A stretch of 62,140 bases of DNA from Ruminococcus sp. (GTDB lineage Bacteria; Bacillota; Clostridia; Oscillospirales; Ruminococcaceae). Below the pieces are notes generated by a model. It saw only the letters and a program-made list of their open reading frames with translations. It was not told where the DNA came from and did not search any database. Position numbers and translations under genes: made by a program. The stretch covers positions 1 to 62,140 of the forward strand of contig JAFTQW010000031.1 in assembly GCA_017462565.1 (NCBI GenBank). Direction: 5' to 3'. Positions 1-62,140 of this stretch are shown one piece after another (within the stretch, counting starts at the first letter, position 1; each line of letters starts with the position of its first letter).

Positions 1-15
1 ACTATTATTTCACTA

Positions 16-51
16 AAAATCGCTGCCCTTAAATTAAAGGACAGCGGTTTT
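16..51. terminator. Terminator at the 3' end of ssrA
   Basis: An inverted repeat pairs AAAATCGCTG with CAGCGGTTTT, with one internal mismatch and a further CCTT/AAGG pairing around a six-base loop. Read on the minus strand it lies about 55 bases beyond the tmRNA 3' end and is followed by a T run, so it fits as the ssrA terminator. It could also end a plus-strand gene lying left of the window. Confidence 0.75.
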
Positions 52-105
52 CACTTGCAATGGCAACATTATCATAATGTAACCTTTTGCGTATAATGTT
101 TGATT

Positions 106-477
106 TGGTGGAGGCGAGGGGAATTGAACCCCTGTCCGAGAGCTCATTCATGCAACTTTCTACGAGCGTATTTTACCTATAGAAATTCCCAACTCAGACC
201 GCCGGTAAACGGGCGAAAAGAGGAGGTAGTCCGAATACAATTCAGCGGTACGGACACACCGGAGAATCGTTCACCGCTAATCGACGCCCAAACGACAGCC
301 GCGGTAATCTGTCGGAGGACGGAAGCAGACTTAAGCTGCTACCAGTTCACTATTTCTAGTAACCGTAATATTATTTCTAGCGTTTATATTTAAAACGTGG
401 TGCAGTTTAAGGAGATTACACCGCAGCTCCGCTCGCTTATCACACTTCAGCGTCCCCGTCGAAACCTTTACGCCCCC
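106..477 (-). ncRNA. ssrA: tmRNA (ssrA)
   Basis: This is transfer-messenger RNA, which rescues ribosomes stalled on broken mRNAs and tags the nascent peptide for proteolysis together with SmpB. The 5' end GGGGGCG pairs over seven bases with CGCCUCC before the 3' ACCA, giving the alanyl-tRNA-like acceptor stem, and GGUUCAAUUCC forms the T arm. The mRNA-like part lies at 331-381: after a UAAAC-type resume context, GCU opens a frame reading ARNNITVTRNSELVAA and ending in UAA. The tag ends LVAA, like the LAA ends of other tags. At 16 residues it is longer than the usual 8-12. The partner gene smpB is at 10892. Mature ends are inferred from pairing. Confidence 0.95.
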
Positions 478-516
478 AAATGGAGATTGGTGGAGATAAT
501 GAAGTTTAATAAAATT

Positions 517-545
517 ATTATACACTAAAATAAGAAAAATGTCAA
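517..545 (-). promoter_or_regulatory. Sigma-A promoter of ssrA
   Basis: On the minus strand TTGACA (545-540) and TATAAT (522-517) are separated by exactly 17 bases. The predicted start lies about 30 bases before the mature tmRNA 5' end, leaving a short leader to be trimmed. Confidence 0.85.
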
Positions 546-646
546 CAGAGAAAAAATGAAAAAATTATTACAAATTGACTAAACAAATCAGAACTTGTCT
601 GCATAAATAGAAAACATTTTTTGCAGACAAGTTCTGAGAATAAATA

Positions 647-2971
647 TCAGTTATTTAAAATAAGTTTTCTCATAGAAATCATATCAAAAGAATCAGTAGT
701 TCCATCGAAATTCAAATCGGAGAAAATATAATTATCTGAATCAAGCTGATCTTTTCCGAGAATATATCTGTTGAGAATAACCAAATCGGCAACGTTTGTT
801 TTTCCATCAGTATTTATATCGCCCATAGAATATTTACATTCCGGCAAGAATAGATTATCATCAGAATTATGGAGCGGAGAGAGCATGGCAACTGACCATT
901 TGCTGTGTGAAGAAGTTTCAGAACTTATTTCCGAGTCGGATTTAAGAAACCATTCATAAGAAATATTATCCCCGTCATCCCATGTTGTATCAACATGAAA
1001 ATATTGATTTCCAAGTTTTATTATGTTCCAGGCATGACTGCTGCTATGCACATAATGAGATTCTATTCCGGCAGCCTTTAAAAGCAGATCATATCCCTTT
1101 GCATATCCTTCACAAATTGTCGAATTATTCATAAAAACTGATCCATCGTTTTGTGTTTTAGGACTATCCGGATCTTCATGCTCGAAATAAACCTTATTGC
1201 ATATCCAATCGTGAAGGGCTTTTGCTTTCTGAATATCGCTCATATTGTCATTTGTGTATTCTGAAACGATTTTATCCGCCTGCGACTGTATATAAAGATT
1301 AATAAATCCGACATTTTCCGCTCCGTTAAAATTATTTAAAATGAAACTTTCAAGTTCAGGAGCAAGAGCGCTGTTTTGGCTGTTAAAAGCAGTAATGGAA
1401 TTTATGCTCATAAGATTTGAACAGCCGTTAAATGCGCTGCCATCAAGAGTGTTATTCGTATTAACAAAAATATTGGTTAACGCTTTATTATCGAGGAAAG
1501 CATTTGTAGACAGCTGTGCATTTCCGCTTATACTAATTGTTTCAAGATTGTCACAATCTCTGAACGCATTTGCCATAATAGCAGCATTTCCGTTAATTGT
1601 AAAGTTTTTAAGTGATATGCAGTTTCTGAAAGCCATGGTATTAATCACGACATCAGAATTATCAGGAAAGATTATCTCCTCAAGAGCGGTACAGTTCAAA
1701 AAAGCTTGGTTGGCAATTTTAATATTTTCCGAATCGCTGGTTATTGTAATTTTTTTAAGATTCTCACATTCTGAAAATGATTTTTCTTCTATATTGCATG
1801 AACCGTGTAAAGAAATTTCCTCGATTCCCGTATTCTCAAACATATTCCGTTCTATTGTAATATTTTTTGCGTCTATAGTCACCGACTTTAGCTCTGAGGG
1901 ACTATCCAATGTGAAAGCTCTTATCTCTTGAATTTCAGAGGGGAAAATTATTGAATTGAGAATAATTCCGGAGCTGTTGCAGTCATCCCAGAAATAATCT
2001 CCTGTTTTTATAACAGGAAGTCCAAATACTTGTCCAGGAATTTCAACATCAATTTTTTTATTTGAATCAGAAAGATCAGGAACATATTTATCAACTGTAA
2101 CGCTGTAATTTTTACTATCCTTATTATAAGAAATTGTATATTTAAAATTATTTTTATCGACAGTGACACGGTCAAATGAATTAGAACAAAATCCTGCTTT
2201 ATAAGACAAAGCGCTTTCCGGCAGAATGACAGGAGCGTCCTTAAAAGCATTCTGAGCAATAATTACATTTATATTACCATTTAATTCAACATCACTTAAT
2301 GAGGAACAGCCATTGAATGTGTTGGAAGGGATTATTTTAAGAGATTTTGGAATATTAATTTTTTCAATTGCCGAATTCATAAAAGCATTCATGCCGAAAT
2401 AATTAATAGTATCGGGCAGTTTAACTGATTTGATAGTTTTATTGTCAGAAAAAACATAATTCCACAAAGCTGTTACAGTGTATCCTGCTAAAGAGGATGG
2501 AACTTCAATATCAACGTCAGATTCATTTTCATTTGCTTCGTAACTGACCAGTGTCAGTTTCTTTTCGTTTTCTATACAGAATTTAAGATTATTAAAAGTT
2601 AAAAAAACTATATTGGAATCATCCAGAAAGCCATCTTCAAAACGTTTTATTGACGAAGGAATATTTATATCATAAGTTTTGCTATTTCCGCTGAATGTTT
2701 TTCCGGCAACGCTGATGACCGGATATCCTTTGATTTCTGCCGGAATATCTACTATAGATTCCTCACCGCAGTATTTTGTGATTTCAATGCACGGAGAAGA
2801 GCTTATACCGTCTATTTTATCATATATCGTATATTCCCAGCCGTCAGACTGTGTATTCTCCGCAGATACTGTATTACAGATATTTTTACTGTTAACTGAA
2901 AAAAATGCCGAGCCTGAAACGCTTAATGTAAGAGCAAGAGAATATGCGATTATTTTCTTGAAAGACTTCAA
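647..2971 (-). CDS. Secreted LRR/transglutaminase-like protein with dockerin
   Basis: A 774-residue secreted protein. The start is TTG at 2971, seven bases after a perfect AGGAGG. An N-terminal signal peptide (about residues 1-37) is followed by BspA-type leucine-rich repeats (about 50-560; recurrent N-x-F-x-x-C/N-x-x-L units). Next comes a transglutaminase-like core with Cys in CEGYAKGYD (about 620), His in SSSHAWN (about 646) and Asp in HVDTTWDDG (about 661), so the triad is complete. The last 60 residues are a type I dockerin with two Ca-binding loops (GDINTDGKTN and DLNFDGTTDS). The dockerin implies docking to a cohesin scaffold on the cell surface. Substrate is unknown; adhesion or peptide cross-link processing are guesses. 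It is a single gene with its own promoter. Confidence 0.85.
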   Translation of the reverse strand: MKSFKKIIAYSLALTLSVSGSAFFSVNSKNICNTVSAENTQSDGWEYTIYDKIDGISSSPCIEITKYCGEESIVDIPAEIKGYPVISVAGKTFSGNSKTYDINIPSSIKRFEDGFLDDSNIVFLTFNNLKFCIENEKKLTLVSYEANENESDVDIEVPSSLAGYTVTALWNYVFSDNKTIKSVKLPDTINYFGMNAFMNSAIEKINIPKSLKIIPSNTFNGCSSLSDVELNGNINVIIAQNAFKDAPVILPESALSYKAGFCSNSFDRVTVDKNNFKYTISYNKDSKNYSVTVDKYVPDLSDSNKKIDVEIPGQVFGLPVIKTGDYFWDDCNSSGIILNSIIFPSEIQEIRAFTLDSPSELKSVTIDAKNITIERNMFENTGIEEISLHGSCNIEEKSFSECENLKKITITSDSENIKIANQAFLNCTALEEIIFPDNSDVVINTMAFRNCISLKNFTINGNAAIMANAFRDCDNLETISISGNAQLSTNAFLDNKALTNIFVNTNNTLDGSAFNGCSNLMSINSITAFNSQNSALAPELESFILNNFNGAENVGFINLYIQSQADKIVSEYTNDNMSDIQKAKALHDWICNKVYFEHEDPDSPKTQNDGSVFMNNSTICEGYAKGYDLLLKAAGIESHYVHSSSHAWNIIKLGNQYFHVDTTWDDGDNISYEWFLKSDSEISSETSSHSKWSVAMLSPLHNSDDNLFLPECKYSMGDINTDGKTNVADLVILNRYILGKDQLDSDNYIFSDLNFDGTTDSFDMISMRKLILNN

Positions 2972-3016
2972 TCAAATGCCTCCTTGAATGTAATTAAAAG
3001 TCGCCTGTTATTTATA

Positions 3017-3044
3017 ATTATACCATTTAATTCAGTTTTGTCAA
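3017..3044 (-). promoter_or_regulatory. Promoter of the LRR-dockerin gene
   Basis: Minus-strand TTGACA (3044-3039) and TATAAT (3022-3017) with a 16-base spacer lie about 45 bases upstream of the TTG start. Confidence 0.7.
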
Positions 3045-3063
3045 CATTTTTTTGCTCAAAGGA

Positions 3064-3092
3064 TTGATTTTTTTGGTGAATTATGATATAAT
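3064..3092 (+). promoter_or_regulatory. Promoter of the TIR-SPFH operon
   Basis: TTGATT and TATAAT are separated by 17 bases, with the ATG of the TIR gene 30 bases further on. It is divergent from the LRR-dockerin promoter 20 bases away, so the two units share one short intergenic region. Confidence 0.75.
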
Positions 3093-3122
3093 GATGTAAA
3101 TTACTTTATAAGGGGATTAAAA

Positions 3123-5852
3123 ATGGCGATATTTAAGTGCAAAATGTGCGGCGGTACATTAAATGTTGACGAAGATATGACTGTTTGCGAGTGCGAATAT
3201 TGCGGAACGGCTCAGACCTTGCCGAAACTGGATAACGAAAAACGCAACCAGCTCTTTGATCGGGCCAACCACTATCGAATGAACAAAGAATTTGACAAAG
3301 CTTCTGTTGTTTACGAGAACATTCTCGCAGAAACTCCGAATGAAGCGGAAGCTCATTGGGGAATGTGTCTCTGCCGTTACGGTATTGAGTATGTTGTCGA
3401 TCCGAAAACAAATAAGCGCATTCCTACCTGTCACCGAACGCAGTTCAAGTCGATTTTAGAGGATGATGATTATTTGTCCGCTGTAAAAAACTGTGACGGA
3501 ATTGCCCGTGCAATTTATAATTCGGAGGCAATGTACATAGACAATGTGCAGAAGCAGATTCTCGAAATTTCCTCAAAGGAAGAGCCTTTCGATATTTTTA
3601 TCTGCTACAAGGAAAGTGATAATGCCGGAAACCGTACTACAGACAGCGTAGTTGCTCAGGATATTTATAATGAACTGACAAATCAGGGATATAAGGTCTT
3701 TTTCGCCAGAATCACGCTTGAAGATAAGCTCGGTTCTGCTTACGAACCATACATATTTGCAGCTTTGAACAGCTCAAAAATTATGCTTGTTGTAGGTACA
3801 AAGCCGGAGTATTTCAATGCGGTCTGGGTTAAAAACGAGTGGAGCAGATACCTTTCTCTGATCGAACAGGGACAAAAGAAAACTCTGATTCCTTGTTACC
3901 GTGATATGACTCCTTACGATTTGCCCGATGAATTTGTTGCGCTCCAATCACAGGACGTTTCAAAAGTCGGGTATATGCAGGATTTAATGCGTGGTATTGA
4001 GAAAATTCTCGGCAAGGGAGCAAAAAAAGCAGTCGTTAAGGAAACCGTTGCTTCTTCCGGAAATACAAATATCGCTCCTCTTCTGAAACGAGTTTTTATG
4101 TTTCTGGAGGACGGCGATTGGTTAAATGCGAATGCATACTGCGAAAAAGTTCTCGATATCGAGCCGGAATGCGCTCAGGCTTATTTCGCTAAACTCCTTG
4201 CAGAACTCCATATTAATAAAGAAGAAAATCTGACTGATGTTAAAAAAGATATTTCCGGAATGGACAATTATCGAAAGGCATATCGTTTTGGCGATAATTC
4301 ATTTAAAAAGAAACTTGAAAATTATAATAAACAGGCAATTTATAATAGTGCATACGAAATCATGAGTAATGCTAAAAATTATGTGGACTTTCACAGTGCA
4401 AGAGATATTTTTGAACAGATAATAGACTTTGCCGATTCAGAACAGAAAGCAATAGAATGTCAAAATAAAGCTAAGGAATATCTTGAAAAAAATGAACTTA
4501 TAAAAAAAGAGGAAAAATATAAATTAGCGTTAAGACATCAGCGTAATGACACAATAAAAGAATTGAAAATAGCTATCAATGTGTATGATAGTTTGAAAAA
4601 TTTCAAAGATGCATTGGAACAGATTGAAAAATGCAATGCAAGAATTGAAGAGTTAAAGTCTGAGGGTGAAAGACAAAAGAAAGAACAGGAACGTCAGGCT
4701 GAAATTGCAAGAAAAGAAGCAGCAAAACAGGCAAAAAAGAAGAAAATAATCGGTATAGCTTCTGGTACAACAGCAGCGGCTGTAATTGCGTTTTTTATTG
4801 TTTTAAATAAAGTAATTATTCCGAATAATAATTACAATAAGGCAATGGATTTATACAACAACGGCAATTATGAAGAAGCAGTTTCTGCTTTTGAAGATAT
4901 GAAAGGATATAAAGATTCGAAGAATATGGCTGAAAAGTGTACAGATTTAATACTTTCATATGATAATGCAAAGCAATTATTTGAACGTGGTAAATATGAG
5001 GAGGCAATTGTATTATTTGAGACATTAAATGGATATAAGGATTCAAAAGCATTATTAGATCAGTGTGAAGAACAGATATCAGAGTTAGAGGCTCTTTATA
5101 ATAATGCTATGGAGCTTTTTAATAATGAGAAATATAACGAAGCAATCCAAAGCTTTTCAAATATTAAAAGATACAAAGATTCGTCTGAAATGATAGGAAA
5201 ATGTAATAAAAATATTAATAATGAGTCTTTATATAATGAAGCGGTTGAATTATTAAACGATAAATATTATTGTGATGCTATTGAAAAATTTAAATCATTG
5301 GGAGAATATAAGGACTCCGAAGAAAAAGCGATTCAAGCAACAGAACGGTTTCGTAATATGGTTATAGGCGATACATTTATGATGGGAAAGGCTGTAAGTC
5401 ATGATATTGAGTGGCAGATTATTGATAAGCAAGAAAATAAAATGTTAGCGATAACCAAAGATATAATCAACACTCAAAACTGTTATAGTTTTGATTCTCA
5501 TAAAGCAATTAATTGGGAACAAAATTATATCAACACTTGGTTAAACACGGAATTTTATGAAACACTTAGTAATGTACAGAAGAGTAAAATACTGTTATCA
5601 AAAGTTGATAATATTTCAAATTGTTATTTTTTCTTGTTGAGTCTTGATGAGTTAAATAAGTATTTCCCTGATACAAGCAGTCGTATTGTACAATTTAAAG
5701 ATAAGGATTGCGAATGGTGGCTTCGTTCATCTGGCAGTGAAGATGGATGTAATATGATTGTAACCGAAAATGGTTTGATAGATGACCGTTCTTATGATTG
5801 GAGTGATATTGGTGTTCGACCAGCAGTATGGTTAAGCTTGGATGAGCAATAA
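3123..5852 (+). CDS. Zinc-ribbon/TIR/TPR membrane protein with DUF6273-like end
   Basis: A 909-residue multidomain protein. Residues 5-30 form a zinc ribbon (CKMCGG...CEYCG). Residues about 155-300 are a TIR domain starting DIFICYKESD, with a glutamate in GSAYEPYI (about 208) at the position of the NAD-hydrolase catalytic Glu of TIR enzymes. Lysine/glutamate-rich helices follow. One membrane segment (about 541-562, IIGIASGTTAAAVIAFFIVL) leads to four TPR-like repeats of the form Y-x-x-A-x-x-L/F...YEEAI-x-x-F...YKDS (about 570-745). The last 160 residues end WWLRSSG...GVRPAVWLSL, which is typical of DUF6273. The TIR side should be cytoplasmic and the repeats outside, or the reverse; topology is not certain. 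It is first gene of a three-gene set with an SPFH protein. Whether the TIR cleaves NAD or is a scaffold cannot be told from sequence. Confidence 0.85.
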   Translation: MAIFKCKMCGGTLNVDEDMTVCECEYCGTAQTLPKLDNEKRNQLFDRANHYRMNKEFDKASVVYENILAETPNEAEAHWGMCLCRYGIEYVVDPKTNKRIPTCHRTQFKSILEDDDYLSAVKNCDGIARAIYNSEAMYIDNVQKQILEISSKEEPFDIFICYKESDNAGNRTTDSVVAQDIYNELTNQGYKVFFARITLEDKLGSAYEPYIFAALNSSKIMLVVGTKPEYFNAVWVKNEWSRYLSLIEQGQKKTLIPCYRDMTPYDLPDEFVALQSQDVSKVGYMQDLMRGIEKILGKGAKKAVVKETVASSGNTNIAPLLKRVFMFLEDGDWLNANAYCEKVLDIEPECAQAYFAKLLAELHINKEENLTDVKKDISGMDNYRKAYRFGDNSFKKKLENYNKQAIYNSAYEIMSNAKNYVDFHSARDIFEQIIDFADSEQKAIECQNKAKEYLEKNELIKKEEKYKLALRHQRNDTIKELKIAINVYDSLKNFKDALEQIEKCNARIEELKSEGERQKKEQERQAEIARKEAAKQAKKKKIIGIASGTTAAAVIAFFIVLNKVIIPNNNYNKAMDLYNNGNYEEAVSAFEDMKGYKDSKNMAEKCTDLILSYDNAKQLFERGKYEEAIVLFETLNGYKDSKALLDQCEEQISELEALYNNAMELFNNEKYNEAIQSFSNIKRYKDSSEMIGKCNKNINNESLYNEAVELLNDKYYCDAIEKFKSLGEYKDSEEKAIQATERFRNMVIGDTFMMGKAVSHDIEWQIIDKQENKMLAITKDIINTQNCYSFDSHKAINWEQNYINTWLNTEFYETLSNVQKSKILLSKVDNISNCYFFLLSLDELNKYFPDTSSRIVQFKDKDCEWWLRSSGSEDGCNMIVTENGLIDDRSYDWSDIGVRPAVWLSLDEQ

Positions 5853-5893
5853 ATACATAATTCAGCAAAAAAGATGATTAAGGAGTGAATATA

Positions 5894-7708
5894 ATGTCCA
5901 AATTCGTAATAGAATGCCCGTCATGCGGAAAATACAGGCAGGCATCTAACAGCTTCTTTGCAAGGAAGAAAATCGACTGCACCTGCGGCTACACAATAAA
6001 CGTAAGAACCGATAAGATGACATCAAGAATGTGTCCGCACTGCGGAAATAATGTCATTTTCGACCAGTCAAAGGGAGAAAAGGCTTTATGTCCGGTATGC
6101 AAGGAGAAAATCAACACGAGTGAAAGCGTTTTCAACAAGGTGGAGTTCACCTGTCCGAGCTGTTCGTGTAATCTCTCTGCGGACAAAAATGCCGCTGAGT
6201 ATACCTGTCCGCTTTGCGATACCGTAATTGACGTTCAGTCGCAGGCAGAAAAGGAAAAACTTAAAAATCAGGGACTTGCAAGTCTTATCAAGTACGAGGG
6301 AGATAATCAGACACTTGTCTGGAAGCATCCGATAGAGGACTTTAATCTCGGTTCACAGCTCATAGTTCACGAGTCGCAGGAAGCAATTTTCTTCCGTGAC
6401 GGTCAGGCTCTCGACCTTTTCGGCGCAGGAAGATACACTCTCGCTACCCAGAATCTGCCCTTGCTGGAGAAGCTTTATAAGCTCCCGACAAATGCCGATA
6501 CTATTTTTCATTCAGAAGTTTATTTTATTAATAAGACTGTCCAGATGGGCATCAAATGGGGTACTGATTCAAAAGTAAGATTTTTTGATCCTGCAACCGG
6601 ACTGCCCATTGAAATAGGTGCATCAGGACAATTCAGCCTGAAAGTCTGCGATTCAAGAAAGCTTCTTATCAAATTAGTCGGAACGGCGTCTGAGTTCACT
6701 CATGAAGATGTGATCGACGGAAATTACGGTATGAAGCCGACTATCGCTAAATTCAGAGCAATGATAATGACTAAAGTCAAGAGCAATCTTGCACGAATCA
6801 TAAAGGAATGTCAGATAAATATCCTTGAGGTTGACGAGAAACTTGACATGATCTCTGAAAGTCTCCGTGACTGCATCAACGAAATGCTCGTTGATTACGG
6901 ACTTTTAATGCCGGAATTTTATGTTACTACGATTGTGACTCCTGATGACGATCCGAATTTCAATCGCCTTAAACAGCAGCACGCCGATATGTTTCTGAAA
7001 ATCCGTGAGGAGCAGATTCGCAAAGCCGAAGCTGAGGCAAGCGCAGAACGTCAGACAGTCGAAGCTCAGACAGCTGCAAGAATGAAAATCATCGGCGCTC
7101 AGGGAGACGCAGAAGCATTGAAGCTCAGAGCCGAAGCGGAAGCAGCGGAGATGCGCATGAAAGGTTATACATACCAGCAGGAAACTGCTCGTCAGGTAGG
7201 TCTTGGAGCTGTTGAAAATATGGGAGGAACAGGCGGCGGAAGCCTTGGGGATATAGCCGGACTCGGAATCTCGCTTGGTGCAATGGGCGGAGTTATGAAT
7301 ATGACAAAAGAAGCAATGACTCCGTTTACCGGAACAGCCTCGGTCATTGGCGGAAGTATGAGCAATGCAATTACTGATACTTGGAACTGCTCATGCGGCA
7401 ACAATGGAATTACGGGAAACTTCTGTAACAATTGCGGCGCAAGAAAACCGCAGCCGTCCGAAACATGGGACTGCGAATGCGGAAACAAAGGCATAGTCGG
7501 AAATTTCTGCAATAACTGCGGAGCAAAGAAACCTGAACCGCCTGAAACATGGGATTGTGAATGCGGAAACAAAGGCATAATCGGAAATTTCTGCAATAAC
7601 TGCGGGAAAAAGAAACCTGAACCGCCTGAAACATGGGATTGTGAATGCGGAAACAAGGGAATAACGGGAAATTTCTGCAATAATTGCGGAAAGAAGAGGG
7701 GAGAATAA
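5894..7708 (+). CDS. SPFH/band 7 protein with N- and C-terminal zinc ribbons
   Basis: Start chosen at ATG 5894, eight bases after AGGAG, rather than the in-frame GTG at 5885 that overlaps that site. The 604-residue product begins with several CxxC zinc-ribbon pairs (about 8-115), followed by an SPFH (stomatin/prohibitin, band 7) domain of the 'virion core protein' type (about 150-350). An Ala/Glu-rich coil (about 375-425) and a Gly/Met-rich hydrophobic stretch (about 430-490) follow. The tail is four near-identical 28-residue zinc-knuckle repeats (TWDCECGNKGI-x-GNFCNNCG). SPFH proteins oligomerise into membrane rings or microdomains. It sits 32 bases after the TIR gene and is immediately followed by a membrane protein, so the three products probably act together at the membrane. 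No enzymatic motif is seen. Confidence 0.85.
   Translation: MSKFVIECPSCGKYRQASNSFFARKKIDCTCGYTINVRTDKMTSRMCPHCGNNVIFDQSKGEKALCPVCKEKINTSESVFNKVEFTCPSCSCNLSADKNAAEYTCPLCDTVIDVQSQAEKEKLKNQGLASLIKYEGDNQTLVWKHPIEDFNLGSQLIVHESQEAIFFRDGQALDLFGAGRYTLATQNLPLLEKLYKLPTNADTIFHSEVYFINKTVQMGIKWGTDSKVRFFDPATGLPIEIGASGQFSLKVCDSRKLLIKLVGTASEFTHEDVIDGNYGMKPTIAKFRAMIMTKVKSNLARIIKECQINILEVDEKLDMISESLRDCINEMLVDYGLLMPEFYVTTIVTPDDDPNFNRLKQQHADMFLKIREEQIRKAEAEASAERQTVEAQTAARMKIIGAQGDAEALKLRAEAEAAEMRMKGYTYQQETARQVGLGAVENMGGTGGGSLGDIAGLGISLGAMGGVMNMTKEAMTPFTGTASVIGGSMSNAITDTWNCSCGNNGITGNFCNNCGARKPQPSETWDCECGNKGIVGNFCNNCGAKKPEPPETWDCECGNKGIIGNFCNNCGKKKPEPPETWDCECGNKGITGNFCNNCGKKRGE
7379..7705 (+). repeat. Four in-frame 84-bp repeats encoding zinc knuckles
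   Basis: Units start at 7379, 7463, 7547 and 7631; the last is shortened by the stop codon. Each encodes four cysteines (CxC...CxxC). Units 2-4 are nearly identical in DNA, which suggests recent duplication and possible copy-number variation. Confidence 0.9.
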
Positions 7709-7710
7709 AT

Positions 7711-8406
7711 ATGAAAAAAAATAATTCACGAATTTGGATAATTCTTGGAATAATAGCGATAGTTTTCTCCGTTATAGCATTTGCAGTGCCGTTTCCAAAA
7801 GAAGGAATTTTCTGGATAGCCTATGCTGCTGAGCTTATTGCGATAGCTTTGCAAGTTCCGATTTTCAAAACTGCATACGATAATGCTTCAGACCTTAAAA
7901 GCCGTGTTCTTGGATTCCCGGTTTTCAGAGTAGGATATATTTATCTTGGGATTCAGACCGTTCTTAGCCTTGCTCTGTTCGGACTCGGATTTATTGATGA
8001 ATTTCCCATTTGGATAGCTTTTATTCTATGTGTAATTGTACTTGCTGCTGCGCTTGTATGCAGTATATCTGTCGATATGGCGAGAAATAAAATCGTTCAG
8101 ATTGAATCGGTTCAGTCTGCTGATACAACGACAATAAAGCAGCTCCGCACAAGATCGGAGAATCTTATAAATAAAACAAACAATACTGAACTTCGTTCAC
8201 GGCTTGAAAAGCTTGCAGAATCATTACGCTACAGTGATCCTGTCAGCAGTCCAAAGCTTTATACAATGGAACAGAATCTTATGGGATGCTTTGCACAGCT
8301 TGAAGCGGCAGTAATGAACGGTAATTCATCAGATGCAATTACGCTTTGTCAGCAGGTTGAAAATACTCTTAATGATAGAAACAATGCCTGCAAAAATTTC
8401 AAATAA
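7711..8406 (+). CDS. Membrane protein of unknown function (SPFH operon)
   Basis: Start chosen at ATG 7711 (MKKNNSRIW), after a GAAGAGGGGAG ribosome site that overlaps the end of the SPFH gene. The 231-residue protein has four hydrophobic segments (about 9-28, 33-50, 72-92, 98-118) and then a cytoplasmic helical tail of about 100 residues with Glu, Gln and Leu. No named family was recognised. Only two bases separate the SPFH stop from this ATG, so translation is probably coupled. It may be the membrane anchor or partner of the TIR-SPFH pair, which is inference from position only. Confidence 0.75.
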   Translation: MKKNNSRIWIILGIIAIVFSVIAFAVPFPKEGIFWIAYAAELIAIALQVPIFKTAYDNASDLKSRVLGFPVFRVGYIYLGIQTVLSLALFGLGFIDEFPIWIAFILCVIVLAAALVCSISVDMARNKIVQIESVQSADTTTIKQLRTRSENLINKTNNTELRSRLEKLAESLRYSDPVSSPKLYTMEQNLMGCFAQLEAAVMNGNSSDAITLCQQVENTLNDRNNACKNFK

Positions 8407-8410
8407 TGAA

Positions 8411-8435
8411 AAAACTCCGCATATAGCGGAGTTTT
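8411..8435. terminator. Bidirectional terminator between convergent genes
   Basis: A perfect 10-bp stem (AAAACTCCGC / GCGGAGTTTT) with an ATATA loop has T runs on both strands. It ends the SPFH operon on the plus strand and the cellulase gene on the minus strand. Confidence 0.9.
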
Positions 8436-8442
8436 ATATTAA

Positions 8443-9783
8443 TCAAAGCTGTTTGACAAATTCTTGTCTAAGCAGAACAAGATCAAATGAATCGATTTCG
8501 CCGTCATTATTCAGGTCGGCAGCCGAAGAATTTTTAAGCTCTCCGGATCTTATTATCCATGTGTTAAGGTTCACAAGATCGGCTATGCTGAATTTTCCGT
8601 CATTATTTATATCATATTTGACCGATTCGCTTTTTTCAGGTATAGCCATCAGAAGTTCTTTTAACTCTTTATCGTTAAGTTCGCAGGTATCACGATTATA
8701 CTGAATGCCTGTGATATCCCACATTATCGGACAAAGCTGTCTTTCATAGGCTTCTTTGCAGACTGAACTGAGGAAAAGACGTACTGAATCAGGCTCTTTG
8801 TTTTTTATAGGACAGCCGTATTCTCCAATAATTACAGGGATTCCCTTATCTATAAATGTTGTTTTCATCATGTCCATTTGCTGATATAATTCAGCAAAAT
8901 CTGCTTCTGTTCCCCACGTTGAAATTGCTTTTCCCCAGTCGGCATCCTCTTCAAGAATAGCAAATGAAGCCGGAGTATAATAGTGAACGGAAACTGCACA
9001 GCGGTTCATAGGATCATCAGGCATTTTGAAAAGTGGATCGCAGGTTCGCTCAATAGAGGTATTATAACCGGAAATGAGAAGATGACGCTCTTCGTTGTTT
9101 CCGCCTGAATTTCTTACGATATCAACGAATTTCTGATTTATCTCATTAACAAGAGCATATGATTCAGCCTTTCCATCTGTTCCACCCCAAGGATTCCAAA
9201 GGCTTTCCCAGCCAAGTTCTTCATTCTGGGATTCAAAAATAAGATGATCGCCGTAGTTTTCAAAGCCATCGCATATCTGCTCCCACATTCTTGTATAGCG
9301 CTTCATAGATTCGTCTTTATTATCGGGAAATGAATTGACCCAGCCGTTATCGTAGTGAATATTGATAATTGCGTACATATTGGCTTCAAGAGTCCAATCG
9401 ACAAGTTCCTGGATTCTCGACATATACTGGCTGTTTATAGTGTAATTATCGCCCATCATGTTAGACCAGGCAACGGGAATTCTTAAAACTCCGAAACCTT
9501 CTTCAGCATAACCCTGAATCATGTTCTGGGTGATAACAGGACTTCCCCATGCTGTTTCATATGAAGAAACCGTTCCGTCTCCCCACTGACCGATCCAATC
9601 GCCGCATGATTCCATAGTGTTTCCGAGATTAATGCCAATTCCCATGTCACGGACAAGCTCCATGGTTGAAATATCTCTCATAATGCCGCTGCTGTCAGCA
9701 TTTATTGTAAAAGAAGATGCGCTTAAAGCTGAAAATGCCATAACTGTCGATGCAATCAGACTTGCAATTTTTGTTTTGTTCAT
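8443..9783 (-). CDS. GH5 endoglucanase with C-terminal dockerin
   Basis: A 446-residue secreted cellulase that hydrolyses internal beta-1,4-glucan bonds. It has a signal peptide (about 1-29), then a GH5 catalytic domain opening GINLGNTMES, with the acid/base Glu in ESQNEELG (about 187) and the nucleophile Glu in IIGEYGC (about 319). HIYD-like and VHYY motifs between them fit the clan GH-A barrel. The final 60 residues are a type I dockerin (DINNDGKFSI and DLNNDGEIDS loops), so the enzyme should join a cellulosome through a cohesin. The ATG follows AGGAGG. Its minus-strand promoter has a clear TATAAT (about 9817) but no good -35, and a divergent AraC-type regulator gene begins 168 bases away, suggesting activator control. 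Confidence 0.93.
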   Translation of the reverse strand: MNKTKIASLIASTVMAFSALSASSFTINADSSGIMRDISTMELVRDMGIGINLGNTMESCGDWIGQWGDGTVSSYETAWGSPVITQNMIQGYAEEGFGVLRIPVAWSNMMGDNYTINSQYMSRIQELVDWTLEANMYAIINIHYDNGWVNSFPDNKDESMKRYTRMWEQICDGFENYGDHLIFESQNEELGWESLWNPWGGTDGKAESYALVNEINQKFVDIVRNSGGNNEERHLLISGYNTSIERTCDPLFKMPDDPMNRCAVSVHYYTPASFAILEEDADWGKAISTWGTEADFAELYQQMDMMKTTFIDKGIPVIIGEYGCPIKNKEPDSVRLFLSSVCKEAYERQLCPIMWDITGIQYNRDTCELNDKELKELLMAIPEKSESVKYDINNDGKFSIADLVNLNTWIIRSGELKNSSAADLNNDGEIDSFDLVLLRQEFVKQL

Positions 9784-9892
9784 TTTAATCCTCCTATTGT
9801 ATTTTTATAATATTTCTTATATTATATCATTTTTTTACATATTGTGTTAGAAGAAAAACGTCATCAATTTAGCACAATTCTGACAAAAGCTA

Positions 9893-9921
9893 TTGAATTC
9901 TTTTATAAAATATGCTACAAT
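9893..9921 (+). promoter_or_regulatory. Promoter of the AraC-type regulator
   Basis: TTGAAT and TACAAT separated by 17 bases lie 30 bases before the ATG at 9951. Confidence 0.65.
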
Positions 9922-9950
9922 ATAAATGAAAATATCAAAGGAGACTTATC

Positions 9951-10823
9951 ATGATATCTTTTCCATTCAAGCTTTTTTCAGAAACCGAAGATTTTCCTAT
10001 ACATATACAGTACGGCTTTCACGACGCCGATCTTTATGAGCATTATCATGAAGATTTCTCCGAACTGGTAATAGTGCTGAGCGGCTCTTCCGGTCATGTC
10101 GTAAATGGGGAACGCTATAAAATCTCTGAGGGAGATATTTTCGTTATAAACCAATCGGTTTCACATGGATTTATAGAGCCGGATAAAATGGTTTTGTGCA
10201 ATATAATGTTCAAGCCTGAGAAAGTTTTCAGCAGCGTTTATGATATTAAAAGTCTTGCCGGATTTCAGGCGTTGTTTGTAATCGAACCTCAATATTATGA
10301 AAGTCACGGCTTTTGCAGTCAGCTCAATTTAAATCCGGAGGAATTTTCATCAATTAAAAATCTTATCAATATGCTGTATGACGAATACACGAAAAAGCGG
10401 GAAGGCTGGAAAGACGCTGTTTTTTCGGGTTTTTGCAGCCTTTGCATATCTTGCTCACGATTATATAAAACCGAAAGAGCAAAGGATAAAAACGATTTTT
10501 TCAAGCTTGCCGATGTTGCAGCATACATTGAAAATAATTTTTCCTCGCAAATAACGACAGAACAGTTATCGGCAATTTCCGGCTATTCTCAAAGACAATT
10601 TCTGCGTGTTTTTAAATCGGCATTTTCTGAAACTCCAAATAATTATATTACAAAATTAAGGATAAAAAAAGCAAAAATACTTCTTGAATCGGCAAATATT
10701 TCAATCGGAGAAATTGCGTGTGACTGCGGATATTATGATCAGAATTATTTCAGTCGTATTTTCAGAAAACATACCGGAATGTCTCCGTCCGTTTATCAAT
10801 CAATGATCAGAAAAAAACAGTAA
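9951..10823 (+). CDS. AraC-family transcriptional regulator with cupin sensor
   Basis: A 290-residue regulator. The N-terminal half is a cupin-like sugar-sensing domain (about 15-100; HDADLYEHYHEDFSELV and a GDIFVINQSVSHG turn). The last 100 residues are the double helix-turn-helix of AraC/XylS proteins, with the second helix pair ending CGYYDQNYFSRIFRKHTGMSP. A ribosome site AAGGAG precedes the ATG. It is divergent from the dockerin GH5 cellulase, whose promoter lacks a -35 box, so it is a natural candidate activator of that gene in response to a plant-fibre sugar. The effector is unknown. Confidence 0.88.
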   Translation: MISFPFKLFSETEDFPIHIQYGFHDADLYEHYHEDFSELVIVLSGSSGHVVNGERYKISEGDIFVINQSVSHGFIEPDKMVLCNIMFKPEKVFSSVYDIKSLAGFQALFVIEPQYYESHGFCSQLNLNPEEFSSIKNLINMLYDEYTKKREGWKDAVFSGFCSLCISCSRLYKTERAKDKNDFFKLADVAAYIENNFSSQITTEQLSAISGYSQRQFLRVFKSAFSETPNNYITKLRIKKAKILLESANISIGEIACDCGYYDQNYFSRIFRKHTGMSPSVYQSMIRKKQ

Positions 10824-10831
10824 TTCTTCTA

Positions 10832-10860
10832 TTGACTTTTTAAATGATTTGGTGTATACT
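10832..10860 (+). promoter_or_regulatory. Promoter of smpB
   Basis: TTGACT and TATACT are separated by 17 bases, just after the AraC stop codon and 31 bases before the SmpB ATG. Confidence 0.75.
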
Positions 10861-10891
10861 ATATTATAAAATTTGGACAGGAGTTGAATAT

Positions 10892-11356
10892 ATGCGGTCG
10901 AAAGGAACTAAATCCATTGCGGAAAACCGTAAAGCACGACATGATTATTTTGTTCTCGAATCTTTTGAAGCCGGAATAGAACTTGTCGGAACTGAGGTTA
11001 AATCTATTCGTCAGGGCGGAGTGAATCTGAAAGATTCATGGTGTTCTATTGATAAAGGCGAGCTTTTTGTAAAAGGAATGCATATTTCCCCATATGAAAA
11101 GGGCAACATTTTTAATCGTGATCCATTAAGAGTCCGCCGACTGCTTATGCATCGCCGTGAAATAAACAAGCTTTACGGAACGCTCAAACAGGATGGATTG
11201 TCGCTGATTCCGCTGAGTCTTTATTTTAAGGATTCAAAGGTGAAAATGCAGCTTGGTCTATGTAAAGGTAAAAAGCTCTATGATAAGCGTGATGACGCTG
11301 CAAAACGTGACGCCAAGCGTGAGATCGACCGCAGTTTAAAAACGCATAACAGATAA
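10892..11356 (+). CDS. smpB: SsrA-binding protein SmpB
   Basis: SmpB binds the tRNA-like end of tmRNA and delivers it to stalled ribosomes. The start ATG at 10892 ([19 protein letters not shown]) follows GGACAGGAG; an upstream in-frame start would lie inside the promoter. At 154 residues it matches the family. It shows the oligonucleotide-binding-fold motifs [27 protein letters not shown] and [20 protein letters not shown], and ends in the basic tail that enters the decoding centre. The tmRNA it serves is encoded at 106-477 of the same window. It is a single-gene unit. Confidence 0.97.
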
Positions 11357-11386
11357 AAAAGGACGGCTTTTAGTGCAGCTTTATTA

Positions 11387-11415
11387 TTGACATATTGTTG
11401 TGGTCTTGCTATAAT
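11387..11415 (+). promoter_or_regulatory. Promoter of the CatA-like acetyltransferase
   Basis: A near-consensus promoter: TTGACA and TATAAT separated by 17 bases, 38 bases before the ATG at 11453. Confidence 0.85.
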
Positions 11416-11452
11416 TTTTAGTAAGATAAATCGAAATTTGAGGGATAAAATC

Positions 11453-12082
11453 ATGGCAAATCGTTATCAGGTAATTGATGAAACTAAGTGGAAACGTGCT
11501 ATGCACTGTATGGTTTTCAGAAATAGCGTTGAACCTGCCTTTTGTGTTACTTTTGAAGCAGACATAACTAATTTCAAGAGAAAAGTTAAAGAGCGAGGAT
11601 TTTCTTTTACTATAGCAATGGTTTATGCTGTTTGTAAATGTGCCAATGAAATAGAGGCATTCAGATATAGATTTCTTGATGGCAAAGTCGTTTTGTTTGA
11701 CAATATTGATACTGCATTTACTTATCTTAATGATGAAACGGAATTATTTAAGGTAGTCAATGTTCCTATGACCGATAACATTAAAGATTATGTGGAATTA
11801 GCGACTAAAACCGCAAAAGAACAGAAAGAATATTTTACTGGTCCGTTAGAAAACGATGTATTTCAATGTTCTCCTATGCCCTGGGTGACCTATACACATA
11901 TATCCCACACTAATTCAGGCAAAAAGGACAATGCTACACCTTTGTTTGATTGGGGGAAATATTATGAGAAAGACGGCAAGTTTTATATTCCGATTTCAGT
12001 ACAGGCACATCATTCATTTGTTGACGGATTACATATTGGTGTATTTGTTGAAAAGCTGCAAAGATTTTTTGATGAATACTAA
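11453..12082 (+). CDS. CatA-type chloramphenicol acetyltransferase-fold protein
   Basis: A 209-residue acetyl-CoA-dependent O-acetyltransferase of the classical CAT fold. The start is ATG 11453; an earlier in-frame start would lie in the promoter. The catalytic block near residue 186 reads HHSFVDGLHIG, matching the HHxxxDGxH signature with the active-site His and structural Asp. Earlier CAT features (FSFTIAMVYAVCKCANEI, FRYRFLDGKVV) are also present. Known CatA enzymes act as trimers and inactivate chloramphenicol, but many gut Firmicutes carry chromosomal homologues of untested specificity. It is monocistronic with a strong promoter. Resistance is therefore plausible, not shown. Confidence 0.85.
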   Translation: MANRYQVIDETKWKRAMHCMVFRNSVEPAFCVTFEADITNFKRKVKERGFSFTIAMVYAVCKCANEIEAFRYRFLDGKVVLFDNIDTAFTYLNDETELFKVVNVPMTDNIKDYVELATKTAKEQKEYFTGPLENDVFQCSPMPWVTYTHISHTNSGKKDNATPLFDWGKYYEKDGKFYIPISVQAHHSFVDGLHIGVFVEKLQRFFDEY

Positions 12083-12119
12083 ATTCTGATTTATACGATT
12101 AATACAATATCAAGAACAA

Positions 12120-12153
12120 GCCCGAAAACGGTTCATCCAAACCGTTTTCGGGC
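12120..12153. terminator. Long hairpin between convergent genes
   Basis: A perfect 14-bp stem (GCCCGAAAACGGTT and its complement) around a six-base loop. The T tract is poor on both strands, but its place between the convergent acetyltransferase and DAHP synthase genes fits a shared terminator. Confidence 0.7.
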
Positions 12154-12208
12154 TAAAAACTTCTATATGAGTATTCCGCTTTATACTGTCCTTATTTTTA
12201 TGAAAAAA

Positions 12209-13237
12209 TCAAAGCTGATCTGCAATATCAAGCACAAGTCTCTCGGATTTTTCCCAGCCGAGACATGGATCAGTAATGGATTTGCCATAGATATTTTCGC
12301 CGATCTTCTGCGCTCCGTCCTCAATATAGCTCTCGATCATGAGTCCCTTAACGAGATTTTTGATTTCGCTGCTGTGACGCATACTATGAAGAATTTCCTT
12401 AGAAATACGAATCTGCTCAAAATACTGCTTGCCTGAGTTAGAATGGTTTGTATCAACAATCAGCGCAGGATTTTTAAGTTCTTTCTGAGCGTAAGTTTCA
12501 GCAAGGCGAGCAAGATCTTCGTAGTGATAATTCGGGAAAGACTGCCCCTTATCGTTAACATATCCACGAAGAATCGCATGAGCATAGGGATTTCCATCGC
12601 TTCTGACTTCGCATCCTCTGTAGATGAAAGCATGGCTGTGCTGAGCGGCAGTGATAGAGTTCATCATAACTGAGATATCGCCGCCTGTAGGATTTTTCAT
12701 ACCAACAGGAATAGAAACTCCGCTTGAAACAAGACGATGCTGCTGATTTTCAACGGAACGTGCGCCAATTGCGATATAAGCGAGAAGATCGTCAAGATAA
12801 CTGAAATTCTCGGGATAAAGCATTTCGTCCGCAGCGCTGAAGCCGGTCTCTTCAAGAGCTTTCATATGAAGAGTTCTTACGGCAATGATGCCGCTTTTAA
12901 GATCAGGCATTGCAGTTGGATTAGGCTGGTGGAGCATACCCTTGTAGCCGTCGCCGGTAGTTCTTGGCTTTCCTGTATAAATTCTTGGGATGATGAGTAT
13001 TTTATCCTGAACCTTATCCTGAAGCTTTCTCAGACGAGTAATATAATCAAGAACGCTGTCCTCGTTATCAGCTGAACATGGTCCGATAATAAGAAGGAAT
13101 TTATCGGATTCGCCTGTGAAAACCTTTTTGATCTCTTCGTCACGTTCAGCCTTGATGTCGATGAGGTTCTGTGTCAGCGGATGAGCAGCCTTAATATCAT
13201 TAGGATGCGGCAGCTCTCTTACAATATTCATAGCCAT
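12209..13237 (-). CDS. aroF: 3-deoxy-7-phosphoheptulonate synthase (class I DAHP synthase)
   Basis: It condenses phosphoenolpyruvate and erythrose 4-phosphate into DAHP, the first step of the shikimate pathway, in the cytoplasm. The 342-residue protein has the class I (AroFGH) motifs LLIIGPCSADN, IPRIYTGKPRTTGDGYKG, TGGDISVMMNSITAAQHSH, VDTNHSNSGKQ and the final GKSITDPCLGWEKSE. Length is typical of the single-domain type without a fused chorismate mutase. It lies 18 bases downstream of aroC on the same strand, so the first and last steps of the chorismate pathway are made from one transcript. Feedback specificity (Phe/Tyr/Trp) cannot be read from sequence here. Confidence 0.95.
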   Translation of the reverse strand: MAMNIVRELPHPNDIKAAHPLTQNLIDIKAERDEEIKKVFTGESDKFLLIIGPCSADNEDSVLDYITRLRKLQDKVQDKILIIPRIYTGKPRTTGDGYKGMLHQPNPTAMPDLKSGIIAVRTLHMKALEETGFSAADEMLYPENFSYLDDLLAYIAIGARSVENQQHRLVSSGVSIPVGMKNPTGGDISVMMNSITAAQHSHAFIYRGCEVRSDGNPYAHAILRGYVNDKGQSFPNYHYEDLARLAETYAQKELKNPALIVDTNHSNSGKQYFEQIRISKEILHSMRHSSEIKNLVKGLMIESYIEDGAQKIGENIYGKSITDPCLGWEKSERLVLDIADQL

Positions 13238-13255
13238 AAAATTACTTCCTTTTCA

Positions 13256-14356
13256 TTAATTTTTTTCTATTAACCAATCTGTTCCGAATCTGAGCGCAAG
13301 CTGATCGCATAGAGCAAGCGCTACAGCGCTGTCGAGAACTACTCTGGCTCTATGGATAATTGCCGGATCATGACGCCCCTTTATCTGAAGCGTAGTGTTT
13401 TCAAGAGTGTTCAGATCGACAGTTTTCTGCTCGGTATAAATCGATGGGGTGGGTTTGACAGCAGTTCTTATAATGATCGGCATACCATTGGAAATACCGC
13501 CGAGAATACCTCCGCAGCGATTTGTTTCGGTATAAACCTTTCCATCGCTGCATCTGAAAGAATCGTTAGCCTCGCTTCCTTTCATATCGGAAAGAGCGAA
13601 TCCATCGCCGAATTCTACTCCCTTAACAGCAGGAATACTGAAAATAATATGTGAAAGAACACTTTCAAGAGTGTCAAACCACGGTTCGCCGACTCCCACC
13701 GGAAATCCGTAAACAAGCGTTTCAAGCCGTCCGCCGACGCTGTTTCCTTCTCTTCTTGCCGCTTCAACAGCAGATATCATCTTATCCTTGACAGAATCAT
13801 CAAGAACAGCGAATTCTGATTTATTCAGTTTTTCAATATCAGCCTTGATATCGGAGGAAAATCCACAGTCGGAGATTCCGGCGCATGAAAGGATATGGGT
13901 TCCGATAAAAATATTTTTAGATTTAAGAGCATTGATAGCAATAGCTCCGGCAGCAACAAGTCCGGCAGTTATTCTTCCGGAAAAATGACCGCCGCCCCTG
14001 AAATCCTGAAATCCGTGATATTTCATAAATGCCGTAAAATCAGCGTGTCCGGGACGTGCTTTGTAAGCGAGTTCACCATAATCACGGCTTCTTGTATCCT
14101 GATTTTCAATTATCATAGTAATCGGTGTTCCGGTAGTTTTCCCGTTAAAAACTCCGCTGACTATTCTTACCGAATCTTCTTCACGTCTTGCCGTGGAAAT
14201 AGAACCGACTGCCTTGCGGAGAGCCATCTGCTTAGCGATAAATTCTTCATCAACCTCAACTCCGGGAGCAAAACCGTCGAGAACAGCTCCTATCATCGAA
14301 CCATGACTTTCGCCGAAAATGGTTATGCTGACGCTTGAACCAAAGGTGTTTTTCAA
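13256..14356 (-). CDS. aroC: Chorismate synthase
   Basis: It converts 5-enolpyruvylshikimate 3-phosphate to chorismate using reduced FMN. The start is TTG at 14356, preceded by AAGGAGATG. The 366-residue product carries the family hallmarks GESHGSMIGAVLDGFAPG at the N-terminus, RPGHADFTAFMKYHG, FRGGGHFSGRITAG, and NRCGGILGGISNGMPI. It is first gene of a two-gene aroC-DAHP synthase operon. Confidence 0.96.
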   Translation of the reverse strand: MKNTFGSSVSITIFGESHGSMIGAVLDGFAPGVEVDEEFIAKQMALRKAVGSISTARREEDSVRIVSGVFNGKTTGTPITMIIENQDTRSRDYGELAYKARPGHADFTAFMKYHGFQDFRGGGHFSGRITAGLVAAGAIAINALKSKNIFIGTHILSCAGISDCGFSSDIKADIEKLNKSEFAVLDDSVKDKMISAVEAARREGNSVGGRLETLVYGFPVGVGEPWFDTLESVLSHIIFSIPAVKGVEFGDGFALSDMKGSEANDSFRCSDGKVYTETNRCGGILGGISNGMPIIIRTAVKPTPSIYTEQKTVDLNTLENTTLQIKGRHDPAIIHRARVVLDSAVALALCDQLALRFGTDWLIEKN

Positions 14357-14397
14357 ATTTTACATCTCCTTTAAAAGTTCACAGTAATACATATTAA

Positions 14398-14426
14398 AGT
14401 ATATCACAGAAAGCCAATAATGTCAA
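14398..14426 (-). promoter_or_regulatory. Promoter of the aroC operon
   Basis: Minus-strand TTGACA (14426-14421) and TATACT (14403-14398) are separated by 17 bases, 42 bases before the TTG start. Confidence 0.8.
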
Positions 14427-14512
14427 TAGTATAATTTAATGCTTTAAAATTTAAAATTGATAAAGCAAATAAACCCCATATCTGATATGAAAATAATTAT
14501 TGAAACTGGACA

Positions 14513-14541
14513 TTGACGAAAATCACATATTAATGTATAAT
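14513..14541 (+). promoter_or_regulatory. Promoter of the pyridoxal/pyridoxamine kinase gene
   Basis: TTGACG and TATAAT separated by 17 bases, 47 bases before the ATG at 14589. Confidence 0.8.
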
Positions 14542-14588
14542 GTAATGTGAAAACTAATTAAAAAATTACGAAAGCGAGTGTAATAAAA

Positions 14589-15434
14589 ATGAAAAAAATT
14601 GTAACAATTCAGGATATATCATGTTTTGGCAAATGTTCACTGACCGTTGCCCTTCCTATTATTTCAGCAATGGGTATTGAAACTGCCGTAATTCCGACTG
14701 CGGTTCTTTCAACCCATACAGGCGGATTTCAGGGGTATACGTTCCGTGATCTGACCGGTGATATCTCGTCTATTGCCGATCACTGGAAAAAACTTGGGCT
14801 GAAATTTGACGCTCTTTATACAGGGTATCTCGGTTCAAAGGAGCAAATCAAAATCGTTTCCGATTTCTTTGACGATTTCGGCAGAAAGGATAATTTCATA
14901 ATCGTTGATCCCGTTATGGGAGACAGCGGAAAATTCTATGCCGGATTCAATGATGATTTTGTCAAGGAAATGGCTGTGCTTTGCGGAAAAGCCGATTTTA
15001 TCATTCCAAATATGACCGAAGCCTCGCTTCTTCTCGGAATACCTTACGCTGAAAAGTACGACCGCATTCATGCAGAAAATGTCCTCAAAAAACTTGCCGG
15101 ACTCGGATGCCGTGTTCCCGTTCTGACGGGAGTAAACTTTAATGACGGCAAAGAGGGCGCAGCCGCTTATGATTCGGTAAATGATAAATTTTATTATTCG
15201 TTCCGCAATCATATCGACCGCAGCGTTCACGGTACTGGAGATATCTTCGCAAGCGTCTTTACAGGAGCAGTATCGCTTGGTATGAATCTACAGCAAGCGC
15301 TTGATATTTCCGTCAACTATACTGTAGACTGCATTGAAGCAACACTTCCGAATTTTGATGAAATGTGGTACGGAAGCGCCTTTGAGCTTTGTCTCGGCAA
15401 GCTTATTGATTATGTAAAAGAAAATATGAAGTGA
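14589..15434 (+). CDS. Pyridoxal/pyridoxamine kinase
   Basis: It phosphorylates B6 vitamers with ATP in the salvage route to pyridoxal 5'-phosphate. The 281-residue protein belongs to the ribokinase superfamily PdxK/PdxY branch: it opens IVTIQDISCFGKCSLTVALP, has STHTGGFQGYTFRDLT, DPVMGDSGKFY and PNMTEASLLLGIPY in the middle, and the anion-hole motif HGTGDIFASVFTGA near residue 217, with its Asp as catalytic base. It is monocistronic with its own promoter. Confidence 0.9.
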   Translation: MKKIVTIQDISCFGKCSLTVALPIISAMGIETAVIPTAVLSTHTGGFQGYTFRDLTGDISSIADHWKKLGLKFDALYTGYLGSKEQIKIVSDFFDDFGRKDNFIIVDPVMGDSGKFYAGFNDDFVKEMAVLCGKADFIIPNMTEASLLLGIPYAEKYDRIHAENVLKKLAGLGCRVPVLTGVNFNDGKEGAAAYDSVNDKFYYSFRNHIDRSVHGTGDIFASVFTGAVSLGMNLQQALDISVNYTVDCIEATLPNFDEMWYGSAFELCLGKLIDYVKENMK

Positions 15435-15527
15435 TTCTGAGCTCCACCGCCATCATTTTCCAGTGATTATGCCGGAAATAATTGCCCATAATAATATCAT
15501 TAACACTCGTTTTGAGGAGATATTATT

Positions 15528-16301
15528 ATGGCGTATAACAAGGTTGTAATTGCAGGAATAAACACTTCCGAGCTTACCGTTTTAAAAGAAAGTGAGAAAA
15601 TTGCTCTTCTTAAAGAAATAAAAGCAACAGGAAGCAAGGCGGCGAGAGATAAGCTTATAAAGGGAAATCTCCGACTTGTTTTAAGCGTAATACAGCGTTT
15701 TACAGGCAGGGGAGAAGATGTTGACGATCTTTTTCAGATAGGTGTTGTCGGACTAATAAAAGCAATAAATAATTTCGATTTAACAAAGGAAGTTCGTTTT
15801 TCAACTTACTGCGTGCCTATGATAAGCGGAGAACTTCGGCGGCATCTTCGTGATTACAGTCATGTAAAGGTGAGCCGTTCTTTGCGTGATCTGGCATATA
15901 AAGCGATCCAGGCTAAAGAAAAACTGACCTGCGAGCTTCAGCGTGAGCCGAATATGGAGGAAATTGCCAAGGAAATAGGCGAAAAGCGTTCGTCTGTTGT
16001 TATCGCTCTTGAAAGTATAAGCGATCCGGTTTCCCTTTACGAACCGGTTTATTCCGATTCTGAGGACACCGTTTATATTATGGACCAGATCGGCGACCGT
16101 AACGACGTTGAAAGTAAAATGGATGAAATATCTATTCGTGATGCAATAAAAAATCTTGGAGACCGTGAAAGAAATATCCTTTACCTCAGATTTCTTAAAG
16201 GAAAAACTCAGGTTGAAGTAGCGAATGAGATCGGAATTTCTCAGGCGCAGGTATCACGTCTTGAAAAAGGTGCAATAAATCGAATCAAAGACAGCGTTTG
16301 A
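15528..16301 (+). CDS. sigG: Sporulation sigma factor SigG
   Basis: A 257-residue sigma-70 family factor. It has the SigG-type N-terminus (NKVVIAGINTSELTVLKESE), region 2 (LRLVLSVIQRFTGRGEDVDDLFQIGVVGL, VRFSTYCVPMISGELRR), region 3 and region 4 (LYLRFLKGKTQVEVANEIGISQAQVSRLEK). In spore formers SigG runs late forespore transcription. The usual neighbours sigE and spoIIGA are absent here. Many ruminococci that have not been seen to sporulate keep such genes, so the presence of sigG does not prove sporulation. GAGGAG precedes the ATG. Confidence 0.92.
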   Translation: MAYNKVVIAGINTSELTVLKESEKIALLKEIKATGSKAARDKLIKGNLRLVLSVIQRFTGRGEDVDDLFQIGVVGLIKAINNFDLTKEVRFSTYCVPMISGELRRHLRDYSHVKVSRSLRDLAYKAIQAKEKLTCELQREPNMEEIAKEIGEKRSSVVIALESISDPVSLYEPVYSDSEDTVYIMDQIGDRNDVESKMDEISIRDAIKNLGDRERNILYLRFLKGKTQVEVANEIGISQAQVSRLEKGAINRIKDSV

Positions 16302-16334
16302 ATTGTTTGATATTTTAAAAAATGCTTATAATGC

Positions 16335-16363
16335 TTGACTTTTCTGAAAATATGCTGTATAAT
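16335..16363 (+). promoter_or_regulatory. Promoter of the Pro/Thr-rich membrane protein
   Basis: TTGACT and TATAAT separated by 17 bases, 42 bases before the ATG at 16405. Confidence 0.8.
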
Positions 16364-16404
16364 GAAAAATGATTATAAATATATTTTCAGGAGAGTGTTA
16401 TAAA

Positions 16405-17034
16405 ATGAACAGGGTTAAGGAATTTTTTGGCAATCTGAAAAAATCCACAAAAATTACGCTTGTATCATGTTTTTGCTTTGTAATGATGACGCTGCTTATA
16501 CTTTGCTTTTTTATTATGTTTCCGATTACGCCTTCCGAAAAGGTTATAGCAAGTTTCGGACGTGAGAGCGTTTCAAAAAGTGACAGTTCTGATACACAGT
16601 CTGTTGTTACAACTACTGCATCGGATGATTCAATTCTTGTCTCAACGGGTGAATCTAAATCCGTTACAACAACTCGTGCACGAACAACTATTCGTAAGGA
16701 TTTTGAAATAAACGTTACAACCGGCTCGGGATTTTATTCCGGCGGACATATCATAACCGGAGATTATTCATATGAGGGAAATGAAACGACGCCTACAACT
16801 GCCTGGGGTTCCGAGTATCCGGAAGAACCTGATTATCCGGCTGAGCCTGATTATCCCAATTACCCTGATCCAACAACTGATCCGAATCCGGTAGTAGATA
16901 ATCCCACTGAGCCTCCGGTTGAACCGACAACAGTTCCCCCTGATATTCCGACAGATCCCATTGTTCCTCCGGAGCCTGATACAGGAGATGGAGGCGGAAG
17001 TTCTTCAGGAGGCGCTGATACCGGAACGTGGTAA
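16405..17034 (+). CDS. Membrane-anchored Pro/Thr-rich extracellular protein
   Basis: Start chosen at ATG 16405 (MNRVKEFFGN) after CAGGAGAG. The 209-residue product has a short basic cytoplasmic end, one membrane segment (about 23-45), then a low-complexity outside region. That region contains Ser/Thr-rich linkers (TTTRARTT) and a Pro/Asp/Tyr-rich stretch with repeated YPxEPDYP units and PTEPPVEPTTVPP, and it ends Gly/Ser-rich. No catalytic domain is seen. Composition resembles a wall-spanning linker or glycosylated stalk. Its position after sigG is separate (own promoter), so a link to sporulation is not supported. Confidence 0.7.
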   Translation: MNRVKEFFGNLKKSTKITLVSCFCFVMMTLLILCFFIMFPITPSEKVIASFGRESVSKSDSSDTQSVVTTTASDDSILVSTGESKSVTTTRARTTIRKDFEINVTTGSGFYSGGHIITGDYSYEGNETTPTTAWGSEYPEEPDYPAEPDYPNYPDPTTDPNPVVDNPTEPPVEPTTVPPDIPTDPIVPPEPDTGDGGGSSSGGADTGTW

Positions 17035-17054
17035 AATTCAATTAAAACTGCTCA

Positions 17055-17090
17055 GAGCTGACGTGCTGAAAAGTGTGTCAGTTCTTTTTT
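17055..17090 (+). terminator. Terminator after the Pro/Thr-rich gene
   Basis: A 13-bp stem with several G-T pairs (GAGCTGACGTGCT / AGTGTGTCAGTTC) and a GAAA loop is followed directly by six T. Confidence 0.85.
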
Positions 17091-17091
17091 A

Positions 17092-17120
17092 TTGACAAAT
17101 TTTATTTATAAAGTTATAAT
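17092..17120 (+). promoter_or_regulatory. Promoter of the GH3 gene
   Basis: TTGACA and TATAAT separated by 17 bases, starting two bases after the preceding terminator's T run. Confidence 0.85.
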
Positions 17121-17172
17121 AGAAACAAATCAGTTCCGGTTTAGGCATCCGGTTCTGAAAAGGAGTGATTAA

Positions 17173-19926
17173 ATGGATAAAGAAAAAGATTTCAGAGAAA
17201 TGGCAGAGAAAATGACGGCACAGCTTTCTCTTGATGAAAAAATTATGCTTCTTTCAACTCATCAGCATAGCGTTGAACGGCTTGGAATAGGCGAATTTTT
17301 CATAGGTCACGAGGTTGCCAGAGGTTTTGTCGGACGTGATAAAGAGCATTTTTCTACCGTTTTTCCACAACCGATCGGACTTGCAGGAACCTTCGATCGC
17401 AGACTTATGAACGAGCTTGGAGAAATTGCCGGAAATGAATGCCGTGCGTACTATAATGCGCAGAAAAACGGAATTCTCTGCGTCTGGGGACCAACTGTTG
17501 ATATGGAACGTGATCCTCGCTGGGGAAGAACAGAAGAAGCTTATGGTGAAGATGTTTTCCTTGCCGGAGAAATGACCGCATCATATACCCTTACAATGGC
17601 AGGCGAAAAAAACGGTTATCTGAAAACTATCCCTACACTAAAGCATTTTTGTGCAAATAATAACGAAAAAAATCGTGGCAGCAGCAATTCTTATCTTCCT
17701 TTGCGGCTTAAATACGAGTATTATTATGCCGCTTTTATGAATGCTGTTAAATTCGGCGGAGCAAAAAGCGTTATGACTGCTTATAACGAAATAAACGGAG
17801 TTCCGGCTCTCTGCAATCCGGAGCTGCAATCCATTCTTAAAGATAAATGGGGATTATGGTTTGTTGTAACTGACGGAGGAGATTTTTCACAGAATGTAAC
17901 TTCTCACGGCTGGTGTGAAAAGCATTCGGAAACTCTCGCAGAAGCTCTTGAAGCGGGATGCGATATAATGACCGATACCGACACAATCGTCCGAAACGCA
18001 GCAGAAAAAGCTCTTGAAGCAGGATTTATAACAGAAGCCGATATTGATAGATCAGTCTGCAATACTCTTTATGCCCGGATTAGGCTTGGACAGTTTTCAA
18101 ATGATTGTCCGCATGATAAAATTTCAAAGGACATAGTAGACAATGAGGAATCACGCCGTATTAATCTTCGTGCGTCGCTTGAACAAGTAGTACTTCTGAA
18201 AAATAACGGCATTCTGCCGCTTGAGAACAAATCAGGTAAAATAGCTGTTTTAGGCGCTGTGGCTGATGAAAGTCTCAGAGACTGGTATACAGGATACTAC
18301 CGTGACGCCATTTCCGTCGTTGACGGAATCAAAGCTGAATTTCCCGAATGTGAGATAGTTCATGACAGTCTCTGGGACATTGTTTGCATAAAAGCTTCAA
18401 ACGGAAAATATCTTTCAGTCAAAGAGGACGGAAACGTTTTGGCGGACGCGGATGCTGTTACAGATTCAGAATTGTTTGAACTTCAGGACTGGGGCGAAAA
18501 CTGGAAGAATCTTTTTTCGGTAAAATATCAGCGTTACATAAGAAATACTGACGGACAGCTTCGTCTGCATAATAGAACTATTTATGATTGGTTCACCCAT
18601 GAAACATTTAATTTTTATAAAGCTGACAACGGTTTTGTTATTGAAGAATTTCTCGGTCATCAGCGTATGAAATGCGGCGAATCAGGAACGCTCTCGTTTA
18701 TCAATCACAGAACAGTAATACCGGATACAGTTTTCAGCATTGAAATGGTCAGTGCGGGCAGGGAAAGAGCAAGAACAATTGCTGAAAGCTGTGATAAGGT
18801 TATTTACTGCACGGGAAATTATCCTGTTCAGGTCGCCAAGGAATGCTATGACCGACAGACTCTTGCGCTTAATATTCAGCCGGATATGGCTTCTTATATT
18901 CATAAAATAAATCCGAATACTGTGATGATTCTCGTTTCAAGCTATTCTTATTCAATAAATCGGGAAAATGAGGTGATACCGGCTATAATTTACACTACGC
19001 ACGCCGGAGCATTTCTTGGAAAAGCTGTTGCCATGACTTTAAGCGGAAGAAATAATCCTGCCGGACGTCTTGCAATGACGTGGTACAAAAGCGAGCTTGA
19101 TCTTCCGGATATTATGGATTACGATATTGAAACTGCCGGAACAACATATATGTATTTTTCAGGAACTCCCCTTTATCCTTTCGGATACGGACTTTCCTAT
19201 TCTACGTTTGAATATGAAAATCTTGAAGTTATTCAGAATAATGACGGCAGAATATCGGCTTCGATAATAGTTAAAAACGCTTCTGATATTGAGGGAGACG
19301 AAGTGGTTCAGCTTTATTTTACTGTAAAGGATTCGTCCGTGAAGCGTCCCATAAAGAAACTCTGCGGATTTGAAAGAGTTCACATTGAAGCTGGCGCATC
19401 CGAAACGATTGTTATGGAGATTCCGGAGCATATTCTTCAGATATACGATCTTCACAGCGGCAAAATGCTTCTTGAGAGTGGTTCGTATATTTTTATGGCA
19501 GGCTCTTCGTCAGGCAATATAAAATTAACGGCAGAGCTTCAGATATCCGGTGAAAAAACAGCTTTAAGAGGTGATATCATTGAAGCTCAAAGCTGTGATT
19601 TCAGCTCATGCATACGAATTTTATATTCAAGAAAACTACGCCGTCATTATATAAAAACTCACGGCTGGAGTTCGCATACGGTTTACAAGGATGTTTGCTT
19701 TAATGGAAAAAATAAACTCTTGTTTTATGTATCGTCTGTTCTCGGAGATAATGTTTTACAGCTTAAAATTTCCGGCATAAAGCTTGAAACAAAAATAATT
19801 GCTTCTGAAAGCTATGATGATTTTTCGGAATATATAGTCGATCTTCCTAAGAATCTTCCCGTGATAGGAGATATAGAAATTGAATTGCCTGAATCAGCTG
19901 CTTTACTTGAAATAAAATTAATTTGA
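17173..19926 (+). CDS. GH3 beta-glucosidase-type enzyme with inserted beta-trefoil-like segment
   Basis: A 917-residue glycoside hydrolase family 3 protein without signal peptide, so probably cytoplasmic, acting on imported oligosaccharides. The N-terminal TIM-barrel shows GPTVDMERDPRWGRTEEAYG, LKHFCANNNE and the nucleophile Asp in VVTDGGDF (about 233). The second domain begins LRASLEQVVLLKNNGILPL. Between about residues 400 and 525 lies an insert beginning CIKASNGKYLSVKEDGNV, which looks like a fascin/beta-trefoil fold rather than a PA14 domain. The GH3 domain then resumes with LSGRNNPAGRLAMTWY and YPFGYGLSYSTFEY. A fibronectin-III-like domain follows, then an unusual 120-residue C-terminal extension with beta-sandwich character. 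Exact sugar specificity (glucosidase or xylosidase) is uncertain. Confidence 0.9.
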   Translation: MDKEKDFREMAEKMTAQLSLDEKIMLLSTHQHSVERLGIGEFFIGHEVARGFVGRDKEHFSTVFPQPIGLAGTFDRRLMNELGEIAGNECRAYYNAQKNGILCVWGPTVDMERDPRWGRTEEAYGEDVFLAGEMTASYTLTMAGEKNGYLKTIPTLKHFCANNNEKNRGSSNSYLPLRLKYEYYYAAFMNAVKFGGAKSVMTAYNEINGVPALCNPELQSILKDKWGLWFVVTDGGDFSQNVTSHGWCEKHSETLAEALEAGCDIMTDTDTIVRNAAEKALEAGFITEADIDRSVCNTLYARIRLGQFSNDCPHDKISKDIVDNEESRRINLRASLEQVVLLKNNGILPLENKSGKIAVLGAVADESLRDWYTGYYRDAISVVDGIKAEFPECEIVHDSLWDIVCIKASNGKYLSVKEDGNVLADADAVTDSELFELQDWGENWKNLFSVKYQRYIRNTDGQLRLHNRTIYDWFTHETFNFYKADNGFVIEEFLGHQRMKCGESGTLSFINHRTVIPDTVFSIEMVSAGRERARTIAESCDKVIYCTGNYPVQVAKECYDRQTLALNIQPDMASYIHKINPNTVMILVSSYSYSINRENEVIPAIIYTTHAGAFLGKAVAMTLSGRNNPAGRLAMTWYKSELDLPDIMDYDIETAGTTYMYFSGTPLYPFGYGLSYSTFEYENLEVIQNNDGRISASIIVKNASDIEGDEVVQLYFTVKDSSVKRPIKKLCGFERVHIEAGASETIVMEIPEHILQIYDLHSGKMLLESGSYIFMAGSSSGNIKLTAELQISGEKTALRGDIIEAQSCDFSSCIRILYSRKLRRHYIKTHGWSSHTVYKDVCFNGKNKLLFYVSSVLGDNVLQLKISGIKLETKIIASESYDDFSEYIVDLPKNLPVIGDIEIELPESAALLEIKLI

Positions 19927-19942
19927 TTCTTGTATTTTTACT

Positions 19943-19960
19943 TTGTTTAAATCTTGACAA
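19943..19960. promoter_or_regulatory. Candidate Rex operator
   Basis: TTGT and ACAA arms are separated by ten bases in the 18-bp window TTGTTTAAATCTTGACAA, and they overlap the -35 box of the aconitase promoter. Known Rex sites are 18-bp palindromes of the form TTGTGA...TCACAA, so length and arms fit while the inner positions match only partly. The rex gene itself is the last gene of this operon. Confidence 0.5.
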
Positions 19961-19982
19961 AGTGAAAAAAATAGTGTAAAAT
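19954..19982 (+). promoter_or_regulatory. Promoter of the acn-icd-rex operon
   Basis: TTGACA and TAAAAT separated by 17 bases lie 39 bases before the aconitase ATG. Confidence 0.85.
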
Positions 19983-20021
19983 ATATATGTATTTTTATAT
20001 GTATTGAAAGGAATGATTTCA

Positions 20022-21959
20022 ATGGGTTTAACTTTAACAGAAAAAATCCTCAAGGCTCACCTTGTCGACGGCGAATATGTGAAGGGTCAGGAGATCGGAA
20101 TCCGCATAGATCAGACTCTTACTCAGGACGCTACGGGTACTATGGCTTATCTTGAATTCGAGGCTATCGGAGTACCTCGTGTTAAAACGGAGCGCTCTGT
20201 TGCTTACATAGACCATAATACTCTCCAGAGCGGTTTTGAGAATGCTGATGACCATCGTTTTATCGGAAGTGTTGCTAAGAAGCACGGAATTTATTTTTCA
20301 CGTCCCGGAAACGGCATCTGTCATCAGGTTCATCTTGAGAGATTCGGAATCCCCGGAAAAACTCTCATCGGCTCAGACAGCCACACTCCTACCGGCGGCG
20401 GTATCGGTATGATAGCTATCGGCGCAGGCGGACTTGATGTTGCTGTTGCTATGGGCGGCGGTGCATATTACATTACCTGCCCGAAGGTCGTTAAGGTTGA
20501 ACTCACAGGAAAGCTTCAGCCATGGGTTGCCGCTAAAGACGTTATTCTTGAAGTTCTGAAAAGACTTTCTGTTAAAGGCGGCGTAGGAAAGGTTATCGAA
20601 TACTGCGGCGAAGGCGTTAAAACTCTCTCCGTTCCGGAGCGTGCAACTATCACAAACATGGGTGCGGAGCTTGGTGCAACAACTTCGATCTTCCCATCCG
20701 ATGAGATAACAAAGCAGTTTCTCAAGGCTCAGTGCCGTGAAGAAGTATGGACTCCTCTTGCAGCCGATGAAGACGCTGTATACGATGAAGAGCTTACAAT
20801 TAACCTCAGCGAACTTGTTCCGCTTGCAGCCTGTCCTCATTCTCCTGATAACGTTAAGAGCGTGGAAGAGATCGGCAGACTTAAAATTGATCAGGTATGT
20901 ATCGGTTCATGCACAAACTCTTCTCTCCTTGATATGCTCAAGGTAGCTTATATCCTCAAAGGAAAAACAGTTAACCCTGATGTTTCTCTTTCAATTGCTC
21001 CCGGTTCAAAGCAGGTTCTCAATATGCTTGCTCAGAACGGCGCATTATCCGACCTTATCGAAGCCGGTGCAAGAATCCTTGAAAGCGCTTGCGGTCCATG
21101 TATAGGAATGGGACAGTCACCGAATTCAAAGGGAATCTCGCTTCGTACATTCAACAGAAATTTTGAGGGACGTTCCGGAACAAAGGACGGACAGATCTAC
21201 CTTGTTTCACCTGAAATGGCTGCCGCTTCCGCTATCACAGGCTATCTTACAGATCCTCGTGAACTTGGCGATATGCCGGAATTCAAGCTTCCCGAAATCT
21301 TCTCTATCAACGATAATATGGTCGTTCCTCCTGCTTCTGTTGAGGAAATGGACAGCGTTGAGATCCTTCGTGGACCAAACATAAAGCCATATCCGGAAAC
21401 TGCTCCTCTTATGGATACTATTGACGCTCCTGTTTCTCTTAAAGTCGGCGACAATATCACAACTGACCATATCATGCCTGCCGGGGCAAAGATCCTTCCA
21501 CTTCGTTCAAACATTCCGAAGATCTCCCAGCACTGCTTTGCTGTATGCGATGAAAGCTTCCCTGAGAGAGCAAAATCACTTGGTAAGAGCATTATCGTAG
21601 GCGGTTCAAACTACGGACAGGGTTCATCCCGTGAACACGCTGCACTTGCTCCTCTTTATCTCGGAGTTAAGGCTGTTGTAGTTAAATCATTTGCTCGTAT
21701 CCATCGTGCAAACCTCATAAACGCAGGTATTCTTCCGCTTACATTTGTAAACGAAGCAGATTACGACCTCATCAATCAGGGGGACGAGCTTGTGCTTGCA
21801 GACGTACGCAAGGCTGTTGAAGAGGGAAAATCAGAGCTTACTCTTCTTGATAAAACAAACGGAAAGGAAATTCCGGTTCTCTGCGAGCTTTCCGGACGTA
21901 CAAAGGATATCATGCTTGCGGGCGGACTTCTTGACTATACAAGAGAATCCATGAAATAA
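20022..21959 (+). CDS. acn: Aconitate hydratase
   Basis: It interconverts citrate and isocitrate with a [4Fe-4S] cluster. The start is ATG 20022 (MGLTLTEKILKAHL) after GAAAGGAATG. The 645-residue protein has the cluster cysteines in CIGSCTNSS and CGPCIGMGQ, GSDSHTPTGGGIGMIAIGAG in domain 1, and the swivel-domain active-site segment GGSNYGQGSSREHAA. Length matches the shorter clostridial/mitochondrial-like form rather than 890-residue AcnA. It heads an operon with icd and rex, so it feeds the oxidative branch to 2-oxoglutarate for glutamate synthesis. Confidence 0.95.
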   Translation: MGLTLTEKILKAHLVDGEYVKGQEIGIRIDQTLTQDATGTMAYLEFEAIGVPRVKTERSVAYIDHNTLQSGFENADDHRFIGSVAKKHGIYFSRPGNGICHQVHLERFGIPGKTLIGSDSHTPTGGGIGMIAIGAGGLDVAVAMGGGAYYITCPKVVKVELTGKLQPWVAAKDVILEVLKRLSVKGGVGKVIEYCGEGVKTLSVPERATITNMGAELGATTSIFPSDEITKQFLKAQCREEVWTPLAADEDAVYDEELTINLSELVPLAACPHSPDNVKSVEEIGRLKIDQVCIGSCTNSSLLDMLKVAYILKGKTVNPDVSLSIAPGSKQVLNMLAQNGALSDLIEAGARILESACGPCIGMGQSPNSKGISLRTFNRNFEGRSGTKDGQIYLVSPEMAAASAITGYLTDPRELGDMPEFKLPEIFSINDNMVVPPASVEEMDSVEILRGPNIKPYPETAPLMDTIDAPVSLKVGDNITTDHIMPAGAKILPLRSNIPKISQHCFAVCDESFPERAKSLGKSIIVGGSNYGQGSSREHAALAPLYLGVKAVVVKSFARIHRANLINAGILPLTFVNEADYDLINQGDELVLADVRKAVEEGKSELTLLDKTNGKEIPVLCELSGRTKDIMLAGGLLDYTRESMK

Positions 21960-21979
21960 TTATAACAAGAGAGGTTTCT

Positions 21980-22534
21980 ATGGGAATATTCAGTAAAATA
22001 TTTAAAATGCGCAAATCATATTCTCCGGAAAACTTTTCTTACATTATTGAAATAGCTGAATTAATTTCAGAAAACGATTGTAATGTTGTAAAAAATCTTA
22101 CTAAATGTATTGATGATCCTTTTATTTATAGTGAGGGAATGAAAAACAGATTTCTTGAAAGAGGAATATGTGTTTCGCCAAAAGAAACAATCGATGTTGA
22201 TGAAATTTGCTGGATAGCGTTGATCGAAGAACTTTCTGATAATGGATTTTTATCTGAAATCGATTACAAATGTGATTTGGATGAATTTTTGTTTGCGATT
22301 AAAAAGCTAAAAAAATATCCTGTTATCGCCGATTCGGTTCAGATGATCAATATGCATCAAAGCGATGATGCTGAAACATGGATTGAAGCAATCAATATGG
22401 ATTTAAACGGTAAGGCATTCATTGGTATGATTGATATTGACAGCGATAGTTATGATATTATTATAGTTACTTCCGACGTGTATGAAAAAATCTCGGATAT
22501 TGCACGGATGAATGGACATAAAATTTTACCATAA
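21980..22534 (+). CDS. Hypothetical protein (DUF6630-like)
   Basis: A 184-residue acidic soluble protein, 20 bases after the aconitase stop with a GAGAGG ribosome site. It starts with a short basic helix (MGIFSKIFKMRKSY). The C-terminal half has WIALIEEL and a segment (AETWIEAINMDLNGKAFIG, then IDSDSYDIIIV) that resembles small uncharacterised DUF6630-type proteins; this resemblance is from memory and weak. No catalytic motif is visible. It sits inside a metabolic operon without an obvious link to it. Confidence 0.6.
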   Translation: MGIFSKIFKMRKSYSPENFSYIIEIAELISENDCNVVKNLTKCIDDPFIYSEGMKNRFLERGICVSPKETIDVDEICWIALIEELSDNGFLSEIDYKCDLDEFLFAIKKLKKYPVIADSVQMINMHQSDDAETWIEAINMDLNGKAFIGMIDIDSDSYDIIIVTSDVYEKISDIARMNGHKILP

Positions 22535-22568
22535 CAAGAATTTTCTGAAAATGGATTAAGGGATTTCA

Positions 22569-22982
22569 ATGATTGATCTTCAAACAATAAAAGATATCTT
22601 CAAAGATATTTTAAAAGATAAAGAAATATACCGCAGAAGAGAGGAAGATTTCAGCGATTTTCAGGAGAAAAAAGATTTTCTGAAGCAGTATCATCCGCTT
22701 GGATATAAAAAGGGGAGAAATACCGGAATTTTCCCGCTGATTCTTCCTCAGATCTTAGGTATAATTTTAGGACTTGCCTTGGCAAGACTTTTTAGATGCG
22801 GTTTTTCAGGCTATGTGATATTGGGTATATTATGCAGTCTGGTCTTGGGAACATGGAAAAATTATGAATATGACATAATGATGCTGAAATACGCCATACT
22901 CAGGAATATTATCATTGCTGTTCCGGTTGATGTATTTTTAGCTGTTTGTCTGGTGTTTCCCATATATGTGATCTCAAAGTAA
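22569..22982 (+). CDS. Small two-to-three-span membrane protein
   Basis: A 137-residue protein. The first 55 residues are charged and cytoplasmic (KDIFKDILKDKEIYRRREEDF). Three hydrophobic segments follow (about 56-74, 80-97, 113-134). No family recognised. It lies between the unknown gene and icd, 23 bases before icd, in the same transcription unit. Confidence 0.6.
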   Translation: MIDLQTIKDIFKDILKDKEIYRRREEDFSDFQEKKDFLKQYHPLGYKKGRNTGIFPLILPQILGIILGLALARLFRCGFSGYVILGILCSLVLGTWKNYEYDIMMLKYAILRNIIIAVPVDVFLAVCLVFPIYVISK

Positions 22983-23005
22983 ATATTTTCAGGAGGTAAA
23001 AACCG

Positions 23006-24217
23006 ATGGCAAAAATTATTATGAAAACTCCGCTCGTCGAAATGGACGGCGACGAAATGACAAGAATTCTCTGGAAATGGATCAAGGAAACTCTTCTCGA
23101 ACCATATGTGGAGCTTAATACGGAATACTACGATCTCGGACTCGATTACCGTGAAAAGACAAAAGATCAGGTTACTATTGATTCCGCAGAAGCTACAAAG
23201 AAGTACGGCGTTGCTGTAAAATGCGCAACTATTACTCCTAACGCAGCAAGAATGCCTGAATATAACCTTACTCAGATGTGGAAGTCACCTAACGGAACAA
23301 TCCGTGCAGCTCTTGACGGAACGGTATTCCGCACTCCTATCATTGTCAAGGGAATCGAGCCGTATATCCCTACATGGACAAAGCCTATAACTATCGCTCG
23401 TCACGCTTACGGCGATGTATATAAAAATACAGAAATGAAAGTTGCTCAGGGAAGCAAGGCGGAACTTGTTGTAACAGATAAAGACGGCAATGAAACTCGT
23501 GAGCTTATTCATGATTTTTCAAAGTGCGACGGTATTATTCAGGGACTTCATAATCTGGACGCAAGTATTGCCGGTTTTGCAAGAGCCTGCCTTAATTACG
23601 GTCTTGATCTGAAACAGGACGTATGGTTTGCAACAAAGGATACTATATCCAAGAAGTACGACCACAGATTCAAGGATATTTTCCAGGAAATTTACGATAA
23701 CGAATATAAAGAAAAATACGAAGCTGCCGGTATCGAGTATTTCTATACTCTTATTGATGATGCTGTTGCCCGTGTTATCCGTTCAAACGGAGGCTATATC
23801 TGGGCCTGCAAGAATTATGACGGCGACGTTATGTCAGATATGGTTTCAACGGCTTACGGAAGTCTTGCTATGATGACGTCTGTTCTTGTTTCTCCTGACG
23901 GAATTTATGAATATGAAGCTGCTCACGGCACCGTACAGCGTCATTATTACAAGTATCTCAAGGGCGAGGAAACATCGACAAACTCTGTTGCAACAATATT
24001 CGCATGGAGCGGCGCTCTTAGAAAAAGAGGAGAGCTTGACGGAAATAAGGAGCTTTGCGATTTTGCAGATAAACTCGAAAAGGCTACGATACAGACAATT
24101 GAAGAGGGCGTTATGACAGGTGATCTCTACCTTATTTCAAAGCTTGAGAATAAGAAAAAGGTTGATTCAAAATCGTTCCTTGACGAGATTAAGGTAAGAC
24201 TCGATAAATTAATGTAA
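23006..24217 (+). CDS. icd: NADP-dependent isocitrate dehydrogenase, eukaryotic-like type
   Basis: It oxidatively decarboxylates isocitrate to 2-oxoglutarate, reducing NADP. The 403-residue length and the opening [20 protein letters not shown] are those of the eukaryote-like dimeric class. Substrate-binding positions are seen in [20 protein letters not shown] and the metal-binding Asp residues in [12 protein letters not shown] and [10 protein letters not shown]. The coenzyme region [22 protein letters not shown] has the His/Arg pattern of NADP-specific members. AGGAGG precedes the ATG. Together with aconitase upstream it forms the oxidative half-cycle to glutamate. Confidence 0.96.
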
Positions 24218-24239
24218 TGATACAGAGAGAAGGCATATA

Positions 24240-24884
24240 ATGTCAAAAAACTCGATATCAAACTCAGTGATCAGAAGGCTGCCAAGATATTACAGATTTC
24301 TCGGTGAACTGAAAGACGAGGGATATGTTCGCATATCATCGAGGGAGTTATCTGAAAAAATGGGACTTACTGCTTCGCAGATTCGTCAGGATTTCAATTG
24401 TTTCGGCGAATTCGGACAGCAAGGCTATGGCTATAATGTAAGCGCATTGCGTGAGGAGATATGCAAGATACTCGGACTGGATAAGCTTACGCCGATGATT
24501 CTTCTTGGAGCAGGAAATCTCGGAAAAGCAATTGCTGCACATCTTGATTTCAGCAGCAAGGGTTTTGAGCTTATCGGAGCATTCGACGTTAATCCGGATT
24601 TGATCGGTAAAGAAATTGGCGATATAACGATAAAAAGTTCGGATGAGATAGAAAGCTTCTGTGCTGAGGTATCTCCGGTTGCAGCAATTTTGTGTATACC
24701 TACGTCTGAGGCGGAGCAGATGACGGAAAGGCTTATAAAATGTGGAATAAAGGCTTTCTGGAACTTTACTCATTATGATTTGAGAGCTTCTCATAAAGAG
24801 GCAGCAGTTGAAAACGTTCATCTCGGAGATAGTCTTACAACTTTGTCGTATAGACTGAATTCGATGAATGTTAATGATCAATGA
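24240..24884 (+). CDS. rex: Redox-sensing transcriptional repressor Rex
   Basis: A 214-residue dimeric repressor that binds DNA when NADH/NAD is low and is released by NADH. The N-terminal winged helix (ISNSVIRRLPRYYRFLGEL, SRELSEKMGLTASQIRQD, FGEFGQQGYGYNV) and the Rossmann domain with LLGAGNLGKAIAAH (about 88-101) are classical. It is the last gene of the acn-icd operon, and a Rex-like palindrome overlaps that operon's promoter, so autoregulation is likely. Other probable targets are the fermentative genes, including the fumC-hdr-flx-frd operon downstream. Confidence 0.96.
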   Translation: MSKNSISNSVIRRLPRYYRFLGELKDEGYVRISSRELSEKMGLTASQIRQDFNCFGEFGQQGYGYNVSALREEICKILGLDKLTPMILLGAGNLGKAIAAHLDFSSKGFELIGAFDVNPDLIGKEIGDITIKSSDEIESFCAEVSPVAAILCIPTSEAEQMTERLIKCGIKAFWNFTHYDLRASHKEAAVENVHLGDSLTTLSYRLNSMNVNDQ

Positions 24885-24897
24885 TAATTTTTGTATC

Positions 24898-24934
24898 AAA
24901 CTGCGGATGAATTTTTAAAGCACATCCGCAGTTT
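24898..24934 (+). terminator. Terminator after rex
   Basis: A perfect 12-bp stem (AAACTGCGGATG / CATCCGCAGTTT) with a 13-base loop follows the rex stop by 13 bases. The T tract is short. Confidence 0.75.
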
Positions 24935-25420
24935 CACATGAAATGAATGTGAATTTTTTATCAATCGCAAGACTGAGTTATTCCATATTGTATATTTTTA
25001 TATTCTATATCTATATATCATTATGTAAATTAATTATCATGAACTGATAAAAATCAATAAAGCGGTGAAAAAAGTCCTTTTCGGAAAAATACTCCGCTTT
25101 GCATAAATTCTGAAAACTAACGATAAATACAGATTTCTGCTTATTGATATTAATTACATTGCTGATAAAGGATCAAAGGAAAATATCAAATATCAGCACA
25201 GCTTGGAATATTAAAACTAATATGGTATAATTTAACATAATATTTTCAGATTTAGCGAATACAATTATAGTTAATTATATATTATTATATGAATAGCAAT
25301 ATTCTTAAACTGAATTTGAAATTATTCGGTCTTGCTGATATACTTATATTATGTAGTAAAATGCTGAAAATCAATAAAGCGATTTTTACAGAATAAACAA
25401 TTTTGGGAGTGGATATTACA
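24935..25420 (+). other. AT-rich non-coding region before fumC
   Basis: No reading frame is seen in this 486-base stretch. It contains a weak hairpin (AAAGCGG at 25059 and CCGCTTT at 25092), a strong promoter at 25203 with a 190-base untranslated leader, and a 15-base direct repeat AAAATCAATAAAGCG at 25050-25064 and 25367-25381, the second copy ending 39 bases before the fumC ATG. No known riboswitch was recognised. Confidence 0.6.
25203..25231 (+). promoter_or_regulatory. Promoter of the fumC-hdr-flx-frd operon
   Basis: TTGGAA and a perfect TATAAT are separated by 17 bases. The predicted start leaves an untranslated leader of about 180 bases. Confidence 0.75.
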
Positions 25421-26797
25421 ATGGAATACCGTATCGAACACGATTCTATGGGCGAAGTTAAAGTTCCTGCTGATAAGTACTGGGCTGCTCAGACAGAGCG
25501 CAGTCATGAGAATTTCCTTATTGGCGTTGGAATCGAAACAATGCCGAGAGAAATTACCCATGCGTTCGGAATTCTTAAAAAAGCGGCAGCTGTCGCTAAT
25601 CACAGCGTTAAACCTGAAAAAATGACTGATGAAAAGCTTTCTGCTATTTCAAAGGCGTGTGACGAGGTTATAAGCGGCTCTCTTAACGAGCATTTTCCTC
25701 TTGTCGTATGGCAGACCGGAAGCGGTACACAGTCTAATATGAACGCTAATGAGGTTATTGCAAACCGTGGAAATGAAATTGCCGGCTCAAAGCTGCTTCA
25801 TCCTAATGACGATATAAATATGAGTCAGTCCTCTAACGACACGTTCCCAACTGCTATGCATATTGCGGCAGTTATTGCGCTTGAGGATAAGGTTATTCCT
25901 GCTGTTGATACTCTTATTGATACGTTTAAGAGACTTGAGGACGAAAATGAAGGTATTGTTAAAAGCGGACGTACTCATCTTCAGGATGCTACTCCTATTA
26001 AATTTTCCCAGGAAATAAGCGGCTGGAGAGCTTCTCTCGAAAAAGACAGAAAAATGATACTTTCATCATGCGAAGAGCTTAAAGAACTTGCTCTCGGCGG
26101 AACAGCCGTTGGAACAGGACTTAACGCTCCGAAGGGATTTGCTGAAAAGGCAGCGGAGGCTATAAGCGAGCTTACGGGAAAGAATTTCGTTACTGCTCCT
26201 AATAAGTTCCACTCTCTTACTTCAAAGGACGAGATCGTATTTGCACATGGCGCTCTCAAAGCGCTTGCGGCTGATATGATGAAGATAGCGAACGATGTAA
26301 GATGGCTTGCATCCGGTCCTCGTGACGGCCTTGGAGAGATCTTTATTCCCGAAAACGAACCCGGTTCTTCAATAATGCCCGGAAAGGTAAATCCTACTCA
26401 GTGCGAACAGGTTACTATGGTTGCCGTACAGGTAATGGGTAATGATGTTGCAGTTGGTATGGCTGCCTCACAGGGAAACTTCGAGCTTAACGTGTTTATG
26501 CCTGTATGCGCATATAATTTCCTCCAGTCTGCAAGACTTCTTTCTGAGTCCATTCTTTCTTTCAATAAGAACTGCGCTGTGGGAATCAAGGCTAATAAAG
26601 AAAAAATGCACCATAATCTTCATAACTCTCTTATGCTTGTTACAGCTCTTAATCCATATATCGGATACGAGAATGCTGCGAAGACAGCAAAAAAAGCATT
26701 TAAGGATAATATTTCTCTTAAAGAAGCCTGCGTTGAGCTTGGATTCCTCAGCGAGGAGAAGTTTGACGAGGTTTTCCATCCCGAAGAAATGGTTTAA
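25421..26797 (+). CDS. fumC: Fumarate hydratase class II
   Basis: It interconverts malate and fumarate without an iron-sulfur cluster. The start is ATG 25421 (MEYRIEHDSMGEVKVP). The 458-residue protein shows the fumarase/aspartase signatures TGSGTQSNMNANEVIANRG, NMSQSSNDTFPTAMH, GRTHLQDATPI, GGTAVGTGLN and the active-site loop PGSSIMPGKVNPTQCEQ. It is first in the operon with the Hdr-Flx-fumarate reductase genes, so in the cell it most likely runs toward fumarate to feed that reductase. Confidence 0.96.
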   Translation: MEYRIEHDSMGEVKVPADKYWAAQTERSHENFLIGVGIETMPREITHAFGILKKAAAVANHSVKPEKMTDEKLSAISKACDEVISGSLNEHFPLVVWQTGSGTQSNMNANEVIANRGNEIAGSKLLHPNDDINMSQSSNDTFPTAMHIAAVIALEDKVIPAVDTLIDTFKRLEDENEGIVKSGRTHLQDATPIKFSQEISGWRASLEKDRKMILSSCEELKELALGGTAVGTGLNAPKGFAEKAAEAISELTGKNFVTAPNKFHSLTSKDEIVFAHGALKALAADMMKIANDVRWLASGPRDGLGEIFIPENEPGSSIMPGKVNPTQCEQVTMVAVQVMGNDVAVGMAASQGNFELNVFMPVCAYNFLQSARLLSESILSFNKNCAVGIKANKEKMHHNLHNSLMLVTALNPYIGYENAAKTAKKAFKDNISLKEACVELGFLSEEKFDEVFHPEEMV

Positions 26798-26876
26798 AAA
26801 TCTTTAGCAACAGATGATGTATGTATTGTGTTATTGGTATAGATTTTAAGATATTCACACGAAAGGAAGCGTACTT

Positions 26877-27674
26877 ATGAATACTTTCACATATTATCCC
26901 GGCTGTACGCTCAGAACTAAGGCTAAAGATCTTGACGCATATGCAAGGTCTTCTGCCGAGGCTCTTGGAATCATTCTTGAAGAGCCGTCTGACTGGCAGT
27001 GCTGCGGAGGTGCTTACACGACCGCAACTAACGAAAACGCAACAAAGCTTTCCGCTGTAAGAACTCTTAATGCGGCAAAGGAACTCGGCAGACCACTTGT
27101 AACGGTCTGTTCAGCTTGTCACAATGTAATAAAACAGACAAATTACGATATTTCCCGTGATGAGCAGATGGCTTTTAAGATAAACAATTATCTTAAGCTT
27201 GACGAGCCTTATAACGGCGAAACTACCGTTTATCACTATCTTGAAATGCTCCGTGATGTTGTTGGATTTAATAATCTTGCACAAAAGGTTGTAAATCCGT
27301 TCAAGGGCAAAAAGATAGCTGCATATTACGGCTGTCTGCTTCTTCGTCCATCTAAGGCTCTGGCTATGGACGATCCTGAAAATCCTACTATAATGGAAGA
27401 TTTCATAAAGGCTATCGGCGGAACTCCTGTTATTTACGCTCAGAGAAACGAATGCTGCGGCGGATACATAACAATGGAGGATAAGGCTCAGGCTGCAAAA
27501 AGAAGCGGCGCAGTTATGAACAGCGCCGAGGATCAGGGAGCTGATATGGTAATAACAGCTTGTCCGCTCTGTCTTTACAATTTAAAGAAGAATTCCGGTT
27601 CTTCACTTCCTGTTTACTACTTTACAGAACTTCTTGCCGAGGCTCTTGGCTTAAAGGAGGCAAATAATGAATAA
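26877..27674 (+). CDS. hdrB: Heterodisulfide reductase-like subunit HdrB
   Basis: A 265-residue protein with two CCG domains that in HdrB bind a pair of non-cubane [4Fe-4S] clusters. The first has YYPGCTLRTKAKD and WQCCGGAYTT with SACHN later; the second has YYGCLLLRPSK, NECCGGYI and ACPLCLYNL, so both CCG sets are complete. In methanogens HdrB reduces CoM-S-S-CoB; in bacteria without those thiols its electron acceptor is unsettled. Here the nearby fumarate reductase suggests it passes electrons toward fumarate, directly or via a thiol. Its end overlaps hdrC by eight bases. Confidence 0.9.
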   Translation: MNTFTYYPGCTLRTKAKDLDAYARSSAEALGIILEEPSDWQCCGGAYTTATNENATKLSAVRTLNAAKELGRPLVTVCSACHNVIKQTNYDISRDEQMAFKINNYLKLDEPYNGETTVYHYLEMLRDVVGFNNLAQKVVNPFKGKKIAAYYGCLLLRPSKALAMDDPENPTIMEDFIKAIGGTPVIYAQRNECCGGYITMEDKAQAAKRSGAVMNSAEDQGADMVITACPLCLYNLKKNSGSSLPVYYFTELLAEALGLKEANNE

Positions 27675-28050
27675 GAATCTTCAGGAACAGGTTATCAGAA
27701 CAAGCGGCGTTAACGTTCTTAAATGTATGCGCTGCGGAAAATGCTCCGGAACCTGCCCTTCGTATGACGAAATGGAATATCATCCGCATCAGTTTGTATA
27801 TATGGTTGAAAAGGGCGATATTGAAAAGCTTATGAATTCAAAGTCGCTTTACAAGTGCCTGACCTGCTTTGCCTGCGTTGAAAGATGTCCGAGAAATGTC
27901 GAGCCGGCAAAGGTTGTTGAAGCTGTTCGTCTTGCAGCAGTTCGTCAGCAGGGGAATAATCACCTTATACCGGATCAGATCCCGGATATGCTTGATGATG
28001 ATCTGCCGCAGCAGGCTATTGTTACAGCGTTCAGAAAATACACTAAGTAA
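27667..28050 (+). CDS. hdrC: Heterodisulfide reductase-like subunit HdrC
   Basis: A 127-residue electron carrier subunit with two [4Fe-4S] sites, CMRCGKCSGTCP (about 19-30) and CLTCFACVERCP (about 66-77). It links HdrA to HdrB in known complexes. The ATG overlaps the hdrB 3' end, with AAGGAGG upstream, so translation is coupled. Short length matches HdrC of the HdrABC-FlxABCD type. Confidence 0.9.
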   Translation: MNKNLQEQVIRTSGVNVLKCMRCGKCSGTCPSYDEMEYHPHQFVYMVEKGDIEKLMNSKSLYKCLTCFACVERCPRNVEPAKVVEAVRLAAVRQQGNNHLIPDQIPDMLDDDLPQQAIVTAFRKYTK

Positions 28051-28065
28051 GGAGGAGATAATACT

Positions 28066-30057
28066 ATGCAGAGAATAGGTGTTTTTGTCTGTCACTGCGG
28101 TACGAATATCGCAGCTACAGTAGACGTTAAGGCTGTTGCAGAAGCTCTTGGACACGAACCGGGCGTTGTTATCTCCCGGGAGTATCAGTATATGTGTTCA
28201 GAATCCGGACAGAATCTCGTTAAGGACGCTATAAAAGAACACAATCTTTCAGGCGTTGTTATCTGTTCATGTTCGCCGAGAATGCACGAAAATACGTTCA
28301 GAAAGGCTGCCGCTGCTGCCGGACTGAATCCGTATCTTGTTGAAATAGCAAACATCCGTGAGCAGTGTTCATGGATTCACAAGGATATAGCTACAGCAAC
28401 TGAAAAGGCTGTAATACTTGGAAGAGCTGCAATCGCAAAGGTTCATCTCAACGCTCCTCTTACAGCAGGAGAGAGTCCCGTTGTTAAAAGAGCGCTCGTT
28501 ATCGGCGGAGGAATCGCCGGAATCCAGACTGCGCTTGATATTGCCGAGGCAGGCTTCGAGGTCGATATTGTAGAAAAAGAACCGACTATCGGCGGTAAAA
28601 TGGCTCAGATCGATAAAACTTTCCCGACTCTTGACTGTGCCGCTTGTATTCTCACACCTAAAATGGTTGAATGCTCACAGAACGAAAAGATACATATTCA
28701 CTCTTTCAGTGAAGTTACAGATGTCAAGGGATTTGTCGGAAACTTCAGCGTTACGATAAAGAAGAAGGCTCGCTACGTTGACGAGACTAAATGTACCGGA
28801 TGCGGACTTTGTACAGAAAAGTGTCCGATGAAGAACGTTCCCAATGAATTTAATATGGGACTTGATAACAGAAGAGCAGTTTATATTCCTTTCGCACAGG
28901 CAGTTCCGAAGGTTGCTACAATTGACCCGAATTACTGTATGATGCTTAAAACAGGCAAATGCGGAGTCTGCTCAAAGGTTTGCTCAGTTGGAGCTATTGA
29001 TTATAAGCAGCAGGATAAGTTTATAGAAGAAAAATACGGCGCAATCGTAGTTGCAACCGGATTCAATCCTATAAAGCTTGATAAATACGAGGAATTTGCA
29101 TATTCTCAGAGTCCTGACGTAGTTACTTCTCTCGAGCTTGAAAGACTTATGAATGCCGCAGGTCCTAACGGCGGAACGCTTCTTCGTCCTTCTGATAAAA
29201 CTCATCCGCATACTATCGTTTTCGTACAGTGTGTCGGTTCAAGATGCGACGACAGCAAGGGTAAGCCTTACTGCTCTAAGATCTGCTGTATGTATACCGC
29301 AAAGCACGCAATGCTTATCCGTGAGAAATATCCGGATACAGAAGTTTATGTTTTCTATATTGATGTTCGTACTCCCGGAAAGAACTTTGATGAATTCTAC
29401 AGAAGAGCCGTTGAGCAGTACAATGTTCACTATGTTAAGGGAATGGTCGGCAAGGTAACTCCTAAATCGGACGGTAAGCTTGACGTTCAGGCATCCGATC
29501 TGCTTGCCAACGAACAGCTTCATATCGACGCTGATATGGTCGTTCTCGCAGCAGCTATCGAACCGGACAAAACAGCTCGTCCGCTTGCAACAATGCTCAC
29601 AACACAGATGGATACGAACGATTTCTTCACAGAAGCTCATCCAAAGCTTCGTCCTGTTGAAAGCGCAACAGCAGGTATTTTCCTTTCCGGAGCTTGTCAG
29701 GGACCAAAGGATATTCCTGAAACTGTTGCTCAGGCAAGCGCCGCTGCTGCAAAGGCTATCGGACTTCTCTGTAAAAACAGCATCACCTGCAATCCATGTG
29801 TTGCTCATTCCAACGAGCTTATGTGTAATGGATGTTCTTCATGTGAAAAGGTTTGTCCGTACGGAGCTATCACATATCAGGATAAGGAATTCAGAATGCC
29901 CGACCGTACAACTGCAATACGCAGAGTTGCAAGCGTTAATCCTGCCGTTTGTCAGGGATGCGGAGCTTGTACGGTAGCTTGTCCATCAGGAGCTATGGAT
30001 CTTAACGGCTTCTCTAACAGTCAGATTATGGCGGAGGTAGACGCAATATGCAAGTAA
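28066..30057 (+). CDS. hdrA: Heterodisulfide reductase-like subunit HdrA (flavin-bifurcating)
   Basis: A 663-residue iron-sulfur flavoprotein, the bifurcating subunit of Hdr complexes. It has an N-terminal cluster motif (VFVCHCGTNIA, later CSPRMHENTFR), the FAD-binding GGGIAGIQTALDIAEAG (about 146-162), FPTLDCAACILTPKM, and a ferredoxin insert CTGCGLCTEKCP. The thioredoxin-reductase-like flavin domain ends with GSRCDDSKGKPYCSKICC, and a C-terminal two-cluster ferredoxin has CNGCSSCEKVCP and CQGCGACTVACP. All expected cysteines are present. In characterised systems the flavin splits electrons between ferredoxin and a high-potential acceptor. The stop overlaps the next ATG. Confidence 0.92.
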   Translation: MQRIGVFVCHCGTNIAATVDVKAVAEALGHEPGVVISREYQYMCSESGQNLVKDAIKEHNLSGVVICSCSPRMHENTFRKAAAAAGLNPYLVEIANIREQCSWIHKDIATATEKAVILGRAAIAKVHLNAPLTAGESPVVKRALVIGGGIAGIQTALDIAEAGFEVDIVEKEPTIGGKMAQIDKTFPTLDCAACILTPKMVECSQNEKIHIHSFSEVTDVKGFVGNFSVTIKKKARYVDETKCTGCGLCTEKCPMKNVPNEFNMGLDNRRAVYIPFAQAVPKVATIDPNYCMMLKTGKCGVCSKVCSVGAIDYKQQDKFIEEKYGAIVVATGFNPIKLDKYEEFAYSQSPDVVTSLELERLMNAAGPNGGTLLRPSDKTHPHTIVFVQCVGSRCDDSKGKPYCSKICCMYTAKHAMLIREKYPDTEVYVFYIDVRTPGKNFDEFYRRAVEQYNVHYVKGMVGKVTPKSDGKLDVQASDLLANEQLHIDADMVVLAAAIEPDKTARPLATMLTTQMDTNDFFTEAHPKLRPVESATAGIFLSGACQGPKDIPETVAQASAAAAKAIGLLCKNSITCNPCVAHSNELMCNGCSSCEKVCPYGAITYQDKEFRMPDRTTAIRRVASVNPAVCQGCGACTVACPSGAMDLNGFSNSQIMAEVDAICK

Positions 30058-30494
30058 ATGATAATAAAGAATTTCAGCCGCTGATCGTTGCATTCTGCTG
30101 TAACTGGTGTTCCTACGCAGGAGCCGATCTTTCAGGCACAAACAGACTTAATTACCCGACAAATGTTAAAATCATAAGAGTCCCATGCTCATGCCGTGTA
30201 AATCCTATGTTTATTCTTCGTGCTTTCCAGAGAGGCGCTGACGGAGTTATTCTCTGCGGCTGTCATCCCGGCGACTGCCACTATACTTCAGGAAATTACT
30301 TTACACGCCGCAGGATGACTCTTCTTTTCAGTATGCTTGACTTCCTCGGAATCGAGCGTGACCGTACAAGAGTTGAATGGGTTTCCGCTGCTGAAGGCGC
30401 AAAATTCGCAGCAACTATGAACGAGTTTACCGAAGCTGTTAAAAAGCTCGGACCTAACCGCAGATTGGAGGATTTACGATGCAAGAAGCAATGA
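30048..30494 (+). CDS. flxD: MvhD/FlxD-type iron-sulfur subunit
   Basis: A 148-residue MvhD-family protein carrying a [2Fe-2S] cluster. The cysteines are in FCCNWCSYAGADLSGTN, RVPCSCRVNP and LCGCHPGDCHY. MvhD delivers electrons from a hydrogenase or, in Flx systems, from the NADH module to HdrA. It overlaps hdrA by ten bases and flxC by sixteen, consistent with a tightly coupled complex. No hydrogenase genes are near, so the electron donor should be the FlxA module below. Confidence 0.9.
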   Translation: MQVNDNKEFQPLIVAFCCNWCSYAGADLSGTNRLNYPTNVKIIRVPCSCRVNPMFILRAFQRGADGVILCGCHPGDCHYTSGNYFTRRRMTLLFSMLDFLGIERDRTRVEWVSAAEGAKFAATMNEFTEAVKKLGPNRRLEDLRCKKQ

Positions 30495-31450
30495 TCAATA
30501 AAGCAAAGCAGCTTCTGGCTGATGGAACAGTGAATCGTGTGATCGGCTGGAAAAAGGGCGAATTCGTATACGATATTACTCCGGCAATTTTTGAAACAGC
30601 AGAGGAGCTTGACGCTGATTTCGTTTACAATGAATTTACTGCTGCAAACGTTTCAAAATACCTTGTGAAGGAAAGCAAAAAAGAGGGTAAGATCCTTGCC
30701 TTCCTCAAACCCTGCGATACATACAGCCTTAATCAGCTCACAAAAGAGCACAGAGTTAACCGTGATAACATTTATGTTGTGGGAATTCCCGGCGGCCCTA
30801 AGCTTGACGCTGAAAAGATAAAGGCAAAGGGAATCACAGGCATCACAGGAATCAAGAATGAGAACTATACTTTGAAAATCGAAACAGTTTACGGCGAGCA
30901 GACAATGCCTTTCTATGAAGCTATAAGCGATAAGTGTGCATCCTGCAAGAGCAAAAAGCACGTTACTTATGATGAACTTATCGGCGAGGACGGCGATGTT
31001 CTTGAATCCAACCGCTTCGATATGGTTGAAAAACTCGAGAATATGACAGCTCAGGAGCGCTATGATTTCTGGAGAGCCGAACTTTCTAAATGTATACGCT
31101 GCAATGCCTGCCGCAACGTCTGTCCGGCTTGCACCTGTGAAAAGTGCGTATTTGATAATCCGGAGTCAGGAGTTGAGAATAAAGCTGCTTCAAACAGCTT
31201 TGAAGAGAATATGTTCCACATTATCCGTGCGTTTCATGTTGCCGGAAGATGTACAGACTGCGGTGAATGCTCAAGAGTTTGCCCTCAGAATATTCCTCTT
31301 CATCTCCTTAACAGAAAGTTTATCAAAGATATCAATTCGCTTTACGGCGAATATCAGGCAGGCGAGGATACTACAACAAAAGCTCCTCTCAATGCTTATA
31401 CTACAGATGACTGCGAAGCAAGTATCGTTCACGAAAGGGGTGTTGAATAA
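30479..31450 (+). CDS. flxC: FlxC-like iron-sulfur protein
   Basis: A 323-residue protein with an F420-hydrogenase-beta-like N-terminal half (AFLKPCDTYSLNQL, CASCKSKKHVTYDELIGED) and two ferredoxin-type sites, CIRCNACRNVCPAC (about 205-218) and CTDCGECSRVCP (about 258-269). This matches the extra iron-sulfur subunit in bacterial HdrABC-FlxABCD loci. FlxB and FlxC labels are interchangeable in places; the assignment here is by order. Its stop and the next start overlap as TAATG. Confidence 0.75.
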   Translation: MQEAMINKAKQLLADGTVNRVIGWKKGEFVYDITPAIFETAEELDADFVYNEFTAANVSKYLVKESKKEGKILAFLKPCDTYSLNQLTKEHRVNRDNIYVVGIPGGPKLDAEKIKAKGITGITGIKNENYTLKIETVYGEQTMPFYEAISDKCASCKSKKHVTYDELIGEDGDVLESNRFDMVEKLENMTAQERYDFWRAELSKCIRCNACRNVCPACTCEKCVFDNPESGVENKAASNSFEENMFHIIRAFHVAGRCTDCGECSRVCPQNIPLHLLNRKFIKDINSLYGEYQAGEDTTTKAPLNAYTTDDCEASIVHERGVE

Positions 31451-32469
31451 TGCTCAGAATTGCGATTGATAAAATTGACAGTCTTTTTGATGCAATTGCA
31501 GAAAAACAGACTCTTTATATTCCTGTTGACCGTGAAGACGGAGCTGCTGAATATAAAAAATATGAGAGCGGAATGAAAATGAGCAATTCTCTTAACACAC
31601 TCAGAAGTGCAAAGGATTTCTTCTTCCCTCAGACAGAGAATCTTGTTGAATTTAAAATGGAAGGCAAGCAGATCGAAGTAAAGGATATTCGTGAAGAATC
31701 TGAAGATTTCGTGATTTTCGGCGTTCGTGCCTGTGATGCAAGAAGTTTCTCCATTCTCGATAAAGTTTATCTTGTTGATCCGGTGGACAGCTTCTATAAA
31801 AACAGACGTGATCACGGTGTTGTAGTTTCAATGGCTTGCACACGTCCGGCTGAGACCTGCTTCTGTTCAGCTTTCGGAATTGATCCGACTGCTCCGGAGG
31901 GAGACGTTTCCTGCTGGAATGATGGAAGTTATATATACTTTGAGGCAAATACGGAAAAAGGAAAAGCATTTGTCGATTCTATCTCTTCTCTCCTTGAAGA
32001 CGGAGACGCTTCAAGCCTTGAAAATGTTAAGGCTGAAACAAAGAGAATTCTCTCGCTTCTTCCGCTTTCAAATCTTTCAACAGATTCGTTCGGCGGCGAC
32101 AAGCTTAATGAGTATTTTAATTCTGAAAAGTGGGCTGAGCTTTCAGAAAGCTGCATTGGATGCGGAACCTGTACGTTCGTCTGCCCGACCTGTCAGTGCT
32201 ATGATATAAAGGATTTCAATACGGGAAACGGCATAAAACGTTTCCGCTGCTGGGATTCATGTATGTATTCTGATTTTACAAAAATGGCTCACGGAAATCC
32301 GAGAATTTCTCAGCTTGAGCGTTTCCGTCAGAGATTTATGCATAAGCTTGTATATTTCCCGGCAAACAACAACGGCGAATTCGGATGCGTAGGATGCGGA
32401 AGATGCCTTTCAAAGTGTCCTATTTCAATGAATATCGTTAAGGTAATGAAAGCATTGGAGGTTAAGTAA
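31450..32469 (+). CDS. flxB: FlxB-like iron-sulfur protein (AsrA/HydB type)
   Basis: A 339-residue protein resembling the beta subunit of sulfhydrogenases and anaerobic sulfite reductase A. The N-terminal part has FGVRACDARSFSILDKVY and CTRPAETCFCSAFGIDP. The C-terminal half carries CIGCGTCTFVCPTCQCYD (about 236-253) and CVGCGRCLSKCPIS (about 316-329). These clusters would connect the flavin subunit that follows to the rest of the complex. TAATG overlaps occur at both ends. Confidence 0.8.
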   Translation: MLRIAIDKIDSLFDAIAEKQTLYIPVDREDGAAEYKKYESGMKMSNSLNTLRSAKDFFFPQTENLVEFKMEGKQIEVKDIREESEDFVIFGVRACDARSFSILDKVYLVDPVDSFYKNRRDHGVVVSMACTRPAETCFCSAFGIDPTAPEGDVSCWNDGSYIYFEANTEKGKAFVDSISSLLEDGDASSLENVKAETKRILSLLPLSNLSTDSFGGDKLNEYFNSEKWAELSESCIGCGTCTFVCPTCQCYDIKDFNTGNGIKRFRCWDSCMYSDFTKMAHGNPRISQLERFRQRFMHKLVYFPANNNGEFGCVGCGRCLSKCPISMNIVKVMKALEVK

Positions 32470-33314
32470 TGAACGCTAATGATACATTAATCCCGCATAT
32501 CGGAGTCGTTACTGATATCAGAATTGATACTCCCGATGTAAAGACTTTCAGAGTCAACGCAATAAACGCAGACGGAACGGTCGGCGGAAAGGTTTTCGAG
32601 CATATGCCCGGTCAGTGCGCAATGCTTTCTATTCCCGGAGTAGGCGAGGCTATGTTTTCCATAACTTCCTCTCCTACAAATAAGGAATTTATGGAATTCA
32701 GCATCAAGAAATGCGGCTGCCTTACAAACTGGCTTCACGCTATGGATGTTGGACAGCAGATCACTATAAGAGGACCTTACGGCAATGCTTTCCCTGTGGA
32801 AACAGAGCTGAAAGGCAAGGATCTTCTGTTTATCGCCGGAGGAATCGGTCTTGCTCCGCTCCGTTCGGTAATAAATTATGTTCGTGATAACAGAGCAAAC
32901 TACGGTGACGTTCAGATCGTTTACGGTTCCCGTTCTATGGATGATCTGGTTGATTACAAAGAGATCATTGATGAATGGATGACTGATGACGGAATCGAAG
33001 TCAATCTCACTATAGACAGAGAACAGGAAGGATGGGACGGTCACGTTGGATTCGTTCCAAATTATGTAAAGGAACTTAATCCGTCCTTAAACAAAACTGT
33101 CCTTATTTGCGGACCTCCGATCATGATCAAGTTCACGCTTAACGGTCTTAAGGAGCTTGGTTTCACTGAAACTCAGGTTTATACAACTATGGAGCTTCGC
33201 ATGAAATGCGGAGTCGGCAAGTGCGGACGCTGCAACATCGGAAATAAGTATGTCTGCAAGGACGGTCCTGTTTTCCGTTTTGACGAACTGGGCGAACTGC
33301 CTGACGAATATTAA
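32469..33314 (+). CDS. flxA: FlxA-like FAD/NAD(P)H oxidoreductase subunit
   Basis: A 281-residue ferredoxin-NADP reductase-fold protein of the AsrB/HydG type. FAD binding is suggested by MPGQCAMLSIPG and FSITSSP; the nucleotide-binding site is IAGGIGLAPLRSVINYV (about 118-134) and LICGPPIMIKF. A C-terminal [2Fe-2S] site has CGVGKCGRCNIG plus VCKDGP. It is the likely NADH (or NADPH) entry point of the Hdr-Flx complex. Cofactor preference cannot be told by eye. Confidence 0.85.
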   Translation: MNANDTLIPHIGVVTDIRIDTPDVKTFRVNAINADGTVGGKVFEHMPGQCAMLSIPGVGEAMFSITSSPTNKEFMEFSIKKCGCLTNWLHAMDVGQQITIRGPYGNAFPVETELKGKDLLFIAGGIGLAPLRSVINYVRDNRANYGDVQIVYGSRSMDDLVDYKEIIDEWMTDDGIEVNLTIDREQEGWDGHVGFVPNYVKELNPSLNKTVLICGPPIMIKFTLNGLKELGFTETQVYTTMELRMKCGVGKCGRCNIGNKYVCKDGPVFRFDELGELPDEY

Positions 33315-33330
33315 AAAGGAGCATCTAAGC

Positions 33331-34014
33331 ATGGAAAATATGGTAAATGTTTATCTGTTCGGCAAAAAGTATGAAGTGCCGGCAGGTCTTACAATAATGA
33401 CAGCTATGGAATATGCAGGCTATGAGCTTGTAAGAGGCTGCGGCTGCCGCAACGGTTTCTGCGGAGCTTGTGCAACAATTTACAGAATCAAGGATAAGCA
33501 GGAGCTTCATGCCTGTCTCGCTTGTCAGACAGAAGTTCAGGAGGGAATGTATGTCGCTACGCTTCCTTTCTTCCCGCTTGTAAAGCAGGTTTACAACATA
33601 AATGAAATCAAGCCCACAGAGCAGATAATGATGCAGCTCTATCCTGAGATTTACTGCTGTATCGGCTGTAATGCCTGCACAAAGGCTTGTACTCAGGAGT
33701 TGAACGTTATGCAGTATATTGCATATGCTCAGAGAGGCGAGTACGATAAGTGCGCCGAGGAGTCTTTCGACTGCGTAATGTGCGGAGTATGTTCTTCACG
33801 CTGTCCAGCCGGAATTTCTCATCCGCAGGTAGCTATGCTTGCAAGAAGACTTAATGGTAAATATATCGCTCCTGAATGCGAGCACCTTGCTGATCGTGTA
33901 AAAGAAATCAACGAAGGTATCTTTGATGAAAAGATCGCAGAGCTTATGGCTAAGTCGGTTGACAATATACAGGAAGTTAAAGACCTGTATAATTCCCGTG
34001 AGATCGAAAAGTAA
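33331..34014 (+). CDS. frdB: Soluble fumarate reductase iron-sulfur subunit
   Basis: Start chosen at ATG 33331 (MENMVNVYLFGKKYEV) after AAAGGAG; an earlier in-frame start would overlap flxA by 65 bases. The 227-residue protein has a plant-type [2Fe-2S] domain (RGCGCRNGFCGAC...CLACQ, about 30-66) and an alpha-helical domain with CIGCNACTKACTQ and CVMCGVCSSRCPAG (about 110-160). This is the SdhB/FrdB layout, but the opening is of the TfrB kind and there is no CCG (HdrD-like) extension. No membrane anchor gene follows, so it should be soluble and receive electrons from the Hdr-Flx complex. Confidence 0.85.
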   Translation: MENMVNVYLFGKKYEVPAGLTIMTAMEYAGYELVRGCGCRNGFCGACATIYRIKDKQELHACLACQTEVQEGMYVATLPFFPLVKQVYNINEIKPTEQIMMQLYPEIYCCIGCNACTKACTQELNVMQYIAYAQRGEYDKCAEESFDCVMCGVCSSRCPAGISHPQVAMLARRLNGKYIAPECEHLADRVKEINEGIFDEKIAELMAKSVDNIQEVKDLYNSREIEK

Positions 34015-34028
34015 GGAGGAGTATTGAT

Positions 34029-35633
34029 ATGTATAAAATCGAAAAGCTGAACGAGCTTGCAAAGGTTGTTGCTGAAAAAAGAGCTGAAAATGCAAGTCTT
34101 GAGCCAAGAAGAATGACAGCAGAAGAAAAGGATACCCTTCTTGCAACATTTCACCCTGATTATAAGCAGGATGAGTTCACAGTGCTTTCAGCAGGCGTAA
34201 ACAAGGGCGATAAGGTTCCTACTCAGCTTGCAGAACTTCTTCAGGGCAAAAGCAGAATCAGTGCATCAGACGTTGATTTAAGCAATCCTGATTACGACAC
34301 TGATGTTCTTATTATCGGCGGCGGCGGCGCAGGCGCATCTGCTGCTATCGAAGCTGACGAAGCCGGAGCAAAGGCAATGATCGTTACAAAGCTTCGTATC
34401 GGTGACGCAAACACAATGATGGCAGAGGGCGGTATTCAGGCTGCTGACAAGCCGAACGATTCTCCGGCTATTCATTACCTCGATGCGTTCGGCGGCGGAC
34501 ATTTTGCCGCTAAGCCTGAGCTTGTCAAGAAGCTTGTTACTAAGGCTCCGGAAGCAATTCAGTGGCTCAATAAGCTTGGTGTTGAATTTGATAAAGAAGC
34601 AGACGGAACTATGGTTACTACTCATGGCGGCGGCACATCCAGAAAGAGAATGCACGCTGCTAAGGATTATTCCGGTGCAGAGATCATGAGAACTCTTCGT
34701 GACGAGGTTCTCAACAGAGGAATTCCTGTAGTTGATTTTACAGCCGCAATCGAGATCATTCTTGATGAAAACGGAAAGGCTGCCGGCGCTGTTCTTATGA
34801 ACATGGAAACAAAGGAGCTTCTTGTTGCAAGAGCTAAAACAGTTATCATCGCAACAGGCGGTGCAGGACGTCTTCACTACCAGGGCTTCCCGACTTCAAA
34901 CCACTACGGTGCAACAGCTGACGGTCTTATTCTTGGCTACAGAGTCGGCGCAAAGCTTCTTTATGCTGATACTCTTCAGTATCATCCTACAGGAACAGGC
35001 TATCCGGAGCAGATCTTCGGTGCTCTTGTAACTGAAAAGGTTCGTTCGCTCGGCGCAAAGCTTGTTAATATCGACGGCGAAGTATTCATGCATCCGCTTG
35101 AAACTCGTGATGTAACAGCAGCTTCTATCATTCGTGAGTGTACAGCAAGAAATAAGGGAGTTGAAACATCTCTTGGCAAGGCAGTATGGCTCGATACTCC
35201 TATGATCGAATACAAGAACGGCGAGGGAACTATCGAAAAGAGAATCCCTGCAATGATGAGAATGTTCGGTAAATACGGAATTGATATCCGTAAGGAACCG
35301 ATTCTTGTATATCCGACTCTTCATTATCAGAACGGCGGACTTGATATTTCTGATGACTGTGCTACAGGCGTTGAGAATCTTTATGCAGCCGGAGAGGTTG
35401 CCGGAGGTATACACGGCAGAAACAGACTTATGGGAAATTCACTCCTTGATGTAATTGTATTTGGCAGAAATGCCGGAATTTACGCAGCTGCAAAGGCAAA
35501 GGAAACGGCTGTTCCTGAAAAACTCACACTTGCTCATATTGATAAATTTAACAAGGAACTTGCTGAGGCAGGAATTCAGAATGAAACTGCATCACCAATG
35601 CTCCTTCCCCATTATGCAAGAAAGTCAAAATAA
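34029..35633 (+). CDS. frdA: Soluble fumarate reductase flavoprotein subunit
   Basis: A 534-residue FAD protein that should reduce fumarate to succinate. It has an unusual N-terminal extension of about 95 residues, then the dinucleotide fold VLIIGGGGAGASAAIEADEAG. The segment ANTMMAEGGIQAA is where membrane FrdA has the His that holds FAD covalently (SHTxAAEGG); here that residue is Asn, so FAD is probably non-covalent. Substrate-site motifs TLHYQNGG, HPTGTGYP and GIHGRNRLMGNSLLD are kept. An L-aspartate oxidase role is the main alternative, but no nadA or nadC is near, and frdB directly precedes it. Confidence 0.87.
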   Translation: MYKIEKLNELAKVVAEKRAENASLEPRRMTAEEKDTLLATFHPDYKQDEFTVLSAGVNKGDKVPTQLAELLQGKSRISASDVDLSNPDYDTDVLIIGGGGAGASAAIEADEAGAKAMIVTKLRIGDANTMMAEGGIQAADKPNDSPAIHYLDAFGGGHFAAKPELVKKLVTKAPEAIQWLNKLGVEFDKEADGTMVTTHGGGTSRKRMHAAKDYSGAEIMRTLRDEVLNRGIPVVDFTAAIEIILDENGKAAGAVLMNMETKELLVARAKTVIIATGGAGRLHYQGFPTSNHYGATADGLILGYRVGAKLLYADTLQYHPTGTGYPEQIFGALVTEKVRSLGAKLVNIDGEVFMHPLETRDVTAASIIRECTARNKGVETSLGKAVWLDTPMIEYKNGEGTIEKRIPAMMRMFGKYGIDIRKEPILVYPTLHYQNGGLDISDDCATGVENLYAAGEVAGGIHGRNRLMGNSLLDVIVFGRNAGIYAAAKAKETAVPEKLTLAHIDKFNKELAEAGIQNETASPMLLPHYARKSK

Positions 35634-35651
35634 AAAATTAAATGAATTAAT

Positions 35652-35674
35652 GGGACGCTCTGAAAAAGCGTCCC
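35652..35674 (+). other. Stem-loop between frdA and the carrier gene
   Basis: An 8-bp perfect stem (GGGACGCT / AGCGTCCC) with a seven-base loop has no T tract after it. It may stabilise the upstream mRNA or partly attenuate the carrier gene 35 bases downstream. Confidence 0.55.
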
Positions 35675-35708
35675 ACAAATTTGTATAAAGAAAGCAGAGT
35701 GATAAAAA

Positions 35709-36917
35709 ATGGAATTTTTTAACGGAATCCTTTCGATTCACGGTGTTTCCTTCCTTATGGTTTCGGTTATCGCAATTGCGGCTTTGGGATATATATTGGG
35801 AAGAATCACTATTAAAGGAGTATCTCTTGGTACAGCCGGAGTTTTTATAGTTGCTCTTATTTACGGCTGTGTTTTCTATAAAAATCTTTCCAGTGAGATC
35901 AATACAGATTTTGTGGCAAATGCGTTGAAAATCGTTGATAACCTTGGACTTATTCTTTTTGTTACCGCAGTAGGCTTTATCGCCGGACCCAACTTCTTTG
36001 GTAATTTTAAGAAAAATTTCAAGTCGTATGTTGTGCTTGCCGTAATAATCATTTTAAGCGGCGGACTTGCCTGCGTAGGCTGTATATTAGTCGGAAGAAA
36101 TTTTACTACCCTTTCAAACGACGAATTTACGGCTATGCTTACAGGAATCTTGTCCGGAGCTCTTACAAGCACCCCAGGTTTTTCTGCTACAAAAGACGCT
36201 GTAGCAACAGAACATCTTCAGAGTCTGGTTTCAGTAGGCTACGGTATTGCTTACATTTTCGGAGTTATAGGCGTTGTTCTTTTTGTACAGATAATTCCTA
36301 AAGTTCTCAAAGCAGATATTAAAGCAGAGCGTGAAAAGCTGGTAGTTTCTGATTCAAAATCCGGAAAAAAAGCATATAACGGAAAGCTTATTGAAATGGA
36401 CGATTTCGGAATCATGCCATTTGCACTTGCAGCTGTTATAGGTATTATAATAGGTTCATTCAAGTTCAAGAATTTTTCACTTTCAACAACTGGCGGTTGC
36501 CTGCTGACTTCATTGATATTCGGTCATTTTGGAAGATGCGGAAAAATATCTATCATGCCTAAGGATTCAACCCTTAAGGTTTTCCGCGAGCTTGGACTGA
36601 TGTTTTTCCTTATAGGCGCAGGTGTTTCAGGCGGAGCGAAATTTGTTCAGTATTTCAAAGCTATCTATTTTGTTTACGGAATCATAATGACAATTGTACC
36701 AATGGTTATAGGTTTTATTTTTGCAAAATACGTTCTCAAACTCAGTCTGTTCAACAATCTTGGTTCGCTCACAGGAGGTATGACATCAACTCCGGCACTT
36801 GGTACTCTCATCAGTACATCCGGAACCGAAAACGTTGCTTCAGCTTACGCAGCAACATATCCTGTTGCACTTATTTCAGTTGTACTCGTTTCACAATTTT
36901 TGATAATGCTTTTCTAA
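35709..36917 (+). CDS. AspT/YidE-family carrier, putative dicarboxylate exporter
   Basis: A 402-residue membrane protein with about ten spans arranged as two related halves, each with the family pattern (GVSLGTAGVFIVALIYG; SGALTSTPGFSATKD; GLMFFLIGAGVSGGAKFV; SLTGGMTSTPALG). AspT-family carriers exchange aspartate/alanine or succinate. Typical members are about 560 residues with two central RCK domains; only a short cytoplasmic loop (EREKLVVSDSKSGKKAYNGK) is present here. Directly after the fumarate reductase genes, succinate export is the obvious guess. Substrate is inference. Confidence 0.8.
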   Translation: MEFFNGILSIHGVSFLMVSVIAIAALGYILGRITIKGVSLGTAGVFIVALIYGCVFYKNLSSEINTDFVANALKIVDNLGLILFVTAVGFIAGPNFFGNFKKNFKSYVVLAVIIILSGGLACVGCILVGRNFTTLSNDEFTAMLTGILSGALTSTPGFSATKDAVATEHLQSLVSVGYGIAYIFGVIGVVLFVQIIPKVLKADIKAEREKLVVSDSKSGKKAYNGKLIEMDDFGIMPFALAAVIGIIIGSFKFKNFSLSTTGGCLLTSLIFGHFGRCGKISIMPKDSTLKVFRELGLMFFLIGAGVSGGAKFVQYFKAIYFVYGIIMTIVPMVIGFIFAKYVLKLSLFNNLGSLTGGMTSTPALGTLISTSGTENVASAYAATYPVALISVVLVSQFLIMLF

Positions 36918-37033
36918 GAGCGTATTGATTAAATCCAATAAATTAAAATACAGTACCTCCGATCTTTAGGTCGGTACTAATATAGAAGTTTTTCAACAAC
37001 TATTATGTAAAGACCTATACAGCGGGCTATATC

Positions 37034-37080
37034 AAAAAGGCAGATACTTCAACGAGAGATATCTGCCTTTTTATTTTTTC
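37034..37080 (+). terminator. Terminator at end of the fumC-frd-carrier operon
   Basis: A 13-bp perfect stem (AAAAAGGCAGATA and complement) is followed by TTTTTATTTTTT. It also marks the end of the ordinary chromosome block before the accessory region. Confidence 0.9.
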
Positions 37081-37112
37081 GATTCTTATTTTGAGTTGTG
37101 ATATATTTATTC

Positions 37113-37970
37113 TCAGACTGATGTATCTTCAAGTGAAACCGTATGATTTTGTGCTTCGTTATTAGTGTAGTAGATTGCAATAGGCGTTATTATATATAGA
37201 TTATCATCCGATAGTGGCAAAATCGATCTTAGACTTTCATTTATGCCATGTTGTAAAGAAGCAAATGCGTTACTATTATCTTCTATATGAGTATCTTTGC
37301 CAATGATATTGGTGACATATCCTAAACAAGTCATTGATCCACCGTATTTAAAACCAAAGGATTCAGGATAGTCCCTTAAATACCTATCATCAATTGGTAT
37401 AATATACCCTTTGTTGGAAATATACATTCTATCACATGGTAGTATATTGTGAAGAAGTTTTATTATATCATCAATTTCTTTATACTTATTATCTATAGCA
37501 TCTTTAGCAACTCTTTTCCTTCTGCTGATCTCTTGCTGATTGTTTCTGCGTGCTTTTCTATTTAGTGATTCAAATTCGGTATCAATTTGTATTTTAATCT
37601 TTTTCAACTCTTCTTTTTTTATAAAATCAATTAATCCATTTTCATTAAAGTAGGAAACCAATGATTTGAAATCAATATATTGGAAATCACCGGATATCTC
37701 AACGTATTCTTCTAAATCTTTGACTTGTGCTTTGTTTAAGTGTTCAGAAATATAATCATAAGCAATATTGTAAGCAGCATCATGAAGAGTTTTTTGAACT
37801 ATATCCTTTGACACATGATTATCGTGTGTACCGTTTGTTTTTGTATGTTCATAGTCAAATTCTGCTTCTGCACCGAAAAAGCGATAAAATGTACTACTTA
37901 ATTTTGCAAGTGCTTCAACCTTTGTTTCTTTATCAAATGATTTTCCGCTACTGTTTTCGTTTTCATTCAT
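37113..37970 (-). CDS. Hypothetical protein (DUF6414-like)
   Basis: A 285-residue protein if started at the ATG at 37970; an in-frame TTG at 37985 is possible and lies closer to an AAGG. It has no membrane segment, a Lys/Arg-rich coiled middle (LNRKARRNNQQEISRRKRV) and a C-terminal domain with FKYGGSMTCLGYVTNIIGKD and NLYIITPIAIYYTN. It resembles DUF6414-type proteins of mobile regions, by memory. A MITE-like element begins about 20 bases upstream, so its native promoter may have been displaced. Confidence 0.6.
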   Translation of the reverse strand: MNENENSSGKSFDKETKVEALAKLSSTFYRFFGAEAEFDYEHTKTNGTHDNHVSKDIVQKTLHDAAYNIAYDYISEHLNKAQVKDLEEYVEISGDFQYIDFKSLVSYFNENGLIDFIKKEELKKIKIQIDTEFESLNRKARRNNQQEISRRKRVAKDAIDNKYKEIDDIIKLLHNILPCDRMYISNKGYIIPIDDRYLRDYPESFGFKYGGSMTCLGYVTNIIGKDTHIEDNSNAFASLQHGINESLRSILPLSDDNLYIITPIAIYYTNNEAQNHTVSLEDTSV

Positions 37971-38004
37971 GAATTCTGTAATCAAGCCTTGCTAAACTTG
38001 CGAT

Positions 38005-38260
38005 ATGATAGAATTAAGGAAGCACTGATTAAATCCAGTGCGCAGATTGCGCCGTCAGATTTTAATCTGTCGGTCAGCCCCTCTGTCAGCTTCGCTGACA
38101 CCTCCCCTGCAAGGGGAGACCACGTCAGATTGTATAGAAATGACGCAGGCAGGCTGACGCCTGTCAAGGAATTTCTGTGCAAGATGACGGGAAATATGCA
38201 AGCAAGATGCGTGCTGAGCCATCAGGCGTGATTTAATCAGTGATTCCTTAACTATATCAT
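38005..38260. mobile_element. MITE-like element with long terminal inverted repeats
   Basis: Core ends at 38014-38035 and 38230-38251 are a 22-bp inverted repeat (TTAAGGAA-CACTGATTAAATC) with one mismatch. It extends outward through three mismatches to ATGATA/TATCAT at 38005 and 38260. The interior has further palindromes, including CTGTCAGCTTCGCTGACA and CTCCCCTGCAAGGGGAG, and no credible gene. Such palindrome-rich 0.2-kb units are known from ruminococci and related gut Firmicutes. It would be moved by a transposase supplied elsewhere. Confidence 0.8.
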
Positions 38261-38302
38261 TATTCAGATATAAGAAATACTTCAAAACAATTCGTCTCCT
38301 AT

Positions 38303-39124
38303 TTAGTTAAAGCATTCTTCCAATATTTTATTAAGCTGAATCCTCAGTATATCAAATGATACATTTAAATCCAGCGTCCTCGCCCCAATCCTGTTCCCGC
38401 CAATCACAAACGGCTCGCCCTCCGGAAACACCTCGTCCTCGGTCTTGGCATAGAGCAGAAGCCCCGACACATTGCCCGTATTTGCAGTATCCATATTCTT
38501 AACATAGGCAAATATCTGATACAGATGTGCAGAGCGCAAGGTTTCTTTCGTGTAGTTCTGTGACAGTGACTTGCCGCAATACTTGGCATCAATGATAAGC
38601 GTTTTATCGCCTTTCTGCAAGGTGATATCTGTCTGCATTGTTGGAAGAAACTGTATCATCGTTTCATCTGGCTGTTCGGTAAGATTCCATTTCACCTGTG
38701 CAGACTTCGGATTCAGTTCGGGGTGATGCTGTTTGTAATACTCCAGAATGAACTTCTCATAAATCCGCTCCATATGCTCATCAGAAAAGGCAAGAAGTTT
38801 ATAGCTGCCGTCCTCTGTGGTCTGGAGCATTCCGTTCAGCACCAGATAGCAGATATTCAGTAGTAGCTCATAGTTGCGGTTATTTCGCTGATAGATCAGC
38901 CTGTTCCGCGCAATATGATCGGGCTGGATCAGCTTAACATTACCAAAGAATACTATCAGCTTTTTGAGTGCCTGTTTTCTTTCAGGTGCAACGTCTTCGG
39001 CACGAATAAGCCTATGTATCGTGACTTTCAGTATTTGATTATACAGGTTGTCCTCGGAGAACTCGTCAAACTCGCAGGATAGTTTCTGCTTTTGCTGAAC
39101 CTTTAACTTAATCGTATTGCTCAT
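38303..39124 (-). pseudogene. 5'-truncated mcrC (restriction system subunit)
   Basis: The 273-residue frame matches the middle and C-terminal part of McrC-like proteins: LSCEFDEFSEDNLYNQILK at the start, then the PD-(D/E)xK nuclease-like core MQTDITLQKGDKTLIIDAKYCG (catalytic Asp, then DxK). The N-terminal 80-150 residues normal for McrC are absent, and the partner McrB GTPase gene is missing. The frame opens two bases after the stop of the broken CHAT gene, so a deletion or recombination joined two damaged defence genes. Without McrB it is probably non-functional. Confidence 0.8.
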
Positions 39125-39126
39125 AT

Positions 39127-41553
39127 TCAGCTACTAACATCCCATTTGCATACTATAAAAAAACCGGAAAAACGTTCTAATATACTATTTAAGACTCCGT
39201 TTGATGTTTCGATTGAGCCTCCGTGTGGAATTTCAGAACTACATGAAATAAGTACTAAGCAGTCACATTTTATGCCGTTCAGTAAATCACTCATATCAAT
39301 TGATTTATTAATTCCTTCAATTCTATAGGCTCCAGAGATAGAATGACTAGACTGAGCAGAATCTCCATGACCGTACATGATTACAACATTTAACGCTTTA
39401 TTTTGTAATTGCGCCACCTTAATATTCTCAATATTCTCAGTATTGTCACAATTATTTTCAAGCAGAACAATATCTGAACTATTCTTGGATTCAATGTAAC
39501 TGGAAATAGTATTTATGATTAGTCTTAAATTACTATCTTTATTATTTCCAATGCACCTATTTATTATCCCATGTGCTTTAATTCTTTGATTATTCAGCAG
39601 TGAGGATAAATCCAGCAATCTAATTAAAGCATTAACATGTTCTGTGGTGTATTTTTCTTTAACCTTTACATTTGATAATGAAAACATTCCATAATTAGAA
39701 TCTAAAATGAAGAATAGCGTCGAAACTTTATCTTGCTTCTCTATAAAACTCCTAAGAAATAGAAAACCGCTTTTAGTTATTCTTTCTGTTATGGAATGTA
39801 GTGCATCAGTAGCTGTACTAATTCCTTGCATTATTTCACAAAATTTATATATTAGCGATTTGAGTTCATTTGTATCACAGTAATTGTATTCATTACTAAC
39901 GCTCTCATTGGTTATAATGTATTCAAGTACTCCGAAAGTAGTAATATAGTTCATGTAAACAACATCGTTGTCCTTCAAGTGTTATTGAATAACATCTATC
40001 GATATTGCTTCATAGTATTTTAGTCCCATATAATGTGGATGGCACTGTATTAATTTGTTCTTAATCGCATTGATCTCACGTGCCAGGTCATTTAGAGAAT
40101 CAAAAGACCCGCCAGATTATTGTGTACTTTTGTATTCTTGAAGCAGGATATCATATTTTTCTCTTAAAGGTTTATATTCTTGCTCATCGCAAATAACACT
40201 ATAGAGATTCTTTTGTTCGATAATAGAACGAGGAGATAGCTTGAATAATAGTTCGTTTTTCATCTTTGAAACATAATCCATCAAGTAATGCAAATCTGGT
40301 GAGCTTTCCACCATCAGCAAAATATCAAGATATAATTTCATTATTTTAATTGAATAGATGCTTAATTCAGAGTGCTCCTCGATTTGGGAAACATTACGTT
40401 GTTCTTTGATATCCTGATATGATAGTTCAATAAATTTAAGTGCCAAGCAAATATCTTCTATCGTAAAATTACCAGTTACCAGAATATTAAATGCCCAAGA
40501 ATATGCCACCTTATGCCTTATATCTTGGCGGAAATCAAGCTGTTTTAAGACTTCGTTTCCGTATCGCTTTATTAAACATATTGCCTGATCAGATTCTTTT
40601 TTTCGGAAATGAATCATGGAGGCATTTACTAAATCGCCTTCTCAATTGGGACCTTTTTGTTCAATGTTATCGTAGAACCTATGTAGCTATGTTGCTGTAT
40701 CCTGATTTATAATCGCTAAAGTATCAGACAAGTTGGAATTCATTTTATTGATTTTAGCGGAAAAAACAATCCAAAATTCTTCATCTTGAACGATTAATTC
40801 TCTGATGCTATTTTCTGATAAATATAGACTGATAATATTAACGCTTTCTTCAAGAAATGGTTTAATTTCATCAACTTTTCGGCAGTAGTATGATGCAGAG
40901 ATTACGAACATTATACCTTCATGTTTACGACCTATTTTGTATTGAATATAGCCCCATGACAATAATCCGAAATATAGTGATAACAGTTTTATTCATCGTT
41001 GCTATTATCGTCGCTAAACTCAACTATACTTAAAGAAAAGTCATTTGCTTTTTGATATCTACCCTTATTTGCAAAGATAATTGATATATAGTACCTGCAT
41101 ATAGTTCAGCAAAAGCTACTGTGCTGCTGCTTTTTCTAATTATTTCAAACTGCTGTTTCACAATTTCGTTTAACGTATCATTTGAACGCTCATTATACAT
41201 TGACACAATACTCATGTTTTTTGAATGTATCAAGGTATTAGTAATTGCAGCATATATTTCGGAATCAACGTACATTATTGACACTATTCCTGAGATACAG
41301 CGTTGATATTTAGACTCTTCTATATATTTAAGACTTTTTTCTATTTTTTCAGGAAAAACCAGATTATCTTTTTCTTTCTTGTATTGATAAAAATTGAAAG
41401 ACTGCTTCTGAAATCAATTATGTGTATTCTTGCATTGCCGTGTTTTTGCTCTAATATATCCGAAATTAAAATCTCAGATGAAAGCACAGATGATGACGAA
41501 GCATCTAAACACAAACAAAAGTAATCTTCAAACTTTTTTCCTTGAATATCCAT
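39127..41553 (-). pseudogene. Broken large TPR-like/CHAT (caspase-like) gene
   Basis: One ancestral gene of about 800 codons is readable in pieces. It starts at ATG 41553 behind AAAGGTGAAGA (MDIQGKKFEDYF). It shifts frame near 41395 into QYKKEKDNLVFPEKIEKSLK, again near 41060 into FANKGRYQKANDFSLSIVE, and again near 41000 into LLSLYFGLLSWGYIQYKIGR. It then meets in-frame stops near 40640 and at 40117, and ends with a separate frame from 39978. Middle pieces are helical, TPR-like. The last piece is a CHAT protease fold with His in VIMYGHGDSAQ, Cys in CLVLISCSSE, and the closing VCKWDVSS, after which the normal C-terminus is cut off. It was probably a defence-type caspase-like effector; it is now dead. 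Confidence 0.8.
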
Positions 41554-41583
41554 TTCTTCACCTTTTTTCTATATATACATACC

Positions 41584-41831
41584 TCATTTCTGATTGATAG
41601 TATGGCTATCTAATTGTAATTCCTCTTCATCGGAATCGATTTCTGGAAAACCGTAAAGGTATATGAGTTTTTGTGTTGCCCTAAGAGTATATCCGTAATA
41701 CTGAATAATATCAGCTGGTATAGTCGCAGCCATTGCCCAACCGCCGGGAGCGCCTAAAGCGGCTGAGATGCAAGATAGTCCTTTTTATCTTTCACGCGAT
41801 AATCCTCATCTTCTTTTAGATTTTTACTCAT
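41584..41831 (-). pseudogene. EcsC-like fragment with frameshift
   Basis: From ATG 41831 the frame reads MSKNLKEDEDYRVKDKKDYL, then must shift near 41770 to continue SAALGAPGGWAMAATIPADI and YGYTLRATQKLIYLYGFPEI before a stop at 41584. The second part resembles EcsC-family proteins of Firmicutes (weak, from memory). It is too short for a whole protein. Confidence 0.5.
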
Positions 41832-41887
41832 CTATCACTATTATACTTCATATATCCCGAAAAAGCAACCCATTTTCCGTATATACG

Positions 41888-41930
41888 CAAAAATCCCCTC
41901 CATCAGAAAATGACTTCCAGCAGAGGGGAT
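41888..41930 (-). terminator. Terminator of the recombinase remnant
   Basis: On the minus strand ATCCCCTC and GAGGGGAT form an 8-bp stem followed by TTTTT, 12 bases after the recombinase stop codon. Confidence 0.75.
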
Positions 41931-41941
41931 AATACATATAT

Positions 41942-42470
41942 TCAGTTTTTAACATCAACCGTAACACCAGACTTAAACTCAAACACCAGCTTGTCTTCGT
42001 AAACCGTGACCCTTTTAAGCAGATGCTTCACCAGTGTTTCATCAAACTCAGTAATACTGCTGGGTTGTGATATAATAAAATCCTGCAATTCCTTGATGCG
42101 TTCAAAATAATCACTTCGGGGTACATCGTCCATCATTGCCTTTTCCTTCTGTTCTCGAAGCCGGAATATCTATTGTGATATGTCATCATAGTCCTCTCGT
42201 TGGCTTTCCTTATCAATCAACTGTTGCTGAAGTTCATCAAGCTGTGCCTGAATATTTTCTGCTGAATCTGGATTACTCATGTGAAAAACTTCTGTGATGT
42301 TTTTCTGTAGACTCCCTGCTGCCGCCAATAAGCTGATTTAAGGCTGTGACAAAGGTTTGCTTCAATACATCTTCATAAATTGTTCGTGCATGACACTCAC
42401 CCTTTTTATCCAATCTTGAAGTGCAGCGCCAAACAATAGACTTGCAGCCACGATTATTCCAATGCACTGG
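41942..42470 (-). pseudogene. C-terminal remnant of a large serine recombinase
   Basis: The frame from about 42465 encodes a recombinase zinc-ribbon segment (GCKSIVWRCTSRLDKKGECH, TIYEDVLKQTFVTALNQLIGG). After a frame change it continues through a coiled coil (QLDELQQQLIDKESQREDYDD), an in-frame TAG near 42171, and the typical C-terminal tail LVKHLLKRVTVYEDKLVFEF. The whole catalytic N-terminal half is missing. It marks the scar of an integrated element. Confidence 0.85.
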
Positions 42471-42471
42471 T

Positions 42472-43074
42472 AAAAAATTTGAACAGAATATTGATAAAGG
42501 CATTGCCTTGCTGACTGAATGTGCAGACGGCGGTGATGCTTTTTCCTGTTACAAACTTGGAAATCTTTATCTCAAGGGTGAAATTGTAAATCAGGATTTA
42601 GATAAGGCAAAAAAGTATTTGTTGTCCGCTGAGGATAACGAGTACACACAATACGCTCTCGGAAAGTTATACTTACAGACAGAGAAGTATGATATACAAA
42701 AAACAGTTGAGTATTTTGAAAAGTCCAGCGATAAGAATATATGGTCAAGCTATCAATTGGTCAGGCTTTACCTTTTGGGTTCTGATGGACTTGAAAAAGA
42801 TAAAGAAAAAGCTATGCATTATCTGAATTTATCCGCAGAGCATGGAAATGAGTATGTTCAGAATATTTTGGACGATCAGGAAAAGTTTGAAAATGAAATG
42901 CTTGCAAATACCATATTCAGCTTGTTTGTAAATCTCAGCAGATGCATAGAGGAAGACTATCATCACAAGTTCCAATCAGGCAGAAAAATGATAGACAGCA
43001 AGCTGCGGAGAATGATTCAGGAGAAGAATCAGGCTCTTGGTATTAAAGAAAATTTCTCACATCAACAGTATTAA
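42472..43074 (+). pseudogene. 3' remnant of a Sel1-repeat relaxase
   Basis: About 200 codons remain open, without a credible start or ribosome site. The first 150 residues are Sel1/TPR-like repeats (YKLGNLYLKGEIVNQDLDKA, LGKLYLQTEKYDIQKTVEYF, AMHYLNLSAEHGNEYVQNIL). The tail (SLFVNLSRCIEEDY, DSKLRRMIQEKNQALGI) is that of mobilisation relaxases of clostridial elements. The frame begins exactly where the opposite-strand recombinase remnant ends, a recombination junction near 42470. Confidence 0.75.
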
Positions 43075-43155
43075 TTTATAAAATATACAAATTTTATTGA
43101 AAATAATGTTTGTGTGTGATATAATTATAGCAGTTTAATTGAATGGAGATCCAAA

Positions 43156-43932
43156 ATGGGAGAAATTTATTTTACAAGGAAATTAACTCAATATAATCCA
43201 TTTTCGGAAAACGGAAAATATGGTGACAATTGGGTTGGTATTTCATTGAATCGCAGCAGATATATAATGCCGTAAACCAATTTTCTTTATGGATGTGCAA
43301 TCGGAAGAAAGGTCGATTTCTGGGAATACAGGGTCATGGATTACATTAATTATAATCTGATGTACGACAGGAATATTATTTTTGTTGGCAGCAAACGGTT
43401 ATACAAAAAAGCTTTGAAGAAATATGGCGATCATTCAATATATGACAGGAAATTAAGACCTTATGAGAATAGGTTTGTGGTTCATAGTACAACGGCAGAA
43501 AATTACCAAAATATAAAAAAGCAGGGATGCATAAAATCGTGGAATATTCTAAAAAAGGAACTCCTCGATTTTGAAACTCAGCCGATAGGCGCTATGCTTG
43601 GCGATCCAGAAGATTTCAGAGATTATATAATGCTTGGCAGCGGAGTTCAATGCGAGGTAGTTGTATTATCCAAGCAGAAGAATCAGCTTTGCCACGATGC
43701 TGATGAGGAATATGCTTCGGGAGCGAGAATTTATTTTGACAACATAATTCTTGCGGAAAAAGGTTTGCTTGTTCGTGACGGTCTGCATTACAAAGTGAAA
43801 AACGAACTTCCGCTGGATTTAGCGTTATTTACCGCTACTATCGATAATATAAAGATAAACGGAAAAATTACTCCGAATACTTTTGCGGAGGCGGCGGATA
43901 TTAAATTTTCGGAATACATCAATATAACATAA
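43156..43932 (+). pseudogene. Nonsense-interrupted gene of unknown function
   Basis: From ATG 43156 the frame reads MGEIYFTRKLTQYNPFSENG and is stopped by TAA at 43274, but the same frame continues open to 43932 (258 codons with the stop replaced). The remaining part has RFVVHSTTAENYQNIKKQGC and EEYASGARIYFDNIILAEKG, which recall ADP-ribosyltransferase/RNA 2'-phosphotransferase-like folds; this is only a shape resemblance. A reinitiated product from ATG 43336 is possible. Confidence 0.6.
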
Positions 43933-43950
43933 AATTGAATATATAAATAT

Positions 43951-43994
43951 AAAGGCATATCAGGTTTATTTGTAAATCTGATATGCCTTTTTTT
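43951..43994 (+). terminator. Terminator before the first integrase
   Basis: A 13-bp stem (AAAGGCATATCAG and complement) is followed by TTTTTTT. Its T run touches the left 18-bp inverted repeat of the integrase. Confidence 0.88.
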
Positions 43995-44009
43995 CGTCAA
44001 TTTCGTCCA
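43992..44009 (+). repeat. Left inverted repeat of integrase 1
   Basis: TTTCGTCAATTTCGTCCA is an exact reverse complement of 45357-45374 on the other side of the integrase. It also contains an internal TTTCGTC direct duplication. Confidence 0.85.
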
Positions 44010-44050
44010 TTAGCGAGATGGTTTTGATGGCGAATTTGCGATAATTCTAA

Positions 44051-44074
44051 TTATATTATAACATAAATTTTGTA
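44051..44074 (+). repeat. Left copy of a 24-bp direct repeat around integrase 1
   Basis: It matches 45394-45417 in the same orientation at 22 of 24 positions (core TTATATTATA-CATAA-TTTTGTA). The copies could be attachment-site halves of a 1.34-kb integrase cassette. Confidence 0.6.
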
Positions 44075-44176
44075 AAAGTAAAGAGGTTTTTGAAAAAATT
44101 TGTACTGAAAACGAGATTTTAACATGGATTTAAGGCTGTTAAACCGTCAGATTTCAGTCAAAATGGGAGGCTTTTT

Positions 44177-45277
44177 ATGGCTAAAAGAGGAAGTAATATT
44201 TACAAACGTAAGGACGGACGATTTGAAGGTCGTGTGCCTGTCGGTTATCAGGAGAACGGAAAAATTAAGTACAAATCCGTATATGCAAAAACGCTTTCGG
44301 AAGTTAAGGAAAAAATGTTGGATGTGTATTCAATCAAGCAGAATCGGCCTGTTTCGGCAATAGAATTGACAGTCTGTGAAGCTGCCGAACAATGGCTTTC
44401 CTCCGCAAGACTCAGGGTTAAGGAATCAAGCTATGCCAATTATGCAAATATTGTAAGCAAGCATATTTTGCCTATTTTTGGCAGTGAAATAATGATAAAT
44501 ATGACCACGGGCAAGCTGAATGATTTTATTAACTTTAAGCTGACCAGCGGCAGACTTAATGGCAAAGGCGGACTTTCTGCAAAATCAGTACGTGATATTA
44601 TGACGGTATACCGCAGTATTGAGAATTATGCTGCGAAGGAGTATGGAATTCGTGAAACGCATTTTACTATGCCTAAAATTGAGAAAAAGCGGACGGATAT
44701 TTTGACTTCTGCTGAAAGAAAAAGACTTGAAAATTATTTGATTCACAATCAAAATAAAACAAATGTTGCAGTTATGCTTTGCCTTTTTACGGGACTCCGA
44801 GTAGGCGAACTTTGCGGCTTAAAATGGGAAGATATTGACTTTGATAATGCGGTTCTTTATGTAAAGAGAACTGTTCAGCGTGTAAGCAAAAACGGAAAGT
44901 CACAGGTAATCATCGGAACTCCCAAAAGTAAGACTTCTATTCGCACTGTTCCGATTCCCTCCTTTGTTTTGGATATTCTCAGAAATTATAAAAGCAGCGG
45001 TGATTTCTATATAATCACAGGAAAAAATAAGCCTACCGAGCCGAGAACTATGCAGAATAGATTTAAGGCGATTCTGAAATTATGCGGTATCAGAAATGTC
45101 AATTTTCATCTTCTTCGTCACACTTATGCAACTATCTGCATTGAAAAAGGTTTCGATCCCAAAACTCTCAGCGAACTGCTTGGTCATGCCGACGCTGCTA
45201 TAACTTTGAACAGGTACTGTCACCCTTCAATACAGATCAAGAAAGATTATGTTAGCCGTCTTTCGCTCACAGCTTAA
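44177..45277 (+). CDS. Tyrosine site-specific integrase 1
   Basis: A 366-residue tyrosine recombinase. It has an arm-binding N-terminus (SNIYKRKDGRFEGRVPVGYQ), a core-binding domain (about 65-165) and a catalytic domain with Arg in TGLRVGELCGLKW (about 210), HLLRHTYATIC (His-x-x-Arg, about 312), LLGHADA (His) and nucleophile Tyr in NRYCHPS (about 347); all catalytic residues are present. GGGAGG precedes the ATG. It is flanked by an 18-bp inverted repeat and, in a different register, by 24-bp direct repeats. No phage or conjugation genes accompany it. It lies just upstream of an AgrA-type gene, as does its near-twin at 49.6-50.6 kb. Confidence 0.93.
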   Translation: MAKRGSNIYKRKDGRFEGRVPVGYQENGKIKYKSVYAKTLSEVKEKMLDVYSIKQNRPVSAIELTVCEAAEQWLSSARLRVKESSYANYANIVSKHILPIFGSEIMINMTTGKLNDFINFKLTSGRLNGKGGLSAKSVRDIMTVYRSIENYAAKEYGIRETHFTMPKIEKKRTDILTSAERKRLENYLIHNQNKTNVAVMLCLFTGLRVGELCGLKWEDIDFDNAVLYVKRTVQRVSKNGKSQVIIGTPKSKTSIRTVPIPSFVLDILRNYKSSGDFYIITGKNKPTEPRTMQNRFKAILKLCGIRNVNFHLLRHTYATICIEKGFDPKTLSELLGHADAAITLNRYCHPSIQIKKDYVSRLSLTA

Positions 45278-45356
45278 TTTTTCAGCCGTCAGTTTTTGTA
45301 AACGCTGTATGCAAATAATACGAATTTTCGACAATATATTGCAGTATTTTGATATA

Positions 45357-45374
45357 TGGACGAAATTGACGAAA
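45357..45374 (-). repeat. Right inverted repeat of integrase 1
   Basis: TGGACGAAATTGACGAAA is an exact reverse complement of the left copy. A related sequence, GGCGGAATTGACGAAAG, lies at 50654-50670 after integrase 2. Confidence 0.85.
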
Positions 45375-45393
45375 GCATTCTTTCAAACTACAT

Positions 45394-45417
45394 TTATATT
45401 ATACCATAAGTTTTGTA
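45394..45417 (+). repeat. Right copy of the 24-bp direct repeat
   Basis: It is a same-orientation partner of 44051-44074 and lies just before the promoter of the following response regulator. Confidence 0.6.
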
Positions 45418-45426
45418 GTTATTACA

Positions 45427-45456
45427 TTGTAATTTTTTTTTATAATATGGTATAAT
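45427..45456 (+). promoter_or_regulatory. Promoter of the first AgrA-type gene
   Basis: TTGTAA and TATAAT (45451-45456) with an 18-base spacer; a second TATAAT starts at 45441. The ATG follows 20 bases later, after AATGAGGTGA. Confidence 0.55.
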
Positions 45457-45475
45457 TTGAATGAGGTGAAAAGAG

Positions 45476-46204
45476 ATGTTAAGAATAGGAATAGCAGACG
45501 ATGAAAAAGAAGCGATAGAGGAGTTAAGTGGATATGTAAAGGAATTTATGGATAAAAAAGGTATCGACGTGATAATAGACAAATATGAAGACGGAACAAA
45601 GCTTGAAGGCAGATCAGTGTTGTACGATCTTGTGTTTCTTGATATAAGTATGCCTGAGATGAGCGGAATAGAGCTTGCGCAAAAAATCAGATTGACTAAC
45701 AGAAAACTCAAAATAGTATATGTAACAAATTATAAAAACTATCACAGAGCAGCATTCACGGTACACGCATACGGATATTTGGAAAAGCCAATAAGCTTGG
45801 AGAAAGTTAGTGAGATACTTACTGATTTTTTCCAAGAAAAAAGAGATGAGAAGCATTTAGCAATATTGAAACTGACGGATGGTACGAACTATTTTGCAGA
45901 TATTTCGTATATATGCTGCTTTGAATATGATGGAAACAGAAAAGTCAAGGTGCATATGTACAACAAAAAATGCATAAATATTTCAACGACTTTGAAGGCA
46001 TTAGAAAAGGAATACGGTAAATATGGCTTTGTTTCACCGTATCAGTCGTATCTTATAAATCTTGCAAGGGTGGAGCATTTTGATATAAGAAATAAGCTGT
46101 TGGTTTTTGATAATGGAACGAATGTAGAAGTTGCTGAAAAGAAAACAAGAGAAATTCAGGCAATACTGGCTGAATATTTTCATAAAAGACTGGAGGATAA
46201 ATGA
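45476..46204 (+). CDS. LytTR response regulator, AgrA type (system 1)
   Basis: A 242-residue response regulator. The receiver domain has acidic residues in IADDEKEA, phospho-acceptor Asp in LVFLDISMPEMSG (about 58) and Lys in GYLEKPISL. The LytTR DNA-binding domain covers about 135-240 (YICCFEYDGNRKVKVHMYNK, YQSYLINLARVEHF). LytTR proteins bind paired direct repeats two helical turns apart upstream of promoters; a fitting site is at 47531. The next gene is its kinase, starting one base after this stop codon. No agrB or agrD follows this copy, so it may listen to the second system's peptide or another signal. Confidence 0.9.
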   Translation: MLRIGIADDEKEAIEELSGYVKEFMDKKGIDVIIDKYEDGTKLEGRSVLYDLVFLDISMPEMSGIELAQKIRLTNRKLKIVYVTNYKNYHRAAFTVHAYGYLEKPISLEKVSEILTDFFQEKRDEKHLAILKLTDGTNYFADISYICCFEYDGNRKVKVHMYNKKCINISTTLKALEKEYGKYGFVSPYQSYLINLARVEHFDIRNKLLVFDNGTNVEVAEKKTREIQAILAEYFHKRLEDK

Positions 46205-46205
46205 A

Positions 46206-47510
46206 ATGGTATCAATTATAATGAACACAGTGTCGATAATAATACTATTCGTTTTTGCAGATAAAATATATTTACATTATTATCCACAGAAAAAAGAGAA
46301 ATTCAAATATGAAAAATATTTGGTTATGGCAGCCTCGTCGATAATACTTGCAGTGTTTCATGAATATGAGCCGGATATAATAAATTATGTTTTAGTTGTA
46401 GCAGCGATAAATGTATATAATAAGCGGTTTTATAAAACAGAAGGGTATATGTATATTTTATTTAATGTTTCCGCATTATTGTTTATGCTGCTGGCAGAAT
46501 TCGTATCAGTAATAATGATACCGCTTTTTACGCATAAAACAATAAATGAATATCCTGAAGAAGGAAATTTGATGATCAGTTATCTGATAAACTGGTTTAT
46601 AATGTTTGCATTTTATGAACCCGGATATATGTTTCTGAAAAGAAAGAATGAGAAGATGCCGATCATAACTTTACCGGGAATAGCAGCATATATATTACTA
46701 TTCGTATTTGAGATGATAATGATCGGGTACACGACAAAACTTGCATCGGATGAAAAAACAACAACAGTATTGATATTGACATTATGTGGATATACATTCA
46801 TAAATCTGCTTACAGCTTATCTTATATTTAAAACAGCAAAAAACGGTGAAATAAAATATGAAAACGAACTTTTGCAGCAGCAGTCGATGACGCAGATGAC
46901 GCTGTATAGAGATTTGCTTGAAAAATATGAAGAATCGCAAAGGACGGCGCACGATTTCAAAAGGCATCTTGAAATCTTATCGGGACTTATCGGCGACGAG
47001 GACAGGGCAAGGAAATATCTTGAAGAATTTATAGAAAAAACGGAAAAAATGAAGCCGCAGTTCAAGAGCAAAAACGCAATTTTGGACGTAATAATAAATC
47101 ATAAAATACTTCAGGCTGAACGAAAAGAAATAGAATTTACAGTAGATTATACTGATGTAGATATGAGCTTTATATCTGATATGGATGTGACAATAATGCT
47201 TGCAAATGTTCTTGACAATGCATACGAAGCAGTGGAAACGCTTGAAAAGAACCGAAGACAAGTCAGACTTATAATTACAAAAATGTCGGATTTTTTGCTT
47301 ATCAACATTTCAAACAGCTATGATAATGTAGAGCAGAAACCGGATGGAAAATTTGTGACCACAAAGAAGAATCATTCGGGTCTTGGATTGAAAAACGTTC
47401 AAAAAGCCGTTGAAAAATATGACGGGATATACAAGGCGGAGGTAGTCGAAGATAAATTTAAAGTTAAAATTACAATACCAATGGTGATTTCGAAAGAGCG
47501 TTCTGTGTAA
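46206..47510 (+). CDS. AgrC-type sensor histidine kinase (system 1)
   Basis: Start chosen at ATG 46206 (MVSIIMNTVSI), preceded by CTGGAGG within the end of the regulator gene. The 434-residue protein has six to seven membrane spans (about 1-225), a dimerisation helix with the His in TAHDFKRHLEIL (about 262) and a GHKL ATPase domain (VTIMLANVLDNAYEAVETLE, NHSGLGLKNVQKAVEKY). This is the AgrC/HPK10 layout for sensing a small cyclic peptide. The inducing peptide is not encoded next to it. Confidence 0.9.
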   Translation: MVSIIMNTVSIIILFVFADKIYLHYYPQKKEKFKYEKYLVMAASSIILAVFHEYEPDIINYVLVVAAINVYNKRFYKTEGYMYILFNVSALLFMLLAEFVSVIMIPLFTHKTINEYPEEGNLMISYLINWFIMFAFYEPGYMFLKRKNEKMPIITLPGIAAYILLFVFEMIMIGYTTKLASDEKTTTVLILTLCGYTFINLLTAYLIFKTAKNGEIKYENELLQQQSMTQMTLYRDLLEKYEESQRTAHDFKRHLEILSGLIGDEDRARKYLEEFIEKTEKMKPQFKSKNAILDVIINHKILQAERKEIEFTVDYTDVDMSFISDMDVTIMLANVLDNAYEAVETLEKNRRQVRLIITKMSDFLLINISNSYDNVEQKPDGKFVTTKKNHSGLGLKNVQKAVEKYDGIYKAEVVEDKFKVKITIPMVISKERSV

Positions 47511-47526
47511 AAACAGGACGCTTTTT
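47497..47526 (+). terminator. Terminator overlapping the kinase 3' end
   Basis: AGCGTTCTGT and ACAGGACGCT form a 10-bp stem (one G-T pair) followed by TTTTT. The 5' arm is inside the last codons of the kinase gene. Confidence 0.85.
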
Positions 47527-47530
47527 GGCA

Positions 47531-47594
47531 AATAGTGCGCGATATCGGCGATTAGTGCGTAAGTGTTGACATTGCAATTATTATATAGTACAAT
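47531..47594 (+). promoter_or_regulatory. LytTR-type operator and promoter
   Basis: Direct repeats AATAGTGCG (47531) and ATTAGTGCG (47551) lie exactly 20 bp apart and end six bases before TTGACA (47566), which is 17 bases from TACAAT (47589). This is the geometry of AgrA-family activators. The longer string ATAGTGCGCGATAT (47532-47545) recurs with one or two changes at 55545 and 57030 before the bacteriocin genes. Confidence 0.8.
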
Positions 47595-47627
47595 AACGAA
47601 TAATAAAAAGAAACGGAGTTGTCGAAA

Positions 47628-48308
47628 ATGATAAATATAATTTTAGATACATATCTCAGAAAACAAAAGGAAGTAAAAAAATGTTCAAGATTCTTTGTTC
47701 TTTTGGTGGTTATATTATTTAGTATTACAATCGCCTCATTATTTGTTCTTAGTATAAAAGAAGATGCGATTTTGTTCTATGTGCTTGATTTTGCTGCAAT
47801 AATAATATTTTTCATTTGGTGCATATTTGTTCAAAAAAGAGAGATACAAAGATCCGGTGAACGTTTTACAGAGTACAATAAATCATTGGATTTATTAAAT
47901 GATATTTTGGAAAAAGAATTAAAGGATGAAAAAGGAAAAGCAGTTTACTGGAATTCTGGAAAGCAAATAGAATATCTCATACAGGAAGATGAAAGTTGGA
48001 TTGCTTCATTAGGAAACAGTAATCAGAATATTATAAATTACGCAAAAACAATAGTTTTTCCAATTATTGGATTCCTTGTAGGACTAATTGCTAAAAACGA
48101 AAATGCAGATGTACTAATAATCTTAACAACTGTAATTTTAATTTTGGCTGTGTATATTTATGGGTTTGGTAAGATGATTAAGGATTTTATTGATTCTATA
48201 TTTAAGAGCGGTTCACCACGTGAAATGCGGAAATTAGTAAATATGCTTAAGGATCTTCAGGCACGGACTTATAAGGAAAAAAATAGATCATGTATTGATA
48301 AAAAATGA
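47628..48308 (+). CDS. Four-span membrane protein of unknown function, AgrA-site controlled
   Basis: Start chosen at ATG 47628 (MINIILDTYLRKQKEV), nine bases after GGAG; the in-frame TTG at 47619 overlaps that site. The 226-residue protein has two hydrophobic pairs (about 22-65 and 135-175) separated by a charged helical region (ERFTEYNKSLDLLNDILEKE), and a basic C-terminal tail. No family recognised. It follows a textbook LytTR operator-promoter, so it is a likely target of the regulator upstream, perhaps immunity or signal-related. Confidence 0.65.
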   Translation: MINIILDTYLRKQKEVKKCSRFFVLLVVILFSITIASLFVLSIKEDAILFYVLDFAAIIIFFIWCIFVQKREIQRSGERFTEYNKSLDLLNDILEKELKDEKGKAVYWNSGKQIEYLIQEDESWIASLGNSNQNIINYAKTIVFPIIGFLVGLIAKNENADVLIILTTVILILAVYIYGFGKMIKDFIDSIFKSGSPREMRKLVNMLKDLQARTYKEKNRSCIDKK

Positions 48309-48384
48309 GTTGATGATTGTATGTGTGAAGACTTTAAAATCAATATTTATCGATTTTTAATCTGAATTCATGGAAAATAAGCAC

Positions 48385-48547
48385 TATCCACAACTTAAGG
48401 AAATCTCAAAAATAGATGATTTTGCATAGCTGTGATATATCTGACATTAAGTTATTTGATATATTTTAGCGTTTATGTTAATACCCTTATAATAACGTAA
48501 GTGGCTTAAAATCAACTTATATCTATTAATGGCTTAAGTTGTGGATA
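48385..48547. repeat. 163-bp unit with perfect 15-bp inverted ends
   Basis: TATCCACAACTTAAG (48385-48399) and its exact reverse complement (48533-48547) enclose an AT-rich stretch with no gene. The right end lies 42 bases before the ATG of the fusion gene, so it may act as a promoter-bearing or regulatory unit. Outside sequences show no clear target duplication. Confidence 0.6.
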
Positions 48548-48588
48548 CTTGGGAAATAAGTAAAAAATAATTATTACGAGGTGCAAAA

Positions 48589-50571
48589 ATGGAAAACAAT
48601 AGACTCAAAAAGATATTTTTTGTAGGTGTGACTGATAAAGAGGGTACAAATAACAGAAAATATTCTAATTTAGTATATTCTGTTTGCAAAACAATTATGA
48701 TTAATAATACTGATATAACTTCTTTATTTGATATATCAAGTTTTCTTAGACATGATATGATACCTGCATCTAATTTGTATGAAAGCATCTATCATTGCTT
48801 TGTTACCTATGATGCGTTTGTTGTTCTAATTGATGATAATTTGGGAAAATATAATCCTAATGTTTGGTTTGAGTTAGGAATTATTTCTACATTAGATAAA
48901 CCAGTTTTACTTATAGGTAAAAAGAATACAGTAATTCCTTTTCATGCAAACGAACTAAATGTGATTGGATTTCCAGATGAAGTTTTAGGCTTACTTAAAG
49001 ATAAAGATATTAGTAATTATTGTGGAAGAAATGAGAGTATTCCAAATTTAATCGAACACTTAAAAAAGAATCCGCTTTTGTTTAAAGAGTTATCCACTAC
49101 TTTTTTAGATAGAATGAAATATCTATTAAAACATGGTAGTCCATTTAACTATATTATAAATGGTGCACAAATACGAGACTTTGGATATTCAAATCTTACA
49201 AGATTGTTTAAAGAGTCTGGAATAATACGACTTATTCAGAATCCTGATGTTCATGCAGAATATATTGCAGGGGAGAAAAATGCTTTTGATGAATTAACGA
49301 TTGAAGTGAACAATGCTGTTGAATCTATAAGAACTACACGTTTTGGCGATCAATCGATTGTTATCCGAAGACCAGACGAGTATAAAGAAATTACAACAGC
49401 TCACGATAATTTTATGAATGCTTTGTATAAAGCAGAAAGTAGGGTTAGTAAGTTTGATAGGATTATATGCAATAATAATCCTTATAAATGGTATGATATA
49501 ACTGAAGTTTTAAAACAGCCTTCCAAAAATGTCAATGTTTATATACGAAAATATAATTACAATATTAATTTTGAACTTGTTGTTATCGATGAATATGCAA
49601 GAACACTTTCCGAGGTCAAGGAAAAGATGGCGGAGGTATACTCTATCAAGCAGAACAGTAATGTTTCCGCAATCAAACTTACCGTACAAATAGCTGCGCA
49701 GCAGTGGCTTTCCTCGGCAAAACTGCGTGTTAAAGAATCAAGCTACGCCAATTATGAGAACATCATTTCAAAACATATTCTACCGATTTTGGGTGGAGAG
49801 TTTATGTTAAATCTGACTACAAGCAAGCTTAACGATTTCATCCATCACAAGTTAAATAACGGCAGGCTTAACGGAAAAGGCGGTCTGTCTGCAAAGTCTG
49901 TGCGTGATATTATGACTGTTTACCGCAGCATTGAATCTTATGCGGTGAGAGAATATGGTATTAAAGAAACACATTTCACTATGCCTAAAACCGAGAAAAA
50001 ACAGACCGACGTTCTGAATGCTTTTGAAAGAAAAAGACTTGAATCTTATCTTATGCATAATCAAAATAATACAAACATTTCCGTGCTGCTTTGCCTTTTC
50101 ACCGGAATTCGTGTAGGTGAATTATGCGGTTTAAAGTGGAGCAATATTGATTTTGAGAATGGAACTGTCCAGAGAATTAACAAGCATGGAAAATCTGAGA
50201 TTGCTATAGGTTCTCCGAAAAGCAAAAGCTCTGTTCGCATTGTACCTGTTCCCGACTTTTTGCTTGCAATTTTAAAAACAAAAAGAAAAGGCGACGATTT
50301 TTTCATTATCACCGGAACAAGCAAGCCGACTGAGCCAAGAACCATGCAGAATCGTTTTAAGTCAATTCTTAAAGTCTGCGGTATTCGGAATGTTAATTTT
50401 CATCTGCTCAGGCACACTTATGCAACTATTTGCATTGAAAATGGATTTGATCCGAAAACATTAAGCGAGCTGCTCGGTCATGCAGATGCAAGCATTACCC
50501 TAAATCGTTACGTACATTCTTCAATGCAGATGAAGAAGAAATATGTAAGCCGTTTAAGACTTACCGCTTAA
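48589..50571 (+). CDS. TIR/deoxyribosyltransferase-like domain fused to tyrosine integrase 2
   Basis: A continuous 660-codon frame with two unrelated halves. Residues 1-135 form a nucleotide-binding fold of the TIR/nucleoside-deoxyribosyltransferase kind (KKIFFVGVTDKEG; YDAFVVLIDDNLGKYNPNVW; FELGIISTLDKPVLLIGK). Residues 140-335 are unrecognised alpha/beta sequence ending NFELVVIDE. From residue 336 (YARTLSEVKEKM) to the end the protein matches integrase 1 nearly throughout, with Arg in TGIRVGELCG, HLLRHTYAT, LLGHAD and Tyr in NRYVHSS intact; only integrase 1's first 35 residues are missing. A short gap occurs after residue 525. It is probably a chimera from recombination inside an integrase gene. 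Whether it is made and active is unknown. Confidence 0.85.
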   Translation: MENNRLKKIFFVGVTDKEGTNNRKYSNLVYSVCKTIMINNTDITSLFDISSFLRHDMIPASNLYESIYHCFVTYDAFVVLIDDNLGKYNPNVWFELGIISTLDKPVLLIGKKNTVIPFHANELNVIGFPDEVLGLLKDKDISNYCGRNESIPNLIEHLKKNPLLFKELSTTFLDRMKYLLKHGSPFNYIINGAQIRDFGYSNLTRLFKESGIIRLIQNPDVHAEYIAGEKNAFDELTIEVNNAVESIRTTRFGDQSIVIRRPDEYKEITTAHDNFMNALYKAESRVSKFDRIICNNNPYKWYDITEVLKQPSKNVNVYIRKYNYNINFELVVIDEYARTLSEVKEKMAEVYSIKQNSNVSAIKLTVQIAAQQWLSSAKLRVKESSYANYENIISKHILPILGGEFMLNLTTSKLNDFIHHKLNNGRLNGKGGLSAKSVRDIMTVYRSIESYAVREYGIKETHFTMPKTEKKQTDVLNAFERKRLESYLMHNQNNTNISVLLCLFTGIRVGELCGLKWSNIDFENGTVQRINKHGKSEIAIGSPKSKSSVRIVPVPDFLLAILKTKRKGDDFFIITGTSKPTEPRTMQNRFKSILKVCGIRNVNFHLLRHTYATICIENGFDPKTLSELLGHADASITLNRYVHSSMQMKKKYVSRLRLTA

Positions 50572-50819
50572 TCTTTCAGCCGTCAGAAAATTGTAGCTAA
50601 GCTTGTTTAAATCACCGATTCTTCGATATTTATAGCTTATTTTTTACTAATTGGCGGAATTGACGAAAGTATTCTTTTAAAAATATTATATGCATTTAAC
50701 AAGATTTTATTTTTCATCTTGAATGGTTTTTATATAACCTTGAAAGGACAGTCGTTGTATTGAAATTCTTATTAAAATGTGTTACAATTATGATATCAAA
50801 ATTAAGTGGGAGTGACAAT
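50572..50819 (+). other. Non-coding flank of integrase 2 and leader of the agr operon
   Basis: It begins with TTTCAGCCGTCAG, also found directly after integrase 1. About 70 bases later it has GGCGGAATTGACGAAAG followed by ATTCTTTT, again as after integrase 1. The remainder is AT-rich; possible promoter boxes before 50820 are weak. Confidence 0.6.
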
Positions 50820-51566
50820 ATGCTTTTAAATATTGCGGTATGTGATGATGAAATATCAGAGATAAAAAAAATAGAGGATTATTTAGTTACATTCTCAGTT
50901 CAAAGCGGAATTGAATTTAATATTGATAAATTTTCAGATGGAAACAAACTACTAAATGCATATAATGGAAATTCATCTAAATATGATGCAATTTTCTTAG
51001 ATGTGGAAATGCCAAAAATCAGTGGTATGAAATTAGCAGAAAAAATACGTCAGATACCGGATCGAAATGTTTTGATAATTTTTATCACAAGCTATCCGGA
51101 ATATATGCAGGACAGTTTTGATGTGCAGGCATATCAGTATTTAACTAAGCCGTTAACGTATACGCTGTTTGAAGAGAAAATGAAAAGACTTATAGGATAC
51201 CTCTCGGAACTTCAGACAAATATCACTGTGATAAGTTTAAAAAAAGGCGAAATTGTTTTGCATTTGGAGGATATTATTTGTTTTGAAACTATTAAAAGTC
51301 TCACTACAAAATCTGACTTGTTAGTAACTACAATAAACGAAGAATTTATGATAAAGGGAAAAATTGCTGAAATGGAACAACAATTGAAAGAACAATATTT
51401 TATAAGCGTACACAGATCAGTATTGGTCAATATGAAATATATAAAAAGATTCAACTCAAATATGGTAGAACTCACAAACGGAAAAGTAGTAGAAGCAAGC
51501 CGCCGAAAATTGTCTGAAATTAAAGAAGCTTTTTCAAAATATATGATTGTGAGGTATAAAAAATAA
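50820..51566 (+). CDS. agrA: AgrA-type LytTR response regulator (system 2)
   Basis: Start chosen at ATG 50820 (MLLNIAVCDDEISEI) after AGTGGGAGTG; an in-frame TTG at 50760 would add an unlikely basic leader. The 248-residue protein has a receiver domain with VCDDE, Asp in AIFLDVEMPKISG (about 60) and Lys in YLTKPLT, and a LytTR domain (about 140-245; SVHRSVLVNMKYIKRFNSN, EASRRKLSEIKEAF). It is followed by agrC (TAATG overlap), agrB and agrD, giving a complete quorum-sensing set. Likely targets are the two repeated promoters before the bacteriocin genes. Confidence 0.92.
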   Translation: MLLNIAVCDDEISEIKKIEDYLVTFSVQSGIEFNIDKFSDGNKLLNAYNGNSSKYDAIFLDVEMPKISGMKLAEKIRQIPDRNVLIIFITSYPEYMQDSFDVQAYQYLTKPLTYTLFEEKMKRLIGYLSELQTNITVISLKKGEIVLHLEDIICFETIKSLTTKSDLLVTTINEEFMIKGKIAEMEQQLKEQYFISVHRSVLVNMKYIKRFNSNMVELTNGKVVEASRRKLSEIKEAFSKYMIVRYKK

Positions 51567-52876
51567 TGAGTGAGTCTACACAATTAATTTTTACTATAGC
51601 AGCTTCTGTTTTTGATATGATTATTACTATGATATACTTAGAAATAGTTTTCAAAAACAGAAAAAATTGGGTATCAATACCAGTATATTACTTATTTTAT
51701 ATAGGCATAAGCACGGTAATCTGGTTTGCAAGGATTCCAAATTCGACTTGGCTTGGCAATATATTAATATCGCTTTTGCAAATTTTGATATTTACTATTT
51801 TATACGAATCTAAATTAATAGCAAAGTTGTTTGCAAGTATATCGTTAATGGTATTTTCAATGATTTCTGAAGTGGCTGCAAACAGTATATTAATGGGAAT
51901 AAAATCAATTTCTAAATCAGAAACATTTGAAGGCGATATGTATTTATATACAGTTATGTTATCAAAACTTATCAAATTTATAATGGTTTTAGTTGTATTG
52001 TTAATTTTAAAAAGAAATGCAGTACGAGCTGATTTTAAAAATTATCTATGCATGATAATTGTGCCTCTGTTAAGCATATTTATCATAATAGCAATTACAA
52101 TTGAATCAAAAGGAACAATTGTTAATGCCGGATTTACAACTAATACTGCAATATTAGGAATACTTGTGATAAATTTCATTGTGTACTATCTATTGAATAA
52201 TATAATACAAGCTAATGAAATTAAGCAGATTCAAGCAAGAATGGAAACGCAGTTTATGTTTCAAGAGAAGAAATACGAACAAACATCTATGTCGTTTAAA
52301 AGCATCAGTGGAATTTTACATGATACCAACAAACATCTTGTTTATCTCAGAGAGTGTGTTATACAGAAAGACTATAATGAAGCTATAGAATATATAGATA
52401 AGGCTATCAATAATCTTGGTGATTCTTATAAGCGAATTAATACGGGATATCTTGTTATTGATGCTCTTGTAAGTAATGCGTATAATAACGCAGAAATAAA
52501 AAATATAAAATTCAAAACCGATATAAAAATTGATAAAAGTAAAATAAATATAGAGCGTTATGATTTAAGCGTTGTCTTAGGAAATTTGCTTGATAATGCT
52601 ATTGAAGCCTGCATAAAAATAAGTAATATAGATGATAGATTTATAAGGGTCAATATTTTTACAAACGAAACTGCTCTTATAATAAATATTTTGAATTCCG
52701 CTGTTGGAAACAACTTATTCACGAAACTTAAAAGTGATAAATCAAATAAAATTATGCATGGATATGGATTGAGCAATGTCAATCTTATAGCTGAAAAGTA
52801 TGGCGGCAGTTTTATTACCGAGAGAAAAGAATCCAAATTTGAAGCAACAATAGTGCTTCCTTTTGTTAATGAATAA
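51566..52876 (+). CDS. agrC: AgrC-type sensor histidine kinase (system 2)
   Basis: A 436-residue membrane kinase whose ATG overlaps the agrA stop. Six to seven spans (about 5-215) precede a dimerisation helix with the His in ISGILHDTNKHLVYLREC (about 254). The GHKL ATPase domain has VVLGNLLDNAIEACIKIS and HGYGLSNVNLIAEKYGG. It should bind the cyclic peptide made from agrD outside the cell and phosphorylate AgrA. Confidence 0.92.
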   Translation: MSESTQLIFTIAASVFDMIITMIYLEIVFKNRKNWVSIPVYYLFYIGISTVIWFARIPNSTWLGNILISLLQILIFTILYESKLIAKLFASISLMVFSMISEVAANSILMGIKSISKSETFEGDMYLYTVMLSKLIKFIMVLVVLLILKRNAVRADFKNYLCMIIVPLLSIFIIIAITIESKGTIVNAGFTTNTAILGILVINFIVYYLLNNIIQANEIKQIQARMETQFMFQEKKYEQTSMSFKSISGILHDTNKHLVYLRECVIQKDYNEAIEYIDKAINNLGDSYKRINTGYLVIDALVSNAYNNAEIKNIKFKTDIKIDKSKINIERYDLSVVLGNLLDNAIEACIKISNIDDRFIRVNIFTNETALIINILNSAVGNNLFTKLKSDKSNKIMHGYGLSNVNLIAEKYGGSFITERKESKFEATIVLPFVNE

Positions 52877-52937
52877 CCATTCAAGGTTTTAAATCAACCT
52901 CTTGGAAATATTTCAATAAAAAAACATAAAATGAATG

Positions 52938-52979
52938 ATACCATTGTTTTATACAAAATTATGAAACGGTGGTATTTTT
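52938..52979 (+). promoter_or_regulatory. Attenuator-like hairpin over the agrB ribosome site
   Basis: ATACCATTGTTT and AAACGGTGGTAT form a 12-bp stem with two G-T pairs, followed by TTTTT and then the agrB ATG. The only Shine-Dalgarno-like sequence, GGTGG, lies in the 3' arm. The structure can therefore stop transcription, hide the ribosome site, or both. Confidence 0.7.
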
Positions 52980-53582
52980 ATGTTCAGTTATATAAGCAAT
53001 AATTTGATTGACGTTTTAATAAAGAATAATAAGATAGATGATTGTGAAAGAGATATATATTTTTACTGCATAAAAGCTACAATTGAAATGTTATTCAATA
53101 TCATAATTACTTTAATAATAGGCATAATATGGTGCAAGCCGATTGAAACAGTAATTTTCTTATGTTTGATTATTCCACTAAGAAGTATATCCGGGGGATA
53201 TCATGCTGAAAAAAGTATTACTTGCTTTTTTCTTTCCATTGGAATATATCTATTAACGTTAGAAATTAGTTCTATTTTGACATTATCGTCATCTAAAGCT
53301 TCTATAATGTACATTATTTTAACAACATTAGTCGGATTATTAACTCCAGTAGACAGCATTCATAAAAGATTAGAAAAGCAAGAAAAAGATAAACAGCGCA
53401 AAAATTTTAGAGTACTAATTTTTATTGTTTCACTTATTTTTATTATACTTATATTGTTAAAATGCACAAAATATAGCAATATAGTATTGTCAGTTCTGTT
53501 TGTTATCTTTATACTGCAAATTACTGGAATAATTAAAGACAAATTAATCTACCGTTTAGGGACAAAAAGCGACCATTCATAA
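52980..53582 (+). CDS. agrB: AgrB-type signal-peptide-processing protease
   Basis: A 200-residue membrane endopeptidase that trims AgrD and closes its thiolactone ring. The catalytic His is in RSISGGYHAEKS (about 77) and the Cys in ITCFFLSIG (about 84), spaced as in AgrB. Four to six membrane spans cover the rest, with a basic loop KRLEKQEKDKQRKNFR (about 130-145). agrD follows after 80 bases. Confidence 0.92.
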   Translation: MFSYISNNLIDVLIKNNKIDDCERDIYFYCIKATIEMLFNIIITLIIGIIWCKPIETVIFLCLIIPLRSISGGYHAEKSITCFFLSIGIYLLTLEISSILTLSSSKASIMYIILTTLVGLLTPVDSIHKRLEKQEKDKQRKNFRVLIFIVSLIFIILILLKCTKYSNIVLSVLFVIFILQITGIIKDKLIYRLGTKSDHS

Positions 53583-53662
53583 CAACAAATCACATAAGTT
53601 CTGATATTATGATATAATTAATTCTGTTATAATATAAAAACAAAATTCAGGAGGAATTAATT

Positions 53663-53827
53663 ATGAAGAAGATTAGAGAATTTGCCCTCAAGTTTGGCAG
53701 TATGTTTGCAGCCTTTACGGTAGTATGTTCATTCTGGTTTTCAAATAAAACATGTTTTTTCATTTGCCATCAACCAGAAGAACCCAAAAATTTACGTAAT
53801 TTTTTAAAAGAAAAGAGGAATACATAA
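53663..53827 (+). CDS. agrD: AgrD-type cyclic autoinducer precursor
   Basis: A 54-residue peptide starting eight bases after a perfect AGGAGG. It has the AgrD plan: an amphipathic N-terminal helix (MKKIREFALKFGSMFAAFTV), a short middle with two cysteines (SNKTCFFICHQ), and the acidic, proline-containing recognition tail QPEEPKNLRNFLKE needed by AgrB. The ring would form from Cys31 or Cys35; Cys31 with a C-terminal residue near Cys35 or His36 gives a normal 5-6 residue macrocycle. It sits directly after agrB, which supports the assignment strongly. Confidence 0.9.
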   Translation: MKKIREFALKFGSMFAAFTVVCSFWFSNKTCFFICHQPEEPKNLRNFLKEKRNT

Positions 53828-54300
53828 TGAACATAACAGAAAATTGTAAACTTGAAATGGAGAATGTTATTTCATTTCGAGGAAAGGTAACACAGCAGCA
53901 AATGTCACAGATAGTAAAAGAAATGGAACAGATCATAAGCGAAAATTCGGCTGAGAAAAAAGGTTTTTCAGCAACTGCAACCTTTGCTGTTGAAAGTAAT
54001 GGTTCACAGCCAATGATGGATATTGAGATCCTTATTCCGCTGAATAAGGAAATTCGGGTGCCCTCTGATTATAAGTTTAAGCCGATATTTAGGCTGAATA
54101 ACGCTGTTAAGGTAAGACATCAGGGTAATCCTGCGATGCTTCAGAATAGTGCAAATGAACTTATGAAGTACATATCTGATCACCATCTCACACCAATAAC
54201 AACCGGTTATAATGTTACTGTTCAGGAGCCTATTAATCAAAATGATGTTGACAGTTTAATTGTTGATATGTATGTAGGTGTCAGTGATAACATTTTATAA
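53827..54300 (+). CDS. Small protein after agrD (DUF5085/GyrI-like suspected)
   Basis: A 157-residue soluble protein whose ATG overlaps the agrD stop (TAATG), so it is translated with the pheromone precursor. Pattern KVTQQQMSQIVKEMEQII, then ATFAVESNGSQPMMDIEILI and a closing VDSLIVDMYVGVSDNIL suggests an effector-binding fold like GyrI or DUF5085; this is a weak resemblance. A role in the agr circuit is suggested only by coupling. Confidence 0.65.
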   Translation: MNITENCKLEMENVISFRGKVTQQQMSQIVKEMEQIISENSAEKKGFSATATFAVESNGSQPMMDIEILIPLNKEIRVPSDYKFKPIFRLNNAVKVRHQGNPAMLQNSANELMKYISDHHLTPITTGYNVTVQEPINQNDVDSLIVDMYVGVSDNIL

Positions 54301-54413
54301 ACATCTAAATTATGAAGTGAAACACGAGTAAATAATTTTGAAACTTTGTTTAAAAGTTGGATATCTTAGCGCATCAAATGAAATCTTACCATTTATAGAA
54401 AGGTATAAGTAAA

Positions 54414-55499
54414 ATGAAGAAAAAACGAATAACAGCAGCGATAACTGCCGCAATGATGTCACTTTCTTTTGTTTCATGCAGTGACAAGAGTGATGAATCA
54501 TCATCAAAAGAATCAACTTTAGAAACAAATATATCAGAATCAACAGAGAAATCTGCTGAAACTACAAAAGTCAATGAGGAAAACGATTCTGAAGATTTGG
54601 AAAACCCATATGGTACAACAGCTGATATCAATGAATTTATTGATTCAGCAGACATTGATCCGCCTCTTTGGAAGGTCATAGACCCTGACAGCGGTAACTC
54701 AATTTATCTTTTAGGAACGATTCATATGCTTCCAAAAGACGTTTCGGATTATCCGTCAGATCTAATGGATATTTATGATAACTGCGATTCGATTGCTGTC
54801 GAGTATGATATTATTGCTCTGTCCACCGATGCCAATGCTCAAATGGAATATCTAAACGGTATGATCTATAGTGACGGTTCAACTATTAAAGATCATATAT
54901 CTTCGGAAACATACAATAAAGCTAAGGAATATTTTGATAGTATAGGAGCTTATTCTGAAATGCTGGATCAGTATACCGCAGGTTATTGGATAAATCAGCT
55001 TCAAACAGTGATGCTTCTTCGCCTAGAAAATATGGACCTTTCAGGCACAGATACATATTTCATTTCAAAAGCGCAGGAAGATGGCAAGGAAATAATTAAT
55101 ATCGAGGATCTCTCAATGCAGACAGAAGCCCTTAACGCTTATTCAGACGAATATGCTGACTTCAATATCAGCGGAATGGTAGATAATATTGACAATATAA
55201 ACGAGTTTGCTGAATCATACAGCGAGCTTTATAATATGTGGGCAAAAGGAAGCGGAGATATTCCCATAGATATGGACACAGATCTTGAGGAGCTCCCTGA
55301 TGATCTTAAAGATGATTATGAAGCATATGTTAATATTGTTCTTGACGATCGCAATCAGTATATGGCTGAAAAAGCATCTTCATATATCAAAGAAGATAAG
55401 AATTGTTTGTTTATGGTTGGAGCTGCTCACTATTCTGGTACTACCGGCGTAGATGATCTTCTCGAAAAAATGGGCTATACTGTTGAGAAACTCTCTTAA
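54414..55499 (+). CDS. TraB/PrgY/GumN-family lipoprotein
   Basis: A 361-residue lipoprotein: signal peptide with lipobox LSFVSC (Cys about 23), a Ser/Glu/Thr-rich linker (24-65), then a TraB/GumN domain. Family motifs are present: YLLGTIHMLP (GxxH, about 96-105), the acidic VEYDI, and near the end FMVGAAHYSGTTGVDDLL (second GxxH with H-x-x-G). In enterococci TraB and PrgY block a cell's own peptide pheromone. Here the gene lies 0.6 kb after agrD, so pheromone removal at the cell surface is a reasonable hypothesis. AGAAAGG precedes the ATG. Confidence 0.85.
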   Translation: MKKKRITAAITAAMMSLSFVSCSDKSDESSSKESTLETNISESTEKSAETTKVNEENDSEDLENPYGTTADINEFIDSADIDPPLWKVIDPDSGNSIYLLGTIHMLPKDVSDYPSDLMDIYDNCDSIAVEYDIIALSTDANAQMEYLNGMIYSDGSTIKDHISSETYNKAKEYFDSIGAYSEMLDQYTAGYWINQLQTVMLLRLENMDLSGTDTYFISKAQEDGKEIINIEDLSMQTEALNAYSDEYADFNISGMVDNIDNINEFAESYSELYNMWAKGSGDIPIDMDTDLEELPDDLKDDYEAYVNIVLDDRNQYMAEKASSYIKEDKNCLFMVGAAHYSGTTGVDDLLEKMGYTVEKLS

Positions 55500-55519
55500 A
55501 TAAGACATTATGGTATAAT

Positions 55520-55608
55520 AATAAGCTATCTTAGCTGTGAAATTATAGTGCGCAATATAATGAAATAGCTTTGATATAAATATATTAAAATCAAGGAGGT
55601 ACATAACA
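55520..55608 (+). promoter_or_regulatory. Duplicated bacteriocin promoter-leader, copy 1
   Basis: This block and 57004-57092 are near-identical through the ribosome site and on into the first codons of the peptide genes. Shared elements are AATAAGCTATCT-AGCTG, ATAGTGCGCAATAT (55545), a second half-site TAGCTTT exactly 20 bp after TAGTGCG, and TTAAAATCAAGGAGGTACAT. Confidence 0.8.
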
Positions 55609-55794
55609 ATGGAAAATGTTATGAAAAATGGTTTTGCAGAACTTTCTGTGGTTGAAATAGAAGAAATTGATGGCGGCAAATCTGCTGTTTATTGGGTTTC
55701 TTATTATGTAGGCAAGGGTGCTAAGAAAGTGGCTAACGCATATAAGACATATGTCTATGAACCTATGTACGACTTGGGTGCAAGTTTAGCTTAA
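55609..55794 (+). CDS. Double-glycine-leader bacteriocin-like peptide 1
   Basis: A 61-residue precursor. The leader ends ELSVVEIEEIDGG (cut after Gly23), matching the ELS-x(8)-GG rule for C39 peptidases. The 38-residue remainder is Tyr/Lys/Val-rich and cationic (VSYYVGKGAKKVANAYKTYV), compatible with a class II bacteriocin. AAGGAGG is ten bases upstream. It is the first gene behind regulated promoter copy 1; the exporter is at 58019. Confidence 0.88.
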   Translation: MENVMKNGFAELSVVEIEEIDGGKSAVYWVSYYVGKGAKKVANAYKTYVYEPMYDLGASLA

Positions 55795-55810
55795 AATGGA
55801 GGGATTTTTT

Positions 55811-55984
55811 ATGGAAAAGTACAATTTAAACGCATTTAATGAGATTTCTGAGAAAGAACTCGTAGAAACTGATGGTGGAAATCCTGTAACAATCCTTAAA
55901 TGGGGTTACAAGATCATCAAGACTGTATATAAATATAAAAATGATATTGCATCTGGTCTTGTTGATGGATGGAATGCGGGTTAA
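55811..55984 (+). CDS. Double-glycine-leader bacteriocin-like peptide 2
   Basis: Start chosen at ATG 55811 (MEKYNLNAFNEIS) with TGGAGGG upstream, 16 bases after peptide 1. The 57-residue precursor has the leader FNEISEKELVETDGG and a 34-residue mature part NPVTILKWGYKIIKTVYKYK..., amphipathic and cationic. Pairing with peptide 1 suggests a two-peptide system. A terminator follows at once. Confidence 0.85.
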   Translation: MEKYNLNAFNEISEKELVETDGGNPVTILKWGYKIIKTVYKYKNDIASGLVDGWNAG

Positions 55985-55995
55985 TCCTACAACAA

Positions 55996-56027
55996 TTCTC
56001 CCAGTTTATATATTTAAACTGGGAGAA
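55996..56027 (+). terminator. Terminator after peptide 2
   Basis: A perfect 13-bp stem (TTCTCCCAGTTTA and complement) with a six-base loop and a modest T-rich tail. The CPBP gene 27 bases downstream may depend on read-through. Confidence 0.8.
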
Positions 56028-56053
56028 AATTTCTATATTTAACAGAGGTAAAC

Positions 56054-56794
56054 ATGAAATTATTAACAAAGGAACTGAAATTGGCGATTCTGTTTATTAT
56101 TCCAACTATAATAATTACTTTTAGTGTGGCACTTACTAATGCACAAGACTCAAGTATATCAGCAGTTTCCAACTATTCGATGTTAATTGGAACTATATTA
56201 GCATTACAATATTTGAAAAAGGAAAATGTTTTAGAATCAAATAAAAAAATTTTTTCAAAGCCTAATCTTATTATTTTTATTCTTTTCTTAATTATTGGGC
56301 TATGTTGGACAGTATTTAGTTCTCAATTATTTTTTGCCATATTCCCATATTCTGAAGAAGAAATGTCTTCTATGACCATTCATGATATTTTGGGCACTAT
56401 AATCATTGCCCCATTATCTGAGGAATTAGTATTTAGATTTGGGTTTGTTGAATTAGGAAAAAAATATGGAAAAGTATTACCTGTTGCCATATTAAGTATA
56501 GTTGTATTTACAATTATACATTTTCCTGACATTCCATCTGCTTTTTCAATTTTAGGAGCTGCTTTTATATATGTTTATATTTATATTAAAACAAATAATA
56601 TCTGGTATTCAATGATTGCTCATTTTATAAATAATCTCTTATCTGTTATTGCTTTCTATTATTCTGTAATTGAAAATACAATATTAGGAGCGAATAGTCT
56701 TAGCGATCTAAATAACGTCTATTTTATAGCATCATCTATTTTAATGTTAATTTGTTTTTTATTATTAAACAGAAAATTAAGCAATAGGAAGTAA
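56054..56794 (+). CDS. CPBP-family intramembrane metalloprotease (immunity candidate)
   Basis: A 246-residue protein with about eight membrane spans. The CPBP (Abi/CaaX) motifs are complete: EExxxR in PLSEELVFRFGF (about 118-129), FxxxH in FTIIHFPDIP (about 155) and HxxxN in MIAHFINNLL (about 191). In bacteriocin loci such proteins often give self-immunity or trim leaders. AACAGAGGT precedes the ATG. Unusually AT-rich compared with the core genes of this window. Confidence 0.85.
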   Translation: MKLLTKELKLAILFIIPTIIITFSVALTNAQDSSISAVSNYSMLIGTILALQYLKKENVLESNKKIFSKPNLIIFILFLIIGLCWTVFSSQLFFAIFPYSEEEMSSMTIHDILGTIIIAPLSEELVFRFGFVELGKKYGKVLPVAILSIVVFTIIHFPDIPSAFSILGAAFIYVYIYIKTNNIWYSMIAHFINNLLSVIAFYYSVIENTILGANSLSDLNNVYFIASSILMLICFLLLNRKLSNRK

Positions 56795-56821
56795 AAAATA
56801 AATATAACCATGTAATACAAC

Positions 56822-56843
56822 ACTCCATAACTGTTTATGGAGT
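56822..56843 (+). terminator. Stem-loop after the CPBP gene
   Basis: ACTCCATAA and TTATGGAGT form a 9-bp stem with a four-base loop, 28 bases after the stop. The T tract is poor. Confidence 0.55.
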
Positions 56844-57003
56844 ATTATGTAGTTTAATGGTGGTTGTTTAAAACATAAAGAATAGAAGATAAATTGAATT
56901 TAATATTATTATAATTACCATTTAAGGACATAAAACGACCACTTACGAAAAATTCAACACAAAATAAAAAATAGAGTATATAATTATACAGTAATGAAAA
57001 TTA

Positions 57004-57092
57004 AATAAGCTATCTCAGCTGAAATTCATATAGTGCACGATATGATGATTGGCTTTGATATAAATTTATTAAAATCAAGGAGGTACATAACA
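57004..57092 (+). promoter_or_regulatory. Duplicated bacteriocin promoter-leader, copy 2
   Basis: Near-identical to 55520-55608. It carries ATAGTGCACGATAT at 57030, a second half-site TGGCTTT 19 bp after TAGTGCA, and the same TTAAAATCAAGGAGGTACATAACA ribosome-site region. Upstream 56844-57003 is AT-rich with no gene. Confidence 0.8.
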
Positions 57093-57272
57093 ATGGAAAA
57101 TGTTATGAAAAACGGTTTTGCAGAGCTTTCTGCAAATGAAATGGAAGCGATTGATGGAGGTGTATTTCCCGTTCTTTTTGTGATTTGGGGAGTAGAAGTA
57201 ACTGTAGGTCATGCACTTGCTGCAGGAGCAGCAATCGGTCTTTGTGCTGGTGGAGCACTTGTTCTTAAGTAA
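57093..57272 (+). CDS. Double-glycine-leader bacteriocin-like peptide 3
   Basis: Start chosen at ATG 57093. The 59-residue precursor shares its first 12 residues with peptide 1 (MENVMKNGFAEL). The leader ends LSANEMEAIDGG; the 36-residue remainder is hydrophobic and Gly/Ala-rich (GHALAAGAAIGLCAGGALVL), as in class IIb peptides, with one Cys. The upstream copy 2 promoter is presumed to drive it. Confidence 0.88.
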   Translation: MENVMKNGFAELSANEMEAIDGGVFPVLFVIWGVEVTVGHALAAGAAIGLCAGGALVLK

Positions 57273-57287
57273 TGGAGGTAATTAAAA

Positions 57288-57470
57288 ATGAATAATAATT
57301 TTGTTGAATTAAGCAATAATGAAATAATGGAGATTGACGGTGGAATGCCATTTGTCTTAGGTGTTCTTGCAGCGGGTGGAATTGTTGTAGGAACTGCTTT
57401 TGTTACTGCTGGAACTGTATATCTTGTAGGTAAGGGCGTACAGTGGGTTGGAGATAAGATTTTCGGTTAA
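57288..57470 (+). CDS. Double-glycine-leader bacteriocin-like peptide 4
   Basis: A 60-residue precursor 15 bases after peptide 3. The leader reads MNNNFVELSNNEIMEIDGG (cut after residue 19). The mature 41 residues have two Gly-rich hydrophobic helices with GxxxG-like spacing (VLAAGGIVVGTAFVTAGTVY) and a cationic amphipathic end (GKGVQWVGDKIFG). GxxxG motifs are typical of two-peptide bacteriocins, so peptides 3 and 4 may work as a pair. Confidence 0.88.
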   Translation: MNNNFVELSNNEIMEIDGGMPFVLGVLAAGGIVVGTAFVTAGTVYLVGKGVQWVGDKIFG

Positions 57471-57488
57471 TTTTTATGGAGAGCTAAA

Positions 57489-57602
57489 ATGAAAGAATTT
57501 TCTTTTTTTGGTTTAACATTTACTGAGTTATTTCCTTATTTGGTAAAGCTTGGTTTTGCAATGGGCTTGATTATAGGCGTGATATTACTAATAAAGCATT
57601 AA
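57489..57602 (+). CDS. 37-residue membrane peptide (possible immunity)
   Basis: The frame MKEFSFFGLTFTELFPYLV... ends IGVILLIKH. One membrane helix covers about residues 15-35. GGAGAGCT lies before the ATG, 18 bases after peptide 4. No double-glycine leader is present, so it is not a fifth exported peptide. Small membrane peptides next to class II bacteriocins are often immunity factors; that role is inferred. Confidence 0.65.
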   Translation: MKEFSFFGLTFTELFPYLVKLGFAMGLIIGVILLIKH

Positions 57603-57632
57603 AGTAAAAATATGTGAAAACAGATTATATTG

Positions 57633-57669
57633 GTACAGACTTATATGATTTATAAATATGAGTCTGTAC
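57633..57669 (+). terminator. Stem-loop after the bacteriocin pair 3/4
   Basis: GTACAGACTTATA and TATGAGTCTGTAC form a 13-bp stem with one G-T pair and an 11-base loop. The T tract is weak, so it may be a processing or stabilising hairpin rather than a full stop. Confidence 0.6.
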
Positions 57670-57763
57670 TAATGAATCGAATGCTTTATATTTATATAAA
57701 ATTAAATAACTATTTATACATTTTATTGATATCATAAGGAAGGTCAGGGGAAGTGAGGATAAA

Positions 57764-57907
57764 ATGTTTGAAAAAGCCTTAACCATCCTTTCTAATTATC
57801 CCATCACAAAATTGTTTTTAGGTACTTTTATTACTTTACTCTTATCTAATTTAGCATTTACAAACGGTGAATATATTGGAAGATTCATATATTCGATTCT
57901 TCACTAA
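57764..57907 (+). CDS. 47-residue membrane peptide
   Basis: The frame starts MFEKALTILSNYPITKLFLG and continues through one membrane helix (about 17-36) to FIYSILH. GTGAGGAT lies eight bases before the ATG. It has no export leader. It is likely another immunity or accessory peptide; no family recognised. Confidence 0.6.
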   Translation: MFEKALTILSNYPITKLFLGTFITLLLSNLAFTNGEYIGRFIYSILH

Positions 57908-57932
57908 CATATGAACATTATAAACTAATAAT

Positions 57933-57976
57933 ATGTGCACTTTTGAAGTTTATATAAATCATTCAGGGGTGCACAT
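57933..57976 (+). terminator. Hairpin before the exporter gene
   Basis: ATGTGCAC and GTGCACAT pair across 28 bases, with extra TGAA/TTCA pairing inside. It is 42 bases before the exporter ATG, so it could be a terminator of the small-peptide unit or a leader structure. Confidence 0.5.
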
Positions 57977-58018
57977 TTATTAGTGAAAATATTAAGATTT
58001 ATTTTAGGAAGTGAAAAA

Positions 58019-60265
58019 ATGAAATACTACTGCGTAAAACAACACGACATAACCGACTGCGGAGCAGCCTGCCTTGCAACAATATCAAAGCAATACGGAC
58101 TGAATCTTTCAATATCGAAAATCAGAGAAGTTGCCGGAACAGACAAGCAAGGCACAAATGCCTATGGAATGATAAAGGCTGCCGAGCAGCTTGGTTTTTC
58201 TGCTAAGGGAGTCAAAGGCAATCAAGATGCTTTTTTTACCGAATTTCCGCTTCCTGCGATAGCTCATGTAGTAGTAGACGGAAGTCTGCTTCACTATGTA
58301 GTGATACATAAAATAACAAAAAAACAAATAATAATTGCCGATCCGGGAAAAGGCATTGTAAAATATACTCCCGAAGAATTTTTCAAGATTTGGACAGGTG
58401 TTTTAATATTACTTGTTCCTACATCAAAATTTCAGAAAGGGAATGAAAATAAAGGAGTTCTTTCAAGATTTTTCAGTCTTATGTTTCCTCAAAAGAGACT
58501 TCTAATTAATATTTTTCTTTCCTCTCTTATTATAACGGTATTTGGAATATTAACTTCTTTTTATTTCCGATTTATCATGGACGATATCGTCCCTAATTCA
58601 ACAAGAAAAACCCTGATAACTCTTTCGATAGGGGTTATCGTTCTATATATATTCAAAGCAATACTTGAAGCATTCAGAAATCACCTTATGCTCTATCTTA
58701 GTCAAAAACTTGATATACCATTGATTCTTGGATATTATCAGCACGTTCTCGGTTTACCGATGAACTTTTTCGGAACAAGAAAAGTCGGAGAAATTGTATC
58801 AAGATTTATGGACGCTTCAAAAATTCGTGATGCCATTTCCAGTGCAACACTTTCTATTATGATAGATACACTTATGGCTTTAGTAGGCGGTATAGTGCTG
58901 TTTACGCAAAATCATTTATTGTTCGGAATCGCAGTGGTCGTAGTTGCATTATATGGCGTGATTGTATTTGCATTTAACAAACCCGTTAAGAAGATAAATG
59001 AAAAGCAGATGGAGGATAATTCACAAGTTACATCATATCTTGTTGAAACTCTGAATGGAATTGAAACAGTAAAAGCTTTTCATGCAGAAGATAAAGCTCA
59101 GGCTAAAACAGATAAGCTTTTTGTTAAGCTTTTGAAAAGTGTTTTCAAAGGTGGAATGATCACAAACGCTCAGCAGACACTGACAGGAGCAATTTCCACA
59201 ATCGGCGGTACAGTTATTCTTTGGGTAGGTGTGGTCAGCGTCCTTAACGGTAACATGACTTTGGGAAGTTTGCTGACATTTAATGCTCTTTTGGCATATT
59301 TCCTCGATCCTGTAAAGAATCTTATCAATCTTCAGCCTACTATGCAGACAGCAATTGTAGCAGCAGAACGTTTAAGTGAGATTCTCGACCTGGAACTTGA
59401 AAAAGTTGCAGATGAAAACAGAAAACTTTCACCTCAGTCACTGAATTATCCCATAAGAATAGAAAATCTTGATTTCAGATACGGAACAAGAAAGCTTGTA
59501 CTCGAAAATATAAGTATGACAATTGGAGCAGGAGAAAAAATTGCTCTTGTTGGAGAAAGCGGTTCAGGTAAAACAACTCTTTCCAAACTGCTGATGAATT
59601 TCTATCCTTGGGAAAAGGGAGAAATTTTCATTGGTGATTATAATCTCAAGGATATTAATCTTGAATCATTACGTAACAGAATAGCATATATTTCGCAAGA
59701 CATTTTTCTTTTTAGCGGAACTATAAGAGAAAATCTGGAACTTGGAAATGAAGATGCAACACTTGAGGATATAATCGAGGCTTGCAAGCTTAGCAAGGCA
59801 GATGAGTTTATTAATAAACTTCCATTAAGATATGAAACTATGCTCGAAGAAAATGGTGCAAATCTTTCAGGTGGTCAAAAACAAAGACTCGCAATCGCAA
59901 GAGCATTATTGAAAAAACCGGATATATTAATCATGGACGAAGCTACGAGTAACCTCGATTCCATAACTGAAAAGGCTATTGAAAAAACGATTAATAATCT
60001 TTCAAAGGATATTACTACAATTATTATTGCTCACAGACTTAGTACAATAATGCGTTGTGACAAAATTTTTGTAATGGAACAGGGAAAATTTATCGAACAA
60101 GGAACTCATAATCAGCTCATACAGAAAAAAGGCAGATATTATAATCTTTGGAAAGATCAGCTTCCTGATAATATTGAAGCAATTCCTGATGATAAGATTC
60201 AACGGGAGGAACCTACGCAGACTATATGTCCAGGTTATCCTATTTTTATGAATCCAATGATGTAA
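58019..60265 (+). CDS. Peptidase-containing ABC exporter (C39, PCAT type)
   Basis: Start chosen at ATG 58019 (MKYYCVKQHDITDCG) after AGGAAGTG. The 748-residue transporter cuts double-glycine leaders and exports the peptides. The C39 peptidase has Cys14 in DITDCGAACLA, His in SLLHYVVIHK (about 92) and Asp in IADPGKG (about 107), so the triad is complete. Six membrane spans (about 155-430) precede an ATPase with Walker A GESGSGKTTL (about 515), signature NLSGGQKQRLAIARAL (about 616) and Walker B ILIMDEATSNLD. It should serve the four leader peptides encoded upstream, and pairs with the adaptor that follows. Confidence 0.95.
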   Translation: MKYYCVKQHDITDCGAACLATISKQYGLNLSISKIREVAGTDKQGTNAYGMIKAAEQLGFSAKGVKGNQDAFFTEFPLPAIAHVVVDGSLLHYVVIHKITKKQIIIADPGKGIVKYTPEEFFKIWTGVLILLVPTSKFQKGNENKGVLSRFFSLMFPQKRLLINIFLSSLIITVFGILTSFYFRFIMDDIVPNSTRKTLITLSIGVIVLYIFKAILEAFRNHLMLYLSQKLDIPLILGYYQHVLGLPMNFFGTRKVGEIVSRFMDASKIRDAISSATLSIMIDTLMALVGGIVLFTQNHLLFGIAVVVVALYGVIVFAFNKPVKKINEKQMEDNSQVTSYLVETLNGIETVKAFHAEDKAQAKTDKLFVKLLKSVFKGGMITNAQQTLTGAISTIGGTVILWVGVVSVLNGNMTLGSLLTFNALLAYFLDPVKNLINLQPTMQTAIVAAERLSEILDLELEKVADENRKLSPQSLNYPIRIENLDFRYGTRKLVLENISMTIGAGEKIALVGESGSGKTTLSKLLMNFYPWEKGEIFIGDYNLKDINLESLRNRIAYISQDIFLFSGTIRENLELGNEDATLEDIIEACKLSKADEFINKLPLRYETMLEENGANLSGGQKQRLAIARALLKKPDILIMDEATSNLDSITEKAIEKTINNLSKDITTIIIAHRLSTIMRCDKIFVMEQGKFIEQGTHNQLIQKKGRYYNLWKDQLPDNIEAIPDDKIQREEPTQTICPGYPIFMNPMM

Positions 60266-60277
60266 GGAGTGATTGAT

Positions 60278-62140
60278 TTGAAAGGAATCGTGCTTGATAT
60301 AAAAGATATCACAGACAGTCGTGAGGTTATGGAAAGTAAAGAACCACCTAAAATAAGATGGTTTATTTACATACTTCTTATTGTTATTGCTGTTGCAATC
60401 GTATTTTCATGTTTTTTTGAAATTGATGAGTACACCAAAGTAAGCGGAGAAATTAAAACACTTGATGCATCAAGTTCAGTAATCTCTTCATCAAATTGTA
60501 AGCTCAAGGAAATATGTGTTAGCGAAGGACAAACTGTCAAAGAAGGTGATGTGCTTTTTATTCTTGATGCAGATTATGCCAAAGAGCAAAAAGAAATTTT
60601 AGAAAGCAAACTAAGCGCATATCAATCTGATCTTGCCAATACAGAACTTCTAAAGGAATGTATTGAAAAAAATGAAAATCTTTTTAAAAATAATGAAGCT
60701 GATTCAAAGTATTTCTATAGATACGAACAATATAAAAATGAAGTTTTATTATCGGCACAGGAAATAGGTAAATCTCAACTTAGCAGCAATTTAACGAATG
60801 AAGAAAAGAATAATAATCTTGATTCTGCAAAAAGCAGTATTGCTGATAAGAAAAATGAACTTACAGAATATCAGCTGCTGTTGGAATGTGTGGAAAATGA
60901 TTATGAATATACCGGAAATAACGACGTTGTTAGCGCAAGTTATGCAGAATATGATACAAGCTATAGAAAATCAGCCTTGCTTAGAGATCAATATCAATCA
61001 ACATACGAAACTATAGAAGCCCAGTATAACGAACAAGCTGCACAAGACAAAATAACATCACCTCAAGTAGAAACTGCGAAACAAGAATCAGATTCAGCAT
61101 ATTCTGCATTAATGTCGTATCAGTCATCATACCTAGCTGATATACGATCACAAATCATTTTAATTGAAAATCAGCTGATTTCCGATAGTGATAATTCCGA
61201 ATTTCAAACTGCATTAAATGATTATAATGAATTAAAAATGGCAGTTGAACAAGGATATGATTTTAATACAAATGATATTAATCTCCAAACCAGCTATAAT
61301 CAATATATTAATGGGTATATCGCACTAAACGAAGAATACAACAATAAGCTTACAGAGTATAGAACACTGTATAATCGCTATATACAGCAAAGTGGCGAAA
61401 CTGCGATCACCGGATCAAATGTTGATGAAGCAAAAAGTGCATACGAAAGTGCACAGCTTGATGTTGAAAAATTAAAAAATACATTTATATCACAATTGCA
61501 AAGTAAAATAGAGGGTTTGACAGATGAAATAAATACTCTTGAAAATAATCAGAAAAGCTTGGAGTTATCACTCAAAGGTATTGATGATCTTGATGAATAT
61601 AAAAAACTTACGACTGAAAAAATGAAAAACGAAGCTGTTATTGCATTGAATTCTGAAATTGATTCATTAAATGAGAATATAACATCAGCAGAATCTCAAT
61701 TAATTGAAATAAGAGAAACAATAAAAAATTCTGAAATCAGGGCTTCATTTGACGGGACAGTAACACTTGTTAACGAATTAAATCCAGGTGATATAATTCA
61801 AGCAGGAAATCAGCTTTGCAGTGTAATTCCTTTTGGATCAGATCTTAAAGTTATGCTTTATATTCCTGAAAATGAAATTTCAAAGATTGAAGTTGGACAA
61901 AATACAGAATATATTTTTGATGCCATTCCATACAATGAATATGGAAAGATAACCGGTAAAATAACATCCATTTCAGCAGATTCTATAGTTAACGAATCCG
62001 CCGGAACTAAATTCTATATTGCTCAAGCAGATTTATCAGCACTTTCATTAAAAAATAGTGATGGAAATATTCGAGAAATAAAAAATGGTATGATGGTTGA
62101 GGCTAAAACAATTAGTGGCTCCAAAAAAGCTATTGTCTGG
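60278..62140 (+). CDS. HlyD-type secretion adaptor (3' end outside window)
   Basis: The frame opens at TTG 60278, behind TAAGGAGTG and 12 bases after the exporter stop, and stays open for 621 codons to the window end. A short cytoplasmic part is followed by one membrane helix (about 29-49), a lipoyl-like half (VSGEIKTLDASSSVISS, VSEGQTVKEGDVLFIL), and a long coiled coil (about 105-500) rich in Glu/Asn/Gln/Tyr. The second lipoyl half has SFDGTVTLVNELNPGDIIQA and a beta-barrel segment. This is the partner that couples the ABC exporter to the outside. The coiled coil is long for a Gram-positive adaptor. Confidence 0.9.
   Translation, partial: MKGIVLDIKDITDSREVMESKEPPKIRWFIYILLIVIAVAIVFSCFFEIDEYTKVSGEIKTLDASSSVISSSNCKLKEICVSEGQTVKEGDVLFILDADYAKEQKEILESKLSAYQSDLANTELLKECIEKNENLFKNNEADSKYFYRYEQYKNEVLLSAQEIGKSQLSSNLTNEEKNNNLDSAKSSIADKKNELTEYQLLLECVENDYEYTGNNDVVSASYAEYDTSYRKSALLRDQYQSTYETIEAQYNEQAAQDKITSPQVETAKQESDSAYSALMSYQSSYLADIRSQIILIENQLISDSDNSEFQTALNDYNELKMAVEQGYDFNTNDINLQTSYNQYINGYIALNEEYNNKLTEYRTLYNRYIQQSGETAITGSNVDEAKSAYESAQLDVEKLKNTFISQLQSKIEGLTDEINTLENNQKSLELSLKGIDDLDEYKKLTTEKMKNEAVIALNSEIDSLNENITSAESQLIEIRETIKNSEIRASFDGTVTLVNELNPGDIIQAGNQLCSVIPFGSDLKVMLYIPENEISKIEVGQNTEYIFDAIPYNEYGKITGKITSISADSIVNESAGTKFYIAQADLSALSLKNSDGNIREIKNGMMVEAKTISGSKKAIVW

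Follow-up and report, generated by a model that had tools for sequence, protein, structure and literature searches.

In Pseudoclostridium thermosuccinogenes, a 'succinate operon' described in PMC7282089 joins a gene for fumarate hydratase to seven for Flx-Hdr subunits, two for fumarate reductase and one for a putative succinate transporter. Its expression was increased ~4-fold under CO2 limitation, although not significantly for all subunits (PMC7282089). A CRISPRi tool is reported for this organism (PMC9044749). The gene set reported here, together with the hypothesis of ferredoxin-linked fumarate reduction, is already published for that organism (PMC7282089). In Thioflavicoccus and tubeworm symbionts, tfrAB-korABCD-flxABCD-hdrABC clusters likewise carry fumarate reductase genes amid flx-hdr, and direct shuttling was suggested for them; these clusters differ in their rTCA cycle setting, their kor genes and their gammaproteobacterial hosts (PMC6315080, on the account given there). 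FlxABCD-HdrABC of Desulfovibrio vulgaris has all seven subunit types found here. In the descriptions considered, it is tied to ethanol metabolism and DsrC, whereas here frd and fumarase genes stand in the same operon and no DsrC exceeded the cut-off. R. flavefaciens forms succinate from cellulose, and fumarate is not named among the acceptors driving ferredoxin reduction in the list of the 2020 review (PMC7174568).

Gene order and boundaries of the operon

The window, i.e. the whole stretch of DNA analysed, comprises 62,140 nucleotides of a R. flavefaciens-like genome. Eleven genes in a single direction, fumC-hdrBCA-flxDCBA-frdBA-aspT, occupy positions 25421-36917, and the gene set and order proposed in a sequence-only reading were recovered completely (11/11 genes, one strand). 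The operon matches the P. thermosuccinogenes type (fumarase, seven Flx-Hdr, two Frd, transporter) from another genus in gene content, by comparison with the gene list in the legend of PMC7282089. The genes are as follows.

25421..26797, + strand: fumC, class II fumarate hydratase (PF00206, PF10415)
26877..27674, + strand: hdrB, two CCG domains, predicted non-cubane clusters (PF02754 twice; HdrB structures 8rvv, 5odc)
27667..28050, + strand: hdrC, two [4Fe-4S] (PF13183; TIGR03290 71.5 bits, under the cut-off of 160)
28066..30057, + strand: hdrA, subunit with FAD and Fe-S centres, where bifurcation presumably occurs (5odc_A, E 9e-210, residues 3-660)
30048..30494, + strand: flxD, MvhD-like [2Fe-2S] adaptor (PF02662, E 2e-55)
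30479..31450, + strand: flxC, [4Fe-4S] protein (PF13183; conserved Cys)
31450..32469, + strand: flxB, [4Fe-4S] protein, sulfhydrogenase beta/AsrA-like (PF17179; NF040829 175.6 bits, under the cut-off of 690)
32469..33314, + strand: flxA, FAD- and NAD(P)-binding, predicted entry point for NADH (PF00175, PF00970, PF10418)
33331..34014, + strand: frdB, [2Fe-2S] domain and a dicluster domain resembling HdrC that carries a second [4Fe-4S] motif
34029..35633, + strand: frdA, fumarate reductase flavoprotein without the covalent-FAD His (PF00890)
35709..36917, + strand: aspT, Asp-Al_Ex carrier (AspT/YidE type) that presumably exports succinate or exchanges dicarboxylates (PF06826 twice)

The operon had been placed from 25203 onward. 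That position is itself a promoter-like match, but fumC starts at ATG 25421, which is preceded by an SD-like GGGAG, and not at TTG 25403. The overlapping starts ascribed to the cluster exist at hdrB/hdrC (-8 nt), hdrA/flxD (-10 nt), flxD/flxC (-16 nt), flxC/flxB (-1 nt) and flxB/flxA (-1 nt), but not at fumC/hdrB (gap of 79 nt), hdrC/hdrA (15 nt), flxA/frdB (16 nt), frdB/frdA (14 nt) and frdA/aspT (75 nt). A longer frdB frame was rejected: in many relatives the alignment begins only at residue 26-28 of that frame, and in some the preceding part contains a stop. The conserved MENMVNVY begins at the frdB start, 33331, and frdB therefore does not overlap flxA. Between frdA and aspT lies a hairpin (35650-35676) with no T run on the + strand, so that aspT may be cotranscribed. 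An Rfam search of the window returned only tmRNA.

Hdr-Flx and fumarate reductase subunits

All seven subunits of HdrABC-FlxABCD are co-encoded, and the Hdr, Flx and Frd proteins scored mostly below the curated NCBIfam cut-offs. This applied to HdrB (best match SdhE, 143 bits, cut-off 500), HdrA (HdrA2 model, 804 bits, cut-off 1100) and FlxA (NF006220 and AsrB-like matches). In HdrB both CCG domains are complete and the 10-Cys motif was invariant in 109 aligned sequences (last Cys in 108/108 readable); the 8 Cys of HdrC were kept in 110/110. HdrA aligned over its full length with HdrA of solved Hdr complexes and keeps the CxxCxxCxxxC motifs. The many Fe-S centres are no direct proof of electron splitting, and electron flow from NADH to fumarate alone would be strongly exergonic, so that the complex might form without bifurcating, as a plain NADH:fumarate oxidoreductase or with reduced ferredoxin as donor. 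The HdrA alignment and motifs argue against this, and HdrA, HdrC, HdrB and FlxD would be superfluous on a plain NADH route; a non-bifurcating complex therefore appears quite improbable.

For FrdA, TfrA was the best model (348 bits, cut-off 718), and the nadB and sdhA_frdA models scored 276 bits each, both below cut-off. PF02910 (Succ_DH_flav_C) gave no match at E <= 0.001, and the position of the covalent-FAD His is Asn128 in 127/127 sequences. The equal model scores, the missing covalent His and the missing PF02910 match would also suit an L-aspartate oxidase or other FAD_binding_2 enzyme. However, His199 stands in 127/127 FrdA sequences at the L-aspartate oxidase Glu position, which is Glu in 5kxj and in the NadB-like protein of this genome. 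This Glu, in the EGGHS region, is presumably an active-site residue of L-aspartate oxidase, and that assignment was rejected on the basis of His199. With TfrA as best model and a fumarase and mdh context, an identity other than fumarate reductase is scarcely credible. Alignment showed His319, Glu336, Arg339, His432 and Arg466 to be kept in 127/127 sequences and Arg360 in all 34 aligned; we take these positions to be catalytic.

FrdB matched the SdhB model TIGR00384 weakly (26.8 bits, cut-off 88), and its predicted structure was of weak to moderate quality (pLDDT 72.9, pTM 0.45). Foldseek and VIA matches of this structure were scattered across many [2Fe-2S] and dicluster proteins, with SdhB absent among the VIA matches listed; these matches suggest no more than that the second half of FrdB is like HdrC or SdhB. 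The TfrB model was split over FrdB (18-94), HdrC (131-220) and HdrB (264-487), at 36 bits for FrdB and HdrB and 33 bits for HdrC, all below the cut-off of 385. Methanogen TfrAB thus provides the best model for FrdA and a piecewise match for the other subunits, but its TfrB is one FrdB-HdrB chain, whereas here the subunits are separate, the scores lie under the cut-offs and MCR alpha was unmatched in this genome. The second [4Fe-4S] pattern of FrdB and the 10-Cys motif of HdrB are the combination reported for type-E complexes, where a CCG protein accompanies an SdhB with a second [4Fe-4S] (PMC2680327). The type-E SdhABE of Wolinella/Campylobacter, an 8-methylmenaquinol:fumarate reductase, is membrane-associated, carries a twin-arginine motif and serves quinones; here no such motif was seen by eye at the FrdA N terminus and UbiA was unmatched in this genome.

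Linkage, gene context and Rex-like sites in Clostridia

FrdB of this type was found in 54/391 Clostridia genomes, with flx genes clustered in 54/54 and hdrB in 52/54; the other two clusters are cut by contig ends. By tblastn, the nine core genes occur in this order in 63/80 named loci and in 41/53 further FrdB-positive genomes. The remaining loci (17 of 80, 11 of 53) break off <=100 nt from where a contig stops, and one genome, G269 (L153), has all nine core genes in a different order. This linkage is far beyond chance. A gene matched in two pieces in L040, L050 and L140, as did hdrA of G173, where one piece has an internal stop. No FrdB match was present in 18/125 genomes of the genus, 4 of them of high quality. 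A control search for Hdr without Frd in the 391 genomes yielded G022 (48% identity), beside genes that by eye are GlcD/GlcF-like, along with four matches that are partial and lie in longer frames.

Relatives replace the fumarase with one of an unrelated class and add malate dehydrogenase. Among 31 loci with enough flank, a fumarase is nearby in 26 (class II upstream in 16, class I in 10, none with both) and absent in 5, 2 of which lack any context gene sought; mdh is found in 23 and aspT or DASS in 20. The Asp-Al_Ex carrier lies <=4.5 kb downstream in 33/50 loci with room and is less tightly linked than the core genes. Arg at the LDH/MDH specificity residue marks a malate dehydrogenase. It is present in 32/32 mdh-like genes, which were therefore named malate dehydrogenase; the single protein of this kind compared with NCBIfam gave lactate dehydrogenase as its best match (345 vs 273 bits).

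Upstream of fumC the following features were found.

24240..24884, + strand: rex, NADH/NAD-sensing repressor, directly upstream of the operon (PF06971 and PF02629 over cut-off)
25268..25285, + strand: degenerate counterpart of the relatives' Rex-like operator, TAGTTAATTATATATTAT (5 mismatches by hand count; alignment with 6 relatives)
25316..25344, + strand: conserved promoter-like site, shared in seven aligned sequences: TTGAAA-17-TATACT, the second hexamer being preceded by TG

A Rex-box scan of the window gave 16 matches (<=3 mismatches) vs 11.5 expected, no excess over chance, and the signal emerged only in relatives. In 44/80 named loci rex precedes fumC, and a Rex-like operator (in named loci, <=2 mismatches and between rex and fumC) lies before the operon in 27 of these 44 and in 21/45 others. 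By this criterion 17/44 named and 24/45 other loci have no site; elsewhere in those same loci such sites are rare. Rex-like operators upstream of this operon type are a new observation here, and the sites suggest that in relatives Rex probably binds and switches the operon on at high NADH. They would equally suit mere co-regulation, with Hdr-Flx and FrdAB as separate NADH-disposing enzymes under Rex: linkage and shared regulation look identical if the two cooperate without contact, and Desulfovibrio alaskensis is described with a menaquinol-linked Frd plus Hdr/flox (PMC4215793). If FrdAB were separate, however, its electrons would have to come from another donor; UbiA and Sdh_cyt were unmatched in this genome, and none of the 54 genomes has FrdB outside an flx cluster, which makes co-regulation alone very improbable.

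Proposed electron route and its setting

The view that FrdAB works without membrane anchor or quinone agrees with the genome searches. UbiA gave no match in this genome (control positive in 14/14 known genomes) and exceeded the cut-off in 5/54 FrdB genomes; Sdh_cyt, the sole anchor family searched, also gave no match in this genome. The locus is in this respect different from quinol:fumarate reductases (types A-E), which are defined by a membrane anchor and quinone. A thiol pair had been offered as an alternative high-potential acceptor of Hdr-Flx, i.e. a disulfide/thiol carrier in place of fumarate. HdrB has both complete CCG domains, like disulfide-reducing Hdr, a reference title names DsrC as partner of the Desulfovibrio complex, and the tfrAB-flx-hdr clusters of PMC6315080 occur in sulfur symbionts. 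Of the two markers searched, however, DsrC exceeded the cut-off in 0/54 FrdB genomes (one match in G179 reached 21.8 of 24.9 bits) and MCR alpha gave no match in this genome. No known carrier was thus found, and given the strict frd linkage a thiol acceptor is unlikely. Fumarate as acceptor is instead supported at the sequence level by the association of FrdB with flx in 54/54 genomes, the fumarase/mdh context and the intact catalytic residues of FrdA.

We consider it likely that the operon encodes a soluble, quinone-independent, electron-bifurcating NADH:ferredoxin/fumarate oxidoreductase. FlxA would take electrons from NADH, and FlxB/C and then FlxD would pass them to the HdrA flavin. There each electron pair would be split, one electron going to ferredoxin and the other by way of HdrC and then HdrB, with its two non-cubane clusters, to FrdB and FrdA, where fumarate would be reduced. 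The net reaction would be 2 NADH + fumarate + oxidised ferredoxin -> 2 NAD+ + succinate + reduced ferredoxin, with a computed standard free energy of -33 to -49 kJ/mol for ferredoxin at -500 to -420 mV. Bcd-EtfAB (NADH, crotonyl-CoA, ferredoxin), as generally described, is similar in energetic logic, as the cost of reducing ferredoxin is covered there by an exergonic reduction of a carbon double bond; its proteins are unrelated to Hdr-Flx-Frd. FumC would supply fumarate, and the Asp-Al_Ex carrier would probably export succinate. Rnf is present in this genome and would convert reduced ferredoxin into an ion gradient; RnfC exceeded the cut-off in only 27/54 FrdB genomes, and the fate of ferredoxin therefore differs among genomes. 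GTP-type PEPCK was found in this genome and ATP-type PEPCK was not. A search of the open-licence literature returned no biochemical test of this complex.

With somewhat less confidence, we favour a fuller picture: a soluble nine-subunit machine, Rex-switched, in which HdrB would hand electrons directly to FrdB and fumarate, not a disulfide, would be the acceptor. The parts of TfrB would appear as separate FrdB, HdrC and HdrB subunits, newly connected to an NADH module, and the machine would be the main quinone-free, energy-gaining succinate route in succinate-forming Ruminococcus and many other Clostridia. If this is true, succinate formation would also yield reduced ferredoxin and, via Rnf, an ion gradient. 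Calculations of ATP yield and hydrogen balance in rumen fermentation would then change, and metabolic engineers would gain a compact fumarate-reducing module.

Gene order in the window and its relatives

The genome containing the window comprises 2.63 Mb. The closest named locus belongs to a Ruminococcus flavefaciens MAG, with 98-100% identity for the fumC, Hdr, Flx, and Frd proteins and 95% for aspT. The genes acn, idh, and rex precede the operon on the + strand. The sequence-only reading had listed the operon genes correctly, and all of them were found at 25421-36917 on the + strand; two of its start positions were corrected.

25421-26797, + strand, fumC
between fumC and frdB, + strand, hdrB, hdrC, hdrA, flxD, flxC, flxB, and flxA, in that order
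33331-34014, + strand, frdB
34029-35633, + strand, frdA
35709-36917, + strand, Asp-Al_Ex carrier (aspT)

From hdrB to frdA each gene junction measures -16 to +16 nt; the flanking gaps are wider, at 79 nt upstream of hdrB and 75 nt downstream of frdA. Between frdA and aspT, a 12-bp hairpin at 35650-35676 lacks a T run on the + strand and may determine how strongly frdA is expressed relative to aspT. Elsewhere, the window encodes a protein of 909 aa that combines a TIR domain with TPR repeats (3123-5852, +) and, in an opposite-strand block (37113-40962, -), a McrBC-type protein (PF10117) along with a DUF6414 protein; PADLOC gave no match for five ORFs tested from this block. Two tyrosine integrases (44177-45277 and 48589-50571, +) lie close to GHKL-domain genes and to a C39 peptidase-ABC exporter (57983-60265); this part of the window is likely a mobile element and peptide-export region.

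Of 391 Clostridia genomes, 54 had a match for FrdB (E <= 1e-20) and 54 for HdrB; 52 genomes were common to both sets. In the four genomes with only one of the two, the locus lies at a contig end: the contig ends before hdrB is reached in G071 (flx genes present) and G379 (hdrA and flx genes), breaks inside flxA in G032, and leaves hdrB 23 nt from its end in G224. Neighborhoods were examined in the 53 FrdB-positive genomes besides the window's own. The window order of the nine core genes was found in 41, and 11 were cut by contig ends. Genome G269 (locus L153) has the permuted order frdBA-hdrBCA-flxDCBA, preceded by class I fumarase genes; this divergent copy, with 34-60% identity per subunit, is a good comparison enzyme. 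The 80 named loci, not all from separate genomes (L050 and L082 share one), comprise 63 complete and 17 cut by contig ends. Within the genus, FrdB was present in 107 of 125 genomes (64/68 among high-quality ones).

HdrA was matched in 59 of the 391 genomes (E <= 1e-60), including 53 of the 54 FrdB-positive ones. The remaining matches were the contig-end-cut G032, G022 (48% identity), and partial ones in G037, G065, G070, and G155. At the G022 locus (L171), hdrA-flxD adjoins genes judged by eye as GlcD/GlcF-like and glycine-cleavage-H-like. Both frd and flxABC are absent there, and the locus may encode an Hdr unit that works with a lactate/glycolate-type oxidoreductase. In L140 (G173) hdrA matches as two separate segments, one of which contains an internal stop, reflecting either decay or an assembly error.

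Proposed electron path and direction

HdrB keeps all ten cysteines of its two CCG domains, HdrC keeps all eight, and HdrA matches HdrA of solved structures over its full length. FrdB has the [2Fe-2S] cysteines and two CxxCxxCxxxC motifs, which predict a second [4Fe-4S] cluster; in quinone-linked SdhB this place is usually taken by [3Fe-4S]. Type-E complexes, according to a passage in PMC2680327, show the second-[4Fe-4S] pattern and have a partner with 10 cysteines. In the TfrB model of methanogens, one chain unites parts that match the separate FrdB, HdrC, and HdrB here. Because of these two likenesses, we propose that HdrB would hand electrons straight to FrdB.

The catalytic residues His319, Glu336, Arg339, His432, and Arg466 of FrdA were found in 127/127 sequences. 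Arg360, kept in all 34 aligned sequences, is the Arg of the PRD motif by the NadB alignment, while the phmmer alignment puts the region elsewhere. Asn128, likewise in 127/127, occupies the position of the covalent-FAD histidine of membrane enzymes. In E. coli FrdA, loss of the covalent FAD bond reportedly leaves fumarate reduction and weakens succinate oxidation; with Asn128 in place of the histidine, FrdA should therefore run toward succinate.

Malate dehydrogenase-like genes lie upstream of the operon in relatives. Their fumarase is of one of two unrelated types: fumC, located upstream, or class I fumA-fumB, usually located downstream. Among 31 loci with enough flank, a count that leaves out G269 with its upstream class I genes, 16 had fumC, 10 class I, none both, and 5 neither; mdh was present in 23 and an aspT or DASS carrier in 20. 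The exchange between two non-homologous fumarases suggests that the common factor is fumarate chemistry and not one specific protein partner. An Arg separates malate from lactate dehydrogenases, and it was found at that position in 32/32 mdh-like genes; the single protein tested with NCBIfam scored higher as LDH.

Probable donor and cell setting

Rex is an NADH sensor with the clostridial consensus TTGTTAA-N4-TTAACAA, and Rex-like sites were defined by <=2 mismatches. Such a site lies between rex and fumC in 27 of 44 named loci (17 without), that is, 27 sites in 20.0 kb of rex-fumC interval versus 3 in the remaining 842.6 kb of these loci. In other genomes, 21 of 45 loci had one at most 700 bp ahead of the first gene (24 without), compared with 0.76 predicted by mononucleotide shuffles, and 7 further sites lie in 663.7 kb; in 12 of the 21, the site has <=1 mismatch. 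In both sets the loci are mutually related, so the counts are not independent. The sites move with the changing first gene, be it mdh, fumC, fumA, or hdrB (L113-L169, L003-L082); in L134 and L165 they form perfect palindromes. The window's own site (25268-25285) is degenerate; a promoter-like pair at 25316-25344 is conserved. Sites upstream of the operon support NADH as the probable donor to be disposed of.

No match for UbiA prenyltransferase, the Sdh_cyt anchor, or MCR alpha was found in the window's genome, and its sole other FrdA-like protein found is NadB-like. None of the 54 FrdB-positive genomes had DsrC above the cut-off; one gave a weaker match. The window's genome encodes GTP-PEPCK and rnfCDGEAB (RnfC by profile match, the others by eye from the ORF list). 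RnfC exceeded the cut-off in only 27 of the 54, so genomes without it must dispose of ferredoxin by other outlets. With E0' values of +33 mV for fumarate/succinate and -320 mV for NAD, stated in a passage of PMC5861303, and an assumed ferredoxin potential of -420 to -500 mV, the computed standard free energy of bifurcation is -49 to -33 kJ/mol.

Relation to published proposals

Searches of an open-licence library turned up no biochemical proof of the complex. A passage in PMC7282089, citing a 2019 preprint, already presents the same gene set and a ferredoxin-linked hypothesis for P. thermosuccinogenes, and one in PMC6315080 raises the possibility of flx-hdr-tfr coupling for sulfur symbionts. 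The window operon thus adds a member to a kind of system that had already been proposed. Beyond these passages, the present analysis adds the spread and strictness of the linkage, the permuted cluster, and fumarase swapping, as well as the FrdB/HdrB cluster argument, the DsrC and UbiA tests, and the Rex-like operators.
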